A DNA stretch of 64,000 nucleotides from a virus, in IMG/VR virus record IMGVR_UViG_3300027985_000891, positions 1 through 64,000 of that record. One strand, 5' to 3'. Made by a program: the position numbers and the translations under genes. Under the pieces are notes generated by a model that saw only the letters and a list, made by a program, of their open reading frames with translations, had not been told where the DNA came from and did not search any database. Each line of letters starts with the position of its first letter. Within the stretch, counting starts at the first letter, position 1. Below are positions 1 to 64,000 of this stretch, piece by piece.

Positions 1-1
1 T

Positions 2-2660
2 AAAGTACTTATTGCAGATGCTACTTCTTACACACTAAGTGGCACTGATGCATCCCTGGAACGAGGTTATCCTCTAACTGCAGATGCAGGAACCTATGTA
101 CTGACAGGACTAGATGCTACACTAAGTGAGCTTAACTCCTATACTTTAACTGCCGATCAAGGTTCCTTCACATTAACTGGAACCGATGCTAATCTCTTAA
201 GCGGTCGTTTGTTATCCGCAAACAGTGGTACTTATACTCTTGGGGAATCAATTACCGTAGGTCCAACTACTTTTGGTGCAAGTAATTTTAGCTCTGCTTT
301 TAGTACAACAATAAGAGAGTTTGGAATTATCATAACTGCCTCTAATACAGGAATATTAACTCAGATTTCATCTGATTGGAGTAAATCATCTTCTCCTGAT
401 TTTCTTATTACCCCAGAGTTATGGACTACCAATGCCGGATTACCTGACACATTAATAGGCGCAGGTACTCCTGTAAATGCTTCAACATTTACTACCAGTT
501 CTATTCCTCGTACTTTTACGCTTAATCAACCTGTCACCAGCGGTGTAACATATGCTATACTATTTCAGTATAGTTCAGTTGTCACTCATGATGTAACAAA
601 TAGAGTCAACTTCCGTGTAAACAATACTGGAAGTGCACTAGATTTTATCAGTGTAATACGAAACGATAATGAAACTTCTTGGGCAACACTTTCAGCTAAT
701 GCTGCTTCTACAGCCTCATTAGTTTATCAACTTAATACTCAACTATTAGTAGGTCATGTAATACCAAGTGATTCAGGAAGTTATACTTTATCAGGAACAG
801 ACGCGAGCCTACTACGAGGCTATCCACTTACTGCCGAGCAGGGAACCTATACACTTGCAGGACAGGATGTCAACTTAAATAGAACCTACATTCTTGTTGC
901 AGACAGTACTTCATTTAGTCTAAGTGGTACTGATGCAAATCTTGAACAAGGTTACCTTTTAACAGCAGATGCTACCTCTTATACACTGAGCGGTACCGAT
1001 GTTAATCTGATCACAGGTCTATCATTAGTCGCAGACGCAACATCGTATACACTCACCGGTACAGATGCTAATTTTAGTAGAACATATAACCTGGTTGCAG
1101 AACAGGGCTCCTTTGTACTAACTGGATTAGATGCTACACTATCTGAAAGTGAAATTCTTACAGCAGAATCCGGTACCTATACATTAACGGGTACAGATGC
1201 AAACCTGGAGCACGGATATGTATTAGTAGCAGAGAGTGCCTCGTTCTCTTTAACCGGAACAGATGCCAGCTTAGAAATAGGCTATGCAGTTATTGCAGAG
1301 CAAGGATCCTATATACTTACCGGTCAGGATGCTGCACTTATTGCTGGTGAAACTATTGTAGCAGAAGAAGGTACCTACATATTAACCGGTACAGATGCTG
1401 CTCTACTTAATAATAGAATACTAGTAGCAGATAGTACCAGTTATACACTGACCGGTACAGATGCAGCATTAATAGCAGGAGAAACACTCCAGGCAGATCC
1501 GGGCAGCTTTGCATTAACCGGTACCGATGCTACATTACTGCGTACATATATTTTAACTGCAGATTCGACAAGCTTTACACTAGCTGGTCAGGATGCTAAT
1601 CTATTGGAAGATGCAACACTAGTTGCAGAAAGCACCTCTTATATACTAACAGGTAATGCCGCCAATCTCTCGATAGATTATACCTTAGTGGCAGACAGTA
1701 CATCATTTAGTTTATCCGGTACGGATGCTGGCTTATTAAATGACCAGGTACTTATTGCCGATAGTGGTACTTACACACTTACAGGTACGGATGCCAGTCT
1801 GTTGGCCGATCAAATACTGACAGCAGATAGTGGCACCTACACACTTACAGGACAGACAGCCAGCTTACTAAGAGACTATACACTGATAGCAGATCCTGGA
1901 GTATTCACATTAACAGGTGAAGATGTCACACTAACCTATACGCCTGCTAATAGTCTCATGGCAGACCCGGGTAGCTATACCTTAACTGGATTAGATGCTA
2001 CTTTCGATATCAATTACTTTATTGCTGCAGATCAGGGAAGTTTTGTATTAACTGGAACTGATACTAACCTGGAACAAGGATATGTATTGGTTGCAGATGC
2101 CGGCAGTTTTACATTGACAGGAGAGGATGCCAACTTCCAGATAGCATATAACCTCACTGCTTCCCCTGGGGTCTTTACATTATCAGGTCAGGATGCGAGT
2201 CTTTTAACTACCAGTATCCTAACAGCTGATCAAGGAACTTATACTTTAACTGGACAGACTGCTGCACTAGAGCAAGGATACAGGCTTATAGCAGATCCTG
2301 GAGTATTCAATGAAACCGGTCAAGATGCATCCTTACTATTTGATAGACTCTTAACAGCAGATCCGGGAGCATACATACTTACGGGTCAAGATGTTAATCT
2401 CATTCCTGGTGTACAAGGAGAATACGAAGAGGGTACATTTATATTAACCGGTGAAGATGTCAACTTCATTCGTCACTATGTATTAACTGCAGACTCAGGT
2501 GAATTTAACTGGGAAGGTATCTCTATCCGGTCAGATTATGTATTTGAAGTAGAACCTGGAGTATATGTATTAACTATGAATGATACTCCTGCTGACTATT
2601 GTATCAAGTACTGGAGCTTTGCTTTAACGGAAGAGGCTCACCGTAAACTATCCGGATGTA
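2..2660 (+). repeat. Tandem repeat of about 66 bp (22 codons)
   Basis: At least 32 diverged coding repeats, interrupted once at about 240-770. Recurring words at DNA level are gcaga(t/c) followed by acaggtacagatgc-like stretches. Copies are too diverged for a simple recent expansion, but neighbouring copies such as those near 1760 and 1820 are close, suggesting occasional unequal exchange. Confidence 0.85.
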
Positions 2661-2725
2661 AACGCAAGACCCATAAAATTACACTCAACTATCCTTCCCG
2701 CAAGAAGATCAACATCAAACTATAA
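2..2725 (+). CDS. Tandem beta-repeat fibre-like protein, 5' end outside window
   Basis: The only convincing plus-strand gene. The frame is open from base 2 with no stop, and the repeat pattern is already under way there, so the true start lies to the left; the TTG at 209 is inside a repeat and is not the start. I count at least 32 copies of a unit of about 22 residues of the form A-[DE]-x-G-[ST]-[YF]-x-L-[ST]-G-x-D-A-x-L. Between copies 4 and 5 (about bases 240-770) there is a non-repeated domain of about 175 residues with a beta-sandwich look. The C-terminus (from about 2590) leaves the repeat and is basic. Such repeats occur in phage fibre and surface proteins, so a long fibrous appendage is the best guess, but no catalytic motif or named family is secure. 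It converges on the 1,705-aa gene with no bases between the stop codons. Confidence 0.8.
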   Translation, partial: KVLIADATSYTLSGTDASLERGYPLTADAGTYVLTGLDATLSELNSYTLTADQGSFTLTGTDANLLSGRLLSANSGTYTLGESITVGPTTFGASNFSSAFSTTIREFGIIITASNTGILTQISSDWSKSSSPDFLITPELWTTNAGLPDTLIGAGTPVNASTFTTSSIPRTFTLNQPVTSGVTYAILFQYSSVVTHDVTNRVNFRVNNTGSALDFISVIRNDNETSWATLSANAASTASLVYQLNTQLLVGHVIPSDSGSYTLSGTDASLLRGYPLTAEQGTYTLAGQDVNLNRTYILVADSTSFSLSGTDANLEQGYLLTADATSYTLSGTDVNLITGLSLVADATSYTLTGTDANFSRTYNLVAEQGSFVLTGLDATLSESEILTAESGTYTLTGTDANLEHGYVLVAESASFSLTGTDASLEIGYAVIAEQGSYILTGQDAALIAGETIVAEEGTYILTGTDAALLNNRILVADSTSYTLTGTDAALIAGETLQADPGSFALTGTDATLLRTYILTADSTSFTLAGQDANLLEDATLVAESTSYILTGNAANLSIDYTLVADSTSFSLSGTDAGLLNDQVLIADSGTYTLTGTDASLLADQILTADSGTYTLTGQTASLLRDYTLIADPGVFTLTGEDVTLTYTPANSLMADPGSYTLTGLDATFDINYFIAADQGSFVLTGTDTNLEQGYVLVADAGSFTLTGEDANFQIAYNLTASPGVFTLSGQDASLLTTSILTADQGTYTLTGQTAALEQGYRLIADPGVFNETGQDASLLFDRLLTADPGAYILTGQDVNLIPGVQGEYEEGTFILTGEDVNFIRHYVLTADSGEFNWEGISIRSDYVFEVEPGVYVLTMNDTPADYCIKYWSFALTEEAHRKLSGCKRKTHKITLNYPSRKKINIKL

Positions 2726-5700
2726 CTATCTGGATAGTATGTAGTCTTGGAAGAATGTACTTTCTCCAAAGATCTTTTCAAATGTTCCCTTACTCTGATC
2801 CTGATTAAAGTATGCTGCCATACCAAGAATCTGATTGATACCAGGAATATTCTTAAGTGTGTAGTATCCAAAGGGTGTTTTATCTCTTGTGTTCTCCGGA
2901 GTAATTCCAATAGCTTGTGAACTTTCTACCAGGAAGTTCTCTATCATATTTGAAAAGTCAGTAGTTAAACGCATCACTGGTAATGGCGACTTCAATATCT
3001 CATTCACGGAATCCATACTAAAGAAGAAGCTTAATTCCAGTGATGCTCTTTGAGCTAACTTGTACATGTTATAGGTGAGTAGATTTTCATCCTCATCATC
3101 CCATCCTAGAGCTGACATTGCTCCTAGTAGTAATGTACTCATACCTAATAGGTATCTTAACTCTCTGGCCATGGTTCGCCACTGCCTTCTCCTGAAGTCT
3201 ATGAACCTTTCGAGTGTAAACTCTTTCTCATCCAGGTCAGGATTTTTCTTTAGAAAGTTTCTTCGATGTATTTCTGCTTTCTTCTCATCGATCTTATGTT
3301 TGTATAATCCCATGGTTATTACTTCAGACCCCAGGGAGATGAAGTTCTTTAATGTGGGTAAGATTAGATCACCAAAGATTGTACCCATACTCATGGACCA
3401 GGCTTCCTGCTCGGATCGTATGAGCTCCATAGACGGTAGTATCTCATCCTTAGTACCTATGAAGTGTCCTTGCTCATAGGATTCCAACAGAGGATTGTAT
3501 CTAAAACTACCAAATCTCTCCTTAATCAAGCCGGGCATCCAGTTTCGGAACTTCATCAACATCATACTAAGTACTTGCGTATTAGCTATATGCATCTGAT
3601 CTTCCGTGAGTGATCCCTTCACTCTATTCTGAGCTTCGGCTACCAGTCTTCTAAATCTGACAAACTCTTTCTCAGATATTCCTTCCAGTTTCATCACATC
3701 TCCGGAAGAATCAAATATTTCCCACAAAGTTTTAGCGTTCTCATCTTTTATTGGCTTTAATGGATCTCCTTTACTCTTTAACTTGCCATCACTATCCAAT
3801 ACCCAATGCTTCATCATTGCCAGAAGTATAGTATTGTCTACGTTATCGTCTCCAAAATACGGGTTATCCACATCGTATTTACTTTTTCCACGTTTGTTGA
3901 TAAGTCCGCGATGTAATGCAAAGACATTTCGCATGTTAAGCGCTTTGTTCGCTCCACTTACACTCTTTTTCAATGCTCTATCATACGATAGATCTCTACT
4001 GGATGGTTCAAAGAACCATATAGCAGCCAAAGTTTTCTCATCAGAAGAAGTAAATTGATCCAGTGCCTCCTTCCAGGTATTCTCACCAAAATATATACCC
4101 TTACCGGCTAGAATGTTTCTATTGATCTGAGCTCCAATGTTCGATGCACCGGCTAGAATAGGGTTAAGACCTAGTGCTTTGATGCTTAGAAAGTTCTGAG
4201 CTAATTGTATGATCTTGGTAGTAGAGTACACTTTATCTCCCATCCGGAATGTACTGTCCTTACTCTGGATTCGCTGACCATAGAGATGCAGCTTTATAAA
4301 CTTGTCAATGATTTCTTCTGTAGTATTGGAAGCTCCCATTCGTTTAGCCAAGGTACCGGTCAGCTTATTCAAGATAGGATTATTATATCGGTCGGTAGGT
4401 ATCTCCGTATATTGATCAAGAGTAACGATCTCTCGTAGTAACCTGATACTATCTTCCACTTCACTCTTGTAATGATAGTCCAGCGCTGATCTGTACATGA
4501 GTTTTAAAGACTGCGTTAAGTCTTTACTCTTATCAGCTACTCCTTTTTGGAAGGCTAATTCATTGACACGACGGTCTACTTCATCAAAGAATTGCTTGCT
4601 CCCCCTGGGTGCTTGTGTCGCTACATCATTTTCTATCTCTACTTTTTCTTTAGCAGTGACCTCCCTTTTAAGTTTATCCAAGTAAAGTATAGGTATCTTG
4701 TTGATAGGATTACCATCCTTATCTACTGTACCAAAGAGATGATCATACTCTCTTACTTCCAGTCCCCGATACATATCTTGCAATAGAGTATTTTCTTTGA
4801 ATACTCCAAGAGTCCCCATCTTCTCAATCGTAGATGCATGGATGTTGGCAACAAAATTATCTCTGATAACCTCATGTCCAATCATCTTATTCATCTCACG
4901 ATTGTACTTAGAGTACATCTCATAATATTTCATAGCCGGTTCATTACCAGGCTTGGATATGAATGCCCACTCATCTGAGATATAAGACGCTTGTGCTGGA
5001 TCCTTATGATCCTTTGGACGAATGTACCAGTTCTTGGTAGCAAACCATGCATTATTATTCTTCTTTGGATTGACCGCATCCATTTTCGAGAGCTCTCTCG
5101 CTCTGTCTTTCGGAGAGTAGGTTGGATTACCAGCTAGTAACTCTTTAACTTTGTCATAGTCTTCCTTCCATCGTTCTTCATTGAACTCGTAGTGACTTTC
5201 GAACCATTCTCTTTCTTTGGTAATATCTTCCTTGTTGTAATACTTTGTTCTTCCTTGCTCGGCAATCTTATTCTTCTCCTCATAAAATTCTTTCTTGAAC
5301 CTGGTAATTAGGTTTCCATCACTCGCTCGTATCAGAGGCTTGAAAGCATTGATGCCAGTAAATCCATTTCTCTTAGCCCAAGCTACATATTCATCATGTA
5401 CCGTATCAATACTTTCATCTTCTTCCAGCAATCTTCTGACTACTTTCTCTCGTTGTTCAGCCAATACAGTTCCTATGGTGAAAATAACCGGATGATTCCA
5501 CTCACTAATACCATCAAAAATCTGACCTAATCCTGTCTTCAACTTACCACCATCTAATAAACTTCTTTCACTCATGGTCTGGGCCAAGTCTATCAGCTTT
5601 TGATTGATGGTAACTCTGGCAGCATCCAACATATCATTGTAATATCTTATCCGCTGAATAACATCTTCCTTGTCTTCCAATTGATCGAGGGACTGCTTGA

Positions 5701-7843
5701 ATGCAGTGTTAAAAGTATCATATAGCTCAATAAACTCTTTGTACTCTAAGATCTGTCCTGCAGATAAGTTATTATTGTTCTCTACATCTTCTATGATAGA
5801 GGCTATGTCAGATAATGCTCCAGAGATATCCTGCTTAACTATCAGATCATTGATGGTATTATTAAGCTTACTCAATCGAGCATTCAGTTTCTTTTTCTTA
5901 TCTCCTTTTGAGATATTCACTTCAGCACGTAACTTGTTACGCTCCTGATATAACTTGTTGAGAAATATATTCAGGTTATCATCACCTGCTACTTGTTCAT
6001 CAGCTACTGTTAATTGATCCAGGTAATCCTTGTTTAAGCTTGGTCTGCCCATCTCCACTTTTTCAAAAGCCTGGTTGCCTCTTCGTCCACCAATCTTAAA
6101 CTGCATATTAATAGGTACGATCCTGGTTTCTCTAAAGTCTGAGTCCGTTAAGCCCCAGCTTTCTTTGAGTATACTCTTGTACTGTGACAACTGTAGATCA
6201 AACAATTGTCGCTTACTATCCTGTACCTCTGAGTAATCTTTAGTCTTGCTATTGAAAGGAAATCGCATGGACTTATAATCATAGATACCTATGGTACCAT
6301 CAGAATATATAACCATGACATCAATGGTTCCGGCGATATCATTTACCTGGTCTTTGGGATTATAAACCACTTGCTCAGTAAGGATCGTCGCTTTAGAGTC
6401 CTTCTCTTTGATATGAGTGTAAATACTTTTGACCCCATGGAATAGATCCGACCACTGGGTAGTAGAGAGCTTATAATACGAACGATCTTGAAAATTCTTA
6501 AACTCCGGCCTATCCTTGAGGTTATTGTAAACCAGGCTCTCAATCTGTTCCCGGTTAATATCCTTCGCATTTGAAAGGAGAGTTTCCATAATAAGCTGAT
6601 TATAGTTATGGAGGATCGTACCTTTCGTTGTGAAGTATTCTTTGTATTCTGGCGTGAACTCCTTCTGCCCGTAAATATATCTACCATAGTCCTGGACCTT
6701 ATCAGACGGCCTAAAACGTACCCACTTATCCAGTGAAGGAATGTAATAGCGGCCATCGCGATTCTCGAGCTTAAGTTCATTGACTTCCTTGATCTTATCC
6801 AGGATAAAGTTCTTCTTATCACTGTTAGGGGATATCTGATAAAAGATATCATCTCTTAATGTTTCTTGTAGACCTTCAACATTACCGGCCAATAGCTTCT
6901 CAGCTGACTTCCGGAACTCACTGATGTCTTGTTGTTTAAAAAGCTTTCTTAGATAGTCCAGTATAGCATTCCACCAATTCTTAAGCGTACCATCTGCATA
7001 CCGGTCCACTGCTACACTGGTAATCAGTTTAACAATGGCTTCTTCTGTAACCTTGGTAGGATCATAATTCTCCAGATCACCATAGGTTTCCTGTACCTCA
7101 TTATACACTGGAAACTTTTTGATCTGTTGAGCCATGGCATAGTAAGGAGCACTTCCTCTCATCATACTAACCATCAAGTGAGTAGCTTCTTCTGTCAATG
7201 TATCCAGTCCCTGTTTAGACTGTACAACCTCAATAACTTTGTTCAGTGTATTGACCCGGGCAGCTGCGTCATGCTCCAATTGACCTACCCATGACACTTT
7301 TGCGCCTACCGAATTGAGGAAATTACCTACCATTCTGTCCAATTCAGCATCCACTGGTATATTTTTGGCGGTCAGCTGAAAGCTAGGGTTGAATGGATTA
7401 TAGAACCTATTGTCTATCGTGAAGTAATAAGCTCCACTAGTTGCTCTTTTAACTTTCACATGCCCCAGGGAAGAGGCTCTAAGCTCCCTCTCTACAGCAG
7501 ATGAGTTAATTGTTCTGGGCATAAAGCCAGCATAGTTCATATTATACCGTTGCCCCAGCTTGGATAAGGTACCTTGAGTAGAGTTGGCATAGTATACTTC
7601 ATCAACAAAGGGAGATAAAATGTCTTTAGCTTGGCTATAAATAGCCTCACCATTGACATCCATCTCCCCCTCGTATAATCCACTAAACGATTTTGTATAC
7701 GTTTGAGCCCATAGGCGAACAGCTTGATCCTTGGTAATATCTAAAGAAGAAACAATATCTCTGTAGAGTATACTTGGTTTCTTATTCGGAGCATATACTT
7801 CTTCTATTTCTCCTTTCTTGTTTCGTTCAATGCTACATGCCAC
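2726..7843 (-). CDS. Giant virion protein with RecB-like nuclease and degenerate zincin motif
   Basis: 1,705 residues. The start is GTG at 7843, preceded by AAGGAAG, and overlaps the end of the polymerase gene by 11 bases. Residues 218-222 read EEATH in a context (TEEATHLMVSMM) like zincin HExxH helices, but with the first His replaced by Glu. Residues about 490-560 match the PD-(D/E)XK, RecB/Cas4-like pattern: a conserved Glu strand, GTIDV with Asp508, then DYK with Asp522 and Lys524, and a downstream QLSQY motif. The C-terminal third has several hydrophobic stretches, including one ending in LLLGAMSALGW, that could contact membrane. Crass-like phages encode similar large zincin/nuclease proteins next to the virion polymerase. 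An internal virion protein injected with DNA is inferred, as is the nuclease role; neither is shown by sequence alone. Confidence 0.8.
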   Translation of the reverse strand: MACSIERNKKGEIEEVYAPNKKPSILYRDIVSSLDITKDQAVRLWAQTYTKSFSGLYEGEMDVNGEAIYSQAKDILSPFVDEVYYANSTQGTLSKLGQRYNMNYAGFMPRTINSSAVERELRASSLGHVKVKRATSGAYYFTIDNRFYNPFNPSFQLTAKNIPVDAELDRMVGNFLNSVGAKVSWVGQLEHDAAARVNTLNKVIEVVQSKQGLDTLTEEATHLMVSMMRGSAPYYAMAQQIKKFPVYNEVQETYGDLENYDPTKVTEEAIVKLITSVAVDRYADGTLKNWWNAILDYLRKLFKQQDISEFRKSAEKLLAGNVEGLQETLRDDIFYQISPNSDKKNFILDKIKEVNELKLENRDGRYYIPSLDKWVRFRPSDKVQDYGRYIYGQKEFTPEYKEYFTTKGTILHNYNQLIMETLLSNAKDINREQIESLVYNNLKDRPEFKNFQDRSYYKLSTTQWSDLFHGVKSIYTHIKEKDSKATILTEQVVYNPKDQVNDIAGTIDVMVIYSDGTIGIYDYKSMRFPFNSKTKDYSEVQDSKRQLFDLQLSQYKSILKESWGLTDSDFRETRIVPINMQFKIGGRRGNQAFEKVEMGRPSLNKDYLDQLTVADEQVAGDDNLNIFLNKLYQERNKLRAEVNISKGDKKKKLNARLSKLNNTINDLIVKQDISGALSDIASIIEDVENNNNLSAGQILEYKEFIELYDTFNTAFKQSLDQLEDKEDVIQRIRYYNDMLDAARVTINQKLIDLAQTMSERSLLDGGKLKTGLGQIFDGISEWNHPVIFTIGTVLAEQREKVVRRLLEEDESIDTVHDEYVAWAKRNGFTGINAFKPLIRASDGNLITRFKKEFYEEKNKIAEQGRTKYYNKEDITKEREWFESHYEFNEERWKEDYDKVKELLAGNPTYSPKDRARELSKMDAVNPKKNNNAWFATKNWYIRPKDHKDPAQASYISDEWAFISKPGNEPAMKYYEMYSKYNREMNKMIGHEVIRDNFVANIHASTIEKMGTLGVFKENTLLQDMYRGLEVREYDHLFGTVDKDGNPINKIPILYLDKLKREVTAKEKVEIENDVATQAPRGSKQFFDEVDRRVNELAFQKGVADKSKDLTQSLKLMYRSALDYHYKSEVEDSIRLLREIVTLDQYTEIPTDRYNNPILNKLTGTLAKRMGASNTTEEIIDKFIKLHLYGQRIQSKDSTFRMGDKVYSTTKIIQLAQNFLSIKALGLNPILAGASNIGAQINRNILAGKGIYFGENTWKEALDQFTSSDEKTLAAIWFFEPSSRDLSYDRALKKSVSGANKALNMRNVFALHRGLINKRGKSKYDVDNPYFGDDNVDNTILLAMMKHWVLDSDGKLKSKGDPLKPIKDENAKTLWEIFDSSGDVMKLEGISEKEFVRFRRLVAEAQNRVKGSLTEDQMHIANTQVLSMMLMKFRNWMPGLIKERFGSFRYNPLLESYEQGHFIGTKDEILPSMELIRSEQEAWSMSMGTIFGDLILPTLKNFISLGSEVITMGLYKHKIDEKKAEIHRRNFLKKNPDLDEKEFTLERFIDFRRRQWRTMARELRYLLGMSTLLLGAMSALGWDDEDENLLTYNMYKLAQRASLELSFFFSMDSVNEILKSPLPVMRLTTDFSNMIENFLVESSQAIGITPENTRDKTPFGYYTLKNIPGINQILGMAAYFNQDQSKGTFEKIFGESTFFQDYILSR

Positions 7844-10800
7844 AATCTTCCTTGTTTAGTATATCATCAACTTCACTTCTTCTACTTTCTGTTGGTGCCG
7901 GCTTAGGATAATTCTGAGACTTCTTCTTAACATACTCGGAGAAGTCTGCATCTGGAAAATACTTCTTGGTACTATCGTTTCTAAAGTTACGAACAGTTCC
8001 CATCTTATCCTTGCTTAATAGTTGCCGGTTGAAATAATACTTAGTATCCGGTACCATACCACGACTGTCTGTCACTTTATATGCCGGCCAGCTATCTTTA
8101 ATAGCTCTCACACTACCAACACTCTTGAAGAACTGAGAATTATTCAAGAAGAACTCATGGTAAAAGTTCTGGAATGCTTTAGAATTTTGCTCCAATCCTT
8201 GCAGCGACCTGTGCATTATATCTGCATAGATAGCATTCGGCATAAGATCTATGAAGTTGATAGGACTGTTCTGTAGTCCGGATTGTAACCACAGGAATTC
8301 TCCCAGCTCCGTTGCCAGAGTAGGATGGGTAATCATTAATCTTTCCCACTCCTTAGTATAGATATCGCTATCCTCTTTGTCGATCTTAGAACCAGAGTTT
8401 ATTGATAAATTATCTATGGTTTGACCGGTGAAAGGATCTTTGATAGCCAGCTTAACTGAGAGTGCTTCAATGAATTCGTTAGGTGCTGCATCTCCTCTAG
8501 CTACCTGAGCTTTATAATCTTGTACTCGCTTGGGTACTGTACTATTTCGTACCTTGACACCATCAATCGTTTGAAAAGAATTGATCAGACTATTTCTACC
8601 TTTCAGATCAAGTTGTCGATGTACTATGTAGGTAATTAGATCACTTTTCATAGCATCAATCGTCTTCTCATACTCGAATTCATCCATGGTCAGTGAGACA
8701 AACTTATCTATCTGTTCCCTCAGCCCTGGGTTATTTAACGTCACCATGTACGGTGTGATCATATCCAGTAGATCCTTAACTGAACTATAGAATGGTTCGA
8801 GGAAAGAACCTTTGTCAAAGATTCGCTCATAGTTACCCAGTAATCCCTCATCGATAGTTTGCTCAGTAAGTTTGAGTCTGTGCATAAGCTGACCAGTATT
8901 CTTTCCACCAGCAGATGTATCATAGGATGTACCCCAGATAGCTCTACGTAAAGAATCAGATACATCTTCCAACATCATATACTGATCCAGAATAGCTAAC
9001 TGTGCAGCTTTCTCTGCATCGTTTAATTCCATGCCTTTACCCACTTTTTCAATCATATTTCTCATCTGGGTAAGTGACTTCATTGCCTTCTGAGGAGCAT
9101 TAGGTTTTGTTGCACTCTTATACTTGTTGGTAATTTTATCTACAAACTTCCAATCTGTCTTACCAGTAGTATATAGATAAGTACTACGACGTGCAGCCAA
9201 ACCTTTAATGTAATCATCGATGATCGGCTGATTCATAAAGGCTATCGCATCATTTACCGGAACACCAAGACGTATCAATAAAAACATAACGTTGGCTGAG
9301 ATAGGCCCACCATTGATTTGGAATATGAATGGGTCTTTCGCAGCATCCACATAGGCGTTAATCATTTCACTGAGCAAATCACTAATGTAATGTTTACCAT
9401 CAGTTGTCTTTAAACCTGCAAGGGAGGGTCGTATTTGACCCCCCTGCAGTGTAGAATTATGACTCAAGTATATATTTTTACCTCTAGGAAGATTGAGGTA
9501 AACATTAGCCTGTGAAAATAATATATGTGAGGTAGCATTCAAAGCCGCACGACCAATATTTTGCTTAGCATGTTGAAATTCTATACCCTTGTTGATTACA
9601 AAAGTAGGATCCACTATGTTATAAAGAGCTTGTGGATTGGTATCTCTGTTCTTTAAGTTGTTGATAATATTAGCCTGAGCTTTAAATGTATCAGTAGAGA
9701 TCGGGTTGATCAGTTCATCAAATCGTCTATAGTCTGATAACAATGCTTGATGCATCCTAAGCATCTCATTTTCTATGGCTTTCTTACCATTCTTCTCGTA
9801 GATATCCAGTTTGTCAAACTCTTCAAAAGCCTTTTCATATATTTGTTCAAGTGCATTATCCCTTTTAACTTTGGCAGCTTGAATCACGTCTTTATTTCTC
9901 CGCATGTTCTCCCGGATACGACTAGTTTCGATCAGGAATTCATTGAGTTCTTCAAGTTCATCATTGAAGCCCAGTTCTTCTTGAAGACTACTGAGAAGCC
10001 CATTTTCAATCAATTCCTTACGATTGAACGAGTAGTCCTGTATCGTATTAATAGCGTCATTAATGTTACTGACATCTATGCCCAATGCATGAAGCTTAGG
10101 TAACATCTTTTGTTGCCAAAGATCATAGCTAATCTTCTTACCTATGATTGCTTTGGAGATATCATTTTTATACTCCTCTTCTATTCGATCAATATCAGAA
10201 GCATACTCCGGGATTGAAAGAGAGAAGGATCTTTTTCTTCGTTCCCATATCTTGGATGGACTCTTGGTAAACTCGATGTAACGAGGTTGACCATTGATCA
10301 TTTCATAGTTTGGAAAATGCAAGAACATTTTATCAAAGTCAAAGTCAGAACCTGCTTTAGCTATTACTTCTGAAGGTACCACTACAATATCTCCGGACTG
10401 TGCTGGTAAGAATCCTTTTATTCTTATGTTCTCTATAGAGTTTAAGCCCTGAGTAGGAATCCGGAAACCTATTGCTTGTAATAGTCTCTTGTCCAAGGAT
10501 TGCAAATCAACTTGTTGACCTAGCATTTCTTTAAAGTAGTGAGGAAGATATACTTCCATGGCTCCTACTTTAGTTTCATATTCTTCTGGTTTATCCTTTA
10601 GTTCATTCCATTCTTCCTGAGTGTAGGTCTTGTTTCCTACTTTATATTCTACATCATAGAACTTAAGATCACTGCTTTTAAACTTACCATTTTCATAATT
10701 ACGTTTACCCTCCAGTTCAAAGAATGTAGAAGATACTTGTACACTAGACTTACCATGTTTCTTCTGAGATACAGTCATCTTATCAGAAATGGAGAATAGA

Positions 10801-13800
10801 ATGTTCTCTACTTTCTCACGATTAACCATGAAGTCAATACCTCGATCGATCCATCGTACACTATCAATCATATTCTCCGGTAGATCCCGGGCAATGAATT
10901 GTTCTTGTAAGAACTTCTGTACTTCAGGCAGCTTCTCTTTAGATATTTTAAAGAACCTTTCTCCTCCTACTTCCTCTTCTTCTAAACCCAACCTCTTAAT
11001 CAACTGCATAGTACCAGTAGTTTGTCTGGCTTTGTTGAGCTTTCTCAACTCATTGATCTGCCTGTAAGTAGCAGATTCTGCCAGTCTATCGGTCTGAGAG
11101 AGTTCCATCCAGTTACGAGCACGATCTCCCTGATCGGGTTGGAAATCAAAAGGTACACCTTGATAGAACAGATTGCTTTCTATTTGCTTTAGAAACTGTG
11201 TACCACTGGAAACATTACTCTTTTGTTTAGGAGAATTATTAACCTGAATACCCCAGTATTCATACGAAGTATCTTGTGTCAATAGAACATCATCTTTAAT
11301 ATTTCCCTCTGTATCATACATACTCTGGATCCCAGGGAGAGAGGGATTGTTTGCATCACCCAATCTGGTACCTAACTTGTTACCTGTAGAGAACACTAAG
11401 ATGCCAATCTTTTGTTTGTTCATCTTATCCGCTACCTTCTGTAGATTTCTAGTCTCCACCAGAGATGGTAGCAATGGCAATAATGATAGTTTATAGTAAC
11501 TATTGACGAAGAAATTGCTGTCTTTTATTGGACCGAAATATTGTGGCTTCATCGTTGGAAGAAAGTATCCGTCTTTCTCCACATCTGCCTGGGTAATCTC
11601 TCCTCCTCTAATCTCCTCATATGGACTGTTCTTAGGTCCTATCACTTGATTACCTTTCCATCCTCCTTGGATTTCCCACTGATAAGCAGCTTCTTGCTTC
11701 CAGTTCCATTCCCCTATTCGAAACTTAAACTCACGATACTCATCCAATGAGATGTATCCTTGAGCATCACTCTCTTCAATATCTCCATAAAATCTTTCCA
11801 CTTTAGAAGCAGCAGTAGCTCTGTCATATCTTCGATTAAGTATTTCTTCATAGAGTCCCTGCAATTCAGAGCTTACTTTAGGATCTGCTATCACTGCAGT
11901 ACGAATAATAGGATCTTCTTTGCCTAGCCCATTATCTACTAGGTACCTATTAGTATCCTCATCAATAGCTGGTAGTGTCTTGGTACCAACCATTCCAGAC
12001 ATACGCTTAAAGAAATCATCTAGTGATTTATACTGTGCCGGGTGACCAGTAAATATCTTTGTTTGTTCAATGTTACCAGCAATATAGTTAGACAAAAATA
12101 GCTTGGCAACTGTCTCTATTGGAAAATCCTTATACTCATGTAGTAATTTATCTCCAGCATCATCTGCTATTCTGGTTTCCCTAAAAGCAGGAATGATCCT
12201 TTTGTTTAATGTCTCTTGAAACCATTGAGTCATTCTATCTACTACTACCGGATTGTAAATGAACTCATCCAGTGTAATTTCTTCCAACACAAAATCTTCT
12301 ATGAGTGGTATGACTTCTGGTGAAGATAGTATAGACAACAGAATGCCTGACTGTATCAACTTCACATGATCGGGAGTTAAGGTGCCATCTTCAATAGCTG
12401 CTTGATAGTATTTAGGATAGCTGTCCAATCTAAGGTTGTTACCAAGATTATTCCATATGGAATAGTTCTGAGTATTACCTACATTGGCATCCTTTAATAC
12501 AATAGCTTCACTCTTTAGATACTCCAGTAACATATTCACCGGTGCACTGATACCCAGGTCATTATTGATATCTACTTCATTAATCGATAGAAACAATCCC
12601 CAGTCAAAGATTCTTTCCTGTTTATTATCAGCAGGTCGCAACATATGATAACGACCACCTAATGTGTTATTTACCTGAGCTATGAAGTTATCCTGGTAAT
12701 GGGTCTTTTGAAACTCTCGAGATCCGGAGTCTGCTGTACCCAGTCCCTCAAGTATATGTGTTTCCAACTGCTGGCCAGAAGCTAACTTTTTAAGTATGAT
12801 ACTGTCTGCAGAGTACGGATTGTTTAAATGTGGAAAACGATCGTAGATCATAGTGAGACCATCCTCCGGGCTTAATCCTAGAAACTTGATCTCTTCTGCT
12901 ATTTTATTAAGTTCATTATTGACATACTTATGATAGGTATACTGACTATTATCATATCGAGTCTTACCATTATATGCAATGTGTGAGTTTTCAATAGCAT
13001 CCAGTGTAGTTTGATAAGCTATTTCTATAATGTTATTAATCCGACCCTGAACATTTGACGGTTCCCATATCGTTACAGTTTGACCTGCTTCCGGATCGAA
13101 CACTTCAATCTCCCGTCCTCGATAAGGATTATATCCTTTCCGTACATAGTCTGCTACCCAGGTCATATGTTCTGCAAACTCTGTTCGAGTACGATCATCC
13201 ATTAAATATGCACCAGGTAAATCTATACCTATAGCTGCAGCTTGTGCAAGGGCTTCATCATATGTGAGAAGACCACCTGAGTCCAACTTTGCAGCTGTCT
13301 CCTGTAGAATAATTGGTGTAAAGTTCGCATCCCAGTCATTCATCATTTTCCTACGTTGACCGGCAGTAGATACTTTGATGTAACTATGTGCTCCTCCTCT
13401 GTCCACAATGATTCGACTGAATAGATCTCTACCTTTAGAGAAGGCCTGGAAGAACTGCATCTTTCGTTGCATTTGAGATGCAGTCAACCGGTTGGAAGGT
13501 ACATTGAGATGAAAGTATTTGTTCAATAAAGTAGTGGCAGGCATCATGCGTATCAGTTCCTCTACTTGTTCGTTCATCTCGTCTATCGAAGTGGTATTAG
13601 CCAGTTTATTGGATAGAATACTGAACATCTTACTGAAGTCTTCATACACTTCAAACTCTAAATCATTTTGTTCAATATTACCTTCCCGGTCGACTTTTGG
13701 AATGATTGACAGCCAGAGCTTGACTTGATTAGAGACAGTCTTCTTTCCACTAACCTCTCCACTGACTTCACTCCATTGATTGTCCATATCAATACCTTCT

Positions 13801-16800
13801 ACATCTTCCTCAGTGTCAGGAAGTTCCGGTATATCTATGTCAACTCGTAATTGCGATAGATGTTCCTGGTGCATTTCAACCACACTAGGACCTTCAGACG
13901 TATAAAAGTTATCCAGGATCCATTCACGTGCTTCCAGCAATTTAAAGCCATGAGCATACTGATAGGAATCTTCTGGTATTTTGTCAAGAGCAGCATACAA
14001 TTGGTCTACTTGCTCTTGGATATTTCCTCGTACATTTTCATAGAGACTCTTTAATAAACTACCATCAATAGTATTAGAGATGATCTCTTCCATTAACTGT
14101 CCTTCCGGAATACTTTCCCAGAACATATAGTTGATACCTTCTACCACATCTCGTGAGAATGTTGCATCTTTATCTTTAAAGGATCTATTCTTATCTTCAT
14201 GTATCCGGCTAAAGTCTGGCTTGAACTTTGAATAGTATCCATTATTAATATTTTCAAAGACTTCATGTATCGTTACGGGTTGTATGCCAAGTATCCATTT
14301 AAGGAAATTGAGGAGCCTTGCAAAGAAATTAGGCGTCTTCTTGCCGTAAATTGTTTCTCCGGTAAGGACGAAGTCCCTAAATGCCTCGGCAAGTACCTCT
14401 TCTATTTCACTATCGTTCAAGCTCGTATCACCGGTCGTCTTACGATAGTCGTCCAGGACGTTGCGAACTTCCCGCGGCGATAGATAGAGTCCCATGACTG
14501 CGTGAAAAGCTTCATGATAGGTTGTACCTATTTCTGCTGAAGGATCAATGAGTACCTCTCCCTGGGATGTGAATCGTCCCCAGGCTCCGGACTTAGCCAG
14601 ATCATATGCTACTTTAAAAGGTACACCTGGAAAACGTTCTTCAAACCATGCCTGTGCTTGATTTAGATCCTCATAAATAAAGTTACTACCATACTGTACA
14701 GTACGATTTTTGGATCCAAACTTCTTCTTAGGAATGAAGTTAGACTTACCAAATGCTTTTTTTGCCTCAGCTTCAGGTATGACAGTAGGTTTAGGATCGG
14801 CATCAGGCGTTGCTGTAAATTCTCCACCTATTTCTCCTAGTGCATCATTCATAGCTGCCATCATAGCAGCATCTAGCACAGGTGATCCGGGTGTTTTCTT
14901 TGTTCGGGTAGCCGGTTTAGGCTTCGATTGACGTCCGGTCGGGACTTTGGTACTTGTTTTCCCTGGTACTTCATCATAACCAGGATTGCTATAATCAAAA
15001 TATACATTACTGTTTTTCTTCTGAGGTTGGGAAACGTCATCCGTGTATTTTGGTAATGTTGATTCTAATACAGCCAGGTCCGGGTTAAGCAAATAGTCTT
15101 TATAACTTGGATGCTTGTTAAAGGTGAATTTCTTATTAGCTTCGCTCCATGCTACTTGGGTGTATTCTCCTGTCTCACTTGTACTACGTACTTGATGATA
15201 TTGTTTATCTAACCACTCTCTTAAAGCTGGTTCAGATTCGACCAGATCTTTTAAATCCATAGGACCAAGTCCTTCAAGATACATTTGCCCTGTAAACTTA
15301 TCTGTTCTAAGATCTGTCTTCTCGTAAATATATCCTCCTGTGTTGTTAACTGTTTCAGGTGAATAATGAAGATATTCCTTTAGTACTTCTTTGATAGTTC
15401 TTTTACCAAGTTCATCCAAACGAACTTCAAAAGGATTCTTCTCATAGGATAGCTCATTGGCTTTCTTCAATAGCTCAATGATTGTGTTCTTCTCCTGTTC
15501 ATTTAATTGACGAGGATATACTTGATTGATCTGACCAGATAATAGATCTCTCAGATATACTGTACCAGGAGTTACACTAAAGTTCCTCCCTTGAAATACC
15601 AATTGGTTTTTCTTAGCAACAACTATCTCACTTTTCTGAGGATTAATCACTGTTCCTATGGCAGGCTTTCGAGTATCTTCTATAGGCCTACCTACAGACT
15701 TGGACGTGGCATTTAAATAAACAGCAGTATTGGCATTGAGATTCTCTACAATAGCTTCACGAGCCTTCATGAATCTCTTCTTGGATTCTTCTAATTCTTC
15801 CGGTGTACCATCATAACGTTCACCATTATTATATATAGTATTGGTATTTCCATCCGGAAAGGTTGTAAAGATTCCATAGTTAAGTACATCTATTGGATTC
15901 TCTGATTGTATCTGCTCACGATAAAGATTGACCGGTCGTTTCTCATTGTCTACAATGACAGCAAAAATCATATTGTTGACCGTCTCTTCATATTTATCTC
16001 CGAGACTATCTCTAAGTCTTTGTTTCTCTACATCTGTCAGTAGTACACTCCACTCTGTAGGTTTGCCATTAATAGCATAAGGTACCAGTTTGACATAGAG
16101 TTTATTACCGGTAAAAGAAGTAGTCTCTACAAATTTGAAGTACCGTTGATGGTGTTCAAGATCTGTAATGGTATCTCCATCAAAGTGTCTACCTCTCAGA
16201 AAATTAAATGCATCCTGAGCTGATTTTTTAGGATTAAACTCTGAAGTCTTTAGGTTGTTTCGTACATCTTCTCCTTTGTCTACCTTTTGTGTATTTTTTT
16301 TAGGATATGCTATACGTTCTATTTCATCCAGATCGGCGAGCTCCTTATTAATGGGTTCGATCTGTTGCAATAGTTGATTGACATCATCTTTGTGTTTTTG
16401 CAACAAACGATCATACTGCTCTTTCTTTCTAGCCTGCTTGACAAGCTCATTGATGTCATCATCATTTAACTTCTCCGCTCTGGAAAGGACATCATTAATA
16501 TATGCTTGATCGTTTAGTTTGTCTTTGGGAACGTCAAAGAACTTTAAAAGATCTTCAGTGATCTCATCTACTTTCTTTTGAATATCGTTACGATTAGCTA
16601 TAGCTTCAGCTATTAACCATCTTAATCCCTTGGTATTGTCACTTCCATCCAGGATGGCATTTAACTCATTCTGCCGGTTAACTAGATTCTCACCGGCAAT
16701 ATCATCCATTTGATTCTTATAATACTGAATGTCCTGATCCGCTTGTTCTACATCTGCTTGAATCTTATTCAGCTCAGCTTCGATAGGTTGCAGGTCAGCA

Positions 16801-19595
16801 TTGACCTCCTGTAATCGGGCATAATGTTTCTTGGGTTGAAATTGTTTTTGCCGGAAGTCGCGCTGTATCTCATTATAAATCTCCCTCAATGCTACAGCAT
16901 CATCTCCCAGCTTTTTAGTCTGAGCAGCAAGACTTCTTTTATGAGCTTGCAGTTGATCGATCTTCTTGCCAAAGAACTCTTCAGCAGCTGACTCAAATTT
17001 CTTTGCTTTCTTCCTAAAAGCTTCTCGATCCAGTTTGGTTGGCTGATTAAGGGATGCCAACTCTATTTCATTAGATCGCATCTTATCTTTAATCTTCTCT
17101 ATTTGTGTAAGAAGATTATCCATTCCTCTAATGGTTAAAGCATCTTCTGTTCTCCCGGTTAATGTCTCAGCCAAACGGTTATAAGTTGCTTCATGATTAG
17201 CTAATGCATTAGCCAGTCTGACATTGTCATCTGCCAGTTCTTTTTTCTTTTCTTTAATAGCACCTTGCTCCCGTTTATTTTGATAAATAGTATCATCCAA
17301 TATCCGGTATCCATTGTTTTGCATCCACTCCATTAACTCATAGCGACTAAATCCTTTACCGTTATTGTTGTTTTGATTAGTCTGAAGTAATGCTCCTATC
17401 TCTTCTTTCTTAGCTTGCTCTACTGCTCTCTCTTTACGAGTTAAAGCTTCTCCTCCATTCTTTATCTTATTAGCTACTTGTGCCAGTCTTCCATCCGATA
17501 TCGTACCAGATTTGGTAAACTTTTCATACTCCTCATCTGTAAAAGGATCTGTAGTAGCAGGTAGATCAGGATTGCCAGTCTTCTTCAACATAAACTTATC
17601 TTCCATTGCGGCAATGTCCCACTGATCATTATCCTTGGCCAGGACTACTCCTTCTCCCAGGAAATTAGATAGATACTCTTCATATTCTTTACGTTCTTCA
17701 CCTTTTTTCTTATCTATCTCTTGCAGTAATTTAAGTTGACCGGCATCTGTCTTAACTAAGGCTACTGCTTTTTTAAGTTCTTTTAATTTAAGATCAGCTT
17801 TTTCTATATCTCGAATGGTATTCCTGATCTTGTCATCGGCACTAGTACTCAGTAGATTACGTAAATCAGTATCACTTAAGTTTTTAGGATGTTCTTTAAT
17901 GGCAGTTTCCAACTCAGACTTGACCTGTTCTCTTCTGGCTTTGTAAGCTCTCTCATCACCATCAAACTCACTTCTCATTTGACCTGAATCATAGAGTGTA
18001 TTCAGATCATATAGTCTCTTAAGATCACGTGTATCAGAAGGTAACTCTGATTCACTCTGTTGACCTATAGTTGTATCATAGTCATTTAACAGCTTGTCTT
18101 TAAGTTTGGAAGTTTGCTTAAGATCCCAGGCATCAAGAATCATCTGAGTCTTGAGTTGTCGATTGGTATCTTCTATATTCTCAAACTTTTCCTTACGAGT
18201 ATAGTCAGGCCTGTTCTGTACCCGGTTAAAGATCTCCTCGAACTCAGGTATCTGTTCAAGATATCTTTGAACTTTAGCATGCTCATCTCCATCTGTTTCT
18301 TCTAATCTTGCTTTGAGCATATTCTCCATCTCTGACATCGTTCCACGTGAAGCGTGTTGGAATGCCATAGACATGAACTTTTTATCCCGGTAGTAGTCTG
18401 ACTTCGTTTCATCCCCCAGGGAGGCGAGCTGCTCCATCATGTTAGCTTCCTCCTTTACCTTATCTATACCCATGATTTTATCATAGGCATAGCTTATTCC
18501 ATCCATGGCAACAGGCATAGCCATACCAGTCACTGCACCTAAGAATGCTGATGTCCAGAGTTCTTCATTTCTTGCATAGTCACTAAAACGCTCACTTATA
18601 CCCTTTCCCCAAATAGCTCCTGGTTCAATTGTACCCTCAGCTATACCTTTAGCTTCTTCACTGGTAATAAATTGATATGCTTCTTCTGCTCCTTCAAAAG
18701 GTGCCTGCTTAAGTCCCTCCAGAAATACATTGGACTTGGTCTTACTTCGAGAGAAGACAGAAGCAAGTGCTTTATTTCCTGCACCAAATAGAAAAGCATA
18801 CTGAAAGAAATCAGTGGCGAGTAGTGCAGTATTATCTCTGTAAGACTTAGCAGCTCCTTCTCCTGCAGCTTCTTCACTTAATCCTTGTCGTATAAGCTCA
18901 TCATAAGTTTGATTTGCTTCCATCAGTGACTCGGCATGTCGAGAAGTAATAGCTGCCGCCATGCCCTGGGTTGCTATCTTAGCTGTTTGAGATATACGAG
19001 CCGCTTTAAGTGCAGTACCTGCAGCCTTACCTACGAATCCAGAAGGTATCATAAGAGATAAGGCAGTTCCAACTGTGCCAGAGTTCTTAGCCCACCATCT
19101 ACCAGATAGTGGGTTGAACCCTTCACTCCATGGACTATCATAAACAGGAGCTATATCTTCGGAAATAGTTTGCTTTGCTTCTCGAGCCCAGCGACTCAAT
19201 TCATTGTCAAACTCTTTAGTCCCTTCACTCCATGCTTCAGTCCAGTTGGGTATATCTGCCAAATATCCCACAGCTTCAATAGTACCTAATACAATTTCAG
19301 AACCTATCTGAGTAATCGCATTACCAAGCAACTCCATGGGTCCTTGATTATGTGCTGCAAAATACTCTCGATTATGTATAGTAGGAATATAGCCTTTAAG
19401 ATCATTTGTAAGTCTACCTTGAAACAAAGGATTAGACTGTAATTGTGCATGAGTCTCAGGTTTATCACCTTTCATTACACCATACAGCATTTGTGCATCT
19501 TCAGGATTTAAACCTACTATATCATTCTGTGTAATAGGATCAATAGTTCCTGACTTTAGCACACCTTCAAGAGGTGGAAGATTTTCTAAAGGCAT
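7833..19595 (-). CDS. Giant crAss-type virion RNA polymerase fusion protein with zincin protease domain
   Basis: 3,920 residues. ATG at 19595 overlaps the upstream stop (TAATG). The N-terminal 380 residues hold several hydrophobic segments; about 380-1110 is charged, coiled-coil-like sequence; a proline/lysine-rich linker lies near 1550. HEAFH at 1694-1698 is an intact zincin metalloprotease motif. RIPTQ at 3045-3049 and DFDFD at 3084-3088 match the catalytic double-psi barrel loop (DxDxD, magnesium-binding) of crAss-like phage RNA polymerases, which travel in the virion and transcribe early genes after injection. This family is related to cellular and RNAi-type polymerases. The length is far above single crAss polymerase proteins, so this is probably a fusion of what other members encode separately. 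Self-processing by the zincin domain is an inference. The gene ends in TAG. Confidence 0.88.
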   Translation of the reverse strand: MPLENLPPLEGVLKSGTIDPITQNDIVGLNPEDAQMLYGVMKGDKPETHAQLQSNPLFQGRLTNDLKGYIPTIHNREYFAAHNQGPMELLGNAITQIGSEIVLGTIEAVGYLADIPNWTEAWSEGTKEFDNELSRWAREAKQTISEDIAPVYDSPWSEGFNPLSGRWWAKNSGTVGTALSLMIPSGFVGKAAGTALKAARISQTAKIATQGMAAAITSRHAESLMEANQTYDELIRQGLSEEAAGEGAAKSYRDNTALLATDFFQYAFLFGAGNKALASVFSRSKTKSNVFLEGLKQAPFEGAEEAYQFITSEEAKGIAEGTIEPGAIWGKGISERFSDYARNEELWTSAFLGAVTGMAMPVAMDGISYAYDKIMGIDKVKEEANMMEQLASLGDETKSDYYRDKKFMSMAFQHASRGTMSEMENMLKARLEETDGDEHAKVQRYLEQIPEFEEIFNRVQNRPDYTRKEKFENIEDTNRQLKTQMILDAWDLKQTSKLKDKLLNDYDTTIGQQSESELPSDTRDLKRLYDLNTLYDSGQMRSEFDGDERAYKARREQVKSELETAIKEHPKNLSDTDLRNLLSTSADDKIRNTIRDIEKADLKLKELKKAVALVKTDAGQLKLLQEIDKKKGEERKEYEEYLSNFLGEGVVLAKDNDQWDIAAMEDKFMLKKTGNPDLPATTDPFTDEEYEKFTKSGTISDGRLAQVANKIKNGGEALTRKERAVEQAKKEEIGALLQTNQNNNNGKGFSRYELMEWMQNNGYRILDDTIYQNKREQGAIKEKKKELADDNVRLANALANHEATYNRLAETLTGRTEDALTIRGMDNLLTQIEKIKDKMRSNEIELASLNQPTKLDREAFRKKAKKFESAAEEFFGKKIDQLQAHKRSLAAQTKKLGDDAVALREIYNEIQRDFRQKQFQPKKHYARLQEVNADLQPIEAELNKIQADVEQADQDIQYYKNQMDDIAGENLVNRQNELNAILDGSDNTKGLRWLIAEAIANRNDIQKKVDEITEDLLKFFDVPKDKLNDQAYINDVLSRAEKLNDDDINELVKQARKKEQYDRLLQKHKDDVNQLLQQIEPINKELADLDEIERIAYPKKNTQKVDKGEDVRNNLKTSEFNPKKSAQDAFNFLRGRHFDGDTITDLEHHQRYFKFVETTSFTGNKLYVKLVPYAINGKPTEWSVLLTDVEKQRLRDSLGDKYEETVNNMIFAVIVDNEKRPVNLYREQIQSENPIDVLNYGIFTTFPDGNTNTIYNNGERYDGTPEELEESKKRFMKAREAIVENLNANTAVYLNATSKSVGRPIEDTRKPAIGTVINPQKSEIVVAKKNQLVFQGRNFSVTPGTVYLRDLLSGQINQVYPRQLNEQEKNTIIELLKKANELSYEKNPFEVRLDELGKRTIKEVLKEYLHYSPETVNNTGGYIYEKTDLRTDKFTGQMYLEGLGPMDLKDLVESEPALREWLDKQYHQVRSTSETGEYTQVAWSEANKKFTFNKHPSYKDYLLNPDLAVLESTLPKYTDDVSQPQKKNSNVYFDYSNPGYDEVPGKTSTKVPTGRQSKPKPATRTKKTPGSPVLDAAMMAAMNDALGEIGGEFTATPDADPKPTVIPEAEAKKAFGKSNFIPKKKFGSKNRTVQYGSNFIYEDLNQAQAWFEERFPGVPFKVAYDLAKSGAWGRFTSQGEVLIDPSAEIGTTYHEAFHAVMGLYLSPREVRNVLDDYRKTTGDTSLNDSEIEEVLAEAFRDFVLTGETIYGKKTPNFFARLLNFLKWILGIQPVTIHEVFENINNGYYSKFKPDFSRIHEDKNRSFKDKDATFSRDVVEGINYMFWESIPEGQLMEEIISNTIDGSLLKSLYENVRGNIQEQVDQLYAALDKIPEDSYQYAHGFKLLEAREWILDNFYTSEGPSVVEMHQEHLSQLRVDIDIPELPDTEEDVEGIDMDNQWSEVSGEVSGKKTVSNQVKLWLSIIPKVDREGNIEQNDLEFEVYEDFSKMFSILSNKLANTTSIDEMNEQVEELIRMMPATTLLNKYFHLNVPSNRLTASQMQRKMQFFQAFSKGRDLFSRIIVDRGGAHSYIKVSTAGQRRKMMNDWDANFTPIILQETAAKLDSGGLLTYDEALAQAAAIGIDLPGAYLMDDRTRTEFAEHMTWVADYVRKGYNPYRGREIEVFDPEAGQTVTIWEPSNVQGRINNIIEIAYQTTLDAIENSHIAYNGKTRYDNSQYTYHKYVNNELNKIAEEIKFLGLSPEDGLTMIYDRFPHLNNPYSADSIILKKLASGQQLETHILEGLGTADSGSREFQKTHYQDNFIAQVNNTLGGRYHMLRPADNKQERIFDWGLFLSINEVDINNDLGISAPVNMLLEYLKSEAIVLKDANVGNTQNYSIWNNLGNNLRLDSYPKYYQAAIEDGTLTPDHVKLIQSGILLSILSSPEVIPLIEDFVLEEITLDEFIYNPVVVDRMTQWFQETLNKRIIPAFRETRIADDAGDKLLHEYKDFPIETVAKLFLSNYIAGNIEQTKIFTGHPAQYKSLDDFFKRMSGMVGTKTLPAIDEDTNRYLVDNGLGKEDPIIRTAVIADPKVSSELQGLYEEILNRRYDRATAASKVERFYGDIEESDAQGYISLDEYREFKFRIGEWNWKQEAAYQWEIQGGWKGNQVIGPKNSPYEEIRGGEITQADVEKDGYFLPTMKPQYFGPIKDSNFFVNSYYKLSLLPLLPSLVETRNLQKVADKMNKQKIGILVFSTGNKLGTRLGDANNPSLPGIQSMYDTEGNIKDDVLLTQDTSYEYWGIQVNNSPKQKSNVSSGTQFLKQIESNLFYQGVPFDFQPDQGDRARNWMELSQTDRLAESATYRQINELRKLNKARQTTGTMQLIKRLGLEEEEVGGERFFKISKEKLPEVQKFLQEQFIARDLPENMIDSVRWIDRGIDFMVNREKVENILFSISDKMTVSQKKHGKSSVQVSSTFFELEGKRNYENGKFKSSDLKFYDVEYKVGNKTYTQEEWNELKDKPEEYETKVGAMEVYLPHYFKEMLGQQVDLQSLDKRLLQAIGFRIPTQGLNSIENIRIKGFLPAQSGDIVVVPSEVIAKAGSDFDFDKMFLHFPNYEMINGQPRYIEFTKSPSKIWERRKRSFSLSIPEYASDIDRIEEEYKNDISKAIIGKKISYDLWQQKMLPKLHALGIDVSNINDAINTIQDYSFNRKELIENGLLSSLQEELGFNDELEELNEFLIETSRIRENMRRNKDVIQAAKVKRDNALEQIYEKAFEEFDKLDIYEKNGKKAIENEMLRMHQALLSDYRRFDELINPISTDTFKAQANIINNLKNRDTNPQALYNIVDPTFVINKGIEFQHAKQNIGRAALNATSHILFSQANVYLNLPRGKNIYLSHNSTLQGGQIRPSLAGLKTTDGKHYISDLLSEMINAYVDAAKDPFIFQINGGPISANVMFLLIRLGVPVNDAIAFMNQPIIDDYIKGLAARRSTYLYTTGKTDWKFVDKITNKYKSATKPNAPQKAMKSLTQMRNMIEKVGKGMELNDAEKAAQLAILDQYMMLEDVSDSLRRAIWGTSYDTSAGGKNTGQLMHRLKLTEQTIDEGLLGNYERIFDKGSFLEPFYSSVKDLLDMITPYMVTLNNPGLREQIDKFVSLTMDEFEYEKTIDAMKSDLITYIVHRQLDLKGRNSLINSFQTIDGVKVRNSTVPKRVQDYKAQVARGDAAPNEFIEALSVKLAIKDPFTGQTIDNLSINSGSKIDKEDSDIYTKEWERLMITHPTLATELGEFLWLQSGLQNSPINFIDLMPNAIYADIMHRSLQGLEQNSKAFQNFYHEFFLNNSQFFKSVGSVRAIKDSWPAYKVTDSRGMVPDTKYYFNRQLLSKDKMGTVRNFRNDSTKKYFPDADFSEYVKKKSQNYPKPAPTESRRSEVDDILNKEDCGM

Positions 19596-22309
19596 TATTG
19601 TAAAGTTACTTCGTTTGCATATTTAATATCAAAGTGATGTCCGACAGTAGGTACCTTCTTAATTACATTACCAGCAGCATCTCTAATCAAGTTCATGTTT
19701 TGATGCCAGGTTACAGCAAAAGGTGTATTTGGTATCCGATGGTAAGATGTCTCAGTACCACTAACCTTCTTAAGACCAGGTACGTTTGTCATAAACCATT
19801 CATTCAGATCCTTATCATGACCTGTTAAATCTATGGTCCTTCCTTTGCCCGCAGTTGGATCACCCATTCGAAATGCGGACGTGATCTTATAACCGTTGGG
19901 TAAAATAGGATCCATAGTTGTTGCCCAGTCTTGATTGAACTGCTTGGATAAATTCATATCAATACGTCGACCTTGATTATCTGTACCTATGATCGCATTC
20001 TTGAAATTAGCAGACCCATCTTCTCGTCCATCTCCATCAGCATCAATAACAGCTTGTTGTATCTTTTGCAAGTTTAGCTCTGCATGTTGATTATCATCTA
20101 CTAAGACAAAAGGTTTCTGATCATCTACTTTAACTACGTATCCCATAATACCTGTAGAAGGATCTCTCCCCTGGGTTATGTTGACTGTATGTCCTGCGCC
20201 TACTCCTTTACTCAGAGCATCCATAAATATGATTCCCTTTCCAGCAGAATAAGGTTCAACTATTTCCAGTTTACCTGTAGCCGTTTTAGTAGAATCTTCT
20301 CCATACTCTATGACCGTAGTATCAATAGGTCCTTGAGCTCCTTCATACTTACCTAATCTAACGCCAGATAGATTTCGTTGTATTCTTGAAATCGTCTCAA
20401 TAGGAACTGGATAACCCGTCATGGATTGAATAACAGCAGTTTGATCTACCGGTACTTTAGTTCCTACTCCACTTACTGCATTATTATATAGAGAATTACC
20501 GCCTTTGTAACGTTGACCAGCTGCTGATTGTAACCATGTATCTTCTCGCTTTGCTGCAAATTGTATTACCTCGCCTTCCGGAGTAGTAAATTCCATATAA
20601 TAAGGAGCCGCACCAAAGACAGATGCATTCTGAACTATTTGGTTTCCTTGTTTAGCAACCATAGGTAATATGTTTCTAGGATCAATAATACCTGGTATGG
20701 ATGTAGCTTCTCTCATTTTACTTTCAGAACTATCATAGTCTTTAAAATATCTATGCTTTAAATCCTGTCCTGTTAACATCTCACCAGTTGCTATATTGAT
20801 TAGTTGTTGAGCACCTAACTGATCATAAAATTGTTTAACTACACTTTCATTCGATGTAGCTGTAGAAAATACTCCATCATCTTTTATATCTGGAAAAGAT
20901 GTAACTATGATGCCCGTATTAATTCTTTCACTTGCTTTTTCAGCAAACTTTTCCAATGCTTGTTTACCATCCTTGGTTAATATATTATCTGATGTTAAAT
21001 ATTTATCAAGAGGTACATCTGTATTACTTCCAGTTACTGCGTTTACTGCTATCTGTAGTGTGGTCTTCATTTCTGGAGTCAATGGTTGACTACCTGGTAG
21101 ATCAGATGGTTGAATAGATAGATCGGATCCAAAACCAGTAACACCTATTAACTTACTAGAGTATTCTTCACTATTTTTAAAAGGATTAAATACATTCTTA
21201 GCTTCAATAGCCATAGTAGGTACAGCATCTACTGCACCTACCCAGTTTTGTACTGTAGCTTCTGGAGTATATAGTGGAGAGTTAGCAGCATCTCCATTTG
21301 CTGCTTCTGTATCTATTTTAGGTGTAGAGCCTAGTTTGACATCATGAGACTGTAAAGATTCTGCCAACATGCCGGCATAATTAGTAGCATAAGTTTCATA
21401 GTCACCTGGATCAGGTGCTACTCCATCTGCTGCTAGTTTTCTTTGTAATTCCCACTTGGCATGAATGGTCCTTGAATAGTTTTGTATCACATCATTGGCA
21501 AATTCTTGCCGTCTGTCTCTACTGGTCTGAAAAATTTGTCGAATGCCATCTCCCATATCCATCATTTGAGGAAGTCCCCATTCTTCTTTCTTAGTATTCC
21601 ATATAGTTTCTTTCATCTTCTTTAGAGAAGGATGAAGCATATCATACTTTTGATTGACATCACTACCTGAATAGTTTAACATACCCATACTGAACAACTC
21701 AGCATCATAGTCTTCAGGTGTCTTCTTAAAAGTATCTATTTGTTGTTGATGATAGGTAGCTTGTTCAAAGGCTTTACGATAAGCATCACCTTCTACTTTG
21801 GATAAATCAGCTCTAAGTTTATAATACTGCTCCGGATCAATATTAGCCAGGTCACCCTTGATAGCAGACATGAACTCACTGATCCTTTCTACTTTGGCCA
21901 CATGTACATCTTGCAATGCTTTCTGTTGAGCAGCAGTATGGAAGTTTGTAGGTAGACCGTATTGAGATGCTGCACTCTTTGATACACCGGTACTCATCTG
22001 ATCTCCCATCAGTCCATCAAAGATTTCTATAAGCTTAAGCGAATTAAATGCTTTGTTTTGTTGAGTCTTTAAATCGAACTCTGACTTCCAGGCTTCTTTT
22101 CTCCAGGCAAGTTCATCTTCATGTAGGGCCAGTTGATCTCTTTGTATTTGTTGTTGCCTTAAACGCAAAGCAGTTTCTACACCTACATCAACTGGCATAG
22201 AGGCTACCTGAATAAGCGGAGCCATATTTTGTTGTTCCATGAGAGGAGCCTGTATAGGAGCTACTCCTCCTTGTTGATAGTTGAGCACATGCTCAGGTAC
22301 ATTTCTCAT
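19595..22309 (-). CDS. Large cargo-type internal virion protein, 904 aa
   Basis: ATG at 22309, 2 bases after the upstream stop; its own stop overlaps the polymerase start. The N-terminus has YQQGG at about residues 11-15, the same motif repeated in the upstream 1,131-aa protein. Residues about 50-260 are Gln/Glu/Lys-rich and helical. Near 20040 the protein contains a DADGDGREDG loop that resembles calcium-binding loops. The last 100 residues contain SAFR, GRTIDL and GHHFDI segments reminiscent of M15/M23-type peptidoglycan peptidases, but the usual first zinc ligand is not clear, so that reading is weak. Position between the muzzle and polymerase genes fits one of the cargo proteins packed in the crAss tail barrel. 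Function is otherwise unrecognised. Confidence 0.72.
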   Translation of the reverse strand: MRNVPEHVLNYQQGGVAPIQAPLMEQQNMAPLIQVASMPVDVGVETALRLRQQQIQRDQLALHEDELAWRKEAWKSEFDLKTQQNKAFNSLKLIEIFDGLMGDQMSTGVSKSAASQYGLPTNFHTAAQQKALQDVHVAKVERISEFMSAIKGDLANIDPEQYYKLRADLSKVEGDAYRKAFEQATYHQQQIDTFKKTPEDYDAELFSMGMLNYSGSDVNQKYDMLHPSLKKMKETIWNTKKEEWGLPQMMDMGDGIRQIFQTSRDRRQEFANDVIQNYSRTIHAKWELQRKLAADGVAPDPGDYETYATNYAGMLAESLQSHDVKLGSTPKIDTEAANGDAANSPLYTPEATVQNWVGAVDAVPTMAIEAKNVFNPFKNSEEYSSKLIGVTGFGSDLSIQPSDLPGSQPLTPEMKTTLQIAVNAVTGSNTDVPLDKYLTSDNILTKDGKQALEKFAEKASERINTGIIVTSFPDIKDDGVFSTATSNESVVKQFYDQLGAQQLINIATGEMLTGQDLKHRYFKDYDSSESKMREATSIPGIIDPRNILPMVAKQGNQIVQNASVFGAAPYYMEFTTPEGEVIQFAAKREDTWLQSAAGQRYKGGNSLYNNAVSGVGTKVPVDQTAVIQSMTGYPVPIETISRIQRNLSGVRLGKYEGAQGPIDTTVIEYGEDSTKTATGKLEIVEPYSAGKGIIFMDALSKGVGAGHTVNITQGRDPSTGIMGYVVKVDDQKPFVLVDDNQHAELNLQKIQQAVIDADGDGREDGSANFKNAIIGTDNQGRRIDMNLSKQFNQDWATTMDPILPNGYKITSAFRMGDPTAGKGRTIDLTGHDKDLNEWFMTNVPGLKKVSGTETSYHRIPNTPFAVTWHQNMNLIRDAAGNVIKKVPTVGHHFDIKYANEVTLQ

Positions 22310-22311
22310 AA

Positions 22312-25300
22312 TTACCAGTGATAACAGTTACAAGTAGAATCATAATACATTCCTGGTTGTGGTCTTTGTTGTCCTGGACCATAACCATAAGAGGTTCCTG
22401 TAGGTATTGTAGTTTGTCCTACAGCTCCGGTTGGATTAACTAAAGGATTAGTACCTACCTGAGTAGTAGGCGAAACCCCAGGGGAAGGAGTATCGAGTTG
22501 TGTATATAGATCTCCCAATCCTTCCAAGCCTCTCATCATCTTATCATCTTGCAAGAATCCTACGGCATTCAATCCAGAAACTGTTTGATTCCTTGCTCCC
22601 ATCTTACCGGCTACATTAGCAATATCCGCTTCTGTTTCCCGGGCTAAGTAGTTCTGTCCTACCTGACCTAGTCCACCTATCAAACCGGCATTGAGCTGAT
22701 TAGTAGCTAGTCGCTCATACATTCTACCCTTTTGATTATCCTGAGCTATAGTGAAGTCCAGGTTATTTAAAGCATCTGCTTCCCTAAGCTTAAGATCATT
22801 AGCTTGTGCATTAAACTGTAGTGCCTGATTTCCGGAAGCATTAAGGTAACCGGCATTTGCAACATCAGCTGCTATTAATGCCTGGTTAGGATCAGCCATG
22901 GAAAGTGAACGATACAAAGTATTGATCGGAGCTTGTTGCTTTTCTTGAAGTATTCGTTCATTAGCAGCCAGTTGTTGTTGAGCATCTTGGTAAGTATTAA
23001 TAGTTCTTGACCGAATGGGTTGTAGATCCTCTCGTAAAAATGAATAATTGGGATCCTGTGTTAGGTACTGTCCTATGGTAGAAGCAGCACCAATGCCAGC
23101 ACCAATAGCATTACGATCACCAATGGTTCCACGTAGAGCATCAAGCTCCTGTTCCGTTTGTTTCTGATTGGCCTCTAGTCTTTTACGAGCACGAGCCTCC
23201 CCAGAGAATCCAAAGATATCTCCCAGAATACCATAAGCTGAAGAGAGAAGACCTCCTACATCAATACCTAGTCCTCCTCCATCCTGGTACTCTTCAATAT
23301 AGCCTCCTTTCTTTAAACCAAACTTTTGTGTTGGTCCAATACCAGCTGTAGGTTTTTTTAAATAATGAGGTTTCACATAGACACCATCAAGTTTGAGATT
23401 ATTATCCCGCTTCAATACCGGATCAGTAAACTGCTGATTGGTAATAGCCTTATCATAAGGCTGTTTGTATAAGCTGGATATAGATACAGTTCCACCCATT
23501 TGGAACTGCTCGGGTTCATTACCTTTTTTCATCTCACTCATATATTTTAAAGCTTCAACATATGGTTCACGCGATGACTTGTTTTCATCTATTGCCAGTT
23601 CCGCAAACGCATCATTCTCGCGTGATGTGACAGGGAACGTGCTTCGAATCCTTTTACTAATTTTTGCAGGTAATTCCTCTTTATGCTTAAACATCTCGCC
23701 GAAGCTGATTTCTCTTGGAGCCTCGCCGATTTCATTTTCTTTGTACTGTAAAGGATTGAATCCGAATGATATTTCATCTGCGTCTTTCTTTTTTAGTTTC
23801 ATCTTCTTGTCCCGGGAGAATATATAAGACTCTGGCGGTACAATATCTGTGGCTTTATCGTTAGGCATATTCTTATGCCGCTTCTTTGCTTTGACAGGTG
23901 TAAGTGTGTAGTCTGGAAAAGCTACCTCTTCCCCAACCTCTGTCTGTATTAATTGAGGCTCTCCTTCGACCATGCCTCCTTCTTGATACTTACCAGTAAT
24001 AGCATGCTTAATGTCTTGAAACATAGTAGATGTTTTAGCAGCTTTTCCCAACAACTTCATAGTATTACCTAGAGAAGGATCATCTTGATACTTATATTGT
24101 TGACCATAAAACTGAAGTTGATGCTTAAGTTTTTCCTTACCGTATTTATCATAGTAGTTCTTCTTCCATACTTCCAGTACTTGCTCTTCAGGTACTCCTG
24201 CTTTCTGCCAGGCTTGAGTAGCTCTGACAAATCCTTCCATTGCAAGAGGGTCATTGATTATATCGTTAAAGTCTTCCTGGAACTTAGTTACTTCTCCACC
24301 CTTCTGAGCTAGAGGTATTTCATCTACATACGAGGCCCCAGGGAAAGAGAAGTGTTCATTGGATCCACCAAAGGCTACAACAGGTTCTCCTGTTTCTGGA
24401 ACGAGTAATAGATCCATGTTTACCTTCTCCATGGATATATTGTTACTTGGTATACGAAGAGACTTCTTGTGCTTATCAGGAGAATCTTCCCGGTATCCCA
24501 TCAGCGACAAATCATTTGCCTGTTTAACCCATGGTTGACCCTGATCATCCATTACTTGATCTCCAGGTTTCGCTTTACTGTACCGGGCAATGAAGGCAGC
24601 ATTTTTAGCAATAGGTCCACCATCCTGATACTCCGGCAAGCGGGAGAGTGAGGTTAAGAAGTCTTGAGTACGATCTACCTGTCCTTTGTTATGATAGAGT
24701 TGCCATATCTGAGCCGCTCCCATTGGATTACTGATATCATACTTACCAAAACCTGGTACCGGTTCTATATCATATCGCATGATCTTTCCCTTATCATTCT
24801 TAACCGGTTTAATTTTAGTTAGACTTCCAAAGAAAAGCTCATCTTGAGTCTTAGGATCTAACTGTGTCGCATCTTTAATTTTACCGGTTAGAATATCAGA
24901 ATAGATATCCGGAGCGTCCATATCATATCGCTCATAGATCTTCTTGACTTTCTTAGCTGCAGTTTTAAGACTAGGAGCATCAAATTGATAAGCTCCTCTT
25001 CCCTTGCGTCCTCCTGATTCTTGCATATCATACTCACCATATGCTTCATGCTCTCGTACTGCTTGGGAGAATCTAAATAACTCATCTTCGACTAGGCCTG
25101 TATTCATGCTGAGAAACTTGGCAGGTATATTACTGGCAAGCCCTCCATATTGATGTTTGCCTCGCTTGGCCATGTCATAAGCAATGGCTACCGCCTGATC
25201 TTGCTTATATCCTTCATTGATAAGTTTACCTATCTTCTTACTTACCCATCCTCCATCTTTAAATCCTCGATCGATACCAACAGTATAAGGTGTTTGATCT

Positions 25301-25707
25301 ACAGAGTCAGACATGCCGGACTTATCCTTAAGTGTCATATACTCATTGACCTGTCCTAACCAATCACCAAACTTTCCCTGGAAATCGTCACTGCCAAAGT
25401 AATTGCTGATAGCAGATGTCTGTGCATTACGAAGAAGAGTCTTATTGTCTGCATTATCATAGATAGATCCGGACTTGATTTGCTCTTCCAGATCGCCTCG
25501 GGCTCGATCACGCATTCGTTTAGGAAGACCAGATATGATTGTATCTTCCGTATAGGCCCGCATAAAATCATCTTTGTTCTGATAGTTCTGCCCATTGTAA
25601 CCGTATCCCAACGGTTCTACATCAGAACCAAACAGACTGGAGAACATACCAAACAGATCATCAGCTCCTGGTAATCCTCCGGCCTGCATTTTCTTAACCT
25701 TGCCCAT
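22312..25707 (-). CDS. Cargo-type virion protein with lysozyme-like segment and repeated QxGG motifs
   Basis: 1,131 residues, ATG at 25707. Residues about 205-365 look like a lysozyme/transglycosylase-type domain: ESGG at 230-233 (Glu230 a candidate acid) followed by GAYQF at 238-242. Short QxGG-type motifs occur at Gly positions 10, 152, 188, 363, 470, 577, 738, 801 and 810, splitting the chain into blocks. After about residue 810 comes a Gly-rich hydrophobic stretch, then Gln/Ala-rich helical sequence to about 1050, and a Cys-containing tail ending in CNCYHW. By position (after the muzzle, before the polymerase) it resembles crAss cargo proteins. Peptidoglycan cleavage during entry is a reasonable inference from the lysozyme-like segment only. 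Confidence 0.72.
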   Translation of the reverse strand: MGKVKKMQAGGLPGADDLFGMFSSLFGSDVEPLGYGYNGQNYQNKDDFMRAYTEDTIISGLPKRMRDRARGDLEEQIKSGSIYDNADNKTLLRNAQTSAISNYFGSDDFQGKFGDWLGQVNEYMTLKDKSGMSDSVDQTPYTVGIDRGFKDGGWVSKKIGKLINEGYKQDQAVAIAYDMAKRGKHQYGGLASNIPAKFLSMNTGLVEDELFRFSQAVREHEAYGEYDMQESGGRKGRGAYQFDAPSLKTAAKKVKKIYERYDMDAPDIYSDILTGKIKDATQLDPKTQDELFFGSLTKIKPVKNDKGKIMRYDIEPVPGFGKYDISNPMGAAQIWQLYHNKGQVDRTQDFLTSLSRLPEYQDGGPIAKNAAFIARYSKAKPGDQVMDDQGQPWVKQANDLSLMGYREDSPDKHKKSLRIPSNNISMEKVNMDLLLVPETGEPVVAFGGSNEHFSFPGASYVDEIPLAQKGGEVTKFQEDFNDIINDPLAMEGFVRATQAWQKAGVPEEQVLEVWKKNYYDKYGKEKLKHQLQFYGQQYKYQDDPSLGNTMKLLGKAAKTSTMFQDIKHAITGKYQEGGMVEGEPQLIQTEVGEEVAFPDYTLTPVKAKKRHKNMPNDKATDIVPPESYIFSRDKKMKLKKKDADEISFGFNPLQYKENEIGEAPREISFGEMFKHKEELPAKISKRIRSTFPVTSRENDAFAELAIDENKSSREPYVEALKYMSEMKKGNEPEQFQMGGTVSISSLYKQPYDKAITNQQFTDPVLKRDNNLKLDGVYVKPHYLKKPTAGIGPTQKFGLKKGGYIEEYQDGGGLGIDVGGLLSSAYGILGDIFGFSGEARARKRLEANQKQTEQELDALRGTIGDRNAIGAGIGAASTIGQYLTQDPNYSFLREDLQPIRSRTINTYQDAQQQLAANERILQEKQQAPINTLYRSLSMADPNQALIAADVANAGYLNASGNQALQFNAQANDLKLREADALNNLDFTIAQDNQKGRMYERLATNQLNAGLIGGLGQVGQNYLARETEADIANVAGKMGARNQTVSGLNAVGFLQDDKMMRGLEGLGDLYTQLDTPSPGVSPTTQVGTNPLVNPTGAVGQTTIPTGTSYGYGPGQQRPQPGMYYDSTCNCYHW

Positions 25708-25787
25708 CTTACTTGATATTATAGATACGTAAATATAGTCTCCTTTTAGATCTATAACTTACAGTTATAAAAAACTATAATATTCTT
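25708..25787 (-). other. Intergenic gap with small inverted repeat
   Basis: The longest gene-free stretch in the window (80 bases), between the muzzle-like gene and the first cargo gene. TATAACT at 25753-25759 and AGTTATA at 25763-25769 form a perfect 7-bp inverted repeat with a 3-base loop. On the transcribed strand there is no T-run after it, so it is not a standard terminator. A TATAAT sequence lies close to the downstream start. It could hold a promoter or operator, but nothing decides this. Confidence 0.3.
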
Positions 25788-28700
25788 CTAGGTAGGTTCC
25801 TGAATATAGGTAATATTCGATTTTACATATAATTGAAACTTGGCATGATCTGCCTTATTAAGCATATACCTATGGATCATATACCTTTGAGAATATATCC
25901 TACCCTCCTGGGTTTGTTTGTCCAGTATACCAGCATTAACATCTTCCAGGTTTACGAACGGAGAACATGCACAAGGTTTCGTAGTAACCGCAAAATCCTG
26001 GTCAACCACGAAGTCGTATAGTTCATTGATACGCCATTGCTTTTGATCGTATACAGCATCAATTCCGACTTTGTGATCTCTGGCTTGCTCGAGTAAATTG
26101 TTCTCTCGATCTGGGTTATCTGTCCTTGGGAGAAGTGGATGCATTCCGGAAGACTGTGTTCCATTCCAAACTCCGAGATGTGTAAAGGTGTTATGTCGCT
26201 CGTGTAAGTAATCATTTTGTCTAGCAATTTTAGCTTCAGTATCAAGCATAGTTGATTGATATCTCCATGACTCTGCATTGTCCTGATGAGCCACAAAGTC
26301 TATAATAAATGGTTGATAAGATCCATAGTAAGTCTGGAAAGAATCTACACGGGTATCATGTATCCATATCTTACCGGTACCTGGTTCGACAGAGTACATA
26401 TTATTTCGATCCCAGATATACATCATAGGTAGATAACTATGAAAACTGATCCAGGCTTTTCTTCTTGGATCATAAGAGGCTGTCCAAGAGGAACATACAT
26501 CGCCATCTTGTTTGGTAAATAACAAACGATCGTGGCGATGATCATATCCCAAAGAGTAATAAACTCCTCTTACTTTTTCATCCCTACAAGTTTCGGGACT
26601 ACAAAATCTCATGCTGCGCTTGAAGAAGTTCTTGACTCCATAGTCAGAGATTCGTTCAACCTGTCCACCTGACATTCGATATAGACAAGAGCCATCGGCA
26701 TCTGGCCAATAGTAGCCAGTGTTAGTACAGATAGCAGCATTTCGATCTTGCAGCCCTGCGAAACCTTCCTGGCTGAACTCCATAATCAGCTCAGGATCCG
26801 TGAGTAGATCTCCTTTACCTACGACTAGATTACCAGCAGTAGATGGTAGCAATGCAGTTGAATATTTAATCAACCATACACCGTCTGTACAATGCGCATA
26901 AAATCTACCACTCTCTACAAACAGCTTCCTTAAATATCCAGCATGTGCCGGTATGAACCGGAAGTTATTTGACTTAAAGTTTCGATAAGCATCTATCTGT
27001 GAAGTAAGTACTTGCTTCTCTGAGTAGTATACTTCTTGAGTAGTCTCATTCTCAAAGCAATCATCGCACTTACATGTATTATAGTTTCTAGGAATACCGT
27101 AGAATGACTGTACGTCGTTTCGTTTGCTAAAATCAAACTGGTACCCATGAAAGTTGTCTTCAAACTGTACTACTTGTGGACACCGGTCACAACGCTCATC
27201 TTCTCCACCTTCTTCATCTCGACGACATCGTGGTATATGTAGAATTCTATCTACCCATCGATCGTTGAAGGTTGTGTGTAGCATGTAGTTCCATACAGCT
27301 GCAAGTAGTGGAAAGATAACAAAGGTTAAGATGGAATCCGGTATAGACTCCAGTTCTATAGCCTGTGCCGCGGCAAATGCCGGTGCAATCAAACCGAGTC
27401 CTGTACGAATTAAGGACTTCAGCATCAATGTAGACACAGAGGGTTGTTCTACTCTACAGTAGAATCTATTCAACCAACAGTCCTCCCATGGTCTATCTTC
27501 TGAGTCAGATGAATCTAACCAAAGATCTTTAAGCTTAGGATAGAATACTTTACCTTCTTCTTTTTGAGGTCCTGCACCCGTTTGACGAAAGTATGGATTT
27601 ACTTCAAACTCTCCCCAATAGGTTACCAGTGTCTTCTGCACTTTAGGATAATAGTAATCACTGTCTGGTGCTGATTTATTTGCAGCACATTCACAAGAAT
27701 CTGTTACTCCGGTTGTATGTAGACCAGCCCAGTTCTTAGGATCCTGAGCATCTCCTGATTCAGGTATCCTCGTCGGCCAGTGTTCAAGTCCCAGATATTG
27801 AAAGTTCATATCCCATGGATGATCACAGATATCACGTTCCCTTTTCCAGGGAGCGTCTCTACCATCACAGGATCCATTAGCTACAGGAAATTTGTCTCCT
27901 ACCTTATTAGATACATATCCTGTACGTTTGATGGAGTAAGGACCAATAAATACATCTCCGGCTATTCCGGAAATAGATACAGTACTGCCTGGTCCGGCCA
28001 TACCATGGACAGCCGTAGCATTTATACCGGTATCGATGTATCTCATATTCTCCACTGTACCATACTGGTCAGGGATTTCTCTGAAGACTGCACCATACCA
28101 GGCAGCTGCTGTTTTAATAGGACATTCATGATCCAGGACATCTCCTACAAAGGAAGCATCAGACTCTGCCCCACGCTTACCATTGGATAATCCTGGTAAA
28201 CCACCGCCAAGCTGCATATATACAGAGCTCTCACGGTTTCGATTCATTAGCGGTAGAGAGATAGAAGGACCGGATACTACACTGTCTGCCGGAGCATAGC
28301 TCATACCGGTTATCTCTACATCTCCGGACTTCGGTAACTGGCCCGGTAGTGAAACACTTTGTCTGGCACCACGTTGATCTACCCGGGTATCACTAAACCA
28401 ATTATCAGTTTTACCCTTGGCATATAAACCATGACGCCATCCGGATCCATACAGCTCAAGATAGTTTTTAAACCGGTCACCCATTAAAGGGAGCTTTTGA
28501 GCATTTGTATCCAGTGAGTGAAAATTGTAACAATTAGGTGAAGAGTTAGATCCAATCTTGGACTCTCCATTCTCTATATAGCGGTCAACACATTCAAATG
28601 AATTGACTCCGTGCTTGGGGAATGCATGCTCTCGACCTTTAATGATACCGGTAAAGCAAGCAGTAACCATGCCCTTGGCTATGATTGATCGATCATTAAG

Positions 28701-31475
28701 ATCCCGCTTAGCCATGACTATCTTAAAGGGAGAGATAGGACAGAGTGGTTTAGGTAGTTGATCATCAGGTGGAAGTGTAATTCCATCTAGCTCTATACCT
28801 AATAGTCTGACATAAGTATCATGCCATTCTACATTGGCTCCGTCTCTTTTATGAATAGTACCTACTACGTTTGATACATAATGCGTACTCTGTGCATTGT
28901 CCGGAAAGGTATGATGTCTGATATTTCCTTCGGGAAACATTCGTTGTCCATTACAATCGCAGATATCCGGATATGGAATATTAGATGTGTATACTTCAGT
29001 AGCACCAGACCCCAGGAGGCGAGGGGACTCTTCAATGATGTCTTCTCCATACGCATTGACCCATTGATCTCCACGAATAGAGGCACCAGAGCCGGTAACC
29101 ATACCAGGGTTAAAGTCTCCCTTGGATACTGGATTACCGGTCTTGGGTTTTGTTCCTCCCCCTGTATACCGTCCTCCTTTACTGAATTCCCATGGTATCT
29201 TTTTTACTTTAAAGTACTCACGGTCAATGACGCCTTCATCCTGGAGCTTTTGTGCTGTCTCCTTGATATTGGCAGTCTCTCCCAGTGGTGGACAGATTTT
29301 AGGTGGTGCATTGTCTTGAGTGTATTCAATGAGGTTCTCCATCGCATTCTGCACTGCGTCAGAGACATCATCAATATCTTGTTGCCATGTGATACCAAGC
29401 TCCGGTGTATTAAAGAATTCACCATAGTGCTCGGCTCCATCAGCAGCTTCGGGTTTCTCGTGTGAGTCAATGGCATCGATATCTTCTTTAATTCGATCCT
29501 CCAGTTCATCATTTTCTTCACGTACATCGTCTGGACAATCGGGATCTCGCATGCGCTTGTATGCCTCTTCCGTTTCATATTGAGCTGAGTCGTATTGTGC
29601 TGAGGATCCTCCACTTGCCGATCCACCTCCACCTGCTGAACCTCCACCACCGGATCCTCCTGGTGTCGAAGAAGAACTTGAACCGGCACTGGCATTCACC
29701 AGGAAATTATCAATAGCTATATCCGACAAATCACCGGCAGACTGTGCCGTAAACTTGAAGGTAACAAAGGTATCAATGAACTGAAAAAGTGGTATATTGA
29801 TACTCTTCCAGTTCTCACTTTGATCTGATGCACGATAGAACAATTGATAAAAATTTGTTCCATCCGTACTGGCCTCAAGTTTAAGTGAGCCCATGTCCAT
29901 ACCTTTCATGTGATAATCAAAACTCACATAGGCGCTGGATTTATCCTTAAGGTTAAATGTAGGTGTTTGTACAACAGCTTGATCGCCATCATTTCCACTC
30001 CCTGGGGCATAGTAATACTTTAAGAGATGATTGGCAGCATCCGGACCGGTACCCACAGTAGGAGTAGGACCCTGCAATGACTCCCAATCATAATCTCCTT
30101 TATTTAACCAACCTTCTACTTCATCCTCAAAACTCTCTTGATAAGGATAAGTAGCAATTACTTTTGTAGCATTTAAAGGGGCAGTATCAGAATTAACTAT
30201 GGGTACTCCACCAAATGTGTATCCGGTAGTTCCAATGTTGCCTCCTTCAGGTACGTCGTCAATAGCAGATCCAACGCCTCCTCCGCCAAATTCAAAGTCA
30301 GGGTTAGGAGTTGCGCCTCCGGTACCCCCACCTCCTCCTCCTGCCGGTATATGGAAAGCATGTGAATAAGTGCCATCACAGTACTTGAGTACAATTCCCA
30401 GAGCGTAAGTTTCTCCACGCATAAAAGAGGGAAAGTGATACCTTGCCTGTGTTTCTGCAGCAACTTCAAACTCCCTCCATCTAACCTGAATGTTGTTAGC
30501 GTATGGTTGATAGTTTGGCAGTATTTCCTGCTTAATGCAATAGAGGAATAATCTCCCATCCTTTTGAGTAAGATCTTTTCCACGTAAGTATTTCTTTCCT
30601 TTAACTAGAATCTCCTCCAACTGTACTGGAGTAGCATCAGGATTATCTCCATAATACTCATAAGTAATTGACTTAGAGTTATATGCAAGAGGTGGTAGGA
30701 TCTCAGCAGTTGGTACACCTTTAATGCGTTTAACCACTGCAAGATTCAGAACATTATATCCTTTCTCCAACTGGTCCACCATCACCTTAATGCTCCAGTT
30801 TCCTATTTCTCCTCCGATATTGTTTTCGGAACCTACGTAAACTGGAGTAGATAAATCAAACCAGTTGGTCTGGTTACCATCATTATCTTCCAGTTGTGCT
30901 ATGAATTGATAAGATCCTGCTGCCAGAAATCCACCACCTTCAATAGGTACCGGTGTGATCTTGGGGCCACAGAGACATCTAAATAGCTTAAAGTAATTAC
31001 AACCCTGGGCAAGAGCACAAGCTCTTCGTTCAGGAGATAACATCTCGTCTATATTGACGACATAGTATTCGCAGTTAGAAGAGAAGTATACATGCAAATC
31101 ATTACAAGGCTGCATGTTCTTGAACTCTCCATAGATAAACTCGCATCGTCCAAATCCCCAGTCACATCCGGCTTCTCCACCATCCATGACTTTCTCTACT
31201 TCACCGGTATCATGAGACACCAGATAAAGACCATTATCACTGGCAAAGTAAAGTGTTGAGTTTCGCTCATCAATAAATGTTCCCCCTACAATGGTAGCAG
31301 GTACTGTAGCAAACTGCTTGGTACTGCTTTCATTAGTTGTTATATTGGAATACTCTTGAGATTCATGGATACCATTAAGCATATAATTGTAGGTACCTGC
31401 CGGTTGAAACTCCGGTAAAGAATCCATATAAAGACCCTTCTCAAATGTATTGACGATTATGTTATCCTTGCTCAA
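25788..31475 (-). CDS. Muzzle/tail-stabilisation-type protein with inserted MAM-like domain
   Basis: 1,895 residues. TTG start at 31475 with AAGGA 8 bases upstream and a 4-base overlap with the preceding stop. The N-terminal 370 residues (GTYNYMLNGIHE, SNCEYYVVNIDEM, and so on) and the C-terminal 900 have the beta-rich, propeller-like character of large crAss tail muzzle/stabilisation proteins. Residues about 440-595 form a separate unit with SFEDEVEGW, FDYHMKG, EASTDG and IAIDNF, the pattern of MAM/concanavalin-like adhesion domains. It is flanked by Gly-rich (about 378-430) and Gly/Ser-rich (about 596-635) linkers. A hydrophobic segment lies near 27300-27400. The order connector genes, muzzle, cargo, polymerase matches crAss-like phages. 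Assignment rests on context and length, not on a catalytic motif. Confidence 0.7.
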   Translation of the reverse strand: MSKDNIIVNTFEKGLYMDSLPEFQPAGTYNYMLNGIHESQEYSNITTNESSTKQFATVPATIVGGTFIDERNSTLYFASDNGLYLVSHDTGEVEKVMDGGEAGCDWGFGRCEFIYGEFKNMQPCNDLHVYFSSNCEYYVVNIDEMLSPERRACALAQGCNYFKLFRCLCGPKITPVPIEGGGFLAAGSYQFIAQLEDNDGNQTNWFDLSTPVYVGSENNIGGEIGNWSIKVMVDQLEKGYNVLNLAVVKRIKGVPTAEILPPLAYNSKSITYEYYGDNPDATPVQLEEILVKGKKYLRGKDLTQKDGRLFLYCIKQEILPNYQPYANNIQVRWREFEVAAETQARYHFPSFMRGETYALGIVLKYCDGTYSHAFHIPAGGGGGGTGGATPNPDFEFGGGGVGSAIDDVPEGGNIGTTGYTFGGVPIVNSDTAPLNATKVIATYPYQESFEDEVEGWLNKGDYDWESLQGPTPTVGTGPDAANHLLKYYYAPGSGNDGDQAVVQTPTFNLKDKSSAYVSFDYHMKGMDMGSLKLEASTDGTNFYQLFYRASDQSENWKSINIPLFQFIDTFVTFKFTAQSAGDLSDIAIDNFLVNASAGSSSSSTPGGSGGGGSAGGGGSASGGSSAQYDSAQYETEEAYKRMRDPDCPDDVREENDELEDRIKEDIDAIDSHEKPEAADGAEHYGEFFNTPELGITWQQDIDDVSDAVQNAMENLIEYTQDNAPPKICPPLGETANIKETAQKLQDEGVIDREYFKVKKIPWEFSKGGRYTGGGTKPKTGNPVSKGDFNPGMVTGSGASIRGDQWVNAYGEDIIEESPRLLGSGATEVYTSNIPYPDICDCNGQRMFPEGNIRHHTFPDNAQSTHYVSNVVGTIHKRDGANVEWHDTYVRLLGIELDGITLPPDDQLPKPLCPISPFKIVMAKRDLNDRSIIAKGMVTACFTGIIKGREHAFPKHGVNSFECVDRYIENGESKIGSNSSPNCYNFHSLDTNAQKLPLMGDRFKNYLELYGSGWRHGLYAKGKTDNWFSDTRVDQRGARQSVSLPGQLPKSGDVEITGMSYAPADSVVSGPSISLPLMNRNRESSVYMQLGGGLPGLSNGKRGAESDASFVGDVLDHECPIKTAAAWYGAVFREIPDQYGTVENMRYIDTGINATAVHGMAGPGSTVSISGIAGDVFIGPYSIKRTGYVSNKVGDKFPVANGSCDGRDAPWKRERDICDHPWDMNFQYLGLEHWPTRIPESGDAQDPKNWAGLHTTGVTDSCECAANKSAPDSDYYYPKVQKTLVTYWGEFEVNPYFRQTGAGPQKEEGKVFYPKLKDLWLDSSDSEDRPWEDCWLNRFYCRVEQPSVSTLMLKSLIRTGLGLIAPAFAAAQAIELESIPDSILTFVIFPLLAAVWNYMLHTTFNDRWVDRILHIPRCRRDEEGGEDERCDRCPQVVQFEDNFHGYQFDFSKRNDVQSFYGIPRNYNTCKCDDCFENETTQEVYYSEKQVLTSQIDAYRNFKSNNFRFIPAHAGYLRKLFVESGRFYAHCTDGVWLIKYSTALLPSTAGNLVVGKGDLLTDPELIMEFSQEGFAGLQDRNAAICTNTGYYWPDADGSCLYRMSGGQVERISDYGVKNFFKRSMRFCSPETCRDEKVRGVYYSLGYDHRHDRLLFTKQDGDVCSSWTASYDPRRKAWISFHSYLPMMYIWDRNNMYSVEPGTGKIWIHDTRVDSFQTYYGSYQPFIIDFVAHQDNAESWRYQSTMLDTEAKIARQNDYLHERHNTFTHLGVWNGTQSSGMHPLLPRTDNPDRENNLLEQARDHKVGIDAVYDQKQWRINELYDFVVDQDFAVTTKPCACSPFVNLEDVNAGILDKQTQEGRIYSQRYMIHRYMLNKADHAKFQLYVKSNITYIQEPT

Positions 31476-32497
31476 AACAATCCTTTTTTGTAACCAGACC
31501 GATAGCCTTTAAAATTGTTTGTTTGATCAGGATACATAAACTGATCCCGTTGTCCTCGATTGAGATTGTTTTCCCAGTTATAATAGGGAACAACCTTTCT
31601 CCAATGATTTGATACAAACTGCCACCATTCATCCGGATCCGGCATTTGAAGAGTAGATGTCGCTTGTTTAATTTTTTTGTTCTTCAACTCTACCATCTGT
31701 TGCCAAAAGATTCGGTCAGCTTGTTCCCTGGTAAGTCTGTATCTACGAAAGGCCATGCGCTCTTCTATATACCAGTTAATAGCTTCAAAGACTAATGGTA
31801 CATTAGGTACCATTAAGTATCCTTCATTATCTGTCATGTAAGACAAATAGGATAGGAGTACTTCACCTTTGGGAAAGTTGACAATAATATTTGGTGGATG
31901 TACATCATATTCGATATGACAATCTGTTCTTAAATTCAGACACTCATCAATATGCCATGGTACATTAAAGAACTGATTAGATGTTTTCCTCATTAGTCTG
32001 AAACGAGGATCATAAAAACAACATTCTCCTCGACCAGTGTTTCCACCTGAAGTATGAAAGTGTTGCATATATCGACTAAACAATTCCGGATGTGCTGTCT
32101 CATAAATACGATTCACATCTACTTCAAGTACATTCTGTCCACATCCACATTTCTCTGTATGACACTTAGGACACTTGAGATTAATCTCCAGCTCACATTT
32201 AGATCCAAAAGCTTTCTGCGTAAACTGACTAACCTCTTCTCTAAGACAACAATTCTGAGGATCAATACGATATCCTGCCTGTACAATGAAGCGCATGTTC
32301 TTAGGAAAGGCAGTCTTGTAGTCACGAACATCCAGGACCTCTATTCGATGTACCAGTTGTTGATCCGTTGTAAACCGGGATACAGCATCGTTTGCTTGCT
32401 TTAATATCCATGGTTCATCCAACTCTCCCTCATGTCCAGAAAAGTCTATGTAGTCTTCCAGTACTGTCTGGATAGATATGAATTCATACTTTGCCAT
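31472..32497 (-). CDS. Connector/ring-type virion protein with zinc-finger-like insert
   Basis: 341 residues, ATG at 32497. Overlaps the upstream and downstream genes by a few bases, so it is translationally coupled. Residues about 108-120 hold a CxxC...CxC cluster (CPKCHTEKCGCG) that could bind zinc. The remainder is aromatic-rich and ends in a basic tail. Size, position just before the muzzle-like gene and general composition fit the crAss ring or tail-hub proteins. I do not recognise a specific family and the exact ring position cannot be told from sequence. Confidence 0.6.
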   Translation of the reverse strand: MAKYEFISIQTVLEDYIDFSGHEGELDEPWILKQANDAVSRFTTDQQLVHRIEVLDVRDYKTAFPKNMRFIVQAGYRIDPQNCCLREEVSQFTQKAFGSKCELEINLKCPKCHTEKCGCGQNVLEVDVNRIYETAHPELFSRYMQHFHTSGGNTGRGECCFYDPRFRLMRKTSNQFFNVPWHIDECLNLRTDCHIEYDVHPPNIIVNFPKGEVLLSYLSYMTDNEGYLMVPNVPLVFEAINWYIEERMAFRRYRLTREQADRIFWQQMVELKNKKIKQATSTLQMPDPDEWWQFVSNHWRKVVPYYNWENNLNRGQRDQFMYPDQTNNFKGYRSGYKKGLF

Positions 32498-32970
32498 TAT
32501 AAAACATCATAGTCTTTTATTTCCGGATCTGATGCACACTTCTTAATGTGACGAGCTAAAGCTTTAGTCGCATTTCTTACTGGTTTGAAAGAGTAAAATA
32601 TTTCACTCCCCATTGAATTCCTTGGACCTCTTTCCCACTTCCATCTAAAATAGTACCGGTCAGTATGCATGTTGAGAAAGTATACAATCTTTCCTAACGC
32701 CTTACTTTTGTTCCAGTCTATCCGATGTGCATTGAGCTGCGTCCTCAGATGTCTATATTTTCGAATGCATATCTTTCCTCTCATATAAGGTATATTGAAA
32801 TGCACCCGGTTTTCAATTATCTCATCTCGTAGTATCTCCAGCATTCTGGAACATACTTTTCTAAATTCTTTCTTGGTCCTCGTTCCTCCTCTCGCTACAT
32901 AGTCTTTATAAAAGTCATTGATCGAATATGTATAATGATATCCTTCTGCGTTCTTATAACTACTTAACAT
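32497..32970 (-). CDS. Small basic connector-region protein
   Basis: 157 residues, ATG at 32970, with an 11-base overlap with the upstream gene and a 1-base overlap with the downstream gene. Rich in Arg, Lys and Tyr. One segment (RYYFRWKWERGPRN) is strongly basic and aromatic. No named domain recognised. Its fixed place among three connector-type genes suggests a structural role in the neck or an associated regulator. Conserved small proteins of this kind sit near the ring genes of crAss-like phages. Confidence 0.6.
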   Translation of the reverse strand: MLSSYKNAEGYHYTYSINDFYKDYVARGGTRTKKEFRKVCSRMLEILRDEIIENRVHFNIPYMRGKICIRKYRHLRTQLNAHRIDWNKSKALGKIVYFLNMHTDRYYFRWKWERGPRNSMGSEIFYSFKPVRNATKALARHIKKCASDPEIKDYDVL

Positions 32971-33697
32971 TTATTTTGGTACTAGTGATATTATCATTAT
33001 CATCCTCAAGTATATCTGTACCCATTTGTTTAGCTCGATTGATCTGACCAATAGCCAAATCATAGACAGCCGGTAATAGGTCCGGATCCAGGATGAACTC
33101 TTTATTCTGTGGTTCCTGACAAGGATCTACATATCCCTTGCAGTCTGGATAGTATTGTACTTCTAAGGGGTTCTCAAAGATACCGGTAACAGTAACATGC
33201 TTCTTATGCACATCATTGTACAGGTATAGATAGGTTCCCTCAGATCTGGTTTTAACTGTATAGTACGCATAAGTACGTTGTGCGGATATACGAGAAGTAA
33301 TCTTATTCTTCATCCGTTCCCACTCTACATAACTATAAGTTACCTGACCATCTTTGGAGGTAACTGACTTTAATCGATCAAGCGGTTTAGGAATAGGATA
33401 TTTGATCTTAAGCCATTCGCATCCCGGAGCGGGAGCACATGGACATTCACTCGCGTTGGTCTTTTGAAGAGGTATGCAATCGATTGTTTGATAGTTCCAA
33501 TGAGACAGGTTTCTGTTTCTTAGAACTTTCTCACGAATCAACTTGGCCCTATATCGCAGAATATAATAATAAACCAGCCTGGTCGACCAACCACTCTGAT
33601 TTGATATTTGAACCTTGTCTGCCACCAACGTCCTAAACGCATTAATCACCTCGCGGTTGGTTATTCCAACCTGGAGATGCTTATGGTTTGTGGCCAT
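32960..33697 (-). CDS. Ring/connector-type virion protein
   Basis: 245 residues, ATG at 33697. The C-terminal part (FILDPDLLPAVYDLAIGQINRAKQ, then TDILEDDND) resembles the conserved end of crAss-like ring/connector proteins, where a helix is followed by an acidic TDI-type motif. The N-terminal part begins with a predicted helix containing Arg/Lys, consistent with neck or portal contacts. A CPCAPAPGC cluster adds to the cysteine-rich character of this genome. Two bases separate it from the upstream coiled-coil gene. Confident as a gene, moderate on role. Confidence 0.62.
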   Translation of the reverse strand: MATNHKHLQVGITNREVINAFRTLVADKVQISNQSGWSTRLVYYYILRYRAKLIREKVLRNRNLSHWNYQTIDCIPLQKTNASECPCAPAPGCEWLKIKYPIPKPLDRLKSVTSKDGQVTYSYVEWERMKNKITSRISAQRTYAYYTVKTRSEGTYLYLYNDVHKKHVTVTGIFENPLEVQYYPDCKGYVDPCQEPQNKEFILDPDLLPAVYDLAIGQINRAKQMGTDILEDDNDNITSTKINVK

Positions 33698-33699
33698 AC

Positions 33700-34467
33700 T
33701 TACAAGCTTGCGAGTTTAGATTCTGCTTCTGTTAACTTTTCTTCTAATGATGCTACTTTCTGAAGCAACTGTTGTATCTGTGCTTCATAGTCTGGTGCTT
33801 CTAATAATAGGATGCGATCCTTAACCGAACACATCTCCCGGTTCACCAGTTCCCGGTATGCTTTGACCGTAAGGTCTTGAGCACTACCTGTAGTATAATC
33901 TCGCACATCCATGATAGCGATCTTATCTCCTACTTCGGCAGTATTATATAGGTTGATTGTTTTAAGAAGTTCTATTTGTCCACATGGGCTTGTAATCCTT
34001 ATTTTCATATCTGCTACTACAGGATACTCACTAGGATTGATTACTACTGAACTATTAATATTGTTAGTACTTAATAAAGGTAAAGTAGATTTTGTGCCAT
34101 TGATGACTATTGAAGAACTTATGATTGAGAACCCAGAGGGGAGGGCTGAGCGTATATCACTCATATCCCAGGCAAAGTTTATCTCTCCAATGGAGTTAAT
34201 TGTACATCCATACCGTATTGTCTTATTGACAATTTGAGAAACACATAAACTTGAACCGGATCCTCCCAGACAATACATGTTGGCATCCACGGTATCATCC
34301 TGATCATCATTTGGAGTAAGATCTATGACACCGGCAAGTTTCTCCAAAACATAGTCGAGACTATCTCCAATGTCAACACCAAGAGCCGGTATATTGATAC
34401 CAACTTTGACACACTTTGCATTCGTTACATTGGCAATGCAATCAGCAGGAACTTGTTTTTCAGCCAT
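33700..34467 (-). CDS. Putative virion protein with C-terminal coiled coil
   Basis: 255 residues, ATG at 34467. The N-terminus is acidic with a few cysteines. The middle (about 85-185) is beta-like with Ser/Asn-rich strands. The last 45 residues (IQQLLQKVASLEEKLTEAESKL) form a clear heptad coiled coil, probably for trimerisation. It lies 10 bases after the small membrane-peptide gene and just before the connector block. A trimeric tail or fibre-attachment protein is plausible. I recognise no family. Confidence 0.55.
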   Translation of the reverse strand: MAEKQVPADCIANVTNAKCVKVGINIPALGVDIGDSLDYVLEKLAGVIDLTPNDDQDDTVDANMYCLGGSGSSLCVSQIVNKTIRYGCTINSIGEINFAWDMSDIRSALPSGFSIISSSIVINGTKSTLPLLSTNNINSSVVINPSEYPVVADMKIRITSPCGQIELLKTINLYNTAEVGDKIAIMDVRDYTTGSAQDLTVKAYRELVNREMCSVKDRILLLEAPDYEAQIQQLLQKVASLEEKLTEAESKLASL

Positions 34468-34477
34468 AGTTTATTAT

Positions 34478-34618
34478 TTAATCACAGCACCCTTCCCGCT
34501 CTTTCTCCTTTTGAGCTTCACGTTCCAGGTATCGATCGTGCGCTTTGAGCATTAAAATTAAACATAAAGCCACAATAACTCCCATAGTTATTATACCTAC
34601 TACAATGTTACCTTCCAT
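34478..34618 (-). CDS. 46-aa single-span membrane peptide
   Basis: A short gene found in the gap after the last sugar gene. ATG at 34618-34616 overlaps the upstream stop (TAATG), and TAA is at 34478-34480. The peptide starts MEGNIVVGIITMG, has one hydrophobic span of about 20 residues (5-24), then a charged tail rich in Lys/Glu/Arg ending GCCD. Stop-start overlap, the clean membrane segment and filling of an otherwise unexplained gap support a real gene. It could be a lysis accessory (spanin- or regulator-like) or a membrane anchor; function unknown. Confidence 0.65.
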   Translation of the reverse strand: MEGNIVVGIITMGVIVALCLILMLKAHDRYLEREAQKEKEREGCCD

Positions 34619-36228
34619 TAGTATTCTTTTCTTTTCTCATAATCATAGGTTTCAATGCGATGATGTGCTACTGGAGAGGCCAATAGTATACCTGCTTTAA
34701 TCTCATTCTTCTTAGTACGCTCATATACATAAGCCATTACCAGATTCTCTGCTGGCCATAAATACTCTCTGTCACTAAAGATCTTTTTGCTTCCCTGTTT
34801 ACTAATCAGATGGGGCCAATTACAGAAAAAGATCTCTCCTATAGCATAGGCTACTTGATTATAATTATTGATATAGTCTATCTTGGTAGTGGTAGGTCCT
34901 TTACGTTCACCGAAGAACTCTTTACGCTTATCATTATTAACATTGTACCAAGCTACCTGGGTACTATTATTATGAAAGTGTTCACTGAAGCTTAGCTTAA
35001 GAAAATCGAGTTCTTCTTTTTTCATAATACGTAAACACGAGCGTAGCAGGTCAGGTACATTTCTGGTAAATCCTGACCTGCACACTCCTTGCTCTTCAGT
35101 AAGTGTCATATCATCTTCAAAGAATAACATATACTCATGAGCACTGTCATGAAAATGTTTGGCGGCAAACTCGCGTCCACCAGTGATTCCTATGTTATCT
35201 TGCTTGAGATGTGTGAAACCATACTTGTCACATAACTCTATATATAGTGGTTGTGTATCAGTCTCTGTAGAATTATCAATCAGGTATTTCTCAGTAAGTG
35301 TTAGTAGTTTTTTATCATACTTCTCCAGACTTTGTATAAGATACTCAAACTGTTTTGGCGTATTGAACGATATCACATAGAGTGCAATCTGTTTTCCAGT
35401 TTGATTTCCTTTGATTACTTCATCAAAGAAAGGTCCTATCCATCCATCTTGCAACTTATGAATACCCATAAGTTCAGGATATCGATGGGCTATAATTGTG
35501 AAGATCGATTCTTCAGTACCCATGTATCCTTGGTCAAGTGTCTCAGCTAACAAACCATAATAGATCCCATTGACTTCTTCAATTACATCTCCACTACCAC
35601 CAAAGAATCCTCCTCGTACTACATAATCTACAAAGTCTACTTCACAAAATTTATTCATCCCTTCCCGGGTAAACCCATGGATCTCCGTATTGGAATGATA
35701 AGGGTAGGACAACCATATGCTGTCGTAATTACAGATATAGTCATCCCATCCATTTGTAAGGGTTTGAAGTCCAACAGTATTTGTTATGCCGGCATCCAAC
35801 CAATAAAAGTGTGTAGAATCAAAAGGATTCCATATCCTTGCATTGTTGAGTAGAAATATTTTACTCATCACTACCGGATTATACCACTCAAGAGATGCTT
35901 GAGGTGAAGCTTGTAGCCACCCTCCTTCTCCGGTCTGTTCATACCAAGTCTGGGTAGTCCGGATAGTCTGGACTTTTTCCCAATGTGGTTTAAAGATTTG
36001 TTCTTTAATATCCTCCAGTTCAAATATCTTGATAAAAGTATTATGATCTTTTCTTCTATCTCTTACCCATCGTTCAAGCTTAGATGGCACATAGATAAAC
36101 ATGTGCATATCAACTTTAAGCAACTCTTCGAACCGAGCCATATAATGATCTTCAAACTTTCGCTCAAAACCTTGGGTTAGATCTGCACGACCCATATCCC
36201 ATAGACCGGTAACTAACACTGGACTCAT
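34618..36228 (-). CDS. Two-domain glycosyltransferase (HtrL/YibB-like plus GT-A)
   Basis: 536 residues. Overlaps the preceding gene by 4 bases. Residues 1-270 resemble the HtrL/YibB (WlaTC) family of putative sugar transferases; NPFDSTHFYWLDAGI at 134-148, including Asp145, is the recognisable signature. Residues about 278-536 are a second module with a Rossmann-type start (ALYVISFNTPKQF) and an FFEDDM acidic motif at 368-373, typical of GT-A enzymes that hold a nucleotide sugar through a metal. It is the last member of the sugar cassette. Two different transferase modules in one chain suggest two consecutive sugar additions. The sugar and acceptor are unknown. Confidence 0.7.
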   Translation of the reverse strand: MSPVLVTGLWDMGRADLTQGFERKFEDHYMARFEELLKVDMHMFIYVPSKLERWVRDRRKDHNTFIKIFELEDIKEQIFKPHWEKVQTIRTTQTWYEQTGEGGWLQASPQASLEWYNPVVMSKIFLLNNARIWNPFDSTHFYWLDAGITNTVGLQTLTNGWDDYICNYDSIWLSYPYHSNTEIHGFTREGMNKFCEVDFVDYVVRGGFFGGSGDVIEEVNGIYYGLLAETLDQGYMGTEESIFTIIAHRYPELMGIHKLQDGWIGPFFDEVIKGNQTGKQIALYVISFNTPKQFEYLIQSLEKYDKKLLTLTEKYLIDNSTETDTQPLYIELCDKYGFTHLKQDNIGITGGREFAAKHFHDSAHEYMLFFEDDMTLTEEQGVCRSGFTRNVPDLLRSCLRIMKKEELDFLKLSFSEHFHNNSTQVAWYNVNNDKRKEFFGERKGPTTTKIDYINNYNQVAYAIGEIFFCNWPHLISKQGSKKIFSDREYLWPAENLVMAYVYERTKKNEIKAGILLASPVAHHRIETYDYEKRKEY

Positions 36229-37031
36229 GGTATTAATATATTTTCATAGTGATTATAAATATCTGGAAAGTGTTTTTGAAAACTAAATCTTCCATGGCTT
36301 CGATGTGGACTAGTTACGTGCAATGCTGTGATAGGAATATTCATCTGTGCATTGTAAAACTTATCTCCCTCTTTATAGATACCCCAGTCAGGTAAGCAAT
36401 TGTAGGCAGTGCTGCAAATATTTACATCCTCTTTATGAAGATAGTAATACATATTTAATACAAGAGTGTCAGTCCCATAGACATCATACGCTATATCAAA
36501 ATCTATTAACCACTCTTGCAATCGAGCGAACGCACAATAAGCTTTTACAGTACCACCTACAAAGCCTACCTGTAAAACATATCCTAGATCTTTCTTAACA
36601 TCTTCATACATCTCTTTCATTGAATGATGACCCATCTTAAGACAACCGGTTAGAAATCCTTGCCAGGTTGCATCATGTGTACAGGTTAAACCTTTACTGG
36701 TTCCTATCTCGTGCAAGAAGAGTGGAGCTATTTCATCACAGAACCATACGTCAGCATCATAGACAGCTAGTAGTGAATCAGGTTCATCTCTAAAATATTC
36801 AGCTATAGAACTGAATCGATCACATACATTAGACTTAAGTTTGTCAATTGATGGTATGATTTCTATATTGTTATCTTCTAGTATGTTTATTTGTTCTACA
36901 GTTAAACCTAAGTCTACTACATGAATCTTATCGTTCCAAGACCCCAGGGAGCGGAGGGAAGCTATAAATGGAACTAACATAGACTTATAAGCCTTTTCAT
37001 CACATGCCGTTACTATATAAAGATTAGTCAT
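36225..37031 (-). CDS. GT-A fold glycosyltransferase, GT8-like
   Basis: 268 residues, ATG at 37031 directly after the dehydrogenase stop. The N-terminus (NLYIVTACDEKAYKSML) and the DAD motif at 92-94 in AVYDADVWF fit a GT-A nucleotide-sugar transferase of the GT8 type, using Asp residues to bind manganese. Likely cytoplasmic, with no membrane span. Part of the six-gene sugar cassette. Donor and acceptor cannot be read from sequence. Confidence 0.68.
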   Translation of the reverse strand: MTNLYIVTACDEKAYKSMLVPFIASLRSLGSWNDKIHVVDLGLTVEQINILEDNNIEIIPSIDKLKSNVCDRFSSIAEYFRDEPDSLLAVYDADVWFCDEIAPLFLHEIGTSKGLTCTHDATWQGFLTGCLKMGHHSMKEMYEDVKKDLGYVLQVGFVGGTVKAYCAFARLQEWLIDFDIAYDVYGTDTLVLNMYYYLHKEDVNICSTAYNCLPDWGIYKEGDKFYNAQMNIPITALHVTSPHRSHGRFSFQKHFPDIYNHYENILIP

Positions 37032-38222
37032 TTATCTTGTGTTACCATAATGAATAACTTTTACTCCAGGTATATCCGGACACTTTCTCCAAGGATCAAC
37101 TACAATCGATCCTGGAGCAATTATCGAGTGATCAAAATCATTATCATCTTGTACATTATAAGTTGCATAGCTGGAATGAGCTATCAAATATACTGCTGGA
37201 TTCTCGAGAATATTTTTAGGAGGTTTCTCGAAATATTGGTCATAATAATAAACTTCTCTTCCTAACTTCTCTACATAATATCCTACTAACATACTAGGAG
37301 AACCTTCTGTATAAGGCACTTTAGGTTTGTAGGTCTTACCCAATATAACTATAGGTAACCTATAGGAATGTAGCTTAATGGCCATATTCTTAGCCTGTCC
37401 CTCTCTGGCTTGCATGATACCACTAAATAAATCATAGTTCATATCCAGTTTATTAGCAAGCCAGCTAAGAGCTATGTTGTCTCGAGGATGACATGGTCCT
37501 CCATCACCCATACCAGCGATCATATACTTAGGGCTCATGATTCGCATATTGCTATGAGCCAAGGCATGAGTAACGACATCTACATTCATGTGTCCTAATT
37601 TTTCTGCTACATCCTGAATCATATTAACCAATGTAAGTTTAGCAGTGATGAACGTATTGTAGAAAATCTTAATTGACTCTGCTTCTTCCCAGGTACCTCT
37701 AACTATTCGAGGACTACGAGCTACTGTCTTATAGATTTGCTCTAAGCTATCCATTGCTGCTTCATCTTCTCCTCCCATGATAACCATTTCCGGTTTAATC
37801 ATATCCCAGCGTATGGTACCCATAGCTATAAGGTAAGGATTATAGATAAATCTCATGCCTTCAATATGAGGTAAAAGTACATTGCGAACTGTACCGGGAA
37901 GACAAGTGGATATCAAACAAACAATTTGATCTGACTTGACATAAGGTTTAATCGCTTGAAGTGCTTCAATAACATAGTCATATTTAAAGTTCTTAACTGG
38001 AAGACTTGTTGTAGGATTGGATCCGTCATATTGACTATCGTGTGGAGTCTGCACAGCAATAAAAATAAACCTGGCACCTTCAATAGTTTCCTGGACAGTG
38101 TCACACACCTTTACTTTTTCTGAAGTACGTGTGACAATATCGTAGCCAGTAACTGTATAGTGTTCTGCAAATGTTTCTGCACAAGTAAGCCCTAGTTTAC
38201 CTAGTCCTATAAAACTTATCAT
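37032..38222 (-). CDS. UDP-glucose/GDP-mannose dehydrogenase family protein
   Basis: 396 residues, ATG at 38222 with a 4-base overlap. The N-terminal NAD-binding motif GLGKLG lies at 6-11. FIAVQTPHD and the central GGPCHPRD motif contain the expected catalytic cysteine (Cys244). The C-terminal part has the VILGKTYKP motif of the UDP-binding domain. Enzymes of this family oxidise a nucleotide sugar to a uronic acid with two NAD molecules. Slightly short for the family (usually 400-450), but all key motifs are visible, so it is probably active. It would supply an acidic sugar donor to the neighbouring transferases. Confidence 0.82.
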   Translation of the reverse strand: MISFIGLGKLGLTCAETFAEHYTVTGYDIVTRTSEKVKVCDTVQETIEGARFIFIAVQTPHDSQYDGSNPTTSLPVKNFKYDYVIEALQAIKPYVKSDQIVCLISTCLPGTVRNVLLPHIEGMRFIYNPYLIAMGTIRWDMIKPEMVIMGGEDEAAMDSLEQIYKTVARSPRIVRGTWEEAESIKIFYNTFITAKLTLVNMIQDVAEKLGHMNVDVVTHALAHSNMRIMSPKYMIAGMGDGGPCHPRDNIALSWLANKLDMNYDLFSGIMQAREGQAKNMAIKLHSYRLPIVILGKTYKPKVPYTEGSPSMLVGYYVEKLGREVYYYDQYFEKPPKNILENPAVYLIAHSSYATYNVQDDNDFDHSIIAPGSIVVDPWRKCPDIPGVKVIHYGNTR

Positions 38223-39097
38223 TGTAGTACGATTTGATTGATTTTTAAACCTTTTAGTAAAGAGAGGTATAAAAAGTTTGAGATTCTTCCTTCACCATAA
38301 TAACCCAAAGTATATAGGCTCTTAGAGTTAGACAAAAGAATCATTTCAGTCATAGTGTCTTTTACATTATTCCTTTGTGTCTGCGGATCTGTATCGCGAA
38401 GAGGTATGTTGTTCGAAGGATGTCTAAAATTAAATCCCACAGATTTCTCTGTTACTCCTGTATACGTGATTACCGGATATTTAGACTTGACATATTCTTT
38501 AAGATAGGTAGAGTTACTACATACAAAGAACAACTCTTCTTTATGTTGTTCAAAAAATTGATCAATCCTTGGTTTGAAATGATCAACTTCTTCTGGAGTA
38601 TGCCTATCTTCCACTCGAATATGTGCACCCATATGTCCTAAAGTCCTATAGTGTTTAATAGCTGAAGGTTCTACAACGTCTATTTTGATCCTGGGTAAAG
38701 GATGATTCGCAAAACCGGCACAAGAATATGCTATCTGTTGTTGTTGATTATTGACATGCTCTTGAAGTATAGACTGTAATCTGGGCTCACAAAATATATC
38801 TAACCAGTGAGCACCAATCATATCTCTATTCTCTGTAGTATACACATAACTCTTTCCGCTGGGTTCTGTGTTGTATCGAGAGTTAACCTCTTTAATGGGA
38901 ACTGGAATACTGTTCTTATCAATAATATCAAACACACTCATAGTATCTGGCATATAGTAAGCATTACCATTGGTAGTAATCACTACTTCACTCTCATATC
39001 CCATAGCTCTAAACTCACTACATAGATTAACCGCCCAAGTAGTAGAAGCTATAAGATCCCCCAGCCCATATATGAAATTAACCTGAAGCTCTACCAT
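38219..39097 (-). CDS. GT-B, fucosyltransferase-like protein
   Basis: 292 residues, ATG at 39097 overlapping the preceding gene by 20 bases. The start (FIYGLGDLIASTTWAVNL) looks like a GT-B N-terminal Rossmann turn. GAHIRVEDRH in the middle resembles the HxRxxD motif of alpha-1,6/O-fucosyltransferase-like enzymes. The C-terminal MTEMILLSNSKSLYTLGYYGEG resembles their donor-binding segment. Similarity is by motif only, so the sugar might not be fucose. It sits in the middle of the sugar cassette. Confidence 0.55.
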   Translation of the reverse strand: MVELQVNFIYGLGDLIASTTWAVNLCSEFRAMGYESEVVITTNGNAYYMPDTMSVFDIIDKNSIPVPIKEVNSRYNTEPSGKSYVYTTENRDMIGAHWLDIFCEPRLQSILQEHVNNQQQQIAYSCAGFANHPLPRIKIDVVEPSAIKHYRTLGHMGAHIRVEDRHTPEEVDHFKPRIDQFFEQHKEELFFVCSNSTYLKEYVKSKYPVITYTGVTEKSVGFNFRHPSNNIPLRDTDPQTQRNNVKDTMTEMILLSNSKSLYTLGYYGEGRISNFLYLSLLKGLKINQIVLQ

Positions 39098-39869
39098 GTT
39101 GTATTAAGATCTCTTTACTTCTCATTGCATGTACAATAGCAGGTTGTACATGAATATGTTCATCAGTCATATAGTCTCTAAATACCCATGGCTCATCTGT
39201 TGGGAGTCGACCGGCAAAGTGTCCTGTCCAATCACTTGCCCATAATTCTGGAGCAAGCCTTAGTTGATGCTTGTATACATTGCCCATGAGCATATGACCA
39301 GCATAAGCTAGTGCCGCTTCCTCTGTAAAAGTATGACCTTTAGTCTGAGCATGATTCCAAAACTCATACCCCAGGCGGTGGACGTGAAGTATAGCATCTC
39401 TTTTAACTGTCCATAAACCAGCATTAAGATTGAATACCATCTTAGATCTTACTCCTTTCTCCCACATTAACTGACAGAATTCTGGCAGAGGACATCCCCA
39501 CCAATCTTTTCGATAACCATGATCCTGATTACAATTACTTTCCATAGTAAAATGTATTGGACCATCATGACAATATCTTGTCATATCCCCGGGATGTCTA
39601 ACAAAATAGGAGTCAGCATCTATAAATGTAAAGTATTCATAGAACTGTCGACCTACATCTTTTAAGTAGTCCAGCTTAAACAAATAATGATTGTTGTTCT
39701 GGAAACCATATGGTAATTGGATGGTCTGTGTGTTAGGATCACTAATTTCTCTATCGGCAAATACAACGAAGGGTTCATCTACACCTACTGCTCTTGCTGA
39801 TCTGATCATTGCTTCTGTCATGTCTGTATACGTTCCAAAGCATACAGTCCAGTAGCACATTTTCTTCAT
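39078..39869 (-). CDS. GT-A fold glycosyltransferase
   Basis: 263 residues from the ATG at 39869, which overlaps the upstream stop as ATGA. A GTG at 39887 would add six residues, but the GGGAAGAAG there works better as the ribosome site for the ATG. DAD at 84-86 in FTFIDADSYF is the metal-binding DxD motif, and NLNAGLWTVKRDA about 80 residues later is the usual downstream donor-site segment of GT6/GT8-like transferases. The WAS...WTGHFAGRLP region probably shapes the acceptor site. Second gene of the sugar cassette. Confidence 0.68.
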   Translation of the reverse strand: MKKMCYWTVCFGTYTDMTEAMIRSARAVGVDEPFVVFADREISDPNTQTIQLPYGFQNNNHYLFKLDYLKDVGRQFYEYFTFIDADSYFVRHPGDMTRYCHDGPIHFTMESNCNQDHGYRKDWWGCPLPEFCQLMWEKGVRSKMVFNLNAGLWTVKRDAILHVHRLGYEFWNHAQTKGHTFTEEAALAYAGHMLMGNVYKHQLRLAPELWASDWTGHFAGRLPTDEPWVFRDYMTDEHIHVQPAIVHAMRSKEILIQHGRASG

Positions 39870-40897
39870 GTTAATGCTTCTTCCCACATTCGAACATGAT
39901 CCTCATAGTTGCAGAGTTCTTCACGAGCATGCTCACTGCAACGTTTAGACATGTCAAACCGGTATTCTAGGTTATGAAATAAGATCTTAATTATCTGTTT
40001 CCACTCATAGATATCATCTACAATGAAACCAGTTTGTTTATCCTTGATAAGATTTTCTAAGTTGTGACCAGACTGGACAATTGGAATAGCTCCAGTAAGC
40101 ATTGCTTCTACTGTACTTCTTCCCCAAGACTCTATAAAGTTATGTCCCAGGGGATAAGCAAAGATATCCAATCCGTATAGAAAGTCTTTAACCGGCATTG
40201 CATTTGGCTCAAGAAGCGTCCATCGATACTTTCTTTTCCAATTATGCCAGGCATACTTGCGCTTTAAATCTTCATCCCATGCCATCACTCGAAAAGCTAT
40301 TCTTCTAGGATCTAAACCTTCTACCATTTCTTCATAAAAGACAGGGAAATCTTCTGGATACTTATAACTATCTGCCCGGGATACTCTACCGATACCAATA
40401 GTCTCAGATGATCTTAACCTAAAAGGGAACAAATCAGGATTGATATAATTACCTGTCATCACCCAGGGAATATTAGGAGGATAGGTAAGTCTGGCTCGTT
40501 GTACTTCAGAGACATAAAGAACTTTACTGATATAGCCTTTATTGATGTAATCCATTTCCTGAGTATGGTGCCACATCATTTCAGAAGACCAGATGATTTT
40601 TAGTCCTTTATTGTATGCGTCTTCTACAAACTTGTCTTTAAAAAAGTAAGGGTTACAAAGCGAGAGTGCAATGTCTCCCGGTTGGTAACCCTTCATATCC
40701 TCTTTTAAACCGTAGCTAATCCCTAGCGAGTCCAGATATGCAGTCATCGCATTTGGCGGATCATACATTTCTGGTGCATTCGCTATACACATCACTTGAT
40801 CAAACAATTCTTTGAAGATCGGAAGTGTGTGATACATCTTTGTGTCAGCACCACCCAATTCTCCGGGCATGCCGTATATCCATAGTCGTCTACTCAC
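39866..40897 (-). CDS. GT-B glycosyltransferase, GT4-like
   Basis: 343 residues starting at GTG 40897. The N-terminus (LWIYGMPGELGGADTK) matches the glycine-rich GT-B opening. The C-terminal domain carries the GT4 Ex7E signature with Glu256 and Glu264 in ESWGRSTVEAMLTGA, a retaining transferase donor site. First gene of the sugar cassette. A 13-bp stem-loop ends 8 bases before the start, and its right arm contains AGAAGG, the only good ribosome-binding sequence, so translation could respond to folding of that hairpin. Confidence 0.72.
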   Translation of the reverse strand: MSRRLWIYGMPGELGGADTKMYHTLPIFKELFDQVMCIANAPEMYDPPNAMTAYLDSLGISYGLKEDMKGYQPGDIALSLCNPYFFKDKFVEDAYNKGLKIIWSSEMMWHHTQEMDYINKGYISKVLYVSEVQRARLTYPPNIPWVMTGNYINPDLFPFRLRSSETIGIGRVSRADSYKYPEDFPVFYEEMVEGLDPRRIAFRVMAWDEDLKRKYAWHNWKRKYRWTLLEPNAMPVKDFLYGLDIFAYPLGHNFIESWGRSTVEAMLTGAIPIVQSGHNLENLIKDKQTGFIVDDIYEWKQIIKILFHNLEYRFDMSKRCSEHAREELCNYEDHVRMWEEALT

Positions 40898-40905
40898 ACA
40901 TTAAA

Positions 40906-40939
40906 GATAATCCTTCTATTTTATTTTAGAAGGATTATC
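40906..40939 (-). terminator. Strong stem-loop between the 1,938-aa gene and the sugar cassette
   Basis: GATAATCCTTCTA (40906-40918) and its exact reverse complement (40927-40939) form a 13-bp perfect stem with an 8-base A/T loop. On the transcribed strand only TTT follows, so termination would be weak or partial. The stem also overlaps the AGAAGG that precedes the GTG at 40897. It is either an attenuator separating virion and sugar genes or a translation-control hairpin. Confidence 0.6.
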
Positions 40940-40949
40940 CTTGATGTTT

Positions 40950-43900
40950 TTATGCACATCCGCAACATGCATCGACAAACGCTTGTGTCAGTACAACAGT
41001 ATTAGATTGATCTGTTCTATTCAACGTTCCACAGTTTGCAGTATTGATCTGGAAGGTAGCTATTGCATACCAGTTACTACTTGTATCTACATCACAGTTA
41101 GATGCTGAAAGTATATGTCCTCCTTTTATAGAAAGAATAGCACCTACTTGACTTATAATCAAGTTTCCAGAGTTACCAAACGCAGGAACATTGACACCAT
41201 TTACATAGACATCTACATTCCATGTACCAGATACTCCACTTGTTCCTCCAGTTCCACAGCAGATATTAATAAACTCCTCAAACCTCAAGTCTATTTCATA
41301 ACCTGGAGCACACTCATCTCGACACTGGAATGCCGGTATGGTATAAGTGAATGTTCCAAGTCCATCACTACATGTGTTCGGTTGGCTTGAACTAGCTGGC
41401 GCATTAGAACTTGATGGCGCTCTACTTGAACTAGGTCTGACACTAGAACTTGCTCCTGCCGGTTGTGAACTAGCCGGTGCATTAGAAGAACTTGGTAATC
41501 TGCTTGAACTTGCAGCCGGTGAATTAGATGACGTACCTGCTGGAGATGAAGCTGCAGGCGGATTAGAGCTTGCAGGTGAACATCCACACATTGTAAAGTC
41601 AGCATCGGTTACTGTTCTTGTACGCTCGATGTGTCGATTAGAATAAGTACAGTTGTTAGCTACTAATGTAATATCAGCTATTAAAGTGTACGTTCCAGCA
41701 GGATCAGATCCACAACTTAGTGTCACGAAAGACGGCAAGTTGAAGTTAATATCCGATCCAATCGTTCCAATCGTATTACCACTGGCTACTATTGAGTTAT
41801 CAGGTCTTCTGACACTCCACGCAGCCATTGCACTTGTAACATCACAACATGTGTTGTAAGAAACAATTATATCAGCAAGATTTAATTTCACAGTAGCTCC
41901 AACACATCCTACTGTCATGGTACCACCACTAATTGTAGTTGTTGATGTACAAGGAGGTGGTGCACCTGAACTAGCAGCTTGGACAGAGCTAGAAGGATCT
42001 GCTGCCGGAGCATTACTAGAACTGGCCGGTACACTTGAACTAGCTCCTGAACTAGCTGGTATGTTAGACGAGCTAGGTGTAGGACTACTAGAACTTGGTG
42101 CATTACTAGAACTTGGAGCAATACATGACAAACCAGGATCTGGGTTAACAAATCCGGCATTAAACGTACATCCGTTTGAATCAGTTATCTCTACTTCTGG
42201 CGGATCAAGTGGATCTGCACCATCAATTCTTAGTCCTGATACTGAACCAGTACCACTTAGAATACTTAATGATGATCCAGTTGCTATGCTTCCACATCCA
42301 CCTACAACAATTGAATAAGTACCTGGTCCATCGCATTCGGTTTCAAATGACGGACTACATGGTGTAACCAATGTAATTGCCCAAGTATCTACACAAATAG
42401 ATCCTACATGAACTGTACCACCTGAATCTACCATGGTACCAGCAACTGCACCTGTTACATTAGTTAATGTAACTGTACCAGCTGGAGGTATGGTAAAGTT
42501 CCATTGTACACCTTCATAAGTAATATAATAGTCACCAGGATTTCCTTGGAAAGTAAGATCTACATATTCATTACATCCTAGAATATCATATCCAATCAAT
42601 GTTGGTAAACAACATAATTGTTTTTGATCATCATCCGTACAAGGTAAACATTCTGCAAATACATCATATGTTGCACCTACAATTGTATACCCTAAAGGAA
42701 GATAAGAAGTAAAGTTAGTAGGTGCTCCTACAAACTCATCCCATAATTCTTCACCATCCAGTGACCAGGTAAATTTAACTCGTTTTGCATTTGGATTATC
42801 TGCTACTAAACCTACAGATTGAGTAAACTCTGGAAGAACAGTACCAGCAGGAGAAACTAAGAAATTAACTACAGCATCCTGATAGGTACAATTGTCTTCC
42901 AATCCAAAGTCTCTTATTTCAAACTTCACTGGAATATATGCCGTACCAAGATCAATACTTTCTTGAAGTACTGCAGTAGCAATTTTAGTTTGACCAAAAG
43001 CTAACTGTATAAATACTTTACCAATATAAAGTGCTCCGTCTGTATCTGTGGCCTCAACTCTAATCGGTATAGTACTATTGGCTGCAGCAGCATCTAACTG
43101 GAAGTAAAATCCAGTTGGATTCTCTATTAATTGAGTACCATCAAGTTCATTATATACCTTGACCGTATCAATATTTGATAAACTAATCAGATCAGTAGTA
43201 CCATCTTTTACGTAAACATTTAAGTCTAATAGTATATCCGAAGGTTGACCAGTCAAACTAGCAGTGACATTTACAGTCATTGTGTTTGGTGTAACTGCAA
43301 AATTCTTCATTACAGTCACAGAACCGGTTCCTTCTACAGAACTAGCACCGGTAACAGTTACTTGATTGACAGGTCCTACATCATCTCGTCCAGCCCATAC
43401 ACTTCCAGATGTTACTCCAATATCTTCATAACCCATTAAATGAGCAGTGAATGGAATAGTAACAGTTGTATCATCCATGGTGATTCCGGACACATTGATA
43501 TCGACATGCCACAATCCTTGGTTACATGGACAGATCGAAGGATCAACTTCAGCTTTTAACCTGCAAGCATTGTCTTCGCTATACTCTGTAATAAAGACAC
43601 TCAGATTGCAACCTCCAGCCTGGAAAGTAACATCTTCATCGTTACAAGCCACATCATTGGCTGTTACTTTAATCTGATTATTTTCAACATATCCAGACAG
43701 TGTCCATCGACCTGGGCCATTTTGAGAAAGTGTAAGTGGTCCTCCAGAGGTATGACCTAATGAATCTACAGTATCACCTGTAGTAAGATTCTCTGCAGAA
43801 AGTACATAATCAGTACCACCTACTACAATAATATCTGAAAAAGTAGCAGTAATTTGATTTACTTGAACTCTAAAGCTATCACAGCAGTTCGAAGTAAGTG

Positions 43901-46766
43901 ACGGTAAAACAATATTTACTGGATCACATCCTCCTCTCTGGGCCCTGATTACTAATGCATCCGTATTAGATAGAGTATTAAGTGTAGCGCATACATCTAC
44001 TAGCTGAGTTAAAGTACCGTTAGAATTAACAATACTATATTCAACTCCATCTGCCGGTTGACATATAATATCTCCACCACAGTATCGTTCGATCAATCCT
44101 ACATTAGCACTACAGCAATCTTCCTGTACAGTAACTTCTATTGGAGGACATCCACATTTCCAGTATACCGTTGCAGTATATGTTCCAATAGGTAATTTGA
44201 TAGACAGATTAGTAGATAAAGTAAACCCGTTTATTTCAATATAGTCTACTAGACATCCACCAGTCTTATCCTTGTTAGGGAATGTTACAGTAAATTCGCT
44301 AAGATCCTCATTACATACGGTAGTTGGATCGTCAATTTCTAACTCTCCATCTCCATCCAGCTCATAAGTTTTGACACATTGTTCTTCAGTATCACAACTT
44401 AAACCGTATTTGATTTCTTGAAAAGGAGTAGTAGAACAGAACTTCTGACCAATAGGAGCCGCATCACCAATCCAGGTAATTTTCTGATCACCAAATTCAA
44501 CAAAGAACTCTAGATCTTCATTAGGTGTACAGGTATCAAAACTATCAATAGTGATACAACTGTTGCAGCTATTTGGATCTACTGTGTAATCAAGTTCCTC
44601 CGGATTACAGAATACGATGTATCGATTAGCATCTGTATCGCAAGAGCAATCCACTTTAAGTGAATATTCATGACAAGATTCTAACCATTCATAAGGTGGT
44701 CGAGTAATTACATCTGTATAGATCGGACCACCAGGTATGTAAGATTTTCTTACTGCTGTACCGTCTTTGAACCATCGGAAGAATGGATCTCTACATACAG
44801 AAGAAGTAATTGTTGTACCGATAGGATTAGAGAATCCTGAACCGGTAACAAAATTCAACCACTGATTATTTTGATTGATGTTGTAGTCTCCAATAGTAAC
44901 TCCTCCCTGATATACACACTTGTTCGGGAAGTTCATATTGGAGCTCTGGAAGAAACGTACTCTTACGGAAGTTGCTTCTCGTTGAGTAGTAGCATCTACT
45001 TGCTGGCGTACACCAATCTTAGGTAACTGAGTAGCCGGGAATAATAATGTGGCTGTTGTACCAGAAGATGGGAAAGAAGCAGTCTTCGTTTCTCCCTGGG
45101 TCGTAGATGATCCTTGGAACTCATAACGACCGGTCACTGGATTCAAGACATAGATGCTATATACTATGCTTGCCATCATGGTGATTACACCAGACGTTGG
45201 AGGTTCATTATCTGCAATGTTGTCATTGGCAAAATCATCCAGTAAAGGATTCGTATCCGGACTAAATCCATTATAAGATCCTTTTCTAGCTTCAGCCTTA
45301 AAGATCAGACTGTAGAAGTTAGCATCTTCGCCGGCACGTTGTCCTTTAATATCCAAAGTAAGTGGTGAACAGGAGCAGCAATTCTCCATAACCAGTTCAC
45401 CGGTGATAGAACAGTTATCATCATCTTTGATGATATTCAGACTATCACTACAAGTCTTATCTCCTCCTTCACAATTTCCATTTACACAAACACATCCTTC
45501 ATGTGAAGTACAATTGGATATTGGACTGCATGTAAAGTTTCCACAAGAAACACACTGTCCATTTACACAAGTACATCCTACTGCACAATCGAAAGAAGTA
45601 TCACAATCTCCTACACATCGATCAGGTACACACTTATTATTGAAACATTCACATCCAAGTGCTTTGGTACATTCTGTCGTTAGACAAGAGAGAAGATCGC
45701 ATGGAGTACAAGTTCCATTGTAACATCCACAACCTTCTGGACAATCGACTCCAGTAGTACATGGAATATCTTTACAAGGATTATTAATACATTTTTGAAG
45801 TGATGGTGAACAATAGCATGGATCTTCACATCCAGAGGCACATGTACCTTTACATGGGAAACATGCACAATCTTGAGCTGTTACTGCATCACAATAATCT
45901 GTGACTTTACTACAGTCTCCTTCATCACAATCACATCGCTCAAGACATTTACATTCACCATCTACATTGACAGCTATCTTACCGGCACATTGTTGACGTA
46001 CACATACTCCCAGTTCACATCGAAGACAAGGATCAATAATAGTACAGTCAGCATCTGATGTACAATCTGGTTCTTCGATACATATCCCACCTACACGGAC
46101 AAATCCTGGGCAACATACACAGCTACCACCTTCACAGCATTCATTAGATCCATCACAATCACTGGCTGAACAACATTCTACACAAGCCCCAGGAGAGCCG
46201 AATTGTCCTTCTGAATCGCAACATCCAGGACATGGCTTAGGAATACATGTTCCTTGTTCACATATAGAACAAACATCACAGTCTGAATCATTGGAACAAT
46301 TATCACAACATCCTGTCAAAGGATTTAATACTGTACCGGGAGGACAAACACATCGACCTCCTATACAGACTTGATTACATGGACATGGATTGTCTTCATC
46401 ACAATCACAACAAATGAATGTGCCTTCACTTATCTCACAACACTGTTGACCAGTCTCACAAGTAGATACACATACATTACATTCACAAATTTCACATGGT
46501 CCACAATCAGTCTTACTATCGCAAAGACATACTTCTTTGACTATAGGAGCACAATTGTCACAATCAGCACAACGTATAATGAACGTAAGGCAGACATCTT
46601 TCAAGTCTCCCTCTAACACTTCTACAGTATATATTCCTTTGGCTTCATCTTTACAAGGCAATGCTGCCCCGGTTTTGCCGGCATACTCTACTATAGGACA
46701 AGGACAAAGTATACCGTTGTTGTATACTTTCCCTATGACAATATCGAATGTTCTCGTACTAGCCAT
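40950..46766 (-). CDS. Giant Cys-rich, mucin-like virion/adhesion protein
   Basis: 1,938 residues. ATG at 46766 overlaps the upstream stop by 8 bases. After a beta-like domain (1-70), residues about 70-440 are packed with cysteines in EGF-like CxxGxCxxC patterns (CNQVCIGGRCVCPPG, CTCVNGQCVSC and many more). Residues about 450-1530 are a series of Ig-like beta domains with conserved Cys-Cys pairs. Two Ser/Ala/Pro-rich segments (about 42125-41951 and 41585-41380) separate the last two domains, each domain being about 120 residues. The chain ends CCGCA. It lies between the Cys-repeat protein and the sugar cassette. A long multidomain fibre or surface adhesin, possibly glycosylated on the Ser-rich parts, is the best inference. 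No enzyme motif seen. Confidence 0.72.
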   Translation of the reverse strand: MASTRTFDIVIGKVYNNGILCPCPIVEYAGKTGAALPCKDEAKGIYTVEVLEGDLKDVCLTFIIRCADCDNCAPIVKEVCLCDSKTDCGPCEICECNVCVSTCETGQQCCEISEGTFICCDCDEDNPCPCNQVCIGGRCVCPPGTVLNPLTGCCDNCSNDSDCDVCSICEQGTCIPKPCPGCCDSEGQFGSPGACVECCSASDCDGSNECCEGGSCVCCPGFVRVGGICIEEPDCTSDADCTIIDPCLRCELGVCVRQQCAGKIAVNVDGECKCLERCDCDEGDCSKVTDYCDAVTAQDCACFPCKGTCASGCEDPCYCSPSLQKCINNPCKDIPCTTGVDCPEGCGCYNGTCTPCDLLSCLTTECTKALGCECFNNKCVPDRCVGDCDTSFDCAVGCTCVNGQCVSCGNFTCSPISNCTSHEGCVCVNGNCEGGDKTCSDSLNIIKDDDNCSITGELVMENCCSCSPLTLDIKGQRAGEDANFYSLIFKAEARKGSYNGFSPDTNPLLDDFANDNIADNEPPTSGVITMMASIVYSIYVLNPVTGRYEFQGSSTTQGETKTASFPSSGTTATLLFPATQLPKIGVRQQVDATTQREATSVRVRFFQSSNMNFPNKCVYQGGVTIGDYNINQNNQWLNFVTGSGFSNPIGTTITSSVCRDPFFRWFKDGTAVRKSYIPGGPIYTDVITRPPYEWLESCHEYSLKVDCSCDTDANRYIVFCNPEELDYTVDPNSCNSCITIDSFDTCTPNEDLEFFVEFGDQKITWIGDAAPIGQKFCSTTPFQEIKYGLSCDTEEQCVKTYELDGDGELEIDDPTTVCNEDLSEFTVTFPNKDKTGGCLVDYIEINGFTLSTNLSIKLPIGTYTATVYWKCGCPPIEVTVQEDCCSANVGLIERYCGGDIICQPADGVEYSIVNSNGTLTQLVDVCATLNTLSNTDALVIRAQRGGCDPVNIVLPSLTSNCCDSFRVQVNQITATFSDIIVVGGTDYVLSAENLTTGDTVDSLGHTSGGPLTLSQNGPGRWTLSGYVENNQIKVTANDVACNDEDVTFQAGGCNLSVFITEYSEDNACRLKAEVDPSICPCNQGLWHVDINVSGITMDDTTVTIPFTAHLMGYEDIGVTSGSVWAGRDDVGPVNQVTVTGASSVEGTGSVTVMKNFAVTPNTMTVNVTASLTGQPSDILLDLNVYVKDGTTDLISLSNIDTVKVYNELDGTQLIENPTGFYFQLDAAAANSTIPIRVEATDTDGALYIGKVFIQLAFGQTKIATAVLQESIDLGTAYIPVKFEIRDFGLEDNCTYQDAVVNFLVSPAGTVLPEFTQSVGLVADNPNAKRVKFTWSLDGEELWDEFVGAPTNFTSYLPLGYTIVGATYDVFAECLPCTDDDQKQLCCLPTLIGYDILGCNEYVDLTFQGNPGDYYITYEGVQWNFTIPPAGTVTLTNVTGAVAGTMVDSGGTVHVGSICVDTWAITLVTPCSPSFETECDGPGTYSIVVGGCGSIATGSSLSILSGTGSVSGLRIDGADPLDPPEVEITDSNGCTFNAGFVNPDPGLSCIAPSSSNAPSSSSPTPSSSNIPASSGASSSVPASSSNAPAADPSSSVQAASSGAPPPCTSTTTISGGTMTVGCVGATVKLNLADIIVSYNTCCDVTSAMAAWSVRRPDNSIVASGNTIGTIGSDINFNLPSFVTLSCGSDPAGTYTLIADITLVANNCTYSNRHIERTRTVTDADFTMCGCSPASSNPPAASSPAGTSSNSPAASSSRLPSSSNAPASSQPAGASSSVRPSSSRAPSSSNAPASSSQPNTCSDGLGTFTYTIPAFQCRDECAPGYEIDLRFEEFINICCGTGGTSGVSGTWNVDVYVNGVNVPAFGNSGNLIISQVGAILSIKGGHILSASNCDVDTSSNWYAIATFQINTANCGTLNRTDQSNTVVLTQAFVDACCGCA
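41380..41585 (-). repeat. Ser/Ala/Pro-rich coding repeat, second block of the 1,938-aa protein
   Basis: About 65 residues built from SSS triplets separated by Ala, Pro, Asn or Arg (PSSSNAPASS and similar), encoded by imperfect repeats of agttctag-type words. It has the composition of a mucin-like, extended linker and shares words with the blocks at 41951-42125, 47715-47890 and 60620-60760. Confidence 0.8.
41951..42125 (-). repeat. Ser/Ala/Pro-rich coding repeat, first block of the 1,938-aa protein
   Basis: About 57 residues of the same SSS-xxP type, between an Ig-like domain and a Cys-containing C-terminal domain. Imperfect DNA repeats of ctagaactag are visible on the plus strand. Confidence 0.8.
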
Positions 46767-47712
46767 CGTAGTCTTTGTTCAATTTTTTAATAAAAGCTTC
46801 AGGATCCTTCAGATACTCACTGTCCGAAAGATCGACGCCATATTTTTCAAGAGCCTGGATATTAGGTATATCCTCTGCTTTCAGTGTAAACAATGGATAC
46901 TCAGAAGTCTGCGTTTGTAACAAAACAATTGGTTCCTGCGGATCACAATCATCTATGGATAAGCAGCATCCATTTTCATAAACACAACTGATTATATCCA
47001 TACTCAAATTACATTCCATAAGCCTGGCACAGAAATCAGCTGTTAGTTCACACTTGTGTTTTTGGATATGTAGATCCAATCCTATATCACATTTATGACT
47101 CTTAACCATTATGTCAAAATCAAGATCGCATCTTTCTTTTGCTGTAGCACAAACTTCTACCTGAGTATTACACTTTTCTTCACAAACATGTGCTGCTACT
47201 ACAATATCACAAGGTATTAGCTTGGCACATATGTCTGCAGTAATATCACAGGCAATTGTTGTTTCAATACTTTTTACTTCCAGCTCGAGATCACAAAGAA
47301 TATCATATACTAGATACTCCCAACGTTCTCGAGCTACACAGTAAGGATTTCTGGCAATCCAGGCATCCACATTAGTCTTGTCAACAATTAGATCTGGCCT
47401 ATTTAAATCATCGCAAGATGCTGTCAATTTTTTAACTCGTTCGTATAAAAGCTGTAATTCATCACAACTTAGACAGGGTCTTCCTCCCATCATTCGACAT
47501 TGAAACTCTTGTTCCAAATGATATCGATATCGTTGCAATCTTTCAATTTTCGTTTCTGCTTCTACATCACATGTCCAGTCATGATAAAGCAGATCTTTCA
47601 AAGCTTTTCCGAGCTTAAACTCAGTCACTTTTGACTCGAGTATTAGTTTGTCAATATCCACTGCACTACATGCACAGGGATCAAAACATTCATATCTAAC
47701 GCAACAGTCCAT
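46759..47712 (-). CDS. Protein with tandem 13-residue cysteine repeats
   Basis: 317 residues. ATG at 47712 overlaps the previous stop (TAATG). It opens with MDCCVRYECFDPCAC. Residues about 50-130 are helical. Residues 140-243 form about seven or eight units of 13-15 residues that each begin with Cys and show alternating hydrophobic positions (CDLDFDIMVKSHK, CDIGLDLHIQKHK, CELTADFCARLME), as in small beta-solenoids. The C-terminus is charged. It is sandwiched between two Ser-rich virion-type proteins and translationally coupled to both. I recognise no family; a disulfide- or metal-stabilised rod is an inference. Confidence 0.65.
   Translation of the reverse strand: MDCCVRYECFDPCACSAVDIDKLILESKVTEFKLGKALKDLLYHDWTCDVEAETKIERLQRYRYHLEQEFQCRMMGGRPCLSCDELQLLYERVKKLTASCDDLNRPDLIVDKTNVDAWIARNPYCVARERWEYLVYDILCDLELEVKSIETTIACDITADICAKLIPCDIVVAAHVCEEKCNTQVEVCATAKERCDLDFDIMVKSHKCDIGLDLHIQKHKCELTADFCARLMECNLSMDIISCVYENGCCLSIDDCDPQEPIVLLQTQTSEYPLFTLKAEDIPNIQALEKYGVDLSDSEYLKDPEAFIKKLNKDYDG
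46984..47295 (-). repeat. 13-residue cysteine-led tandem repeats
   Basis: Units start at Cys140, 155, 168, 181, 195, 208, 221 and 234 of the host protein, a spacing of 15, 13, 13, 14, 13, 13 and 13 residues. The pattern is C-[DEN]-h-x-h-x-h-x-x-x-x-x-[KPE], with a second Cys at position 8 in several units. Confidence 0.75.
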
Positions 47713-49424
47713 TATTGACTACTACTTGGTGCTGCTCCACTAGAACTAGGTGCCGGTGTACTAGAGCTAGGCGCTGGTACACTAGAACTAGGTGCCGGTG
47801 CAGAAGAACTGGCCGGTACATTAGAAGAACTAGGTGCCGGTACACTAGAGCTTGCAGGTGCGTTAGATGAACTAGCAGCAACTGAGGAACTAGCAGCTAC
47901 TGTTCCAGATACTGTTGCTGTACCCATTACCTGTACTGTTCCACAAGTAGTACAGATTATATCATAGTCAAATGACCATGCCGCTATGGAAGAAGGTGTA
48001 TACTTCACCTCACCGGTAAGTGGATTGAATGTATCCACTGTGACGTTAACAAGTGATCCACCATCCAGTGCATAACTGGTTGTTCCCTGAGAGCATGGTG
48101 TATCATTGGCACCAATCATAATAGTATTCTGTTCCAATGATACGGAGCCTACTGTATCATCATTTGCTGTAGCAGTAACCGGACCTCCGGAAACTGTGCC
48201 AGTGTCAGTTGGAACACCATCACAGAAGATAGTATATCCAAACGACCAAGCAAGTGACAAATCAGTTACTATCACGTCGTATGCACCAGAAGCATTTACT
48301 GTAGCTGTACAGTTTACTTCAGATGCGGCAGTCAAACCTGCAGTAGTAACTCCTGATGTACACGGTGTATCATTGCTTAATACGTTACCAGTGCATAGAT
48401 TACCGCTTGGATTAGCATATGCTGTTGGTATATTAATTGATACAGTTACTACAGGACTGTTCCAGAATAATCCTGTATCTGGATCAGTACATGTTATATA
48501 GTAATCAAACTGAGCTACACCTACAAACCCCATGGTGGGAAGAACAGTAAATGCTCCCGTGTCCTGGTTCCATTGAGTAACCGTTACTTCTGTTTGATTA
48601 GTTGGCTCTGATAATCCAGAGCTATTTGCATTTATATTCGAAGAAAGTATATACTTGGTAGTTCCACCATTAATACATGGAAAATCGTTTCCGGCTACAT
48701 TGGCAATAAGTTGAGTATTAATACCAGTGGCAAATGAGTCATCAACAGGTTGAGCACATGTTACATTGAACTGTACTGTTGCCCTATCTCGAAGAATTCC
48801 ACCACAATACATGGCATATATTGCTCGATCTACTCCGCAGAAACCCGGATCAGGTGTATATGTTCCAGAGTCTGGAGTTCCAGTAAGTGTACCAAACTTA
48901 GGCATTTCTACCCATTGATAAGTAGCAGCTGTACCGGCAGGGCATGCACCATCATTAGCATTTACCGTAGTAGGATATCCCACTCCTTTAGGTACTACAT
49001 AGATATCATCCAGTGCCAAATTCTCATCACACTTGGTATTGATTGCACAACAACTAAGACCGGAAATGAGAACACAGACAGCATTGTCTGATGTATCTGG
49101 ATCCGGACAAGAGTTTGTAGTACCAACTGTATATAAAAACTTGTACTTGCCAAGACAATCATTGGTTACATAAAATAGAACTTCACCAGTAAGGCTCTCC
49201 CCTGGGGCTAAACTTCCGACACTCCATATATTGGTGACCGGGTCATAAGTACCTCTAGGAAGATTATGTCTTGAGTATATCACACCAGAAGGTACGCTGA
49301 CATCAACGATTACATCTGTTGCAGTATATTGATCCGACTTGTTACGAATATTCTCGAGTGGAACGGAAATCTCCATTCCCTGACATATCAACGGTAACTC
49401 TATCGGTACAAATTTAGTAGCCAT
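47712..49424 (-). CDS. DUF11-type adaptor plus Ig-like repeats and Ser-rich tail
   Basis: 570 residues, ATG at 49424. Residues about 10-145 are the shared Ig-like adaptor (PSGV...RGTYDP...WSVGSLAPGES...SGLSCC). Residues about 150-500 are roughly four bacterial Ig/cadherin-like units with the ANDxxC start and GxxxYxPxxGFxG pattern. The last 60 residues are a mucin-like SSS/Pro/Ala tail ending in SSSQ. One of five proteins in the window using the same adaptor, so likely a tail- or capsid-attached surface protein. The Ser-rich tail is a candidate substrate of the phage sugar cassette. Confidence 0.68.
   Translation of the reverse strand: MATKFVPIELPLICQGMEISVPLENIRNKSDQYTATDVIVDVSVPSGVIYSRHNLPRGTYDPVTNIWSVGSLAPGESLTGEVLFYVTNDCLGKYKFLYTVGTTNSCPDPDTSDNAVCVLISGLSCCAINTKCDENLALDDIYVVPKGVGYPTTVNANDGACPAGTAATYQWVEMPKFGTLTGTPDSGTYTPDPGFCGVDRAIYAMYCGGILRDRATVQFNVTCAQPVDDSFATGINTQLIANVAGNDFPCINGGTTKYILSSNINANSSGLSEPTNQTEVTVTQWNQDTGAFTVLPTMGFVGVAQFDYYITCTDPDTGLFWNSPVVTVSINIPTAYANPSGNLCTGNVLSNDTPCTSGVTTAGLTAASEVNCTATVNASGAYDVIVTDLSLAWSFGYTIFCDGVPTDTGTVSGGPVTATANDDTVGSVSLEQNTIMIGANDTPCSQGTTSYALDGGSLVNVTVDTFNPLTGEVKYTPSSIAAWSFDYDIICTTCGTVQVMGTATVSGTVAASSSVAASSSNAPASSSVPAPSSSNVPASSSAPAPSSSVPAPSSSTPAPSSSGAAPSSSQ
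47715..47890 (-). repeat. Ser/Ala/Pro-rich C-terminal repeat
   Basis: Nine or more near-identical units of about 18 bases coding PAPSSS, VPASSS and similar words. The DNA units (ctagaactaggtgccggt-like on the plus strand) are more alike than needed for the protein, suggesting recent duplication. Confidence 0.85.
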
Positions 49425-49443
49425 TTCTTTATTATTTATAAGA

Positions 49444-49554
49444 CTAAATCAACTGAAGCTCTTTCAGTTGTCTTTCAATATCTTCTGATACTCCTTTGAT
49501 CTTCTTTTCTTTTAGCTTCTTAGCTATCTCTTTTAATCGTTCAATGCTTTCCAT
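49444..49554 (-). CDS. 36-aa charged helical peptide
   Basis: A short gene in the gap between two adaptor-type genes. ATG at 49554-49552 overlaps the upstream stop (TAATG); TAG at 49444-49446; the next gene begins 19 bases later. The peptide is Lys/Glu-rich with leucines spaced as in an amphipathic helix (ERLKEIAKKLKEKK, then ERQLKELQLI). The overlapping start and helical composition support a real gene. Function unknown; possibly a small chaperone or regulator for the neighbouring fibres. Confidence 0.55.
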   Translation of the reverse strand: MESIERLKEIAKKLKEKKIKGVSEDIERQLKELQLI

Positions 49555-51362
49555 TATCGATAGTTTGCATTACGAATAATTGTATCTCCCAAATAAGTAA
49601 TATCACCATCTCCAGCTGCAGCATTGGTAACCCCATTCTGCAAAAGCACATTGACAGCTACTGTAGATGCTACTTCAGCGCCAGTAGTATCATTGATGAT
49701 CTTGACATCTTGTAACATAATATGGTTACTTAATGTCGTTTGTGTAGTATTTACCAGAGCAGATGCACCGGTAAGTTTATAATTTCCTTTGACGATAAAT
49801 ACTCCGGGTTCAGCTGGTATGGCAGCTACTACATTAAAGGGAGCACCATTGGTACCATTAGCTAGTGTCTTCTCATAATAATCGCAGTCGAAGATCCATT
49901 GATTGCCAGCCATAGTAGCTGCTGAAATACTCGCATCAATCTTTAAGATATTACTTAGTGAAGAGTTGGTTTTACCATTTTTGATCTTCAACTTGAATGA
50001 TGTGTTATTCCAGTGATTATAAGAAGAGGCTTGCAACCTCATAATATCTGTACCATGTAGTATATTATCAAACTCAAAGTTTAACTGACCATTTGTTATG
50101 CGCATATAGTTGAGTGAATCTAATATGGTTTCAGAGTTACCGCCGCCGGCAAAATCTTTATAGTTCTTGATTCGAACATTAACCTGAATACCGGTTAGAA
50201 CTTGAGTACTTAGTATATTAGTACCAAATGGACCAAACAATGCATTGGGTTCTATTGTAGAACTGAGATAGAAGTTATCTATATCAATATCAATTTGTCC
50301 ACTCTGAGTAGCATGTGCTACACCACTGTTCCACGCAGTATTAAAACCGGCATACCCATAATAAGTATTGTCTCCACTGACTTCTCGTATCTTAATCTTT
50401 TTGATACTATTATCAGCAAGGATGAATCCGAACCCTTGTAAATATGTGCCTCTCTGCCAATCAAGATCGATGTTAAGATTACCATCCGAGTAGAATAACC
50501 ATCCTCCTTCAAGCTGTTCATTACCCTTCATTTTGATATTATAGGTCGAGCCTGAATTTCTTTGCCAAAATAGAGGAAGCCATCCTGATTGTTCGTGTCG
50601 GTATACTAGGTGTCCAGTGACAGTAATGTTCTTAGTAGATAGATTCTCGTCACTTATAAGACCAAAGCCCCAGGCAGCGGGAGCTGTCGCAGTTGCGTGT
50701 AATATGGCACCATCCATAAAATGGATATGAAGCTCATCAATTCCTTGTATCAAGTTGATATCTGCTTCAGTAGTACCAGCATCATTTAACTCAGTATCTG
50801 CTCCAGAGCCCACATTACCAATAGTGTAAACACCAGGCATTACAATCATTTTATCACCTGATTGTAATATAGACTTGGCACCCCACATATCTGAAAATGG
50901 ACGAAGCGGGTTTCCCCGCTCTGCTGTAGCATTATCTCCATACTTAGCTACGTATACAATATCTCCTGAAAAAGGAGGAAGGTAACATTCAAACAACTGA
51001 CAACATGATACTCCGTTAACTGTTACACAGTACTCTTCATCAAAGCACTCGTCTCCACAAGTCGTATCTGTTTCCAGTGTAAATACAATCTGATAAGGTT
51101 GATCGCAGTCTTCAGTTACTGTAAATGTAAAACCTGTCTCAAGATATTGACCAGGATGAAGACCGCCAATGGTCCAAACAAATGTACTTGGGTTCCATTC
51201 TCCTTTAGGAACAGTAGGTTCAGTTAAGGATAATCCACTTGGCAGAGTCACTGTCAGCGTTGCATTGGTCAACATATAAGCACAAGCATTCCTTACATTA
51301 GTAGGAGTGATTGTGAACGATGTTCCCAGTGCAAAATATCCTATATTCTTTTCTACTTTCAA
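49554..51362 (-). CDS. Beta-helix spike-type protein with DUF11-type adaptor
   Basis: 602 residues. The start is TTG at 51362, supported because the adaptor then begins at the same distance (IGYFALGTSF) as in its paralogues; the preceding stop abuts it. Residues 1-130 are the shared Ig-like adaptor ending in NGVSCC. Residues about 140-560 follow a pectate-lyase-like parallel beta-helix pattern (DIVYVAKYGDNATAERGNPLRPFSDMWGAKSIL, typical of right-handed helix starts). A short C-terminal cap (about 565-602) is shared with the next gene (VAVNVLLQNGV... GDTIIRN). It is a probable receptor-binding or glycan-degrading spike. No catalytic residues can be named. Confidence 0.72.
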   Translation of the reverse strand: MKVEKNIGYFALGTSFTITPTNVRNACAYMLTNATLTVTLPSGLSLTEPTVPKGEWNPSTFVWTIGGLHPGQYLETGFTFTVTEDCDQPYQIVFTLETDTTCGDECFDEEYCVTVNGVSCCQLFECYLPPFSGDIVYVAKYGDNATAERGNPLRPFSDMWGAKSILQSGDKMIVMPGVYTIGNVGSGADTELNDAGTTEADINLIQGIDELHIHFMDGAILHATATAPAAWGFGLISDENLSTKNITVTGHLVYRHEQSGWLPLFWQRNSGSTYNIKMKGNEQLEGGWLFYSDGNLNIDLDWQRGTYLQGFGFILADNSIKKIKIREVSGDNTYYGYAGFNTAWNSGVAHATQSGQIDIDIDNFYLSSTIEPNALFGPFGTNILSTQVLTGIQVNVRIKNYKDFAGGGNSETILDSLNYMRITNGQLNFEFDNILHGTDIMRLQASSYNHWNNTSFKLKIKNGKTNSSLSNILKIDASISAATMAGNQWIFDCDYYEKTLANGTNGAPFNVVAAIPAEPGVFIVKGNYKLTGASALVNTTQTTLSNHIMLQDVKIINDTTGAEVASTVAVNVLLQNGVTNAAAGDGDITYLGDTIIRNANYR

Positions 51363-53282
51363 TTAGTTAAAGTTTACGTTTCGTACTATAGCATCTCCTA
51401 CTTCTGTAACATTTGCATCAATTACTGTAGAATTTGCATATACTCCTTTTATATGTGTATTGACAGCTACAGAGGATGTGATTACATCTACAGAGCCATC
51501 ATTAAGTAAAGTCACTCCATTAAGTGTCAGTGTATGATTTGCATTGGTATGTTCTATAGCACCAATACCAGCACCGGTAGTTTTATAACTACCACCTATA
51601 AATTCAAAGTTCTGATAGCTTGCTTCATTAGAACAAAAGATCACTGGTACACTTGCTATTGCTCTACCCAATACTCTGATCATCACTCTAAATGCATTTT
51701 CTGCAGAGAATGAAGTACCATTATTCGCATAGGGTAAAAAGCAGGGTGATCCATTTCTGGATATCACATTGCCTACTGTACAGGATATATTAATATTTCT
51801 TGCATTATTTCCTGAGTTAGGAGCAAAGAACAGTCTTCCCAAAACTACTCCTGAAATATCTGCACTGCCTATTTTAAGGTCAAACACATTATCATATATG
51901 TTGGTACCACTATTTCCACCCCAAGAATCTCCTATTCCAAATATAGAAGGGAGATCATTAGCATTGGTAGAGTTAGGATCATCATCCATCGTAGTAGTCG
52001 AATTGACTGTATAAGAGGCATAGGTTGCATCTATGATACGAGGATCTTGATGAATCACATTACCTACTTCATAGGATATTCGATTTCTATTAAACGTACC
52101 TGCAGTTGTAGCATTGATTCCTAAAAGAGCTTCCCCTTTAGCTATGATGTTTGCATTACCTATCTTCACATTGACAATACTTGTATCCCATCTTGCTTCC
52201 ATAGTCACATAAGAAAGCACTTGACCAGAAAGGCACTCTACTTCGTCTATCTCGACATTGACAATGTTTCCTGTGTTATTTCCTGCACCAGTACCGGACA
52301 TTCTTAAAAAGACAGTAGTATCGATAGGATCAGTCATATCTATTTCATGTCGTCGTAATTTCCAGGATATATCTACACCTTGCATACGAGACATTTCCAT
52401 CACATATCCACCCTCTACTGTTTGGATCTTATCCATCTCATAGACCAGCTTGCAACCATTAGATAGTTGTCCAGTAACACTCCATACTTGATTGGTTCTA
52501 TGACCTATAAATTCCAGGTGACCTCTTATAGCAAATTCTGTTAGTCCGAAAATTACATATGAACCAGCTATTACTTGACAGCCAAATGAAGTTTGATCGT
52601 CGATTACCGCTCCTGGTTCAAAATAAAAGGTAATACCGTTTTTTACCAATACTGTATCGACTTCTCCTTCTACAAAATCTGCTACTTCAATAGCTCCTCC
52701 GCCACCTGTTTCCGTAATAGCATATACCCCAGGGTGAACATGTATTGTATCACCGGCTGAAGCAGCAGCTAAGGCTGTCCAAGGATCATCCCATGGTCGC
52801 TCCGGATCTGCTTTTACTGCAGTAGCATCATCTCCATTTATAGAAACATAGAGTATATCACCATGATCATGATTGTAGACAGTAGGAATTGTAATACAAC
52901 CCTGTACCTGACAACAGGATACTCCACTTACATTGACTGTATATTCTGTAATAGTAAAACAATCATCACAAGTTGATCCTGTATTAAGTGTAAACAAAAT
53001 ACTGTAAGGCATTGGACAATCATCGGTCACTATAAATGTGAATGTTGCCTCTACATATCCTGTTGGAGTCGGAAGTACTGACCCTAATTCCCAGGTAGTA
53101 GTTCCTACATTATAGGTTCCTTTGTCAAGATCATACGAGTCCAAAGCAAGACCTGCAGGAATCGTTAAAACTACACTGACATCTGGAACAAGATAGTCAC
53201 ACTTATTCCTGACAATAGGAAGAACTACATCAAATGTAGTTCCTATTTCATAGAATCCTATGGTCTGCTCTATTGTGGTCAT
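51363..53282 (-). CDS. Beta-helix spike-type protein with DUF11-type adaptor, paralogue
   Basis: 639 residues, ATG at 53282. Same plan as the adjacent 602-aa protein: adaptor (IGFYEIGTTF ... SGVSCC) at 1-125; beta-helix opening GDILYVSINGDDATAVKADPERPW; long beta-helix; and a C-terminal cap with VAVNTHIKGV ... VGDAIVRN. The two differ strongly in the middle of the helix, where specificity is usually located, as expected after duplication and divergence of spikes. Directly abuts the next gene. Confidence 0.73.
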   Translation of the reverse strand: MTTIEQTIGFYEIGTTFDVVLPIVRNKCDYLVPDVSVVLTIPAGLALDSYDLDKGTYNVGTTTWELGSVLPTPTGYVEATFTFIVTDDCPMPYSILFTLNTGSTCDDCFTITEYTVNVSGVSCCQVQGCITIPTVYNHDHGDILYVSINGDDATAVKADPERPWDDPWTALAAASAGDTIHVHPGVYAITETGGGGAIEVADFVEGEVDTVLVKNGITFYFEPGAVIDDQTSFGCQVIAGSYVIFGLTEFAIRGHLEFIGHRTNQVWSVTGQLSNGCKLVYEMDKIQTVEGGYVMEMSRMQGVDISWKLRRHEIDMTDPIDTTVFLRMSGTGAGNNTGNIVNVEIDEVECLSGQVLSYVTMEARWDTSIVNVKIGNANIIAKGEALLGINATTAGTFNRNRISYEVGNVIHQDPRIIDATYASYTVNSTTTMDDDPNSTNANDLPSIFGIGDSWGGNSGTNIYDNVFDLKIGSADISGVVLGRLFFAPNSGNNARNINISCTVGNVISRNGSPCFLPYANNGTSFSAENAFRVMIRVLGRAIASVPVIFCSNEASYQNFEFIGGSYKTTGAGIGAIEHTNANHTLTLNGVTLLNDGSVDVITSSVAVNTHIKGVYANSTVIDANVTEVGDAIVRNVNFN

Positions 53283-53325
53283 TTCGAGTATGAAATTAAT
53301 TTATAGCTCGCTTAAAAAACAGTAG

Positions 53326-54021
53326 TTATTCTTGAGGTACTAAATTTTTGACTTTACTATAGCCTTTTATAGTACTTGTTTTCTTTGTCTTTACTCCTTT
53401 CCAGGGATATAGCCATAGACCCTGATGTAAGAATAATACAGCAGTGGGTATAGCCATAGCTGTAGAAAAGTCCGGAACATAGTAAAAAAGTAGAGGTACA
53501 TTGACACCATATCCTATAATTGCCACCACAGAGATGACCATTAACATAATGGATATAGGACGCTTTTCCTCAAAGAAGTAAGAGATACTAAACAGAAAGA
53601 AACAAAGGATTGTCATCCAACTGGGAAGGCCTTCAATAAAAGTATAAGGTTCCAATCCTCTTAGTTCTTCATAGTTTGTTATTATATTTAATGTCTCCTT
53701 GTTACTTAGCCATGCCGTAGCAATACCTATTGATATACAATTAAACCATCCGGCAACGAAATCCCTCATCCTGGGTTTTTGGTATACATGAAATATCATA
53801 GATATACCAGAAAATATAAAGCATAAAGCAGTAAGCGGTTTAATGCTTACCCAGGCGGGAGAAACTGATACCAGGTAATGCTTTCCTATACTCCATCCAT
53901 AAAGGGCAATAAGACTTGAAACCAGTATCAAATAGGGTACTCCGTTGTAAAGTAGTTTGTTTGAGTTGTATTGTGTGTTCAATAATCTATTTGCTTCTTT
54001 TATCGGGCTCATTTCGTACAT
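53326..54021 (-). CDS. Multi-span membrane protein
   Basis: 231 residues from ATG 54021 (a second ATG at 54012 is possible). At least five hydrophobic spans are visible (about 28-45, 60-78, 90-106, 135-150 and 158-195). It overlaps the end of the 115-aa membrane protein by 35 bases. No family recognised. The pairing of two membrane proteins amid tail-spike genes could mean a second lysis or superinfection-exclusion function. There is no direct evidence for either. Confidence 0.55.
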   Translation of the reverse strand: MYEMSPIKEANRLLNTQYNSNKLLYNGVPYLILVSSLIALYGWSIGKHYLVSVSPAWVSIKPLTALCFIFSGISMIFHVYQKPRMRDFVAGWFNCISIGIATAWLSNKETLNIITNYEELRGLEPYTFIEGLPSWMTILCFFLFSISYFFEEKRPISIMLMVISVVAIIGYGVNVPLLFYYVPDFSTAMAIPTAVLFLHQGLWLYPWKGVKTKKTSTIKGYSKVKNLVPQE

Positions 54022-54334
54022 ACTTTTTTATCAATGTTTGTATGATTTTTGTTCTATTCAACAGTACCTGTTTCGCACTTCCAGTGATGAATAAGAATAT
54101 ACTATTCCCCATACATGCAGCGCTGATCTGAAAAAACTCACAATGTTCTATACTTCGCCATAAGCAGAGTTGATGACCAACGAACTTAGCCGCTAGAATA
54201 CCCAAGAATAAGTGAACAAGAATTCTCTTCAAGGTCACCATTTCGTCTTCGAATATCAGTCCCACTACTCCCCCCAGTAGCCCTATGAATGTAATAGACA
54301 GGGCTTCTGAATAGTACACAAATATTTCGGTCAT
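53987..54334 (-). CDS. Small membrane protein, possible holin
   Basis: 115 residues, ATG at 54334 with AGGA upstream. Two or three hydrophobic spans (about 10-28 containing GLLGGVVGLIF, 38-55, and 70-92) and a basic C-terminus (KKYVRNEPDKRSK), the general plan of phage holins. It is not next to the amidase, whose own holin candidate lies at 59788-60087, so an alternative role is possible. Confidence 0.5.
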   Translation of the reverse strand: MTEIFVYYSEALSITFIGLLGGVVGLIFEDEMVTLKRILVHLFLGILAAKFVGHQLCLWRSIEHCEFFQISAACMGNSIFLFITGSAKQVLLNRTKIIQTLIKKYVRNEPDKRSK

Positions 54335-54396
54335 CGCTCATAGTTTCCTAGCTCTTATCTCCATCAGAGCGTGTTCGTGAATGAATTTTGAGTGCA

Positions 54397-57300
54397 TTAG
54401 TTACTTGTAGATGTTAGTGCAAAATAACTTCCAACATCGATGTTCGTTGTCCCACCACCTGCGTCAAACTGTGCATATTGCACATTTAATTGACCATCAG
54501 AACTGGCAGTTACTGTTCCAGATATATGTATAGGTCCTATATCTCCTCCTGAACCATCATTAGTATAAATATCTGAGTTTAAACTTGTCACGTAAGTAGT
54601 ACTTCCTTGGGCCATTACACCTAATGATGATACTGTAGCATTGCCTCCTATTGCAATTTTGATTCCTCCAGCAGGAAGAGAAGTAGATACAATCCAAATA
54701 TCAACTATATAACTTGCACCATTTCTTACATTAATAGTCATAGATCCTGATGCATTATATGTTGTCGACGCAGTAGTTAATTGAGTAACTACTCGACGTT
54801 TTAATCCAGTTAGCTGTTCTGCAGCAGTAAACTCTCCAATGGCAAACATATTAGTATTTCCAGCATTAGCATCTGCTGCCCATATAGAAGCATGATCTAC
54901 TGAGAAAGCCGGATTAGTCGTAACATTGAATGTTTGAACTCCAGTTATAAATGCATTACCATTTACTTGAAAGTCATAAGTTCCGTTATCTACATTAGCA
55001 CCTGTTATGAGTTCATTAGCTACTCTAAAATATTTACCTGCTGATCCACTTAAGGTTAAGTTTCCTGTACTAACAGCATTTATAAGATTCCAGTTAGAAG
55101 GATTACTAGTATTAAGTGAAAAAGTAGCATCATCAGATGCTCCATTTATTTGTGCTTGAGCACCTGCTGTTCCATCTACATATAGTGAACTAAATGCTCC
55201 ATTATTAACACTAACATCACCTCCTAAAAACGAGTCACCATTCACTTGAAAGGGATAAGTTCCATTATCTGTATTTCCACCTACTATAGCTTCCCCTGCA
55301 TTATTCAGTCGTAGTACTTCCCCGAGCGTTCCAGTTGCCCCAGTGTTTGTTCTAAAGATCATTGAAGTGTTTGCCGCAGCAGAAAAATCACTAACAGCTT
55401 CTAATTCTATTCGACCGATAATTCCTGAAGCGAAGGAGGCATCATTTGTTCTCCAATCTATCGTTCCTAGTTTATCATTTGCTACTACAGAAGCGTCTTC
55501 TGATTCTAAGGTAAATAAAGGATTGCTATTGGGAGAGTCATTATTTAATATACTCAAGTCCCCTCTTATATCGACAATGTTTGCATCTAGTAGGTAACTA
55601 TCATCCCCACTAACAGAGTAACCCCAGCCATCAAAATCAGGCGTACTATCATCTATAGCGTGCCAATCATTAATGAAAGCACCTACTACAGAAGCATCAT
55701 CATCTATCTCTTCATCTAGTCCTCCAAATGCATAGTTTTCGATTATTATTTTACCACCAGATTGAGTACCAGAAGTTCTAATACCATCATAAGAAACACC
55801 TTGATTATTCAGTATAGTTAAATTACTAAATATGTAAGTACCTTCAGCATTTCGTATGTCTATTGCTGGTATAGCTGTAGAGTTTCCACCATCTATAATC
55901 AGCAAATCATCAAAGTTAATTGTGGAGGTTGTATCACTCTCCGTAATCCAAATAGCTGCTGAGGAGTTAGAATTTAATCCTTCTAGTGTCCAGTTCTTCG
56001 CATTAAATGCATGAGTTTTTCCACCAAAAGTATATTGAATTACTACTCTATTGTTATTAGCAAGATCGTCTTTTAGTGTTAGATTGGTGATATTATAGGT
56101 CCCAACTGTAGCAGTATCGCCATCTATTGTAAAACGTAAAGCATCTGTCTCGGCAGCATCTAGTGAACAATCTTCTATATATATATTATCTAAGTTGACA
56201 TTAGCTGTACTGAAATAAAATGCTTCGTGGTTACATCTTCTAACTAAAGCATTATTCATGTTTATCTGCTTGGCTTCTAAATTATTCCAGAAACCATAAT
56301 CCTGCATACTATCTATGCTAAAGTTATTCATATTCAACTCTACATAACCTGCGGTTTTCATACCCGCATAGTAATTAGAAACATGAAAATTAGATATGTT
56401 AGCTATATATTTGTACTTATAATAATTGGCTGTTCCTTGTGAAGTGGGTTCAGCCGATAAGTCAATACCATCTCCAACACCTGCGCCTAAAAAGTCTCTA
56501 ACCCAAAAACCGTCTATTGTAAGTTCTCTAAGTGGGTCTGTGTAGTCTGCACCTGCTAAATTTCCTATGGGTGCAAAATGAGCATAACCACCAAAACCAT
56601 GTTGAGAAGCATTGGTTACATGCACATTGTGAATATAAAGATCTTCAAAATTATAAGCTAATATGGCAGACTGTACACTATCTAACTGTATATCCTCCAC
56701 AACGGTGTGTACAGAATTAACATCGTTTCTATCAGATATTAATATACCTGTAGGAAAGGGTTTAGTTGGATAGTCAATTAGTGTACCAGATATTTTTCCA
56801 TTTCTAATGACAAAATCTTTCATCTGTTCCTCACCAGTAATAGGAACAATTAGCACTATGGCATTGGGGTCACTTACCCCGTCATTATCTTCTATTAATA
56901 TTCTAGCCCCATTCAAATCAAAAGTCATTCCTGAATGACTAGAGTTAAACTCTATGATTCCAAGATCACTAAAATGTTCTGAGTAAGCATTGGTCCACTG
57001 AAATACATAGTCACCTGAAGTACCAAACTTGATTGTTTTTACTCCCATGGCAACCGCCATTTTTTGCATTCGAACAAATGCAGCTTTATTATCAAGTGCT
57101 GAAGTTTTTACACCAAACCATTCACCAATATATTCTCCATTCTGAGGTTGCAAGACAGCATAGTTAGTTCCAAGGTCTATAACAGCTATTGCATCTGCTG
57201 AATATCCTGCAGGCTCTGCTGCTTGAACTTGATAAATAGCTCCTCCTCCATCACCTTCAGCTAAGAAGCCTCTAGTTTGTATAATGGTACCTATTGGAAA

Positions 57301-57702
57301 GGTTCCAGTTATTAATGCTACTTCATCAAAAGTAACTAAGGGGCTCCGTACTTTATTCCCCAGGGAGATGGAGACGCTATCATTAACTGTTCCTAACGAT
57401 TGAATCAGTCCACTACTATCCAAGGTATCTTTCCGCAATGTATCAGCTGAATTGGTGAGATTGATATACAATCTAACAGTTTTACCTTCTGAAGTAAGTA
57501 CGGAAGTATCTCTCACATAGGTTTGTCTACCTAGAGAATCCGTCATTACTAATATTCCTTGTACAGGAGTACCACCAAAACGAGGAGGATTTCCATTATC
57601 AGTTGCCTGCTGGATATTCCTCTGAATATTGATGCGGTTATCAGGTTGTGCTGCCAACACACCTACTATTAAAAACAATAAGCAAATGAGATAGTATTTC
57701 AT
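54397..57702 (-). CDS. Large tail-spike-type protein with N-terminal signal-like segment
   Basis: 1,101 residues, ATG at 57702. It begins with a short charge and a hydrophobic run (MKYYLICLLFLIVGVLAAQ), resembling a Sec signal peptide with cleavage after AxA; unexpected for a virion protein. From about residue 105, RSPLVTFDEV...GDGGGAIYQV and EWFGVKTSALDNKAAF match the head of pectate-lyase-type phage tail spikes. About 200-620 is beta-helix-like. Residues about 640-950 contain repeated segments (NDSPNSNPLFTLESED, TDNGTYPFQVNGDSF and its second copy) common in phage fibres. The C-terminal 120 residues (TASSDGQLNVQYAQF) match a recurrent tail-protein end domain. Likely host-glycan binding or degrading. 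Confidence 0.72.
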   Translation of the reverse strand: MKYYLICLLFLIVGVLAAQPDNRINIQRNIQQATDNGNPPRFGGTPVQGILVMTDSLGRQTYVRDTSVLTSEGKTVRLYINLTNSADTLRKDTLDSSGLIQSLGTVNDSVSISLGNKVRSPLVTFDEVALITGTFPIGTIIQTRGFLAEGDGGGAIYQVQAAEPAGYSADAIAVIDLGTNYAVLQPQNGEYIGEWFGVKTSALDNKAAFVRMQKMAVAMGVKTIKFGTSGDYVFQWTNAYSEHFSDLGIIEFNSSHSGMTFDLNGARILIEDNDGVSDPNAIVLIVPITGEEQMKDFVIRNGKISGTLIDYPTKPFPTGILISDRNDVNSVHTVVEDIQLDSVQSAILAYNFEDLYIHNVHVTNASQHGFGGYAHFAPIGNLAGADYTDPLRELTIDGFWVRDFLGAGVGDGIDLSAEPTSQGTANYYKYKYIANISNFHVSNYYAGMKTAGYVELNMNNFSIDSMQDYGFWNNLEAKQINMNNALVRRCNHEAFYFSTANVNLDNIYIEDCSLDAAETDALRFTIDGDTATVGTYNITNLTLKDDLANNNRVVIQYTFGGKTHAFNAKNWTLEGLNSNSSAAIWITESDTTSTINFDDLLIIDGGNSTAIPAIDIRNAEGTYIFSNLTILNNQGVSYDGIRTSGTQSGGKIIIENYAFGGLDEEIDDDASVVGAFINDWHAIDDSTPDFDGWGYSVSGDDSYLLDANIVDIRGDLSILNNDSPNSNPLFTLESEDASVVANDKLGTIDWRTNDASFASGIIGRIELEAVSDFSAAANTSMIFRTNTGATGTLGEVLRLNNAGEAIVGGNTDNGTYPFQVNGDSFLGGDVSVNNGAFSSLYVDGTAGAQAQINGASDDATFSLNTSNPSNWNLINAVSTGNLTLSGSAGKYFRVANELITGANVDNGTYDFQVNGNAFITGVQTFNVTTNPAFSVDHASIWAADANAGNTNMFAIGEFTAAEQLTGLKRRVVTQLTTASTTYNASGSMTINVRNGASYIVDIWIVSTSLPAGGIKIAIGGNATVSSLGVMAQGSTTYVTSLNSDIYTNDGSGGDIGPIHISGTVTASSDGQLNVQYAQFDAGGGTTNIDVGSYFALTSTSN

Positions 57703-57708
57703 GTTTTT

Positions 57709-58335
57709 CTAACTAAAGGTTAAATAATGTACCCGGACTATACCTGTAATTGCTTCACTTAGTTTAATCTTGGTTCCTTCAATCACATAAGACATATATC
57801 CAGCAAGTGCATCGTCTTGATAATCTACTTCAAAACCGTTAACGGATACAAACAAAATTTGTCCTGGAGTAAGTGCTACACCAGGATCTACTTCTGTTAT
57901 GTTTAATCCTTCATCGACAAACTTATTAGAGTTGACTACAAGACCTTCCAGGCAGGGAAGAAGACTACAACAAGATAGACCTCTGACATCTACACAATAG
58001 TTCGGTGTCTGAAAGCAATCATTACAACTGTTCTCTACTTCTATATCAAACTTGATCAGAAAAGAACTATGGCAATCTTCTAATATCCGGAAAGTAAAAA
58101 GTCCTTCCACTGTAGTAAGAGGAAGGATTGACTCTAATGTCCAGGTATTATCCAGTATACTAAATACTCCTTTTGGTACATCGTATGAGTCCAATGCGAT
58201 CCCAGGGGGAAGGGTGATCGTCATTGTAATTTCGTCAGTTATCCTGTTTTTACAGGAGTTGTTGACAGTATTTAGTAGAATTTGAAAGGTATCACCTATT
58301 TGGTAAAACCCTATATTTTTTACTTCATTGATCAT
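57709..58335 (-). CDS. DUF11-type adaptor protein with short C-terminal domain
   Basis: 208 residues, ATG at 58335 overlapping the upstream gene by 4 bases. Residues 1-128 are the shared adaptor (IGFYQIGDTF, PPGIALDSYDVPKGVF, RGLSCC). The remaining 80 residues are a compact beta-like domain (GQILFVSVNGFEVDYQDD ... GIVRVHYLTF), unlike the beta-helix of its paralogues. Probably an adaptor or short fibre mounted at the same site on the virion as the other four. Confidence 0.65.
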   Translation of the reverse strand: MINEVKNIGFYQIGDTFQILLNTVNNSCKNRITDEITMTITLPPGIALDSYDVPKGVFSILDNTWTLESILPLTTVEGLFTFRILEDCHSSFLIKFDIEVENSCNDCFQTPNYCVDVRGLSCCSLLPCLEGLVVNSNKFVDEGLNITEVDPGVALTPGQILFVSVNGFEVDYQDDALAGYMSYVIEGTKIKLSEAITGIVRVHYLTFS

Positions 58336-58826
58336 CCGGCTCCCAGATCTGTGTCTCCCTGACAGCAGTCTGAGTCATCAAATCCTGCGGCCAGGTCTAC
58401 GGGTTTACAAACTCCTCCTGGTTGCAGTAAAAGATATGCCGTATTGTCACATGTATCCTCATCGATACAAGAGCTACTAATTACCCCTTTAACTTCAAAG
58501 TGATTTTCAGTAACGTCGACCAATGTGATATCATCTACTGTAAACTCAAAAGGCGATTCTAATATTTGATTAGCATTCATGTCACCAACATACCAGATCT
58601 TGGTTGTCGGGTTATATACACCTTTTATTACACTCACTGACGAACTACCAGCAATGGCAGGTCCGGTCAGAGATATACCATTAGGTATTGTAAATTGTAC
58701 TTGAACGTTGTAACACTTATAGTTACTCTCATTCTTTACTTCAACCACCCAAGTGCGAACATCACCATCCGCATATATTGCTTTTACAGTTGTATTAGCC
58801 GCCATTGATTGAAACGTTTGAAACAC
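58332..58826 (-). CDS. Minimal DUF11-type adaptor protein
   Basis: 164 residues from the GTG at 58826; GGAGGAG lies 6 bases upstream, so this start is preferred over the ATG at 58805. It overlaps the upstream gene by 32 bases. Nearly the whole protein is one Ig-like domain (TIPNGISL, KGVYNPTTKIWYVGDM, FEFTV) with a Cys-rich end, without any added receptor domain. It could be the basal copy that joins the others to the virion. Confidence 0.65.
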   Translation of the reverse strand: MFQTFQSMAANTTVKAIYADGDVRTWVVEVKNESNYKCYNVQVQFTIPNGISLTGPAIAGSSSVSVIKGVYNPTTKIWYVGDMNANQILESPFEFTVDDITLVDVTENHFEVKGVISSSCIDEDTCDNTAYLLLQPGGVCKPVDLAAGFDDSDCCQGDTDLGAG

Positions 58827-59349
58827 TTTCTACTCCTCCGATTGCCATATCGACATTGGCCTCAATACAGTCTCCTGTACAAGGATCACAATCATCACAG
58901 TCTGGACATTCCGGACAAGTACATAAATCTTTTACTCCTATTAGAACGATCATATATGCATCAAGCATGCCACAGCACGCCTTCAATACAACAGTTCCTA
59001 TTTTTCCTGCTTGGTCTGGTCCTCCTGTAATCCAGGTAAGAACTCCAGCAGTTGTTATAGAGGCAGATGCAATAGCACTACCTTCTATTTTTGCTAATTT
59101 CCATACTACAGTATCTTCTCCGCAAGCTGTAAAATCATGCTTGAATAGCTCCGTATCTGCTACATTAATAGTACCTGCATTTCCACAAGGTCCTACGCCA
59201 TTCATAGGATTGATGACAATGTCACACAACTTTAAGCAGTTCCCTGGTGATGGACACTTGGCAGGAGTGCTTGGAGGTACCATTATACCTATGCAGGTAC
59301 ACGGTTGATCGGGAGGACAAGGAAGACAGTCATTACAATTAGTAGCCAT
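58795..59349 (-). CDS. Cys-rich small structural-type protein
   Basis: 184 residues. ATG at 59349 overlaps the amidase stop (TGATG). The N-terminus (NCNDCLPCPPDQPCTC) and the segment near 150-170 (CTCPECPDCDDCDPC) are dense in cysteine. Between them is a beta-rich domain (about 45-145). No known family recognised. Its place between the lysis genes and the adaptor family suggests a virion component stabilised by metal or disulfides. Confidence 0.55.
   Translation of the reverse strand: MATNCNDCLPCPPDQPCTCIGIMVPPSTPAKCPSPGNCLKLCDIVINPMNGVGPCGNAGTINVADTELFKHDFTACGEDTVVWKLAKIEGSAIASASITTAGVLTWITGGPDQAGKIGTVVLKACCGMLDAYMIVLIGVKDLCTCPECPDCDDCDPCTGDCIEANVDMAIGGVESVSNVSINGG
58833..58839 (-). promoter_or_regulatory. 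Strong ribosome binding site for the GTG start at 58826
   Basis: GGAGGAG on the minus strand with 6 bases to the GTG. It lies inside the coding end of the upstream 184-aa gene and decides the start of the 164-aa gene. Confidence 0.75.
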
Positions 59350-59798
59350 CAGTTAAGATATTTAATAAACTCTTTTATATCCTTTCCAGGACAATCGGTT
59401 GCTTTGAACTCGTAATGCCCTTTCACCGGCTTATAACCTACTATTACTCTTAGAAGACTCACCAGATATACCAGTGCATCCTTCTGCTTCTGATTTAATG
59501 TTTCTTTGTCATAGTTACCTTTTACACAGATACCTATGACTTTTGGATTTTGAGGTCCTACATTATAACTTACCGTATCAATGTAGTTGGTTTGAAAGAT
59601 CTCTCCTTCCTTGTTTATCACATAATGATATCCAATACCTGGCCATCCTTTACTTACATGATACTTGGCATATTGTTCAATAGTGCCTCCACCGCCTGAG
59701 TGATGAAGGGCGATATATTCTATCCTGCTGAGCATACGTTTATTGTATACCCGGGTAGGATGTTTTTCCAAATTTTCGGTAATGTTCTTAATCGTCAT
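59349..59798 (-). CDS. N-acetylmuramoyl-L-alanine amidase (endolysin)
   Basis: 149 residues. Amidase_2/PGRP fold: His32 in LHHSGG, GYHYVI at 56-61, His128 in GHYEF and Cys136 in TDCPGKD are the expected zinc ligands and active-site surroundings. This enzyme cuts the bond between MurNAc and the L-alanine of the stem peptide. It is single-domain with no signal peptide, so it depends on a holin; the holin-like gene immediately upstream (11-base overlap) fits. Complete family length. Confidence 0.92.
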   Translation of the reverse strand: MTIKNITENLEKHPTRVYNKRMLSRIEYIALHHSGGGGTIEQYAKYHVSKGWPGIGYHYVINKEGEIFQTNYIDTVSYNVGPQNPKVIGICVKGNYDKETLNQKQKDALVYLVSLLRVIVGYKPVKGHYEFKATDCPGKDIKEFIKYLN

Positions 59799-60087
59799 GA
59801 TCTATATCCATTACACTAAGCCCGTCACCTTCGTCTGATTGCTCATGCATATGACGTTTAGTTCGAGGATTAGTAAGAACGGCTACCAAAAAAAGAATCA
59901 CCTCTTTGCTTATGCTATCAACCAGCCATGGAAATTTCTCTGCCACTTCCGGTGAAGCTTCTGGTACTGCTGCTATACCAAACACAACAATCAGTATACC
60001 CAGATAAGCAATAGGTGAACTTATCTTTAGCTTGTCCAACAATGTGGCAAGCTTTCCCTTAAATAGATTTAATAGTCCAGTCAACAT
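59788..60087 (-). CDS. Holin-like membrane protein
   Basis: 99 residues from the ATG at 60087, which lies 19 bases after the upstream stop. A start at 60159 would overlap the previous gene by more than 50 bases and is less likely. There are two hydrophobic spans (about 25-43 and 65-80) with a basic and then acidic C-terminus (TNPRTKRHMHEQSDEGDG), the usual plan of small phage holins. Directly upstream of the amidase, forming a lysis pair. Confidence 0.72.
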   Translation of the reverse strand: MLTGLLNLFKGKLATLLDKLKISSPIAYLGILIVVFGIAAVPEASPEVAEKFPWLVDSISKEVILFLVAVLTNPRTKRHMHEQSDEGDGLSVMDIDHDD

Positions 60088-60106
60088 GATATACTTCAGT
60101 TTTCTT

Positions 60107-60598
60107 TTAGCAGTCACAATCACATTTGATTCTGTCCATTTTGTCCTGAGCAAGCTCAAGCAACTCCATGGCCTCCTGCAAATTATTTAGTTCTACAGCC
60201 GCTTTTGAAAGGTTCACAAATCGTTCAACTTCCTTTATCGCTTCGTATCTTCTTTCTGGTTCAGTGGCATAAGCTCGTCGAATGCAACATTCGATAGAGT
60301 AAAAAATTCCTATGGATTTCTTATATCGAACACCACATGATTCTGTTTGGAAGCACCATACGCCATCTTTTATAAGGCCTACTTCCTCTTCCGTAATTCT
60401 ATTTATATCAAAGACCTTTAACTCGAGTGTCACTCCTGTGCCGCCACCAGGAGGAATTACAGTTACGTAGTAACTTTCTGGAACAGTGTACCGATCTTCA
60501 GTCATCCAGTCTGAAAAATCTTGGTACACCATATTTTTCTTATCCAGGGCCTTGACTACGACATTGTAATTCCCCCTGATACAAGCACATCGTATCAT
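60107..60598 (-). CDS. Small conserved-looking protein with Cys-rich C-terminus
   Basis: 163 residues, ATG at 60598. The N-terminal half is beta-like with a Gly-rich turn (VIPPGGGTGVTLEL). The second half is an alpha-helical region (about 105-155), and the end is DRIKCDCDC. No family recognised. It lies between the Ser-rich 116-aa gene and the holin and may be structural. Confidence 0.5.
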   Translation of the reverse strand: MIRCACIRGNYNVVVKALDKKNMVYQDFSDWMTEDRYTVPESYYVTVIPPGGGTGVTLELKVFDINRITEEEVGLIKDGVWCFQTESCGVRYKKSIGIFYSIECCIRRAYATEPERRYEAIKEVERFVNLSKAAVELNNLQEAMELLELAQDKMDRIKCDCDC

Positions 60599-60618
60599 AC
60601 ATTAACTAATCTTAGTTA

Positions 60619-60969
60619 TTATGCACTAGAACTAGGTGGTGGTCCACTAGAAGATGGTGCTGCTCCACTCGAAGAAGCTGCTCCAGAACTAGATGGAATA
60701 TTACTAGAACTAGCTGGTATATTCGAACTTGATGGTGCATTACTGGAACTGTTTGGAACAACACCTAACAATGCAGCGATCGCATCAAGCGATATTGTAA
60801 CGAGAGCCCCATTATTTCCGGGGCTCGCATACGTTATCGTTCCATTGCAGCAATCAAACTGGCAGCAGTCATCACCTGCAGGAGCATTGATGGATGTAAC
60901 GCCTACACGTTTTCCATTGACAATCTTCCAGGCCGCACCCTGTTCGAGATATATTTTAGTATTACTCAT
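60619..60969 (-). CDS. Small protein with mucin-like Ser-rich tail
   Basis: 116 residues, ATG at 60969. The first 70 residues are a compact domain with CCQFDCCNG in the middle. The last 45 are SSS/Pro/Ala repeats (SSSNAPSSSNIPASSS, ending PPSSSA). The same kind of tail is found on the 570-aa protein and inside the 1,938-aa protein. Directly downstream of the candidate capsid gene, so it could be a capsid decoration protein with an exposed Ser-rich arm. Confidence 0.6.
   Translation of the reverse strand: MSNTKIYLEQGAAWKIVNGKRVGVTSINAPAGDDCCQFDCCNGTITYASPGNNGALVTISLDAIAALLGVVPNSSSNAPSSSNIPASSSNIPSSSGAASSSGAAPSSSGPPPSSSA
60620..60760 (-). repeat. Ser/Ala/Pro-rich C-terminal repeat
   Basis: Imperfect units of 12-18 bases coding SSS separated by Ala, Pro, Gly, Asn or Ile. 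The same actagaactagnnggt-type words occur as in the blocks at 41951-42125 and 47715-47890. Confidence 0.8.
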
Positions 60970-61000
60970 CTCTTAAAAGTTTATGAGCCTGTCAGCCCAA

Positions 61001-62716
61001 TTAAAGAATACGACCACCTCCTGCATTTGGATACTCAGCTTGACTAACTGTACCATCACCTGCCAACGTTTGTTCTACCTGATCCTGATCAGATGCACAA
61101 GTAATTGACCGTTTAATCGGACAACCAGTTGACAACAGATATGGATTCAGAATAGCTTCAAACTCCGTGCGAGTAACACTGTCTCCTGAAGGAATCAGAA
61201 TTACTGTTCTTCCTCGACTGGCATGCATGTTACCATGAATACCAATGTCATGTTTAGGAAGCGAATGCTCCAGAATGTAGCTACAGTAAGTTTCCTTACA
61301 TACAGACTTGGTACTGTAAGCTCGAGATCCTCCATTGTAAGAACCTACTCCTGATCGCAGTGGTAAACCGAATGCTCCATGAGGATCGTATCCCCAAGCA
61401 TTATGATTTCTTCCACTACCACCATTATCCGTAGTATATTCTCTCCACTTCCACTCATAACCCAGGTTCTCTGGCAATTGAGCAGCTTGTGTTTTCTTCA
61501 CATAGGTAGATCCGCAAGCGAATCCAGAGCTTGGAAGTACACTAATACTTCTACCCAAATATCCTCGAACAGTGTCAGGTGGGAAGTCACAATTACAGTC
61601 AATCTCTACTGGCTTGGCAATAAAGCGTAGACCTGCAACAGGAACATAAGCTCCATCTTCTGGTGCACTACAAGAAGGACAGTTATTAGGAAGTGTGATC
61701 GATGCAAATGGATCAGATTCTAAACAAGGAGTAATTTCTCCATCTTCATCATCGATCAACTGGAAGTCAGTCACACAGGTATTCACCTGTAAGTGATAAG
61801 AACAACATGGTCGACCGGTACCAGACAAAGCAGAAGTAAATACTGCTGTTCCAAACTTTCCAAGAGCAGCATTGATCTGATTTACAATGCTAGGAAGTTG
61901 CGCCTGAAGCGACAATGTACCATCAGCAGGATTCAGTGAGTTATCAAATGTAATTGCTACAGCACCATCCACAGGATGAGTAAAGGTCAATCCTTTGATA
62001 CCTTCAATATTCAAACAGGTATTACAAGAACCTGCCACTGGATCCAAACAGTAGTCAATAGAAGCTCGAGCATGTCCTCCCCACAAACGAACTGCGTAGA
62101 AAGGCAGATTGGGCTTTTTCTTGGCCAACTTGCTAAACACTGATTGATTCCGAGGATTAGTCAGATAACCGGTGTTGTTAATTTGATCCAGTAATGCACA
62201 TGTCAGCTTGTCGGCATCAATGGCATTATCACAAGCATCACACTCGCAACAGTCAGTAGTTACACTGAAGTTGTAAGCGGAAGGTCGATTATAAGGATAT
62301 TGATTTTGGGTAGTGTCATCCTCAACTGTCACTGTAACCCCAAAGGATTCATTGCAATGAACACACTTGTAGAACAAGTCTACGATGGGTTCTACTCCAC
62401 AACGAGGCGGTTCTGCCGTAGCAGCTTGAATATTGCAACCCCAAATAGAGTCCCCGTATGGTTTACGTAGAACATCTGCCAAACCATCACCATTAGTATC
62501 TTCACCGATGGCAATTACGATTCGATCAGCGTCAGTCAGAGCATCACCAGGACCCATTGATACGTTGGTAGTATGATCATAAATGACCATTTGGCCATCG
62601 AAGATCGTATTGAGGGTATACTGCCCATCCGAACCACAAACAAACACAGGCTTGTTTGCAGCGAACAAAGAGTAGTTTCCTCTTGCTACCAATACATTTT
62701 CACGTACCTTTCGCAT
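61001..62716 (-). CDS. Candidate major capsid protein, Cys-rich
   Basis: 571 residues, ATG at 62716, preceded by a 37-base gap. The N-terminus (MRKVRENVLVARGNYSLFA) leads into a beta-rich region with FDGQMVIYD, RIVIAIGEDTNGDGLADVLRK and AEPPRCGV. I associate this pattern with crAss-like capsid proteins, but only from memory. There are about 26 cysteines (4-5 percent), many in pairs. Length fits the 490-600 residues of crAss-like capsid proteins, and position before decoration and lysis genes is consistent. It could instead be another abundant virion protein; the fold cannot be confirmed from sequence alone. Confidence 0.52.
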   Translation of the reverse strand: MRKVRENVLVARGNYSLFAANKPVFVCGSDGQYTLNTIFDGQMVIYDHTTNVSMGPGDALTDADRIVIAIGEDTNGDGLADVLRKPYGDSIWGCNIQAATAEPPRCGVEPIVDLFYKCVHCNESFGVTVTVEDDTTQNQYPYNRPSAYNFSVTTDCCECDACDNAIDADKLTCALLDQINNTGYLTNPRNQSVFSKLAKKKPNLPFYAVRLWGGHARASIDYCLDPVAGSCNTCLNIEGIKGLTFTHPVDGAVAITFDNSLNPADGTLSLQAQLPSIVNQINAALGKFGTAVFTSALSGTGRPCCSYHLQVNTCVTDFQLIDDEDGEITPCLESDPFASITLPNNCPSCSAPEDGAYVPVAGLRFIAKPVEIDCNCDFPPDTVRGYLGRSISVLPSSGFACGSTYVKKTQAAQLPENLGYEWKWREYTTDNGGSGRNHNAWGYDPHGAFGLPLRSGVGSYNGGSRAYSTKSVCKETYCSYILEHSLPKHDIGIHGNMHASRGRTVILIPSGDSVTRTEFEAILNPYLLSTGCPIKRSITCASDQDQVEQTLAGDGTVSQAEYPNAGGGRIL

Positions 62717-62753
62717 GATTATATGTTTAAAAATGTTATTAAATCAACCTGCT

Positions 62754-63479
62754 TTACTGCATATATAACTTATCAGTAAAGAGAATTTCCTTGAGTTTCG
62801 CTTCAAAATCATTCATCAACCCCAAGTCTCTCAAGGCATAAACTACTGCCACATCTACAATCTTTCTCCACAGGAACGTACTATCAATTATAAAGTCCGA
62901 ATCCTGGCTTACCTGTTCGCCGGCAGCATTGGTATAAGACGAAGCTTGATCTAGTAACGAGGGTGCTGCAATATTATCCGGTTTAAACATGTAGTCCATA
63001 TAGAACTCCACGATTTCGTGTTCCGGTTTTTTATACACATAGTACCCGTCATTCCCCTCTTCTCCAAAGGTCTCTTCCCATTCAAAACTAGGCTCCCAAT
63101 AAGGATCTTTTAAAGACTCGTTGACATCATCTGTTTGAATAGTGAATACCCGAAGTCTTCTTTTCTTATCACAATCCTTGGTTTTAAATATGGCCCATTG
63201 CGTTAATGCTCTATAGTATTTGTCCGGAAACTTAAATACTACACATTCACTTGTGGACCTGACCACAGAGAGTTTCTGTTTCTTTTTCTCCAATAACCGT
63301 AAATGATTACGGATGGTAGTATTGATTTCTGATAAAGCGTAGAAGTTCTCCAGTACGACTTCTTTAGCATGATTGAAGTAAGAATCCCGGGCGGCAACCG
63401 ATATTTTCTTGTTGTACCCTGAATCTATTCTATTAATCTGCTTGATGAACTCATAATGGAACTGCGTCGCTTTAATCAT
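62754..63479 (-). CDS. Structural protein, connector-type
   Basis: 241 residues, ATG at 63479 overlapping the previous gene by 8 bases. The start (IKATQFHYEFIKQINRIDSGYNKKISVAARDSYFNHAKEV) has the look of small crAss-like head/connector proteins that begin with a helical Phe/Tyr/Asn-rich stretch. The C-terminal half is acidic with aromatic clusters, and the last 45 residues are helical (WRKIVDVAVVYALRDLGLMNDF). Function inferred from position before the candidate capsid gene. Confidence 0.55.
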   Translation of the reverse strand: MIKATQFHYEFIKQINRIDSGYNKKISVAARDSYFNHAKEVVLENFYALSEINTTIRNHLRLLEKKKQKLSVVRSTSECVVFKFPDKYYRALTQWAIFKTKDCDKKRRLRVFTIQTDDVNESLKDPYWEPSFEWEETFGEEGNDGYYVYKKPEHEIVEFYMDYMFKPDNIAAPSLLDQASSYTNAAGEQVSQDSDFIIDSTFLWRKIVDVAVVYALRDLGLMNDFEAKLKEILFTDKLYMQ

Positions 63480-63999
63480 TTTCCAATGCTTTCTCTAATC
63501 GGATCATTACTTCCTGGTTCGCAGGATCGTTGAAATACTCATAAAGTTTACCATCAGTAGTCGCTATAGGTGTACCAAAGAGTAAGTAACCTTGCGTCTT
63601 ATGCTTTTTCAATTTTCCAGTCGCCTTTGCTTTCTGGATCTTATGTCGGATGTTTAGTTCTTCGGTGTCTGCCTGACACATTTCAATGAATGCTTTTTGC
63701 TTGGTCAGTTTGGTACCTCCCATCATTGTCTTGTTGTCCTGGCTGGCATCCCATAGAACTTCATCTATAATACCGCGTTCAACACTTTCATTCGAGATCA
63801 ATCCCAGGGCGAGGGCTATCTTCATCTTCTTAGCATCGTTTAAAGCTGCGTACAACTTCGTTGCTTCAACAGAGAGCGTTCTCGCCTCTTTCTTGATCTG
63901 AGTGTCAATGTTCTTATCAGTGATCACATACTTCACTCGTTGAGATAGAACCGGATTAATCTTCTCACCTCCATGTTGGAAGTGATGATCCGCATTCAT
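63472..63999 (-). CDS. Small head-region protein, start near or beyond the window edge
   Basis: 175 residues from an ATG at 63999, two bases from the window end, so a longer N-terminus cannot be excluded. Charged and largely helical (KIALALGLISNESVERGIIDEVLW; HKIQKAKATGKLKKHKTQG). The C-terminus overlaps the next gene. No family recognised. Its place upstream of the capsid candidate suggests a scaffold, small head or terminase-associated protein. Confidence 0.5.
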   Translation of the reverse strand: MNADHHFQHGGEKINPVLSQRVKYVITDKNIDTQIKKEARTLSVEATKLYAALNDAKKMKIALALGLISNESVERGIIDEVLWDASQDNKTMMGGTKLTKQKAFIEMCQADTEELNIRHKIQKAKATGKLKKHKTQGYLLFGTPIATTDGKLYEYFNDPANQEVMIRLEKALEND

Positions 64000-64000
64000 T

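Follow-up and report, generated by a model that had tools for sequence, protein, structure and literature searches.

For described relatives of the phage considered here, the packaging of an RNA polymerase in the virion and its transcription of the early genes are established (PMC7886860; PMC10172136), and in crAss001 the virions contain the proteins discussed below, for which partial unfolding is considered necessary on the way through the tail (PMC10172136). In phi14:2 (Steigviridae) the polymerase block is encoded by three separate genes, g067 (1,797 aa), g066 (2,180 aa, the polymerase gp66 of structure 6VR4) and g065 (1,421 aa), of which the first two have no HExxH motif. Other deposited genomes divide the same parts differently. 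An N-terminal part, an HExxH zincin and the polymerase form one chain in cr1_1, cr55_1 and cr10_1 (Suoliviridae; single ORFs of 4,460-4,551 aa with HExxH and DFDxD) and in cr108_1 (Steigviridae); the fused chain of these four carries a C-terminal cysteine, and their g065-like gene is separate where it can be seen. In p-crAssphage (Intestiviridae) the cut falls between zincin and polymerase, with g066 and g065 joined in one gene; the existing annotation of its gp45 reads 'RNAP associated protein fused to zincin protease', and gp45 and gp44 together hold the same parts as the two proteins described next. A review mentions RNA polymerase genes as large as about 6,000 aa (PMC10136315).

The window, by which we mean the whole stretch of DNA analysed, corresponds to bases 1-64,000 of a viral record that is 124,898 bases long. 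Its ORF list and translation confirm P0001 as a single ATG-to-stop ORF of 3,920 aa at 7833..19595; it is encoded on the minus strand, a point that the earlier note that first drew attention to it had left out. The motifs HEAFH (residues 1694-1698, 14502-14516, minus strand) and DFDFD (residues 3084-3088, 10332..10346, minus strand) are where that note placed them, and each occurs once in the chain. By homology P0001 is composed of a g067-like part, a zincin and a g066-like polymerase, and as such it stands in for g067 and g066, while the associated protein, the g065 homologue, is a separate gene: P0002, 1,705 aa, 2726..7843 on the minus strand (tblastn to cr108_1 gp052, 3e-109). The GTG start of P0002 overlaps the end of P0001 and is consistent with the N-termini of its relatives. 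The block resembles that of phi14:2 in polymerase fold, catalytic loop and order of parts, but differs from it in the fusion of g067 to g066 and in its loop, which is DFDID in phi14:2; the loops of cr1_1, cr55_1, cr10_1 and cr108_1 (DFDVD, DFDID or DYDID) also differ from that of P0001.

The polymerase part of P0001 extends over about residues 1916-3821 (8133..13850, minus strand). A phmmer search of PDB sequences returned one match, phi14:2 gp66 (6vr4_A, 1.8e-35), with DFDFD aligned to the DFDID loop, and DFDxD is invariant in an alignment of nine phages. The AlphaFold model of residues 2480-3670 (pLDDT 82.6, pTM 0.82), compared with known structures by Foldseek, likewise gave one significant match, again 6vr4_A (1,235 columns, E 2.4e-36, TM 0.64 by query); it is through this whole-model match, rather than strand-level tracing, that the gp66 fold with its two double-psi beta-barrels is recognised. 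The same genome has PHROG matches to the crAss-type major head protein, portal and TerL, its TerL is nearest to that of phi14:2 (36%), and its gene order, that of the Crassvirales series, agrees with phi14:2 and cr108_1. Since phi14:2 gp66 is the sole PDB match both by sequence and by predicted fold, we regard the identity of P0001 as a crAss-type (gp66-like) virion RNA polymerase, as the earlier note had proposed, as settled. By homology with phi14:2 and crAss001, P0001 and P0002 would be carried in the capsid, be forced through the tail in an at least partly unfolded state and transcribe the early genes.

The fused layout itself is widespread. Scans of viral contigs with the window polymerase or P0002 alone returned no relatives; a scan with a polymerase alignment gathered 80 related viral contigs, in 69 of which zincin and polymerase share one ORF. 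The 55 of these that are complete at both ends measure 3,107-5,114 aa (median 4,191 aa), and 40 exceed P0001 in length. Among predicted ORFs a giant fusion of this type is thus ordinary in this part of the Crassvirales, and the earlier impression that known members are separate and shorter does not hold. The same fusion in 69 of 80 contigs and in the deposited cr1_1, cr55_1 and cr10_1 led us to reject a chance ORF or an assembly fusion of two genes; an intron or frameshift inside P0001 was also rejected, the ORF being free of stops and the window without an Rfam match. On the tree (all tree counts given here rest on FastTree) the contig L024 adjoins the window with full support, and the two have the DFDFD loop in common. 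Phenylalanine as fourth loop residue is therefore unusual, as had been supposed, in that it occurs in one of the 80 relatives, but it is not peculiar to this genome.

Upstream of the polymerase, the N-terminal cargo part of P0001 (about residues 1-1599, 14799..19595, minus strand; tblastn, phmmer) includes a stretch, residues 79-234 (18894-19361, minus strand), conserved with p-crAssphage gp45, crAss002 gp32 and cr108_1, and, as regards the coiled coil of the earlier note, charged and helix-forming residues abound at about 550-1100; PHROGs and Pfam searches of P0001 gave nothing useful. A membrane-like N-terminus had been suggested, which hydropathy does not bear out: within this part the highest 19-residue Kyte-Doolittle mean reaches 1.38, at residue 346, and the peak of the entire chain (1.71) falls inside the polymerase. 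P0003 (904 aa, 19595..22309, minus strand), upstream in the same gene series and in a position like that of the upstream cargo genes of relatives, has no cysteine. In P0002, residues 403-568 (window 6140-6637) give a weak Pfam PD-(D/E)XK match (E 0.006, below the cut-off) whose motif residues are retained in cr108_1, L024 and cr1_1; domains of the PD-(D/E)XK type have been mentioned for these crAss-type proteins (PMC7886860). Convergent with the polymerase block, a plus-strand protein at 2-2725 of the window is made of many short LTADSGTYTLTGTDASL-type repeats.

The zincin-like domain that the earlier note had placed between N-terminal part and polymerase is present, at about residues 1644-1791 (14223..14666, minus strand). 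HExxH and a downstream EExxxE are conserved in nine phages (in P0001, HEAFH at 1694 and EEVLAE at 1732, 14385-14402, minus strand), so that the sequence offers both the zincin motif and a downstream glutamate as candidate third ligand, as expected of a gluzincin of the M34-like kind. The high-confidence AlphaFold model has strands, then the HExxH helix, then a later helix with the glutamates. Foldseek with this model found no significant match; in a second structural aligner (VIA), M34-type zincins fill the first 16 rows at modest Z scores of 5.2-6.0, and a profile search of the zincin part reached PPEP/Zmp1 only at E about 0.5. A second zincin-like stretch occurs in P0002 at residues 218-222 (window 7178-7192), reading EEATH; EExxH is also found at this site in cr108_1 and crAss001 gp49, and the nearest relative, L024, has HEIMH.

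What sets the block apart is its cysteines. P0001 and P0002 hold two in 5,625 residues, Cys3918 of 3920 (codon 7842..7844, minus strand; the third residue from the C-terminus) and Cys3 (codon 7835..7837, minus strand), each the sole cysteine of its protein and each at most three residues from the junction. The other ORFs of the window average 24 per 1,000 aa, a rate at which these two proteins would hold about 135, and the chance that two randomly placed cysteines both fall within three residues of this junction is about 1e-6. In the opposite sense, a 1,938-aa minus-strand protein at 40950-46766, with Ser-rich linkers, contains 153 cysteines, in contrast with the near-cysteine-free cargo proteins.

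The same arrangement recurs across the 80 contigs, for which start codons were chosen by rule (the first ATG among the first candidates) and in which these proteins have an internal cysteine density of 0.12 per 1,000 aa. A cysteine lies within the last 12 residues of the polymerase ORF in 75/75 ordinary cases and among the first residues of the ORF that follows in 72/72, whereas the outer, far end of the associated-protein ORF has one in 0/51 complete long cases. An N-terminal cysteine is found in 22 of the 23 rows in which the N-part is a separate gene, against 0/45 in which it is fused; this association involves seven changes on the tree, although the contigs are related and the strictly independent contrasts on supported branches number only five. 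Where the break has shifted upstream of the zincin, in the L036 group, the cysteine pair is found at the shifted break; where the associated protein is encoded in two pieces (L027, L051, L075), the short first piece ends in a cysteine and the second begins with one; and where g066 and g065 are fused, in L018, there are 0 cysteines in 4,206 aa.

Named phages follow suit. In phi14:2, g067 ends in a cysteine, g066 begins MAC and ends ECK, and g065 begins MSC, so that both junctions have terminal cysteines; gp47 (262.5 kDa, Cys2339), gp50 (276.9 kDa, Cys5 and Cys2404) and gp49 (154.5 kDa, Cys5) of crAss001, which sum to about 694 kDa, have the same pattern. In crAss001-type contigs the cysteine at the end of g067 is present although the gene lies on the opposite strand, which argues that gene adjacency is not the cause. 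Contigs of the Intestiviridae type have a g067 ending in cysteine and a fused g066-g065 that begins with one and has none at its far end. In L145 the 6,675 aa of open frame contain just two cysteines, and these sit at the junction. In Flavobacterium phage Fpv3 the one cysteine of gp32 is residue 4286 of 4287 and Cys3 is the only cysteine in the 1,056 residues read of gp33. As further observations, Fpv3 gp30 has a lone cysteine at residue 5, and p-crAssphage gp47 ends SCR. Gut phages have more internal cysteines, and as such the terminal pair is less exclusive in them. From the predicted proteins we show that in the Crassvirales the facing ends of separately encoded pieces of the block almost always carry one cysteine each, that fused junctions and the two outer ends of the block have no terminal cysteine, and that this rule still holds when the gene order is inverted or the break point has moved.

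Most of the exceptions trace, on inspection of the sequences, to frameshifts or introns and not to gene borders. The break without a pair in L066 is a one-base difference from L071 within an A-run; that in L048 has no start codon nearby, and reading continues in another frame. In cr108_1 (L002:20254-20572) a group I intron, which P0001 does not share, lies within the catalytic DYDID loop of the polymerase with no pair at the break, and gp054 and gp053 are consequently one gene; the breaks in L118 and L119, at or near the same loop, are probably introns. For crAss002 gp33 the annotated start lies upstream and the first cysteine is residue 35. In two further contigs, L142 and L151, a clear cysteine pair is lacking at the break, which counts against the coupling proposed below.

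In its layouts the polymerase block behaves like one serial chain, g067-g066-g065, encodable as one, two, three or more ORFs. It is reasonable to postulate that facing terminal cysteines join its separate pieces head to tail, the simplest bond being a disulfide. Such pairing would make the block a single covalent chain during packaging and ejection; the chain would travel N-terminus first, and the reducing cytoplasm of the host would break the link and free the subunits. Gene fusion, as in P0001, could then be the permanent equivalent of the cysteine clip, and if fusion and coupling are interchangeable, the block may for that reason be cut at different places in different phages. Head-to-tail cysteine coupling of separate parts into one chain, probably by disulfide, is the explanation that we favour, and we hold it with somewhat better than even confidence. 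As for the chemistry, a disulfide is the simplest form, and there is room for another cysteine-based link: the cytoplasm in which assembly takes place is reducing and the gut hosts are anaerobes, so that a disulfide would form late, or the link would be of another kind. The crAss001 virion does contain disulfides between other subunits (PMC10172136). We rejected an intein or split intein as the source of the terminal cysteines, as the few residues between them and the ends leave no room for an intein.

Other accounts of these cysteines can be given. Each might act alone, for example by anchoring its protein to some other protein of the virion, by binding a metal or by linking two copies into a homodimer. 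This would sit well with P0004 (22312-25707), whose only two cysteines both fall among the six C-terminal residues (CNCYHW) and lack an evident partner, an observation that counts against a linked chain, and a loose anchor could tolerate the variation in position, from residue 3 to 8. However, it gives no account of cysteines on both facing ends, of their lack at fused junctions and outer ends, or of a pair that tracks a moved break point, and we consider it unlikely. That the cysteine codons are instead a nucleotide-level feature of tightly packed gene borders, for example a translational coupling signal, is suggested by the many genes here that overlap or almost touch and by the two codons of the window, which lie within 10 bases of each other. 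Yet the upstream cargo gene abuts the fused ORF, and this P0001/P0003 border has no cysteine pair, and in crAss001 and its relatives g067 ends in cysteine despite its inverted position away from g066; on the inverted genes we reject this origin, to which we assign a very slight probability. There is also little probability that the locus is just an ordinary fused crAss-type polymerase and the terminal cysteines functionless quirks inherited by related phages. The fused layout is indeed common and the sequences are indeed related, but the pair comes and goes with gene breaks in seven changes on the tree and in at least four deep groups and Fpv3, against a background of almost no internal cysteines.

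A different account makes the zincin, through HEAFH, cleave the fused chain in the virion or at entry and so free the polymerase from its N-terminal cargo, much as the earlier note had supposed for host entry. The domain is placed for such a role, between cargo part and polymerase, its HExxH and EExxxE are kept in nine phages in a zincin-like predicted arrangement, and crAss001, p-crAssphage and relatives have a gene break just after it. Against this, 33 of the 80 zincin-like rows (L017-L096), nearly all in fused ORFs, have HExxE instead of HExxH. The first glutamate of EExxxE is Lys or Arg in 33/33 HExxE rows and Glu in 45/47 HExxH rows, which we read from the alignment as a coupled charge swap that changed five times on the tree. 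Since an HExxE motif might still bind metal, we do not call these forms dead, nor is the point decisive. Where phages have truly separate genes and a zincin, HExxH is kept, contrary to what a need for self-cleavage of fused chains would predict, and phi14:2 g067 and g066 do without the motif altogether. Judged on these sequences, the HExxH form is not needed for the fused layout; self-processing is unsupported, fused chains carrying either form, and cleavage of this kind seems to us rather doubtful.

Among the systems with which the polymerase block of the Crassvirales may be compared is the giant polymerase of N4, which is of another fold class than the crAss-type. N4 gp50 is likewise delivered with the DNA and also has an HExxH domain (PMC12633501), and in P23-45 a giant polymerase chain is delivered with the DNA but is fused to the tape measure protein (PMC10770324); the portions of these two sources that we consulted do not describe terminal-cysteine coupling for either. 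Open-licence papers, searched for ejected phage proteins coupled through terminal cysteines or disulfides, gave no such case, a scope that cannot prove the rule unreported. The novelty here lies in the cysteine-capped junctions, the giant fused ORF alone being ordinary for this part of the Crassvirales.

In practice, the cysteine rule is of use in flagging frameshifts and introns in giant genes and in showing which proteins work in series. We think it fairly probable that delivery of the polymerase block, in the Crassvirales and in some close relatives, takes the form of a Cys-Cys-linked train in which fusion and coupling are interchangeable. If the proposal is true, such a covalent train, its clips being removable, would explain in part how the viruses most abundant in the human gut pass a very large protein cargo in the right order through a narrow tail.

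Follow-up and report, generated by a model that had tools for sequence, protein, structure and literature searches.

A sugar-gene cassette in a crAss-like phage and the association of HtrL_YibB/GT-A enzymes with mucin-like tracts: a probable virion glycosylation system

Enzymes that join an HtrL_YibB domain to a GT-A domain and mucin-like protein tracts go together across phages. One such tandem enzyme is encoded in a six-gene cassette of the phage described here, and this cassette is probably a phage-encoded virion O-glycosylation system, in which donor synthesis, transfer to serine and glycan extension would all proceed in the cytoplasm. A broader proposal, which we put forward tentatively and with some doubt, assigns tandem enzymes of the HtrL_YibB/GT-A type a dedicated role as protein O-glycosyltransferases, which would initiate or lengthen glycans on the Thr/Ser/Pro tracts of virion proteins. 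Enzyme and tracts would then have come together more than once, in jumbo phages, in crAss-like phages and in some bacteria. If true, the proposal would give the HtrL_YibB family a function. Phage virion glycosylation is known so far from few systems, and here a family of unknown function is statistically tied to mucin-like tracts in environmental phages as well as in isolates. The findings suggest that many phages coat their particles with sugars by themselves, which would alter their encounters with mucus, antibodies, receptors and other phages. Since the pairing is present in cultured isolates, the question can be put to the test immediately on phage stocks that are already available.

The cassette within a late structural block

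The window, that is the whole 64-kb stretch of DNA analysed here, covers the initial part of a 124,898-bp IMG/VR record whose source genome is, judging from its predicted proteins, a crAss-like phage. A crAss-like muzzle protein (25788..31475, minus strand; PF25731, E=4e-20) marks both the phage group and the structural block, and MCP, portal and TerL were found shortly past the window end (phrog_11589, 6547 and 6681), so that the muzzle, MCP, portal and TerL of crAss-like type by which Crassvirales are recognised are all present. The closest TerL is that of Cellulophaga phage phi14:2, a member of Crassvirales (36% identity). Moreover, the late gene order around the muzzle is common to this phage and Leptolyngbya phage Lbo-JY46, and the equivalent block of phi14:2 consists mostly of proteins detected by virion mass spectrometry, according to the phi14:2 record. 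The cassette lies inside this late structural block.

The cassette consists of six minus-strand ORFs (34618-40897) that overlap or are separated by very short gaps, as had been proposed in the preliminary description of this DNA, which counted six adjacent sugar genes. None of the six proteins contains a strong membrane segment, which fits cytoplasmic enzymes. The central component is a tandem glycosyltransferase of 536 aa (34618..36228, minus strand), in which an HtrL_YibB domain is followed by a GT-A (GT2-like) domain. The match to PF09612 spans the first half of the protein (57 bits, E=3e-15, against a curated cut-off of 24.1), and the AlphaFold model (pLDDT 90.8) has two GT-A-like halves, which bears out the two-domain organisation described earlier. 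The WxDxG and EDDM motifs are invariant across 55 homologues, the window enzyme among them, in which the conserved acidic motif residues are D145, E371 and D372. Identity with the YibB equivalog was rejected, as TIGR02192 gave 59 bits where 265 are required.

Sequence searches of the PDB gave no useful match. With the model as a query, the best solved structures in Foldseek were LH3, the chondroitin polymerase K4CP, LARGE1, POMGNT and COLGALT1, with a polypeptide GalNAc-transferase (PGANT9A) lower in the list. Whole-model TM-scores are low (~0.3) because two domains are set against single ones or against other arrangements, and E-values and probability were used instead. The predicted fold resembles that of protein-glycosylating enzymes.

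The second well-assigned member is a UDP-glucose/GDP-mannose dehydrogenase family enzyme (UGDH) of 396 aa (37032..38222, minus strand; phrog_9148, E=9e-89). PF00984 and PF03721 score above cut-off and PF03720 below it; Cys244, noted earlier as intact, is present in the motif GDGGPCHPRDN and invariant among aligned relatives. The catalytic cysteine and the family score together identify a UDP-sugar dehydrogenase, which is 54% identical to the enzyme of Synechococcus phage Bellamy. Another member, of 343 aa (39866..40897, minus strand), retains its GT4-like label with a PF00534 score barely above the curated cut-off (27.1 against 26.4, E=4e-6).

For the 292-aa protein at 38219..39097 (minus strand), the earlier fucosyltransferase-like label draws its support from fold and motif: the model (pLDDT 70) matches NodZ, FUT1 and POFUT2 in Foldseek at E ~1e-3, and the H-x-R motif is kept in 8 homologues. 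Of 114 tandem-enzyme loci, 8 contain a member of this fucosyltransferase-fold family (7 of them in phages and 1 in bacterial DNA), compared with none of 136 control loci, and at two of the 8 (L092 and L132) its gene stands immediately upstream of the tandem enzyme. The remaining two proteins are putative glycosyltransferases of 268 aa (36225..37031, minus strand; DAD motif at residue 92) and 269 aa (39078..39887, minus strand; DAD motif at residue 90). As neither has a family match in any library searched, the names "GT8-like" and "GT-A" once given to them remain guesses; at the HtrL-GT family loci the former protein has two relatives, one of them strong and the other weak. In effect, the late block encodes glycosyltransferases of its own, namely the tandem GT-A enzyme, the GT4-like protein and the fucosyltransferase-fold protein.

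Candidate acceptors lie on the same strand. The preliminary description placed Ser-rich segments at 41380-41585, 41951-42125, 47715-47890 and 60620-60760, and they were found at 41376-41582, 41943-42128, 47712-47891 and 60619-60753. The first two are internal Ser/Pro/Ala tracts of a 1938-aa Cys-rich protein that has no family match (40950..46766, minus strand). The third is the C-terminal Ser/Pro/Ala tail of a DUF11 protein (47712..49424, minus strand; PF01345, E=1e-10), and the fourth is the C-terminal Ser/Pro tail of a 116-aa protein (60619..60969, minus strand). A fifth tract forms the terminal part of a 71-aa minus-strand ORF beyond the window (genome positions 102211-102426, about 102.3 kb). 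Three tract proteins of this phage end in such C-terminal tails; the C-terminus of the MCP has no Ser/Thr tail. The SSS runs mix AGY and TCN serine codons, which indicates selection at the protein level and no recent slippage, and composition-preserving shuffles of the window proteins gave 0.05 expected tract proteins versus 3 observed. The tracts contain no copy of the Bacteroidota sequon D(S/T)(A/I/L/M/T/V). The candidate acceptors may well be virion proteins, as had been assumed before, and that designation holds as a positional argument from the structural block rather than as a proteomic one.

Two features of this arrangement count against the glycosylation reading. The tracts of this phage are Ser-rich and not Thr-rich, and a strong RNA hairpin (40906..40939, minus strand; -23.8 kcal/mol, z=-10.5, no T-run) separates the cassette from the tract gene within a gap of 52 bp, where it is possibly an attenuator or a processing site.

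Co-occurrence of the tandem enzyme and mucin-like tracts

Tandem-enzyme relatives were fetched from IMG/VR by similarity to the enzyme alone, blind to tracts, and the best 80 of more than 500 were taken; for the control loci, the dehydrogenase of the cassette itself and the TerL of the phage served as queries. Loci were dereplicated at 85% protein identity, and a mucin-like tract was defined as a stretch of 40 residues that includes 18 or more Ser/Thr and 4 or more Pro and lies within about 10 kb. Such a tract was present at 35 of 54 tandem-enzyme loci, drawn from those best 80 of more than 500, versus 4 of 44 UDP-sugar-dehydrogenase loci (p=9e-9). When the tract was required in the longest local ORF, the counts were 35/54 and 3/44, and the same rule gave 0/51 for crAss-like TerL and MCP loci. 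The counts agreed when the thresholds were tightened or relaxed. The TPTxTPT codon pattern, sought in whole records, distinguishes the groups even more sharply: it occurs in 30 of 31 tandem-enzyme carriers versus 2 of 45 controls (p ~1e-17), with at least 5 copies in 26 of the 31 carriers and one copy each in both positive controls.

The association also appears from the opposite direction. Among tract-selected records of at least 40 kb, 14 of 41 contain PF09612, compared with 1 of 45 controls (p=9e-5), and that sole control match is a single-domain protein of Bellamy. The absence of PF09612 from the other 27 of these 41 fragments counts against the glycosylation reading. UGDH was also considered as a marker of the system and was dropped because its relatives, although numerous, show no such association with tracts, which is another point against that reading. 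In IMG/VR, searches with UGDH or the ring protein as a single query returned no match, because such searches match near-identical peptides alone.

In carriers, 11 of 20 regions distant from the enzyme also contain tracts. Because they are spread across carrier genomes, local adjacency was dropped as the main argument, and the pairing is best described as a link between genome traits, which a shared phage lineage could explain. The preliminary description had concluded from adjacency that the cassette decorates the tracts. That conclusion now rests on other ground, namely on enzyme relatives that track tracts across unrelated phages and on the glycoproteins reported for phage XacN1 (in the part of PMC5852040 available), and it is stronger than proximity by itself could make it, since members of the enzyme family co-occur with mucin-like tracts across phages. 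The benefits named with it, that is mucus binding, stability or receptor evasion, are speculation.

These counts also bear on what else the cassette might do. It is unlikely that the enzymes remodel the LPS, capsule or S-layer glycan of the host for superinfection exclusion, with the Ser tracts being unrelated flexible linkers. HtrL_YibB genes are indeed found in bacterial LOS/LPS loci (PMC4172580), and the UGDH family occurs in surface-sugar-like islands of tract-less cyanophages and a pelagiphage; but it is the tandem two-domain form that tracks mucin-like tracts, and not general sugar genes, the cassette sits inside a late structural block, and a non-exhaustive scan of the proteins recognised no lysogeny gene. 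That the enzymes glycosylate hypermodified phage DNA is highly improbable. The GT-A half is weakly like phrog_842, a beta-glucosyl-HMC-alpha-glucosyltransferase (E=0.007), and tandem-enzyme relatives are similar to TAGT at E ~0.06, yet no protein of the thymidylate-synthase/hydroxymethylase family (PF00303) was found in the 124.9-kb record, the association is with protein tracts, and UGDH and the fucosyltransferase fold are better suited to protein or surface glycans.

Under the preferred reading of virion O-glycosylation, the dehydrogenase would supply a UDP-uronic acid or a similar donor, and the tandem HtrL_YibB/GT-A enzyme, with the other transferases, would modify the Ser/Pro/Ala tracts in the cytoplasm, either ahead of assembly or while it is under way. 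The fucosyltransferase-fold protein and the GT4-like enzyme would then lengthen the glycan chain. The tracts as acceptors, the order of these steps and the identities of the sugars are all presumed here.

Distribution across lineages

A further explanation is that the tracts are sugar-free disordered linkers or tails, and that the pairing stems from one large aquatic phage lineage that happens to contain both. The genome-wide occurrence of tracts in carriers is in line with it, as is the fact that carriers are mostly large phage contigs, which may share a lineage. We nevertheless regard it as rather unlikely, since the pairing occurs in at least three backgrounds, namely RaK2-like jumbo phages, Crassvirales and bacterial contigs, and contrasts within each of them speak against a single lineage.

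In RaK2-like jumbo phages and their distant kin, enzyme and tracts are both present in XacN1, CM1 and RAS14, which have 51, 22 and 22 TPTxTPT sites, respectively, whereas RaK2, 121Q and GAP32 show neither the tract pattern nor an enzyme match; T4, S-SSM7 and Atu_ph07 likewise have no TPTxTPT site. Within Crassvirales, the present phage combines the tandem enzyme with Ser tracts, while Lbo-JY46, phi14:2 and two long relatives are without PF09612 and have no convincing tract in the parts examined. The slot of the 116-aa protein (60619-60969) is filled without a Ser tail in two of the closest kin, by L384 15033-15923, with N-terminal homology, and by L385 7436-7708; neither kin contig extends as far as the cassette position. 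In bacteria, the tandem enzyme is rare, with 20 loci found by similarity search in about 85,000 species genomes, some of which may be phage DNA, and a tract is nearby in 7 of the 20.

The enzyme tree points the same way, as the distribution of tracts over it implies 10 to 13 changes of the tract label, a figure inflated by loci clipped by contig ends. The window enzyme occupies a long branch of its own, which counts against the glycosylation reading.

An experimental anchor is XacN1, whose ORF330 is a full-length relative of the window tandem enzyme (40% identity). In the passages of the XacN1 paper available, the phage is reported to contain at least two glycoproteins, and the authors credit glycosylation to ORF328 and ORF334; no mention of ORF330 or of the tracts was found in those passages (PMC5852040). 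The Thr/Pro tracts of XacN1 are located in ORF350, 369, 370, 372 and 384. The first four adjoin genes for head completion, the tail sheath and tail completion; ORF370 has a match in a virion structural family. The reported glycoproteins are a further point against the linker explanation.

Likeness to known glycosylation systems

No description of the enzyme-tract pairing was found in the open-access literature. Novelty seems to lie in the enzyme family, in the tracts paired with it and in how widely they occur; phage virion glycosylation itself is already known.

In Gram-positive bacteria, GtfA/GtfB carry out cytoplasmic O-glycosylation of Ser-rich adhesin tracts, and these transferases are encoded beside the adhesin. 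The system proposed here would similarly place cytoplasmic transferases beside a Ser-rich target gene, with phage proteins in place of a secreted adhesin. The GtfA/GtfB NCBIfam models matched no cassette protein at E<=0.1.

Mycobacteriophages provide a known case of virion glycosylation (Freeman et al. 2023, as far as summarised in the available part of PMC12619734). There, as here, the phages encode transferases, and the glycans are placed at the C-termini of virion proteins, which recalls the three tract proteins with C-terminal tails. The systems differ in that capsid and tail-tube subunits are modified in mycobacteriophages, whereas the MCP of this phage is without a Ser tail, and in that the marker enzyme here is the HtrL_YibB/GT-A tandem. 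XacN1 is closer, as it combines a full-length enzyme relative, detected glycoproteins and Thr/Pro tracts in structural-region ORFs, and differs in the genes to which, in the available passages, its authors credited the modification (PMC5852040).

Another parallel comes from the chlorovirus PBCV-1, in which the virus-encoded multidomain glycosyltransferase proteins A064R and A111/114R make virion glycans. These glycans are N-linked and attached to one capsid protein, the enzymes have other domains, and the host is a eukaryote (PMC7826918). A064R is a capsid-glycan enzyme that consists of two glycosyltransferases and a methyltransferase. About one quarter of the tandem-enzyme relatives have an N-terminal extension, which in those examined is an FkbM or class I methyltransferase, and these methyltransferase-fused forms recall A064R (PMC7826918).

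Boundaries of the sugar-gene cassette

The gap that separates the six-gene sugar cassette (34618-40897, minus strand) from the gene of the 1938-residue, tract-bearing protein (40950-46766, minus strand) is occupied by a very stable hairpin at 40906-40939 (-23.8 kcal/mol, z=-10.5), at which no T-run is present. This hairpin may keep expression of the enzymes below that of the structural genes. At the end of the tandem HtrL_YibB and GT-A enzyme gene, a minus-strand ORF of 46 residues with one TM segment (MEGNIVVGIITMGVIVALCLILML..., 34477-34617) begins with an ATG that overlaps the stop codon of the enzyme gene.

Tracts and sugar enzymes in other phages

In the lake cyanophage Synechococcus phage DSL-LC02, seven consecutive annotated glycosyltransferase genes are found at 92-99 kb; genes for a methyltransferase (FkbM) and for an HtrL-like protein of one domain accompany them, and the TPTxTPT pattern is absent from that phage. 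An HtrL_YibB protein is absent from 27 of the 41 large contigs bearing TPTNTPT tracts (L237-L316), where different enzymes might act in the same role, or the contigs might be incomplete. In large environmental phages (L161, L163, L168, L171 and others), some proteins carry TPTPTNT repeats hundreds of residues long, and nearly all those tested match phrog_15511, perhaps because of the tract itself.

Muzzle protein and early-region ORFs

Among phage tail proteins, the muzzle protein (25788-31475) seems unusual in having a MAM domain (PF00629, E=1e-9). Within the plus-strand early region, two minus-strand ORFs lie at about 100.6-102.4 kb of the genome (16555-17235 and 18211-18426 of L008, a later stretch of the genome), one encoding a signal-peptide protein, possibly a beta-barrel, and the other a 71-residue protein ending in a Ser/Pro tail.
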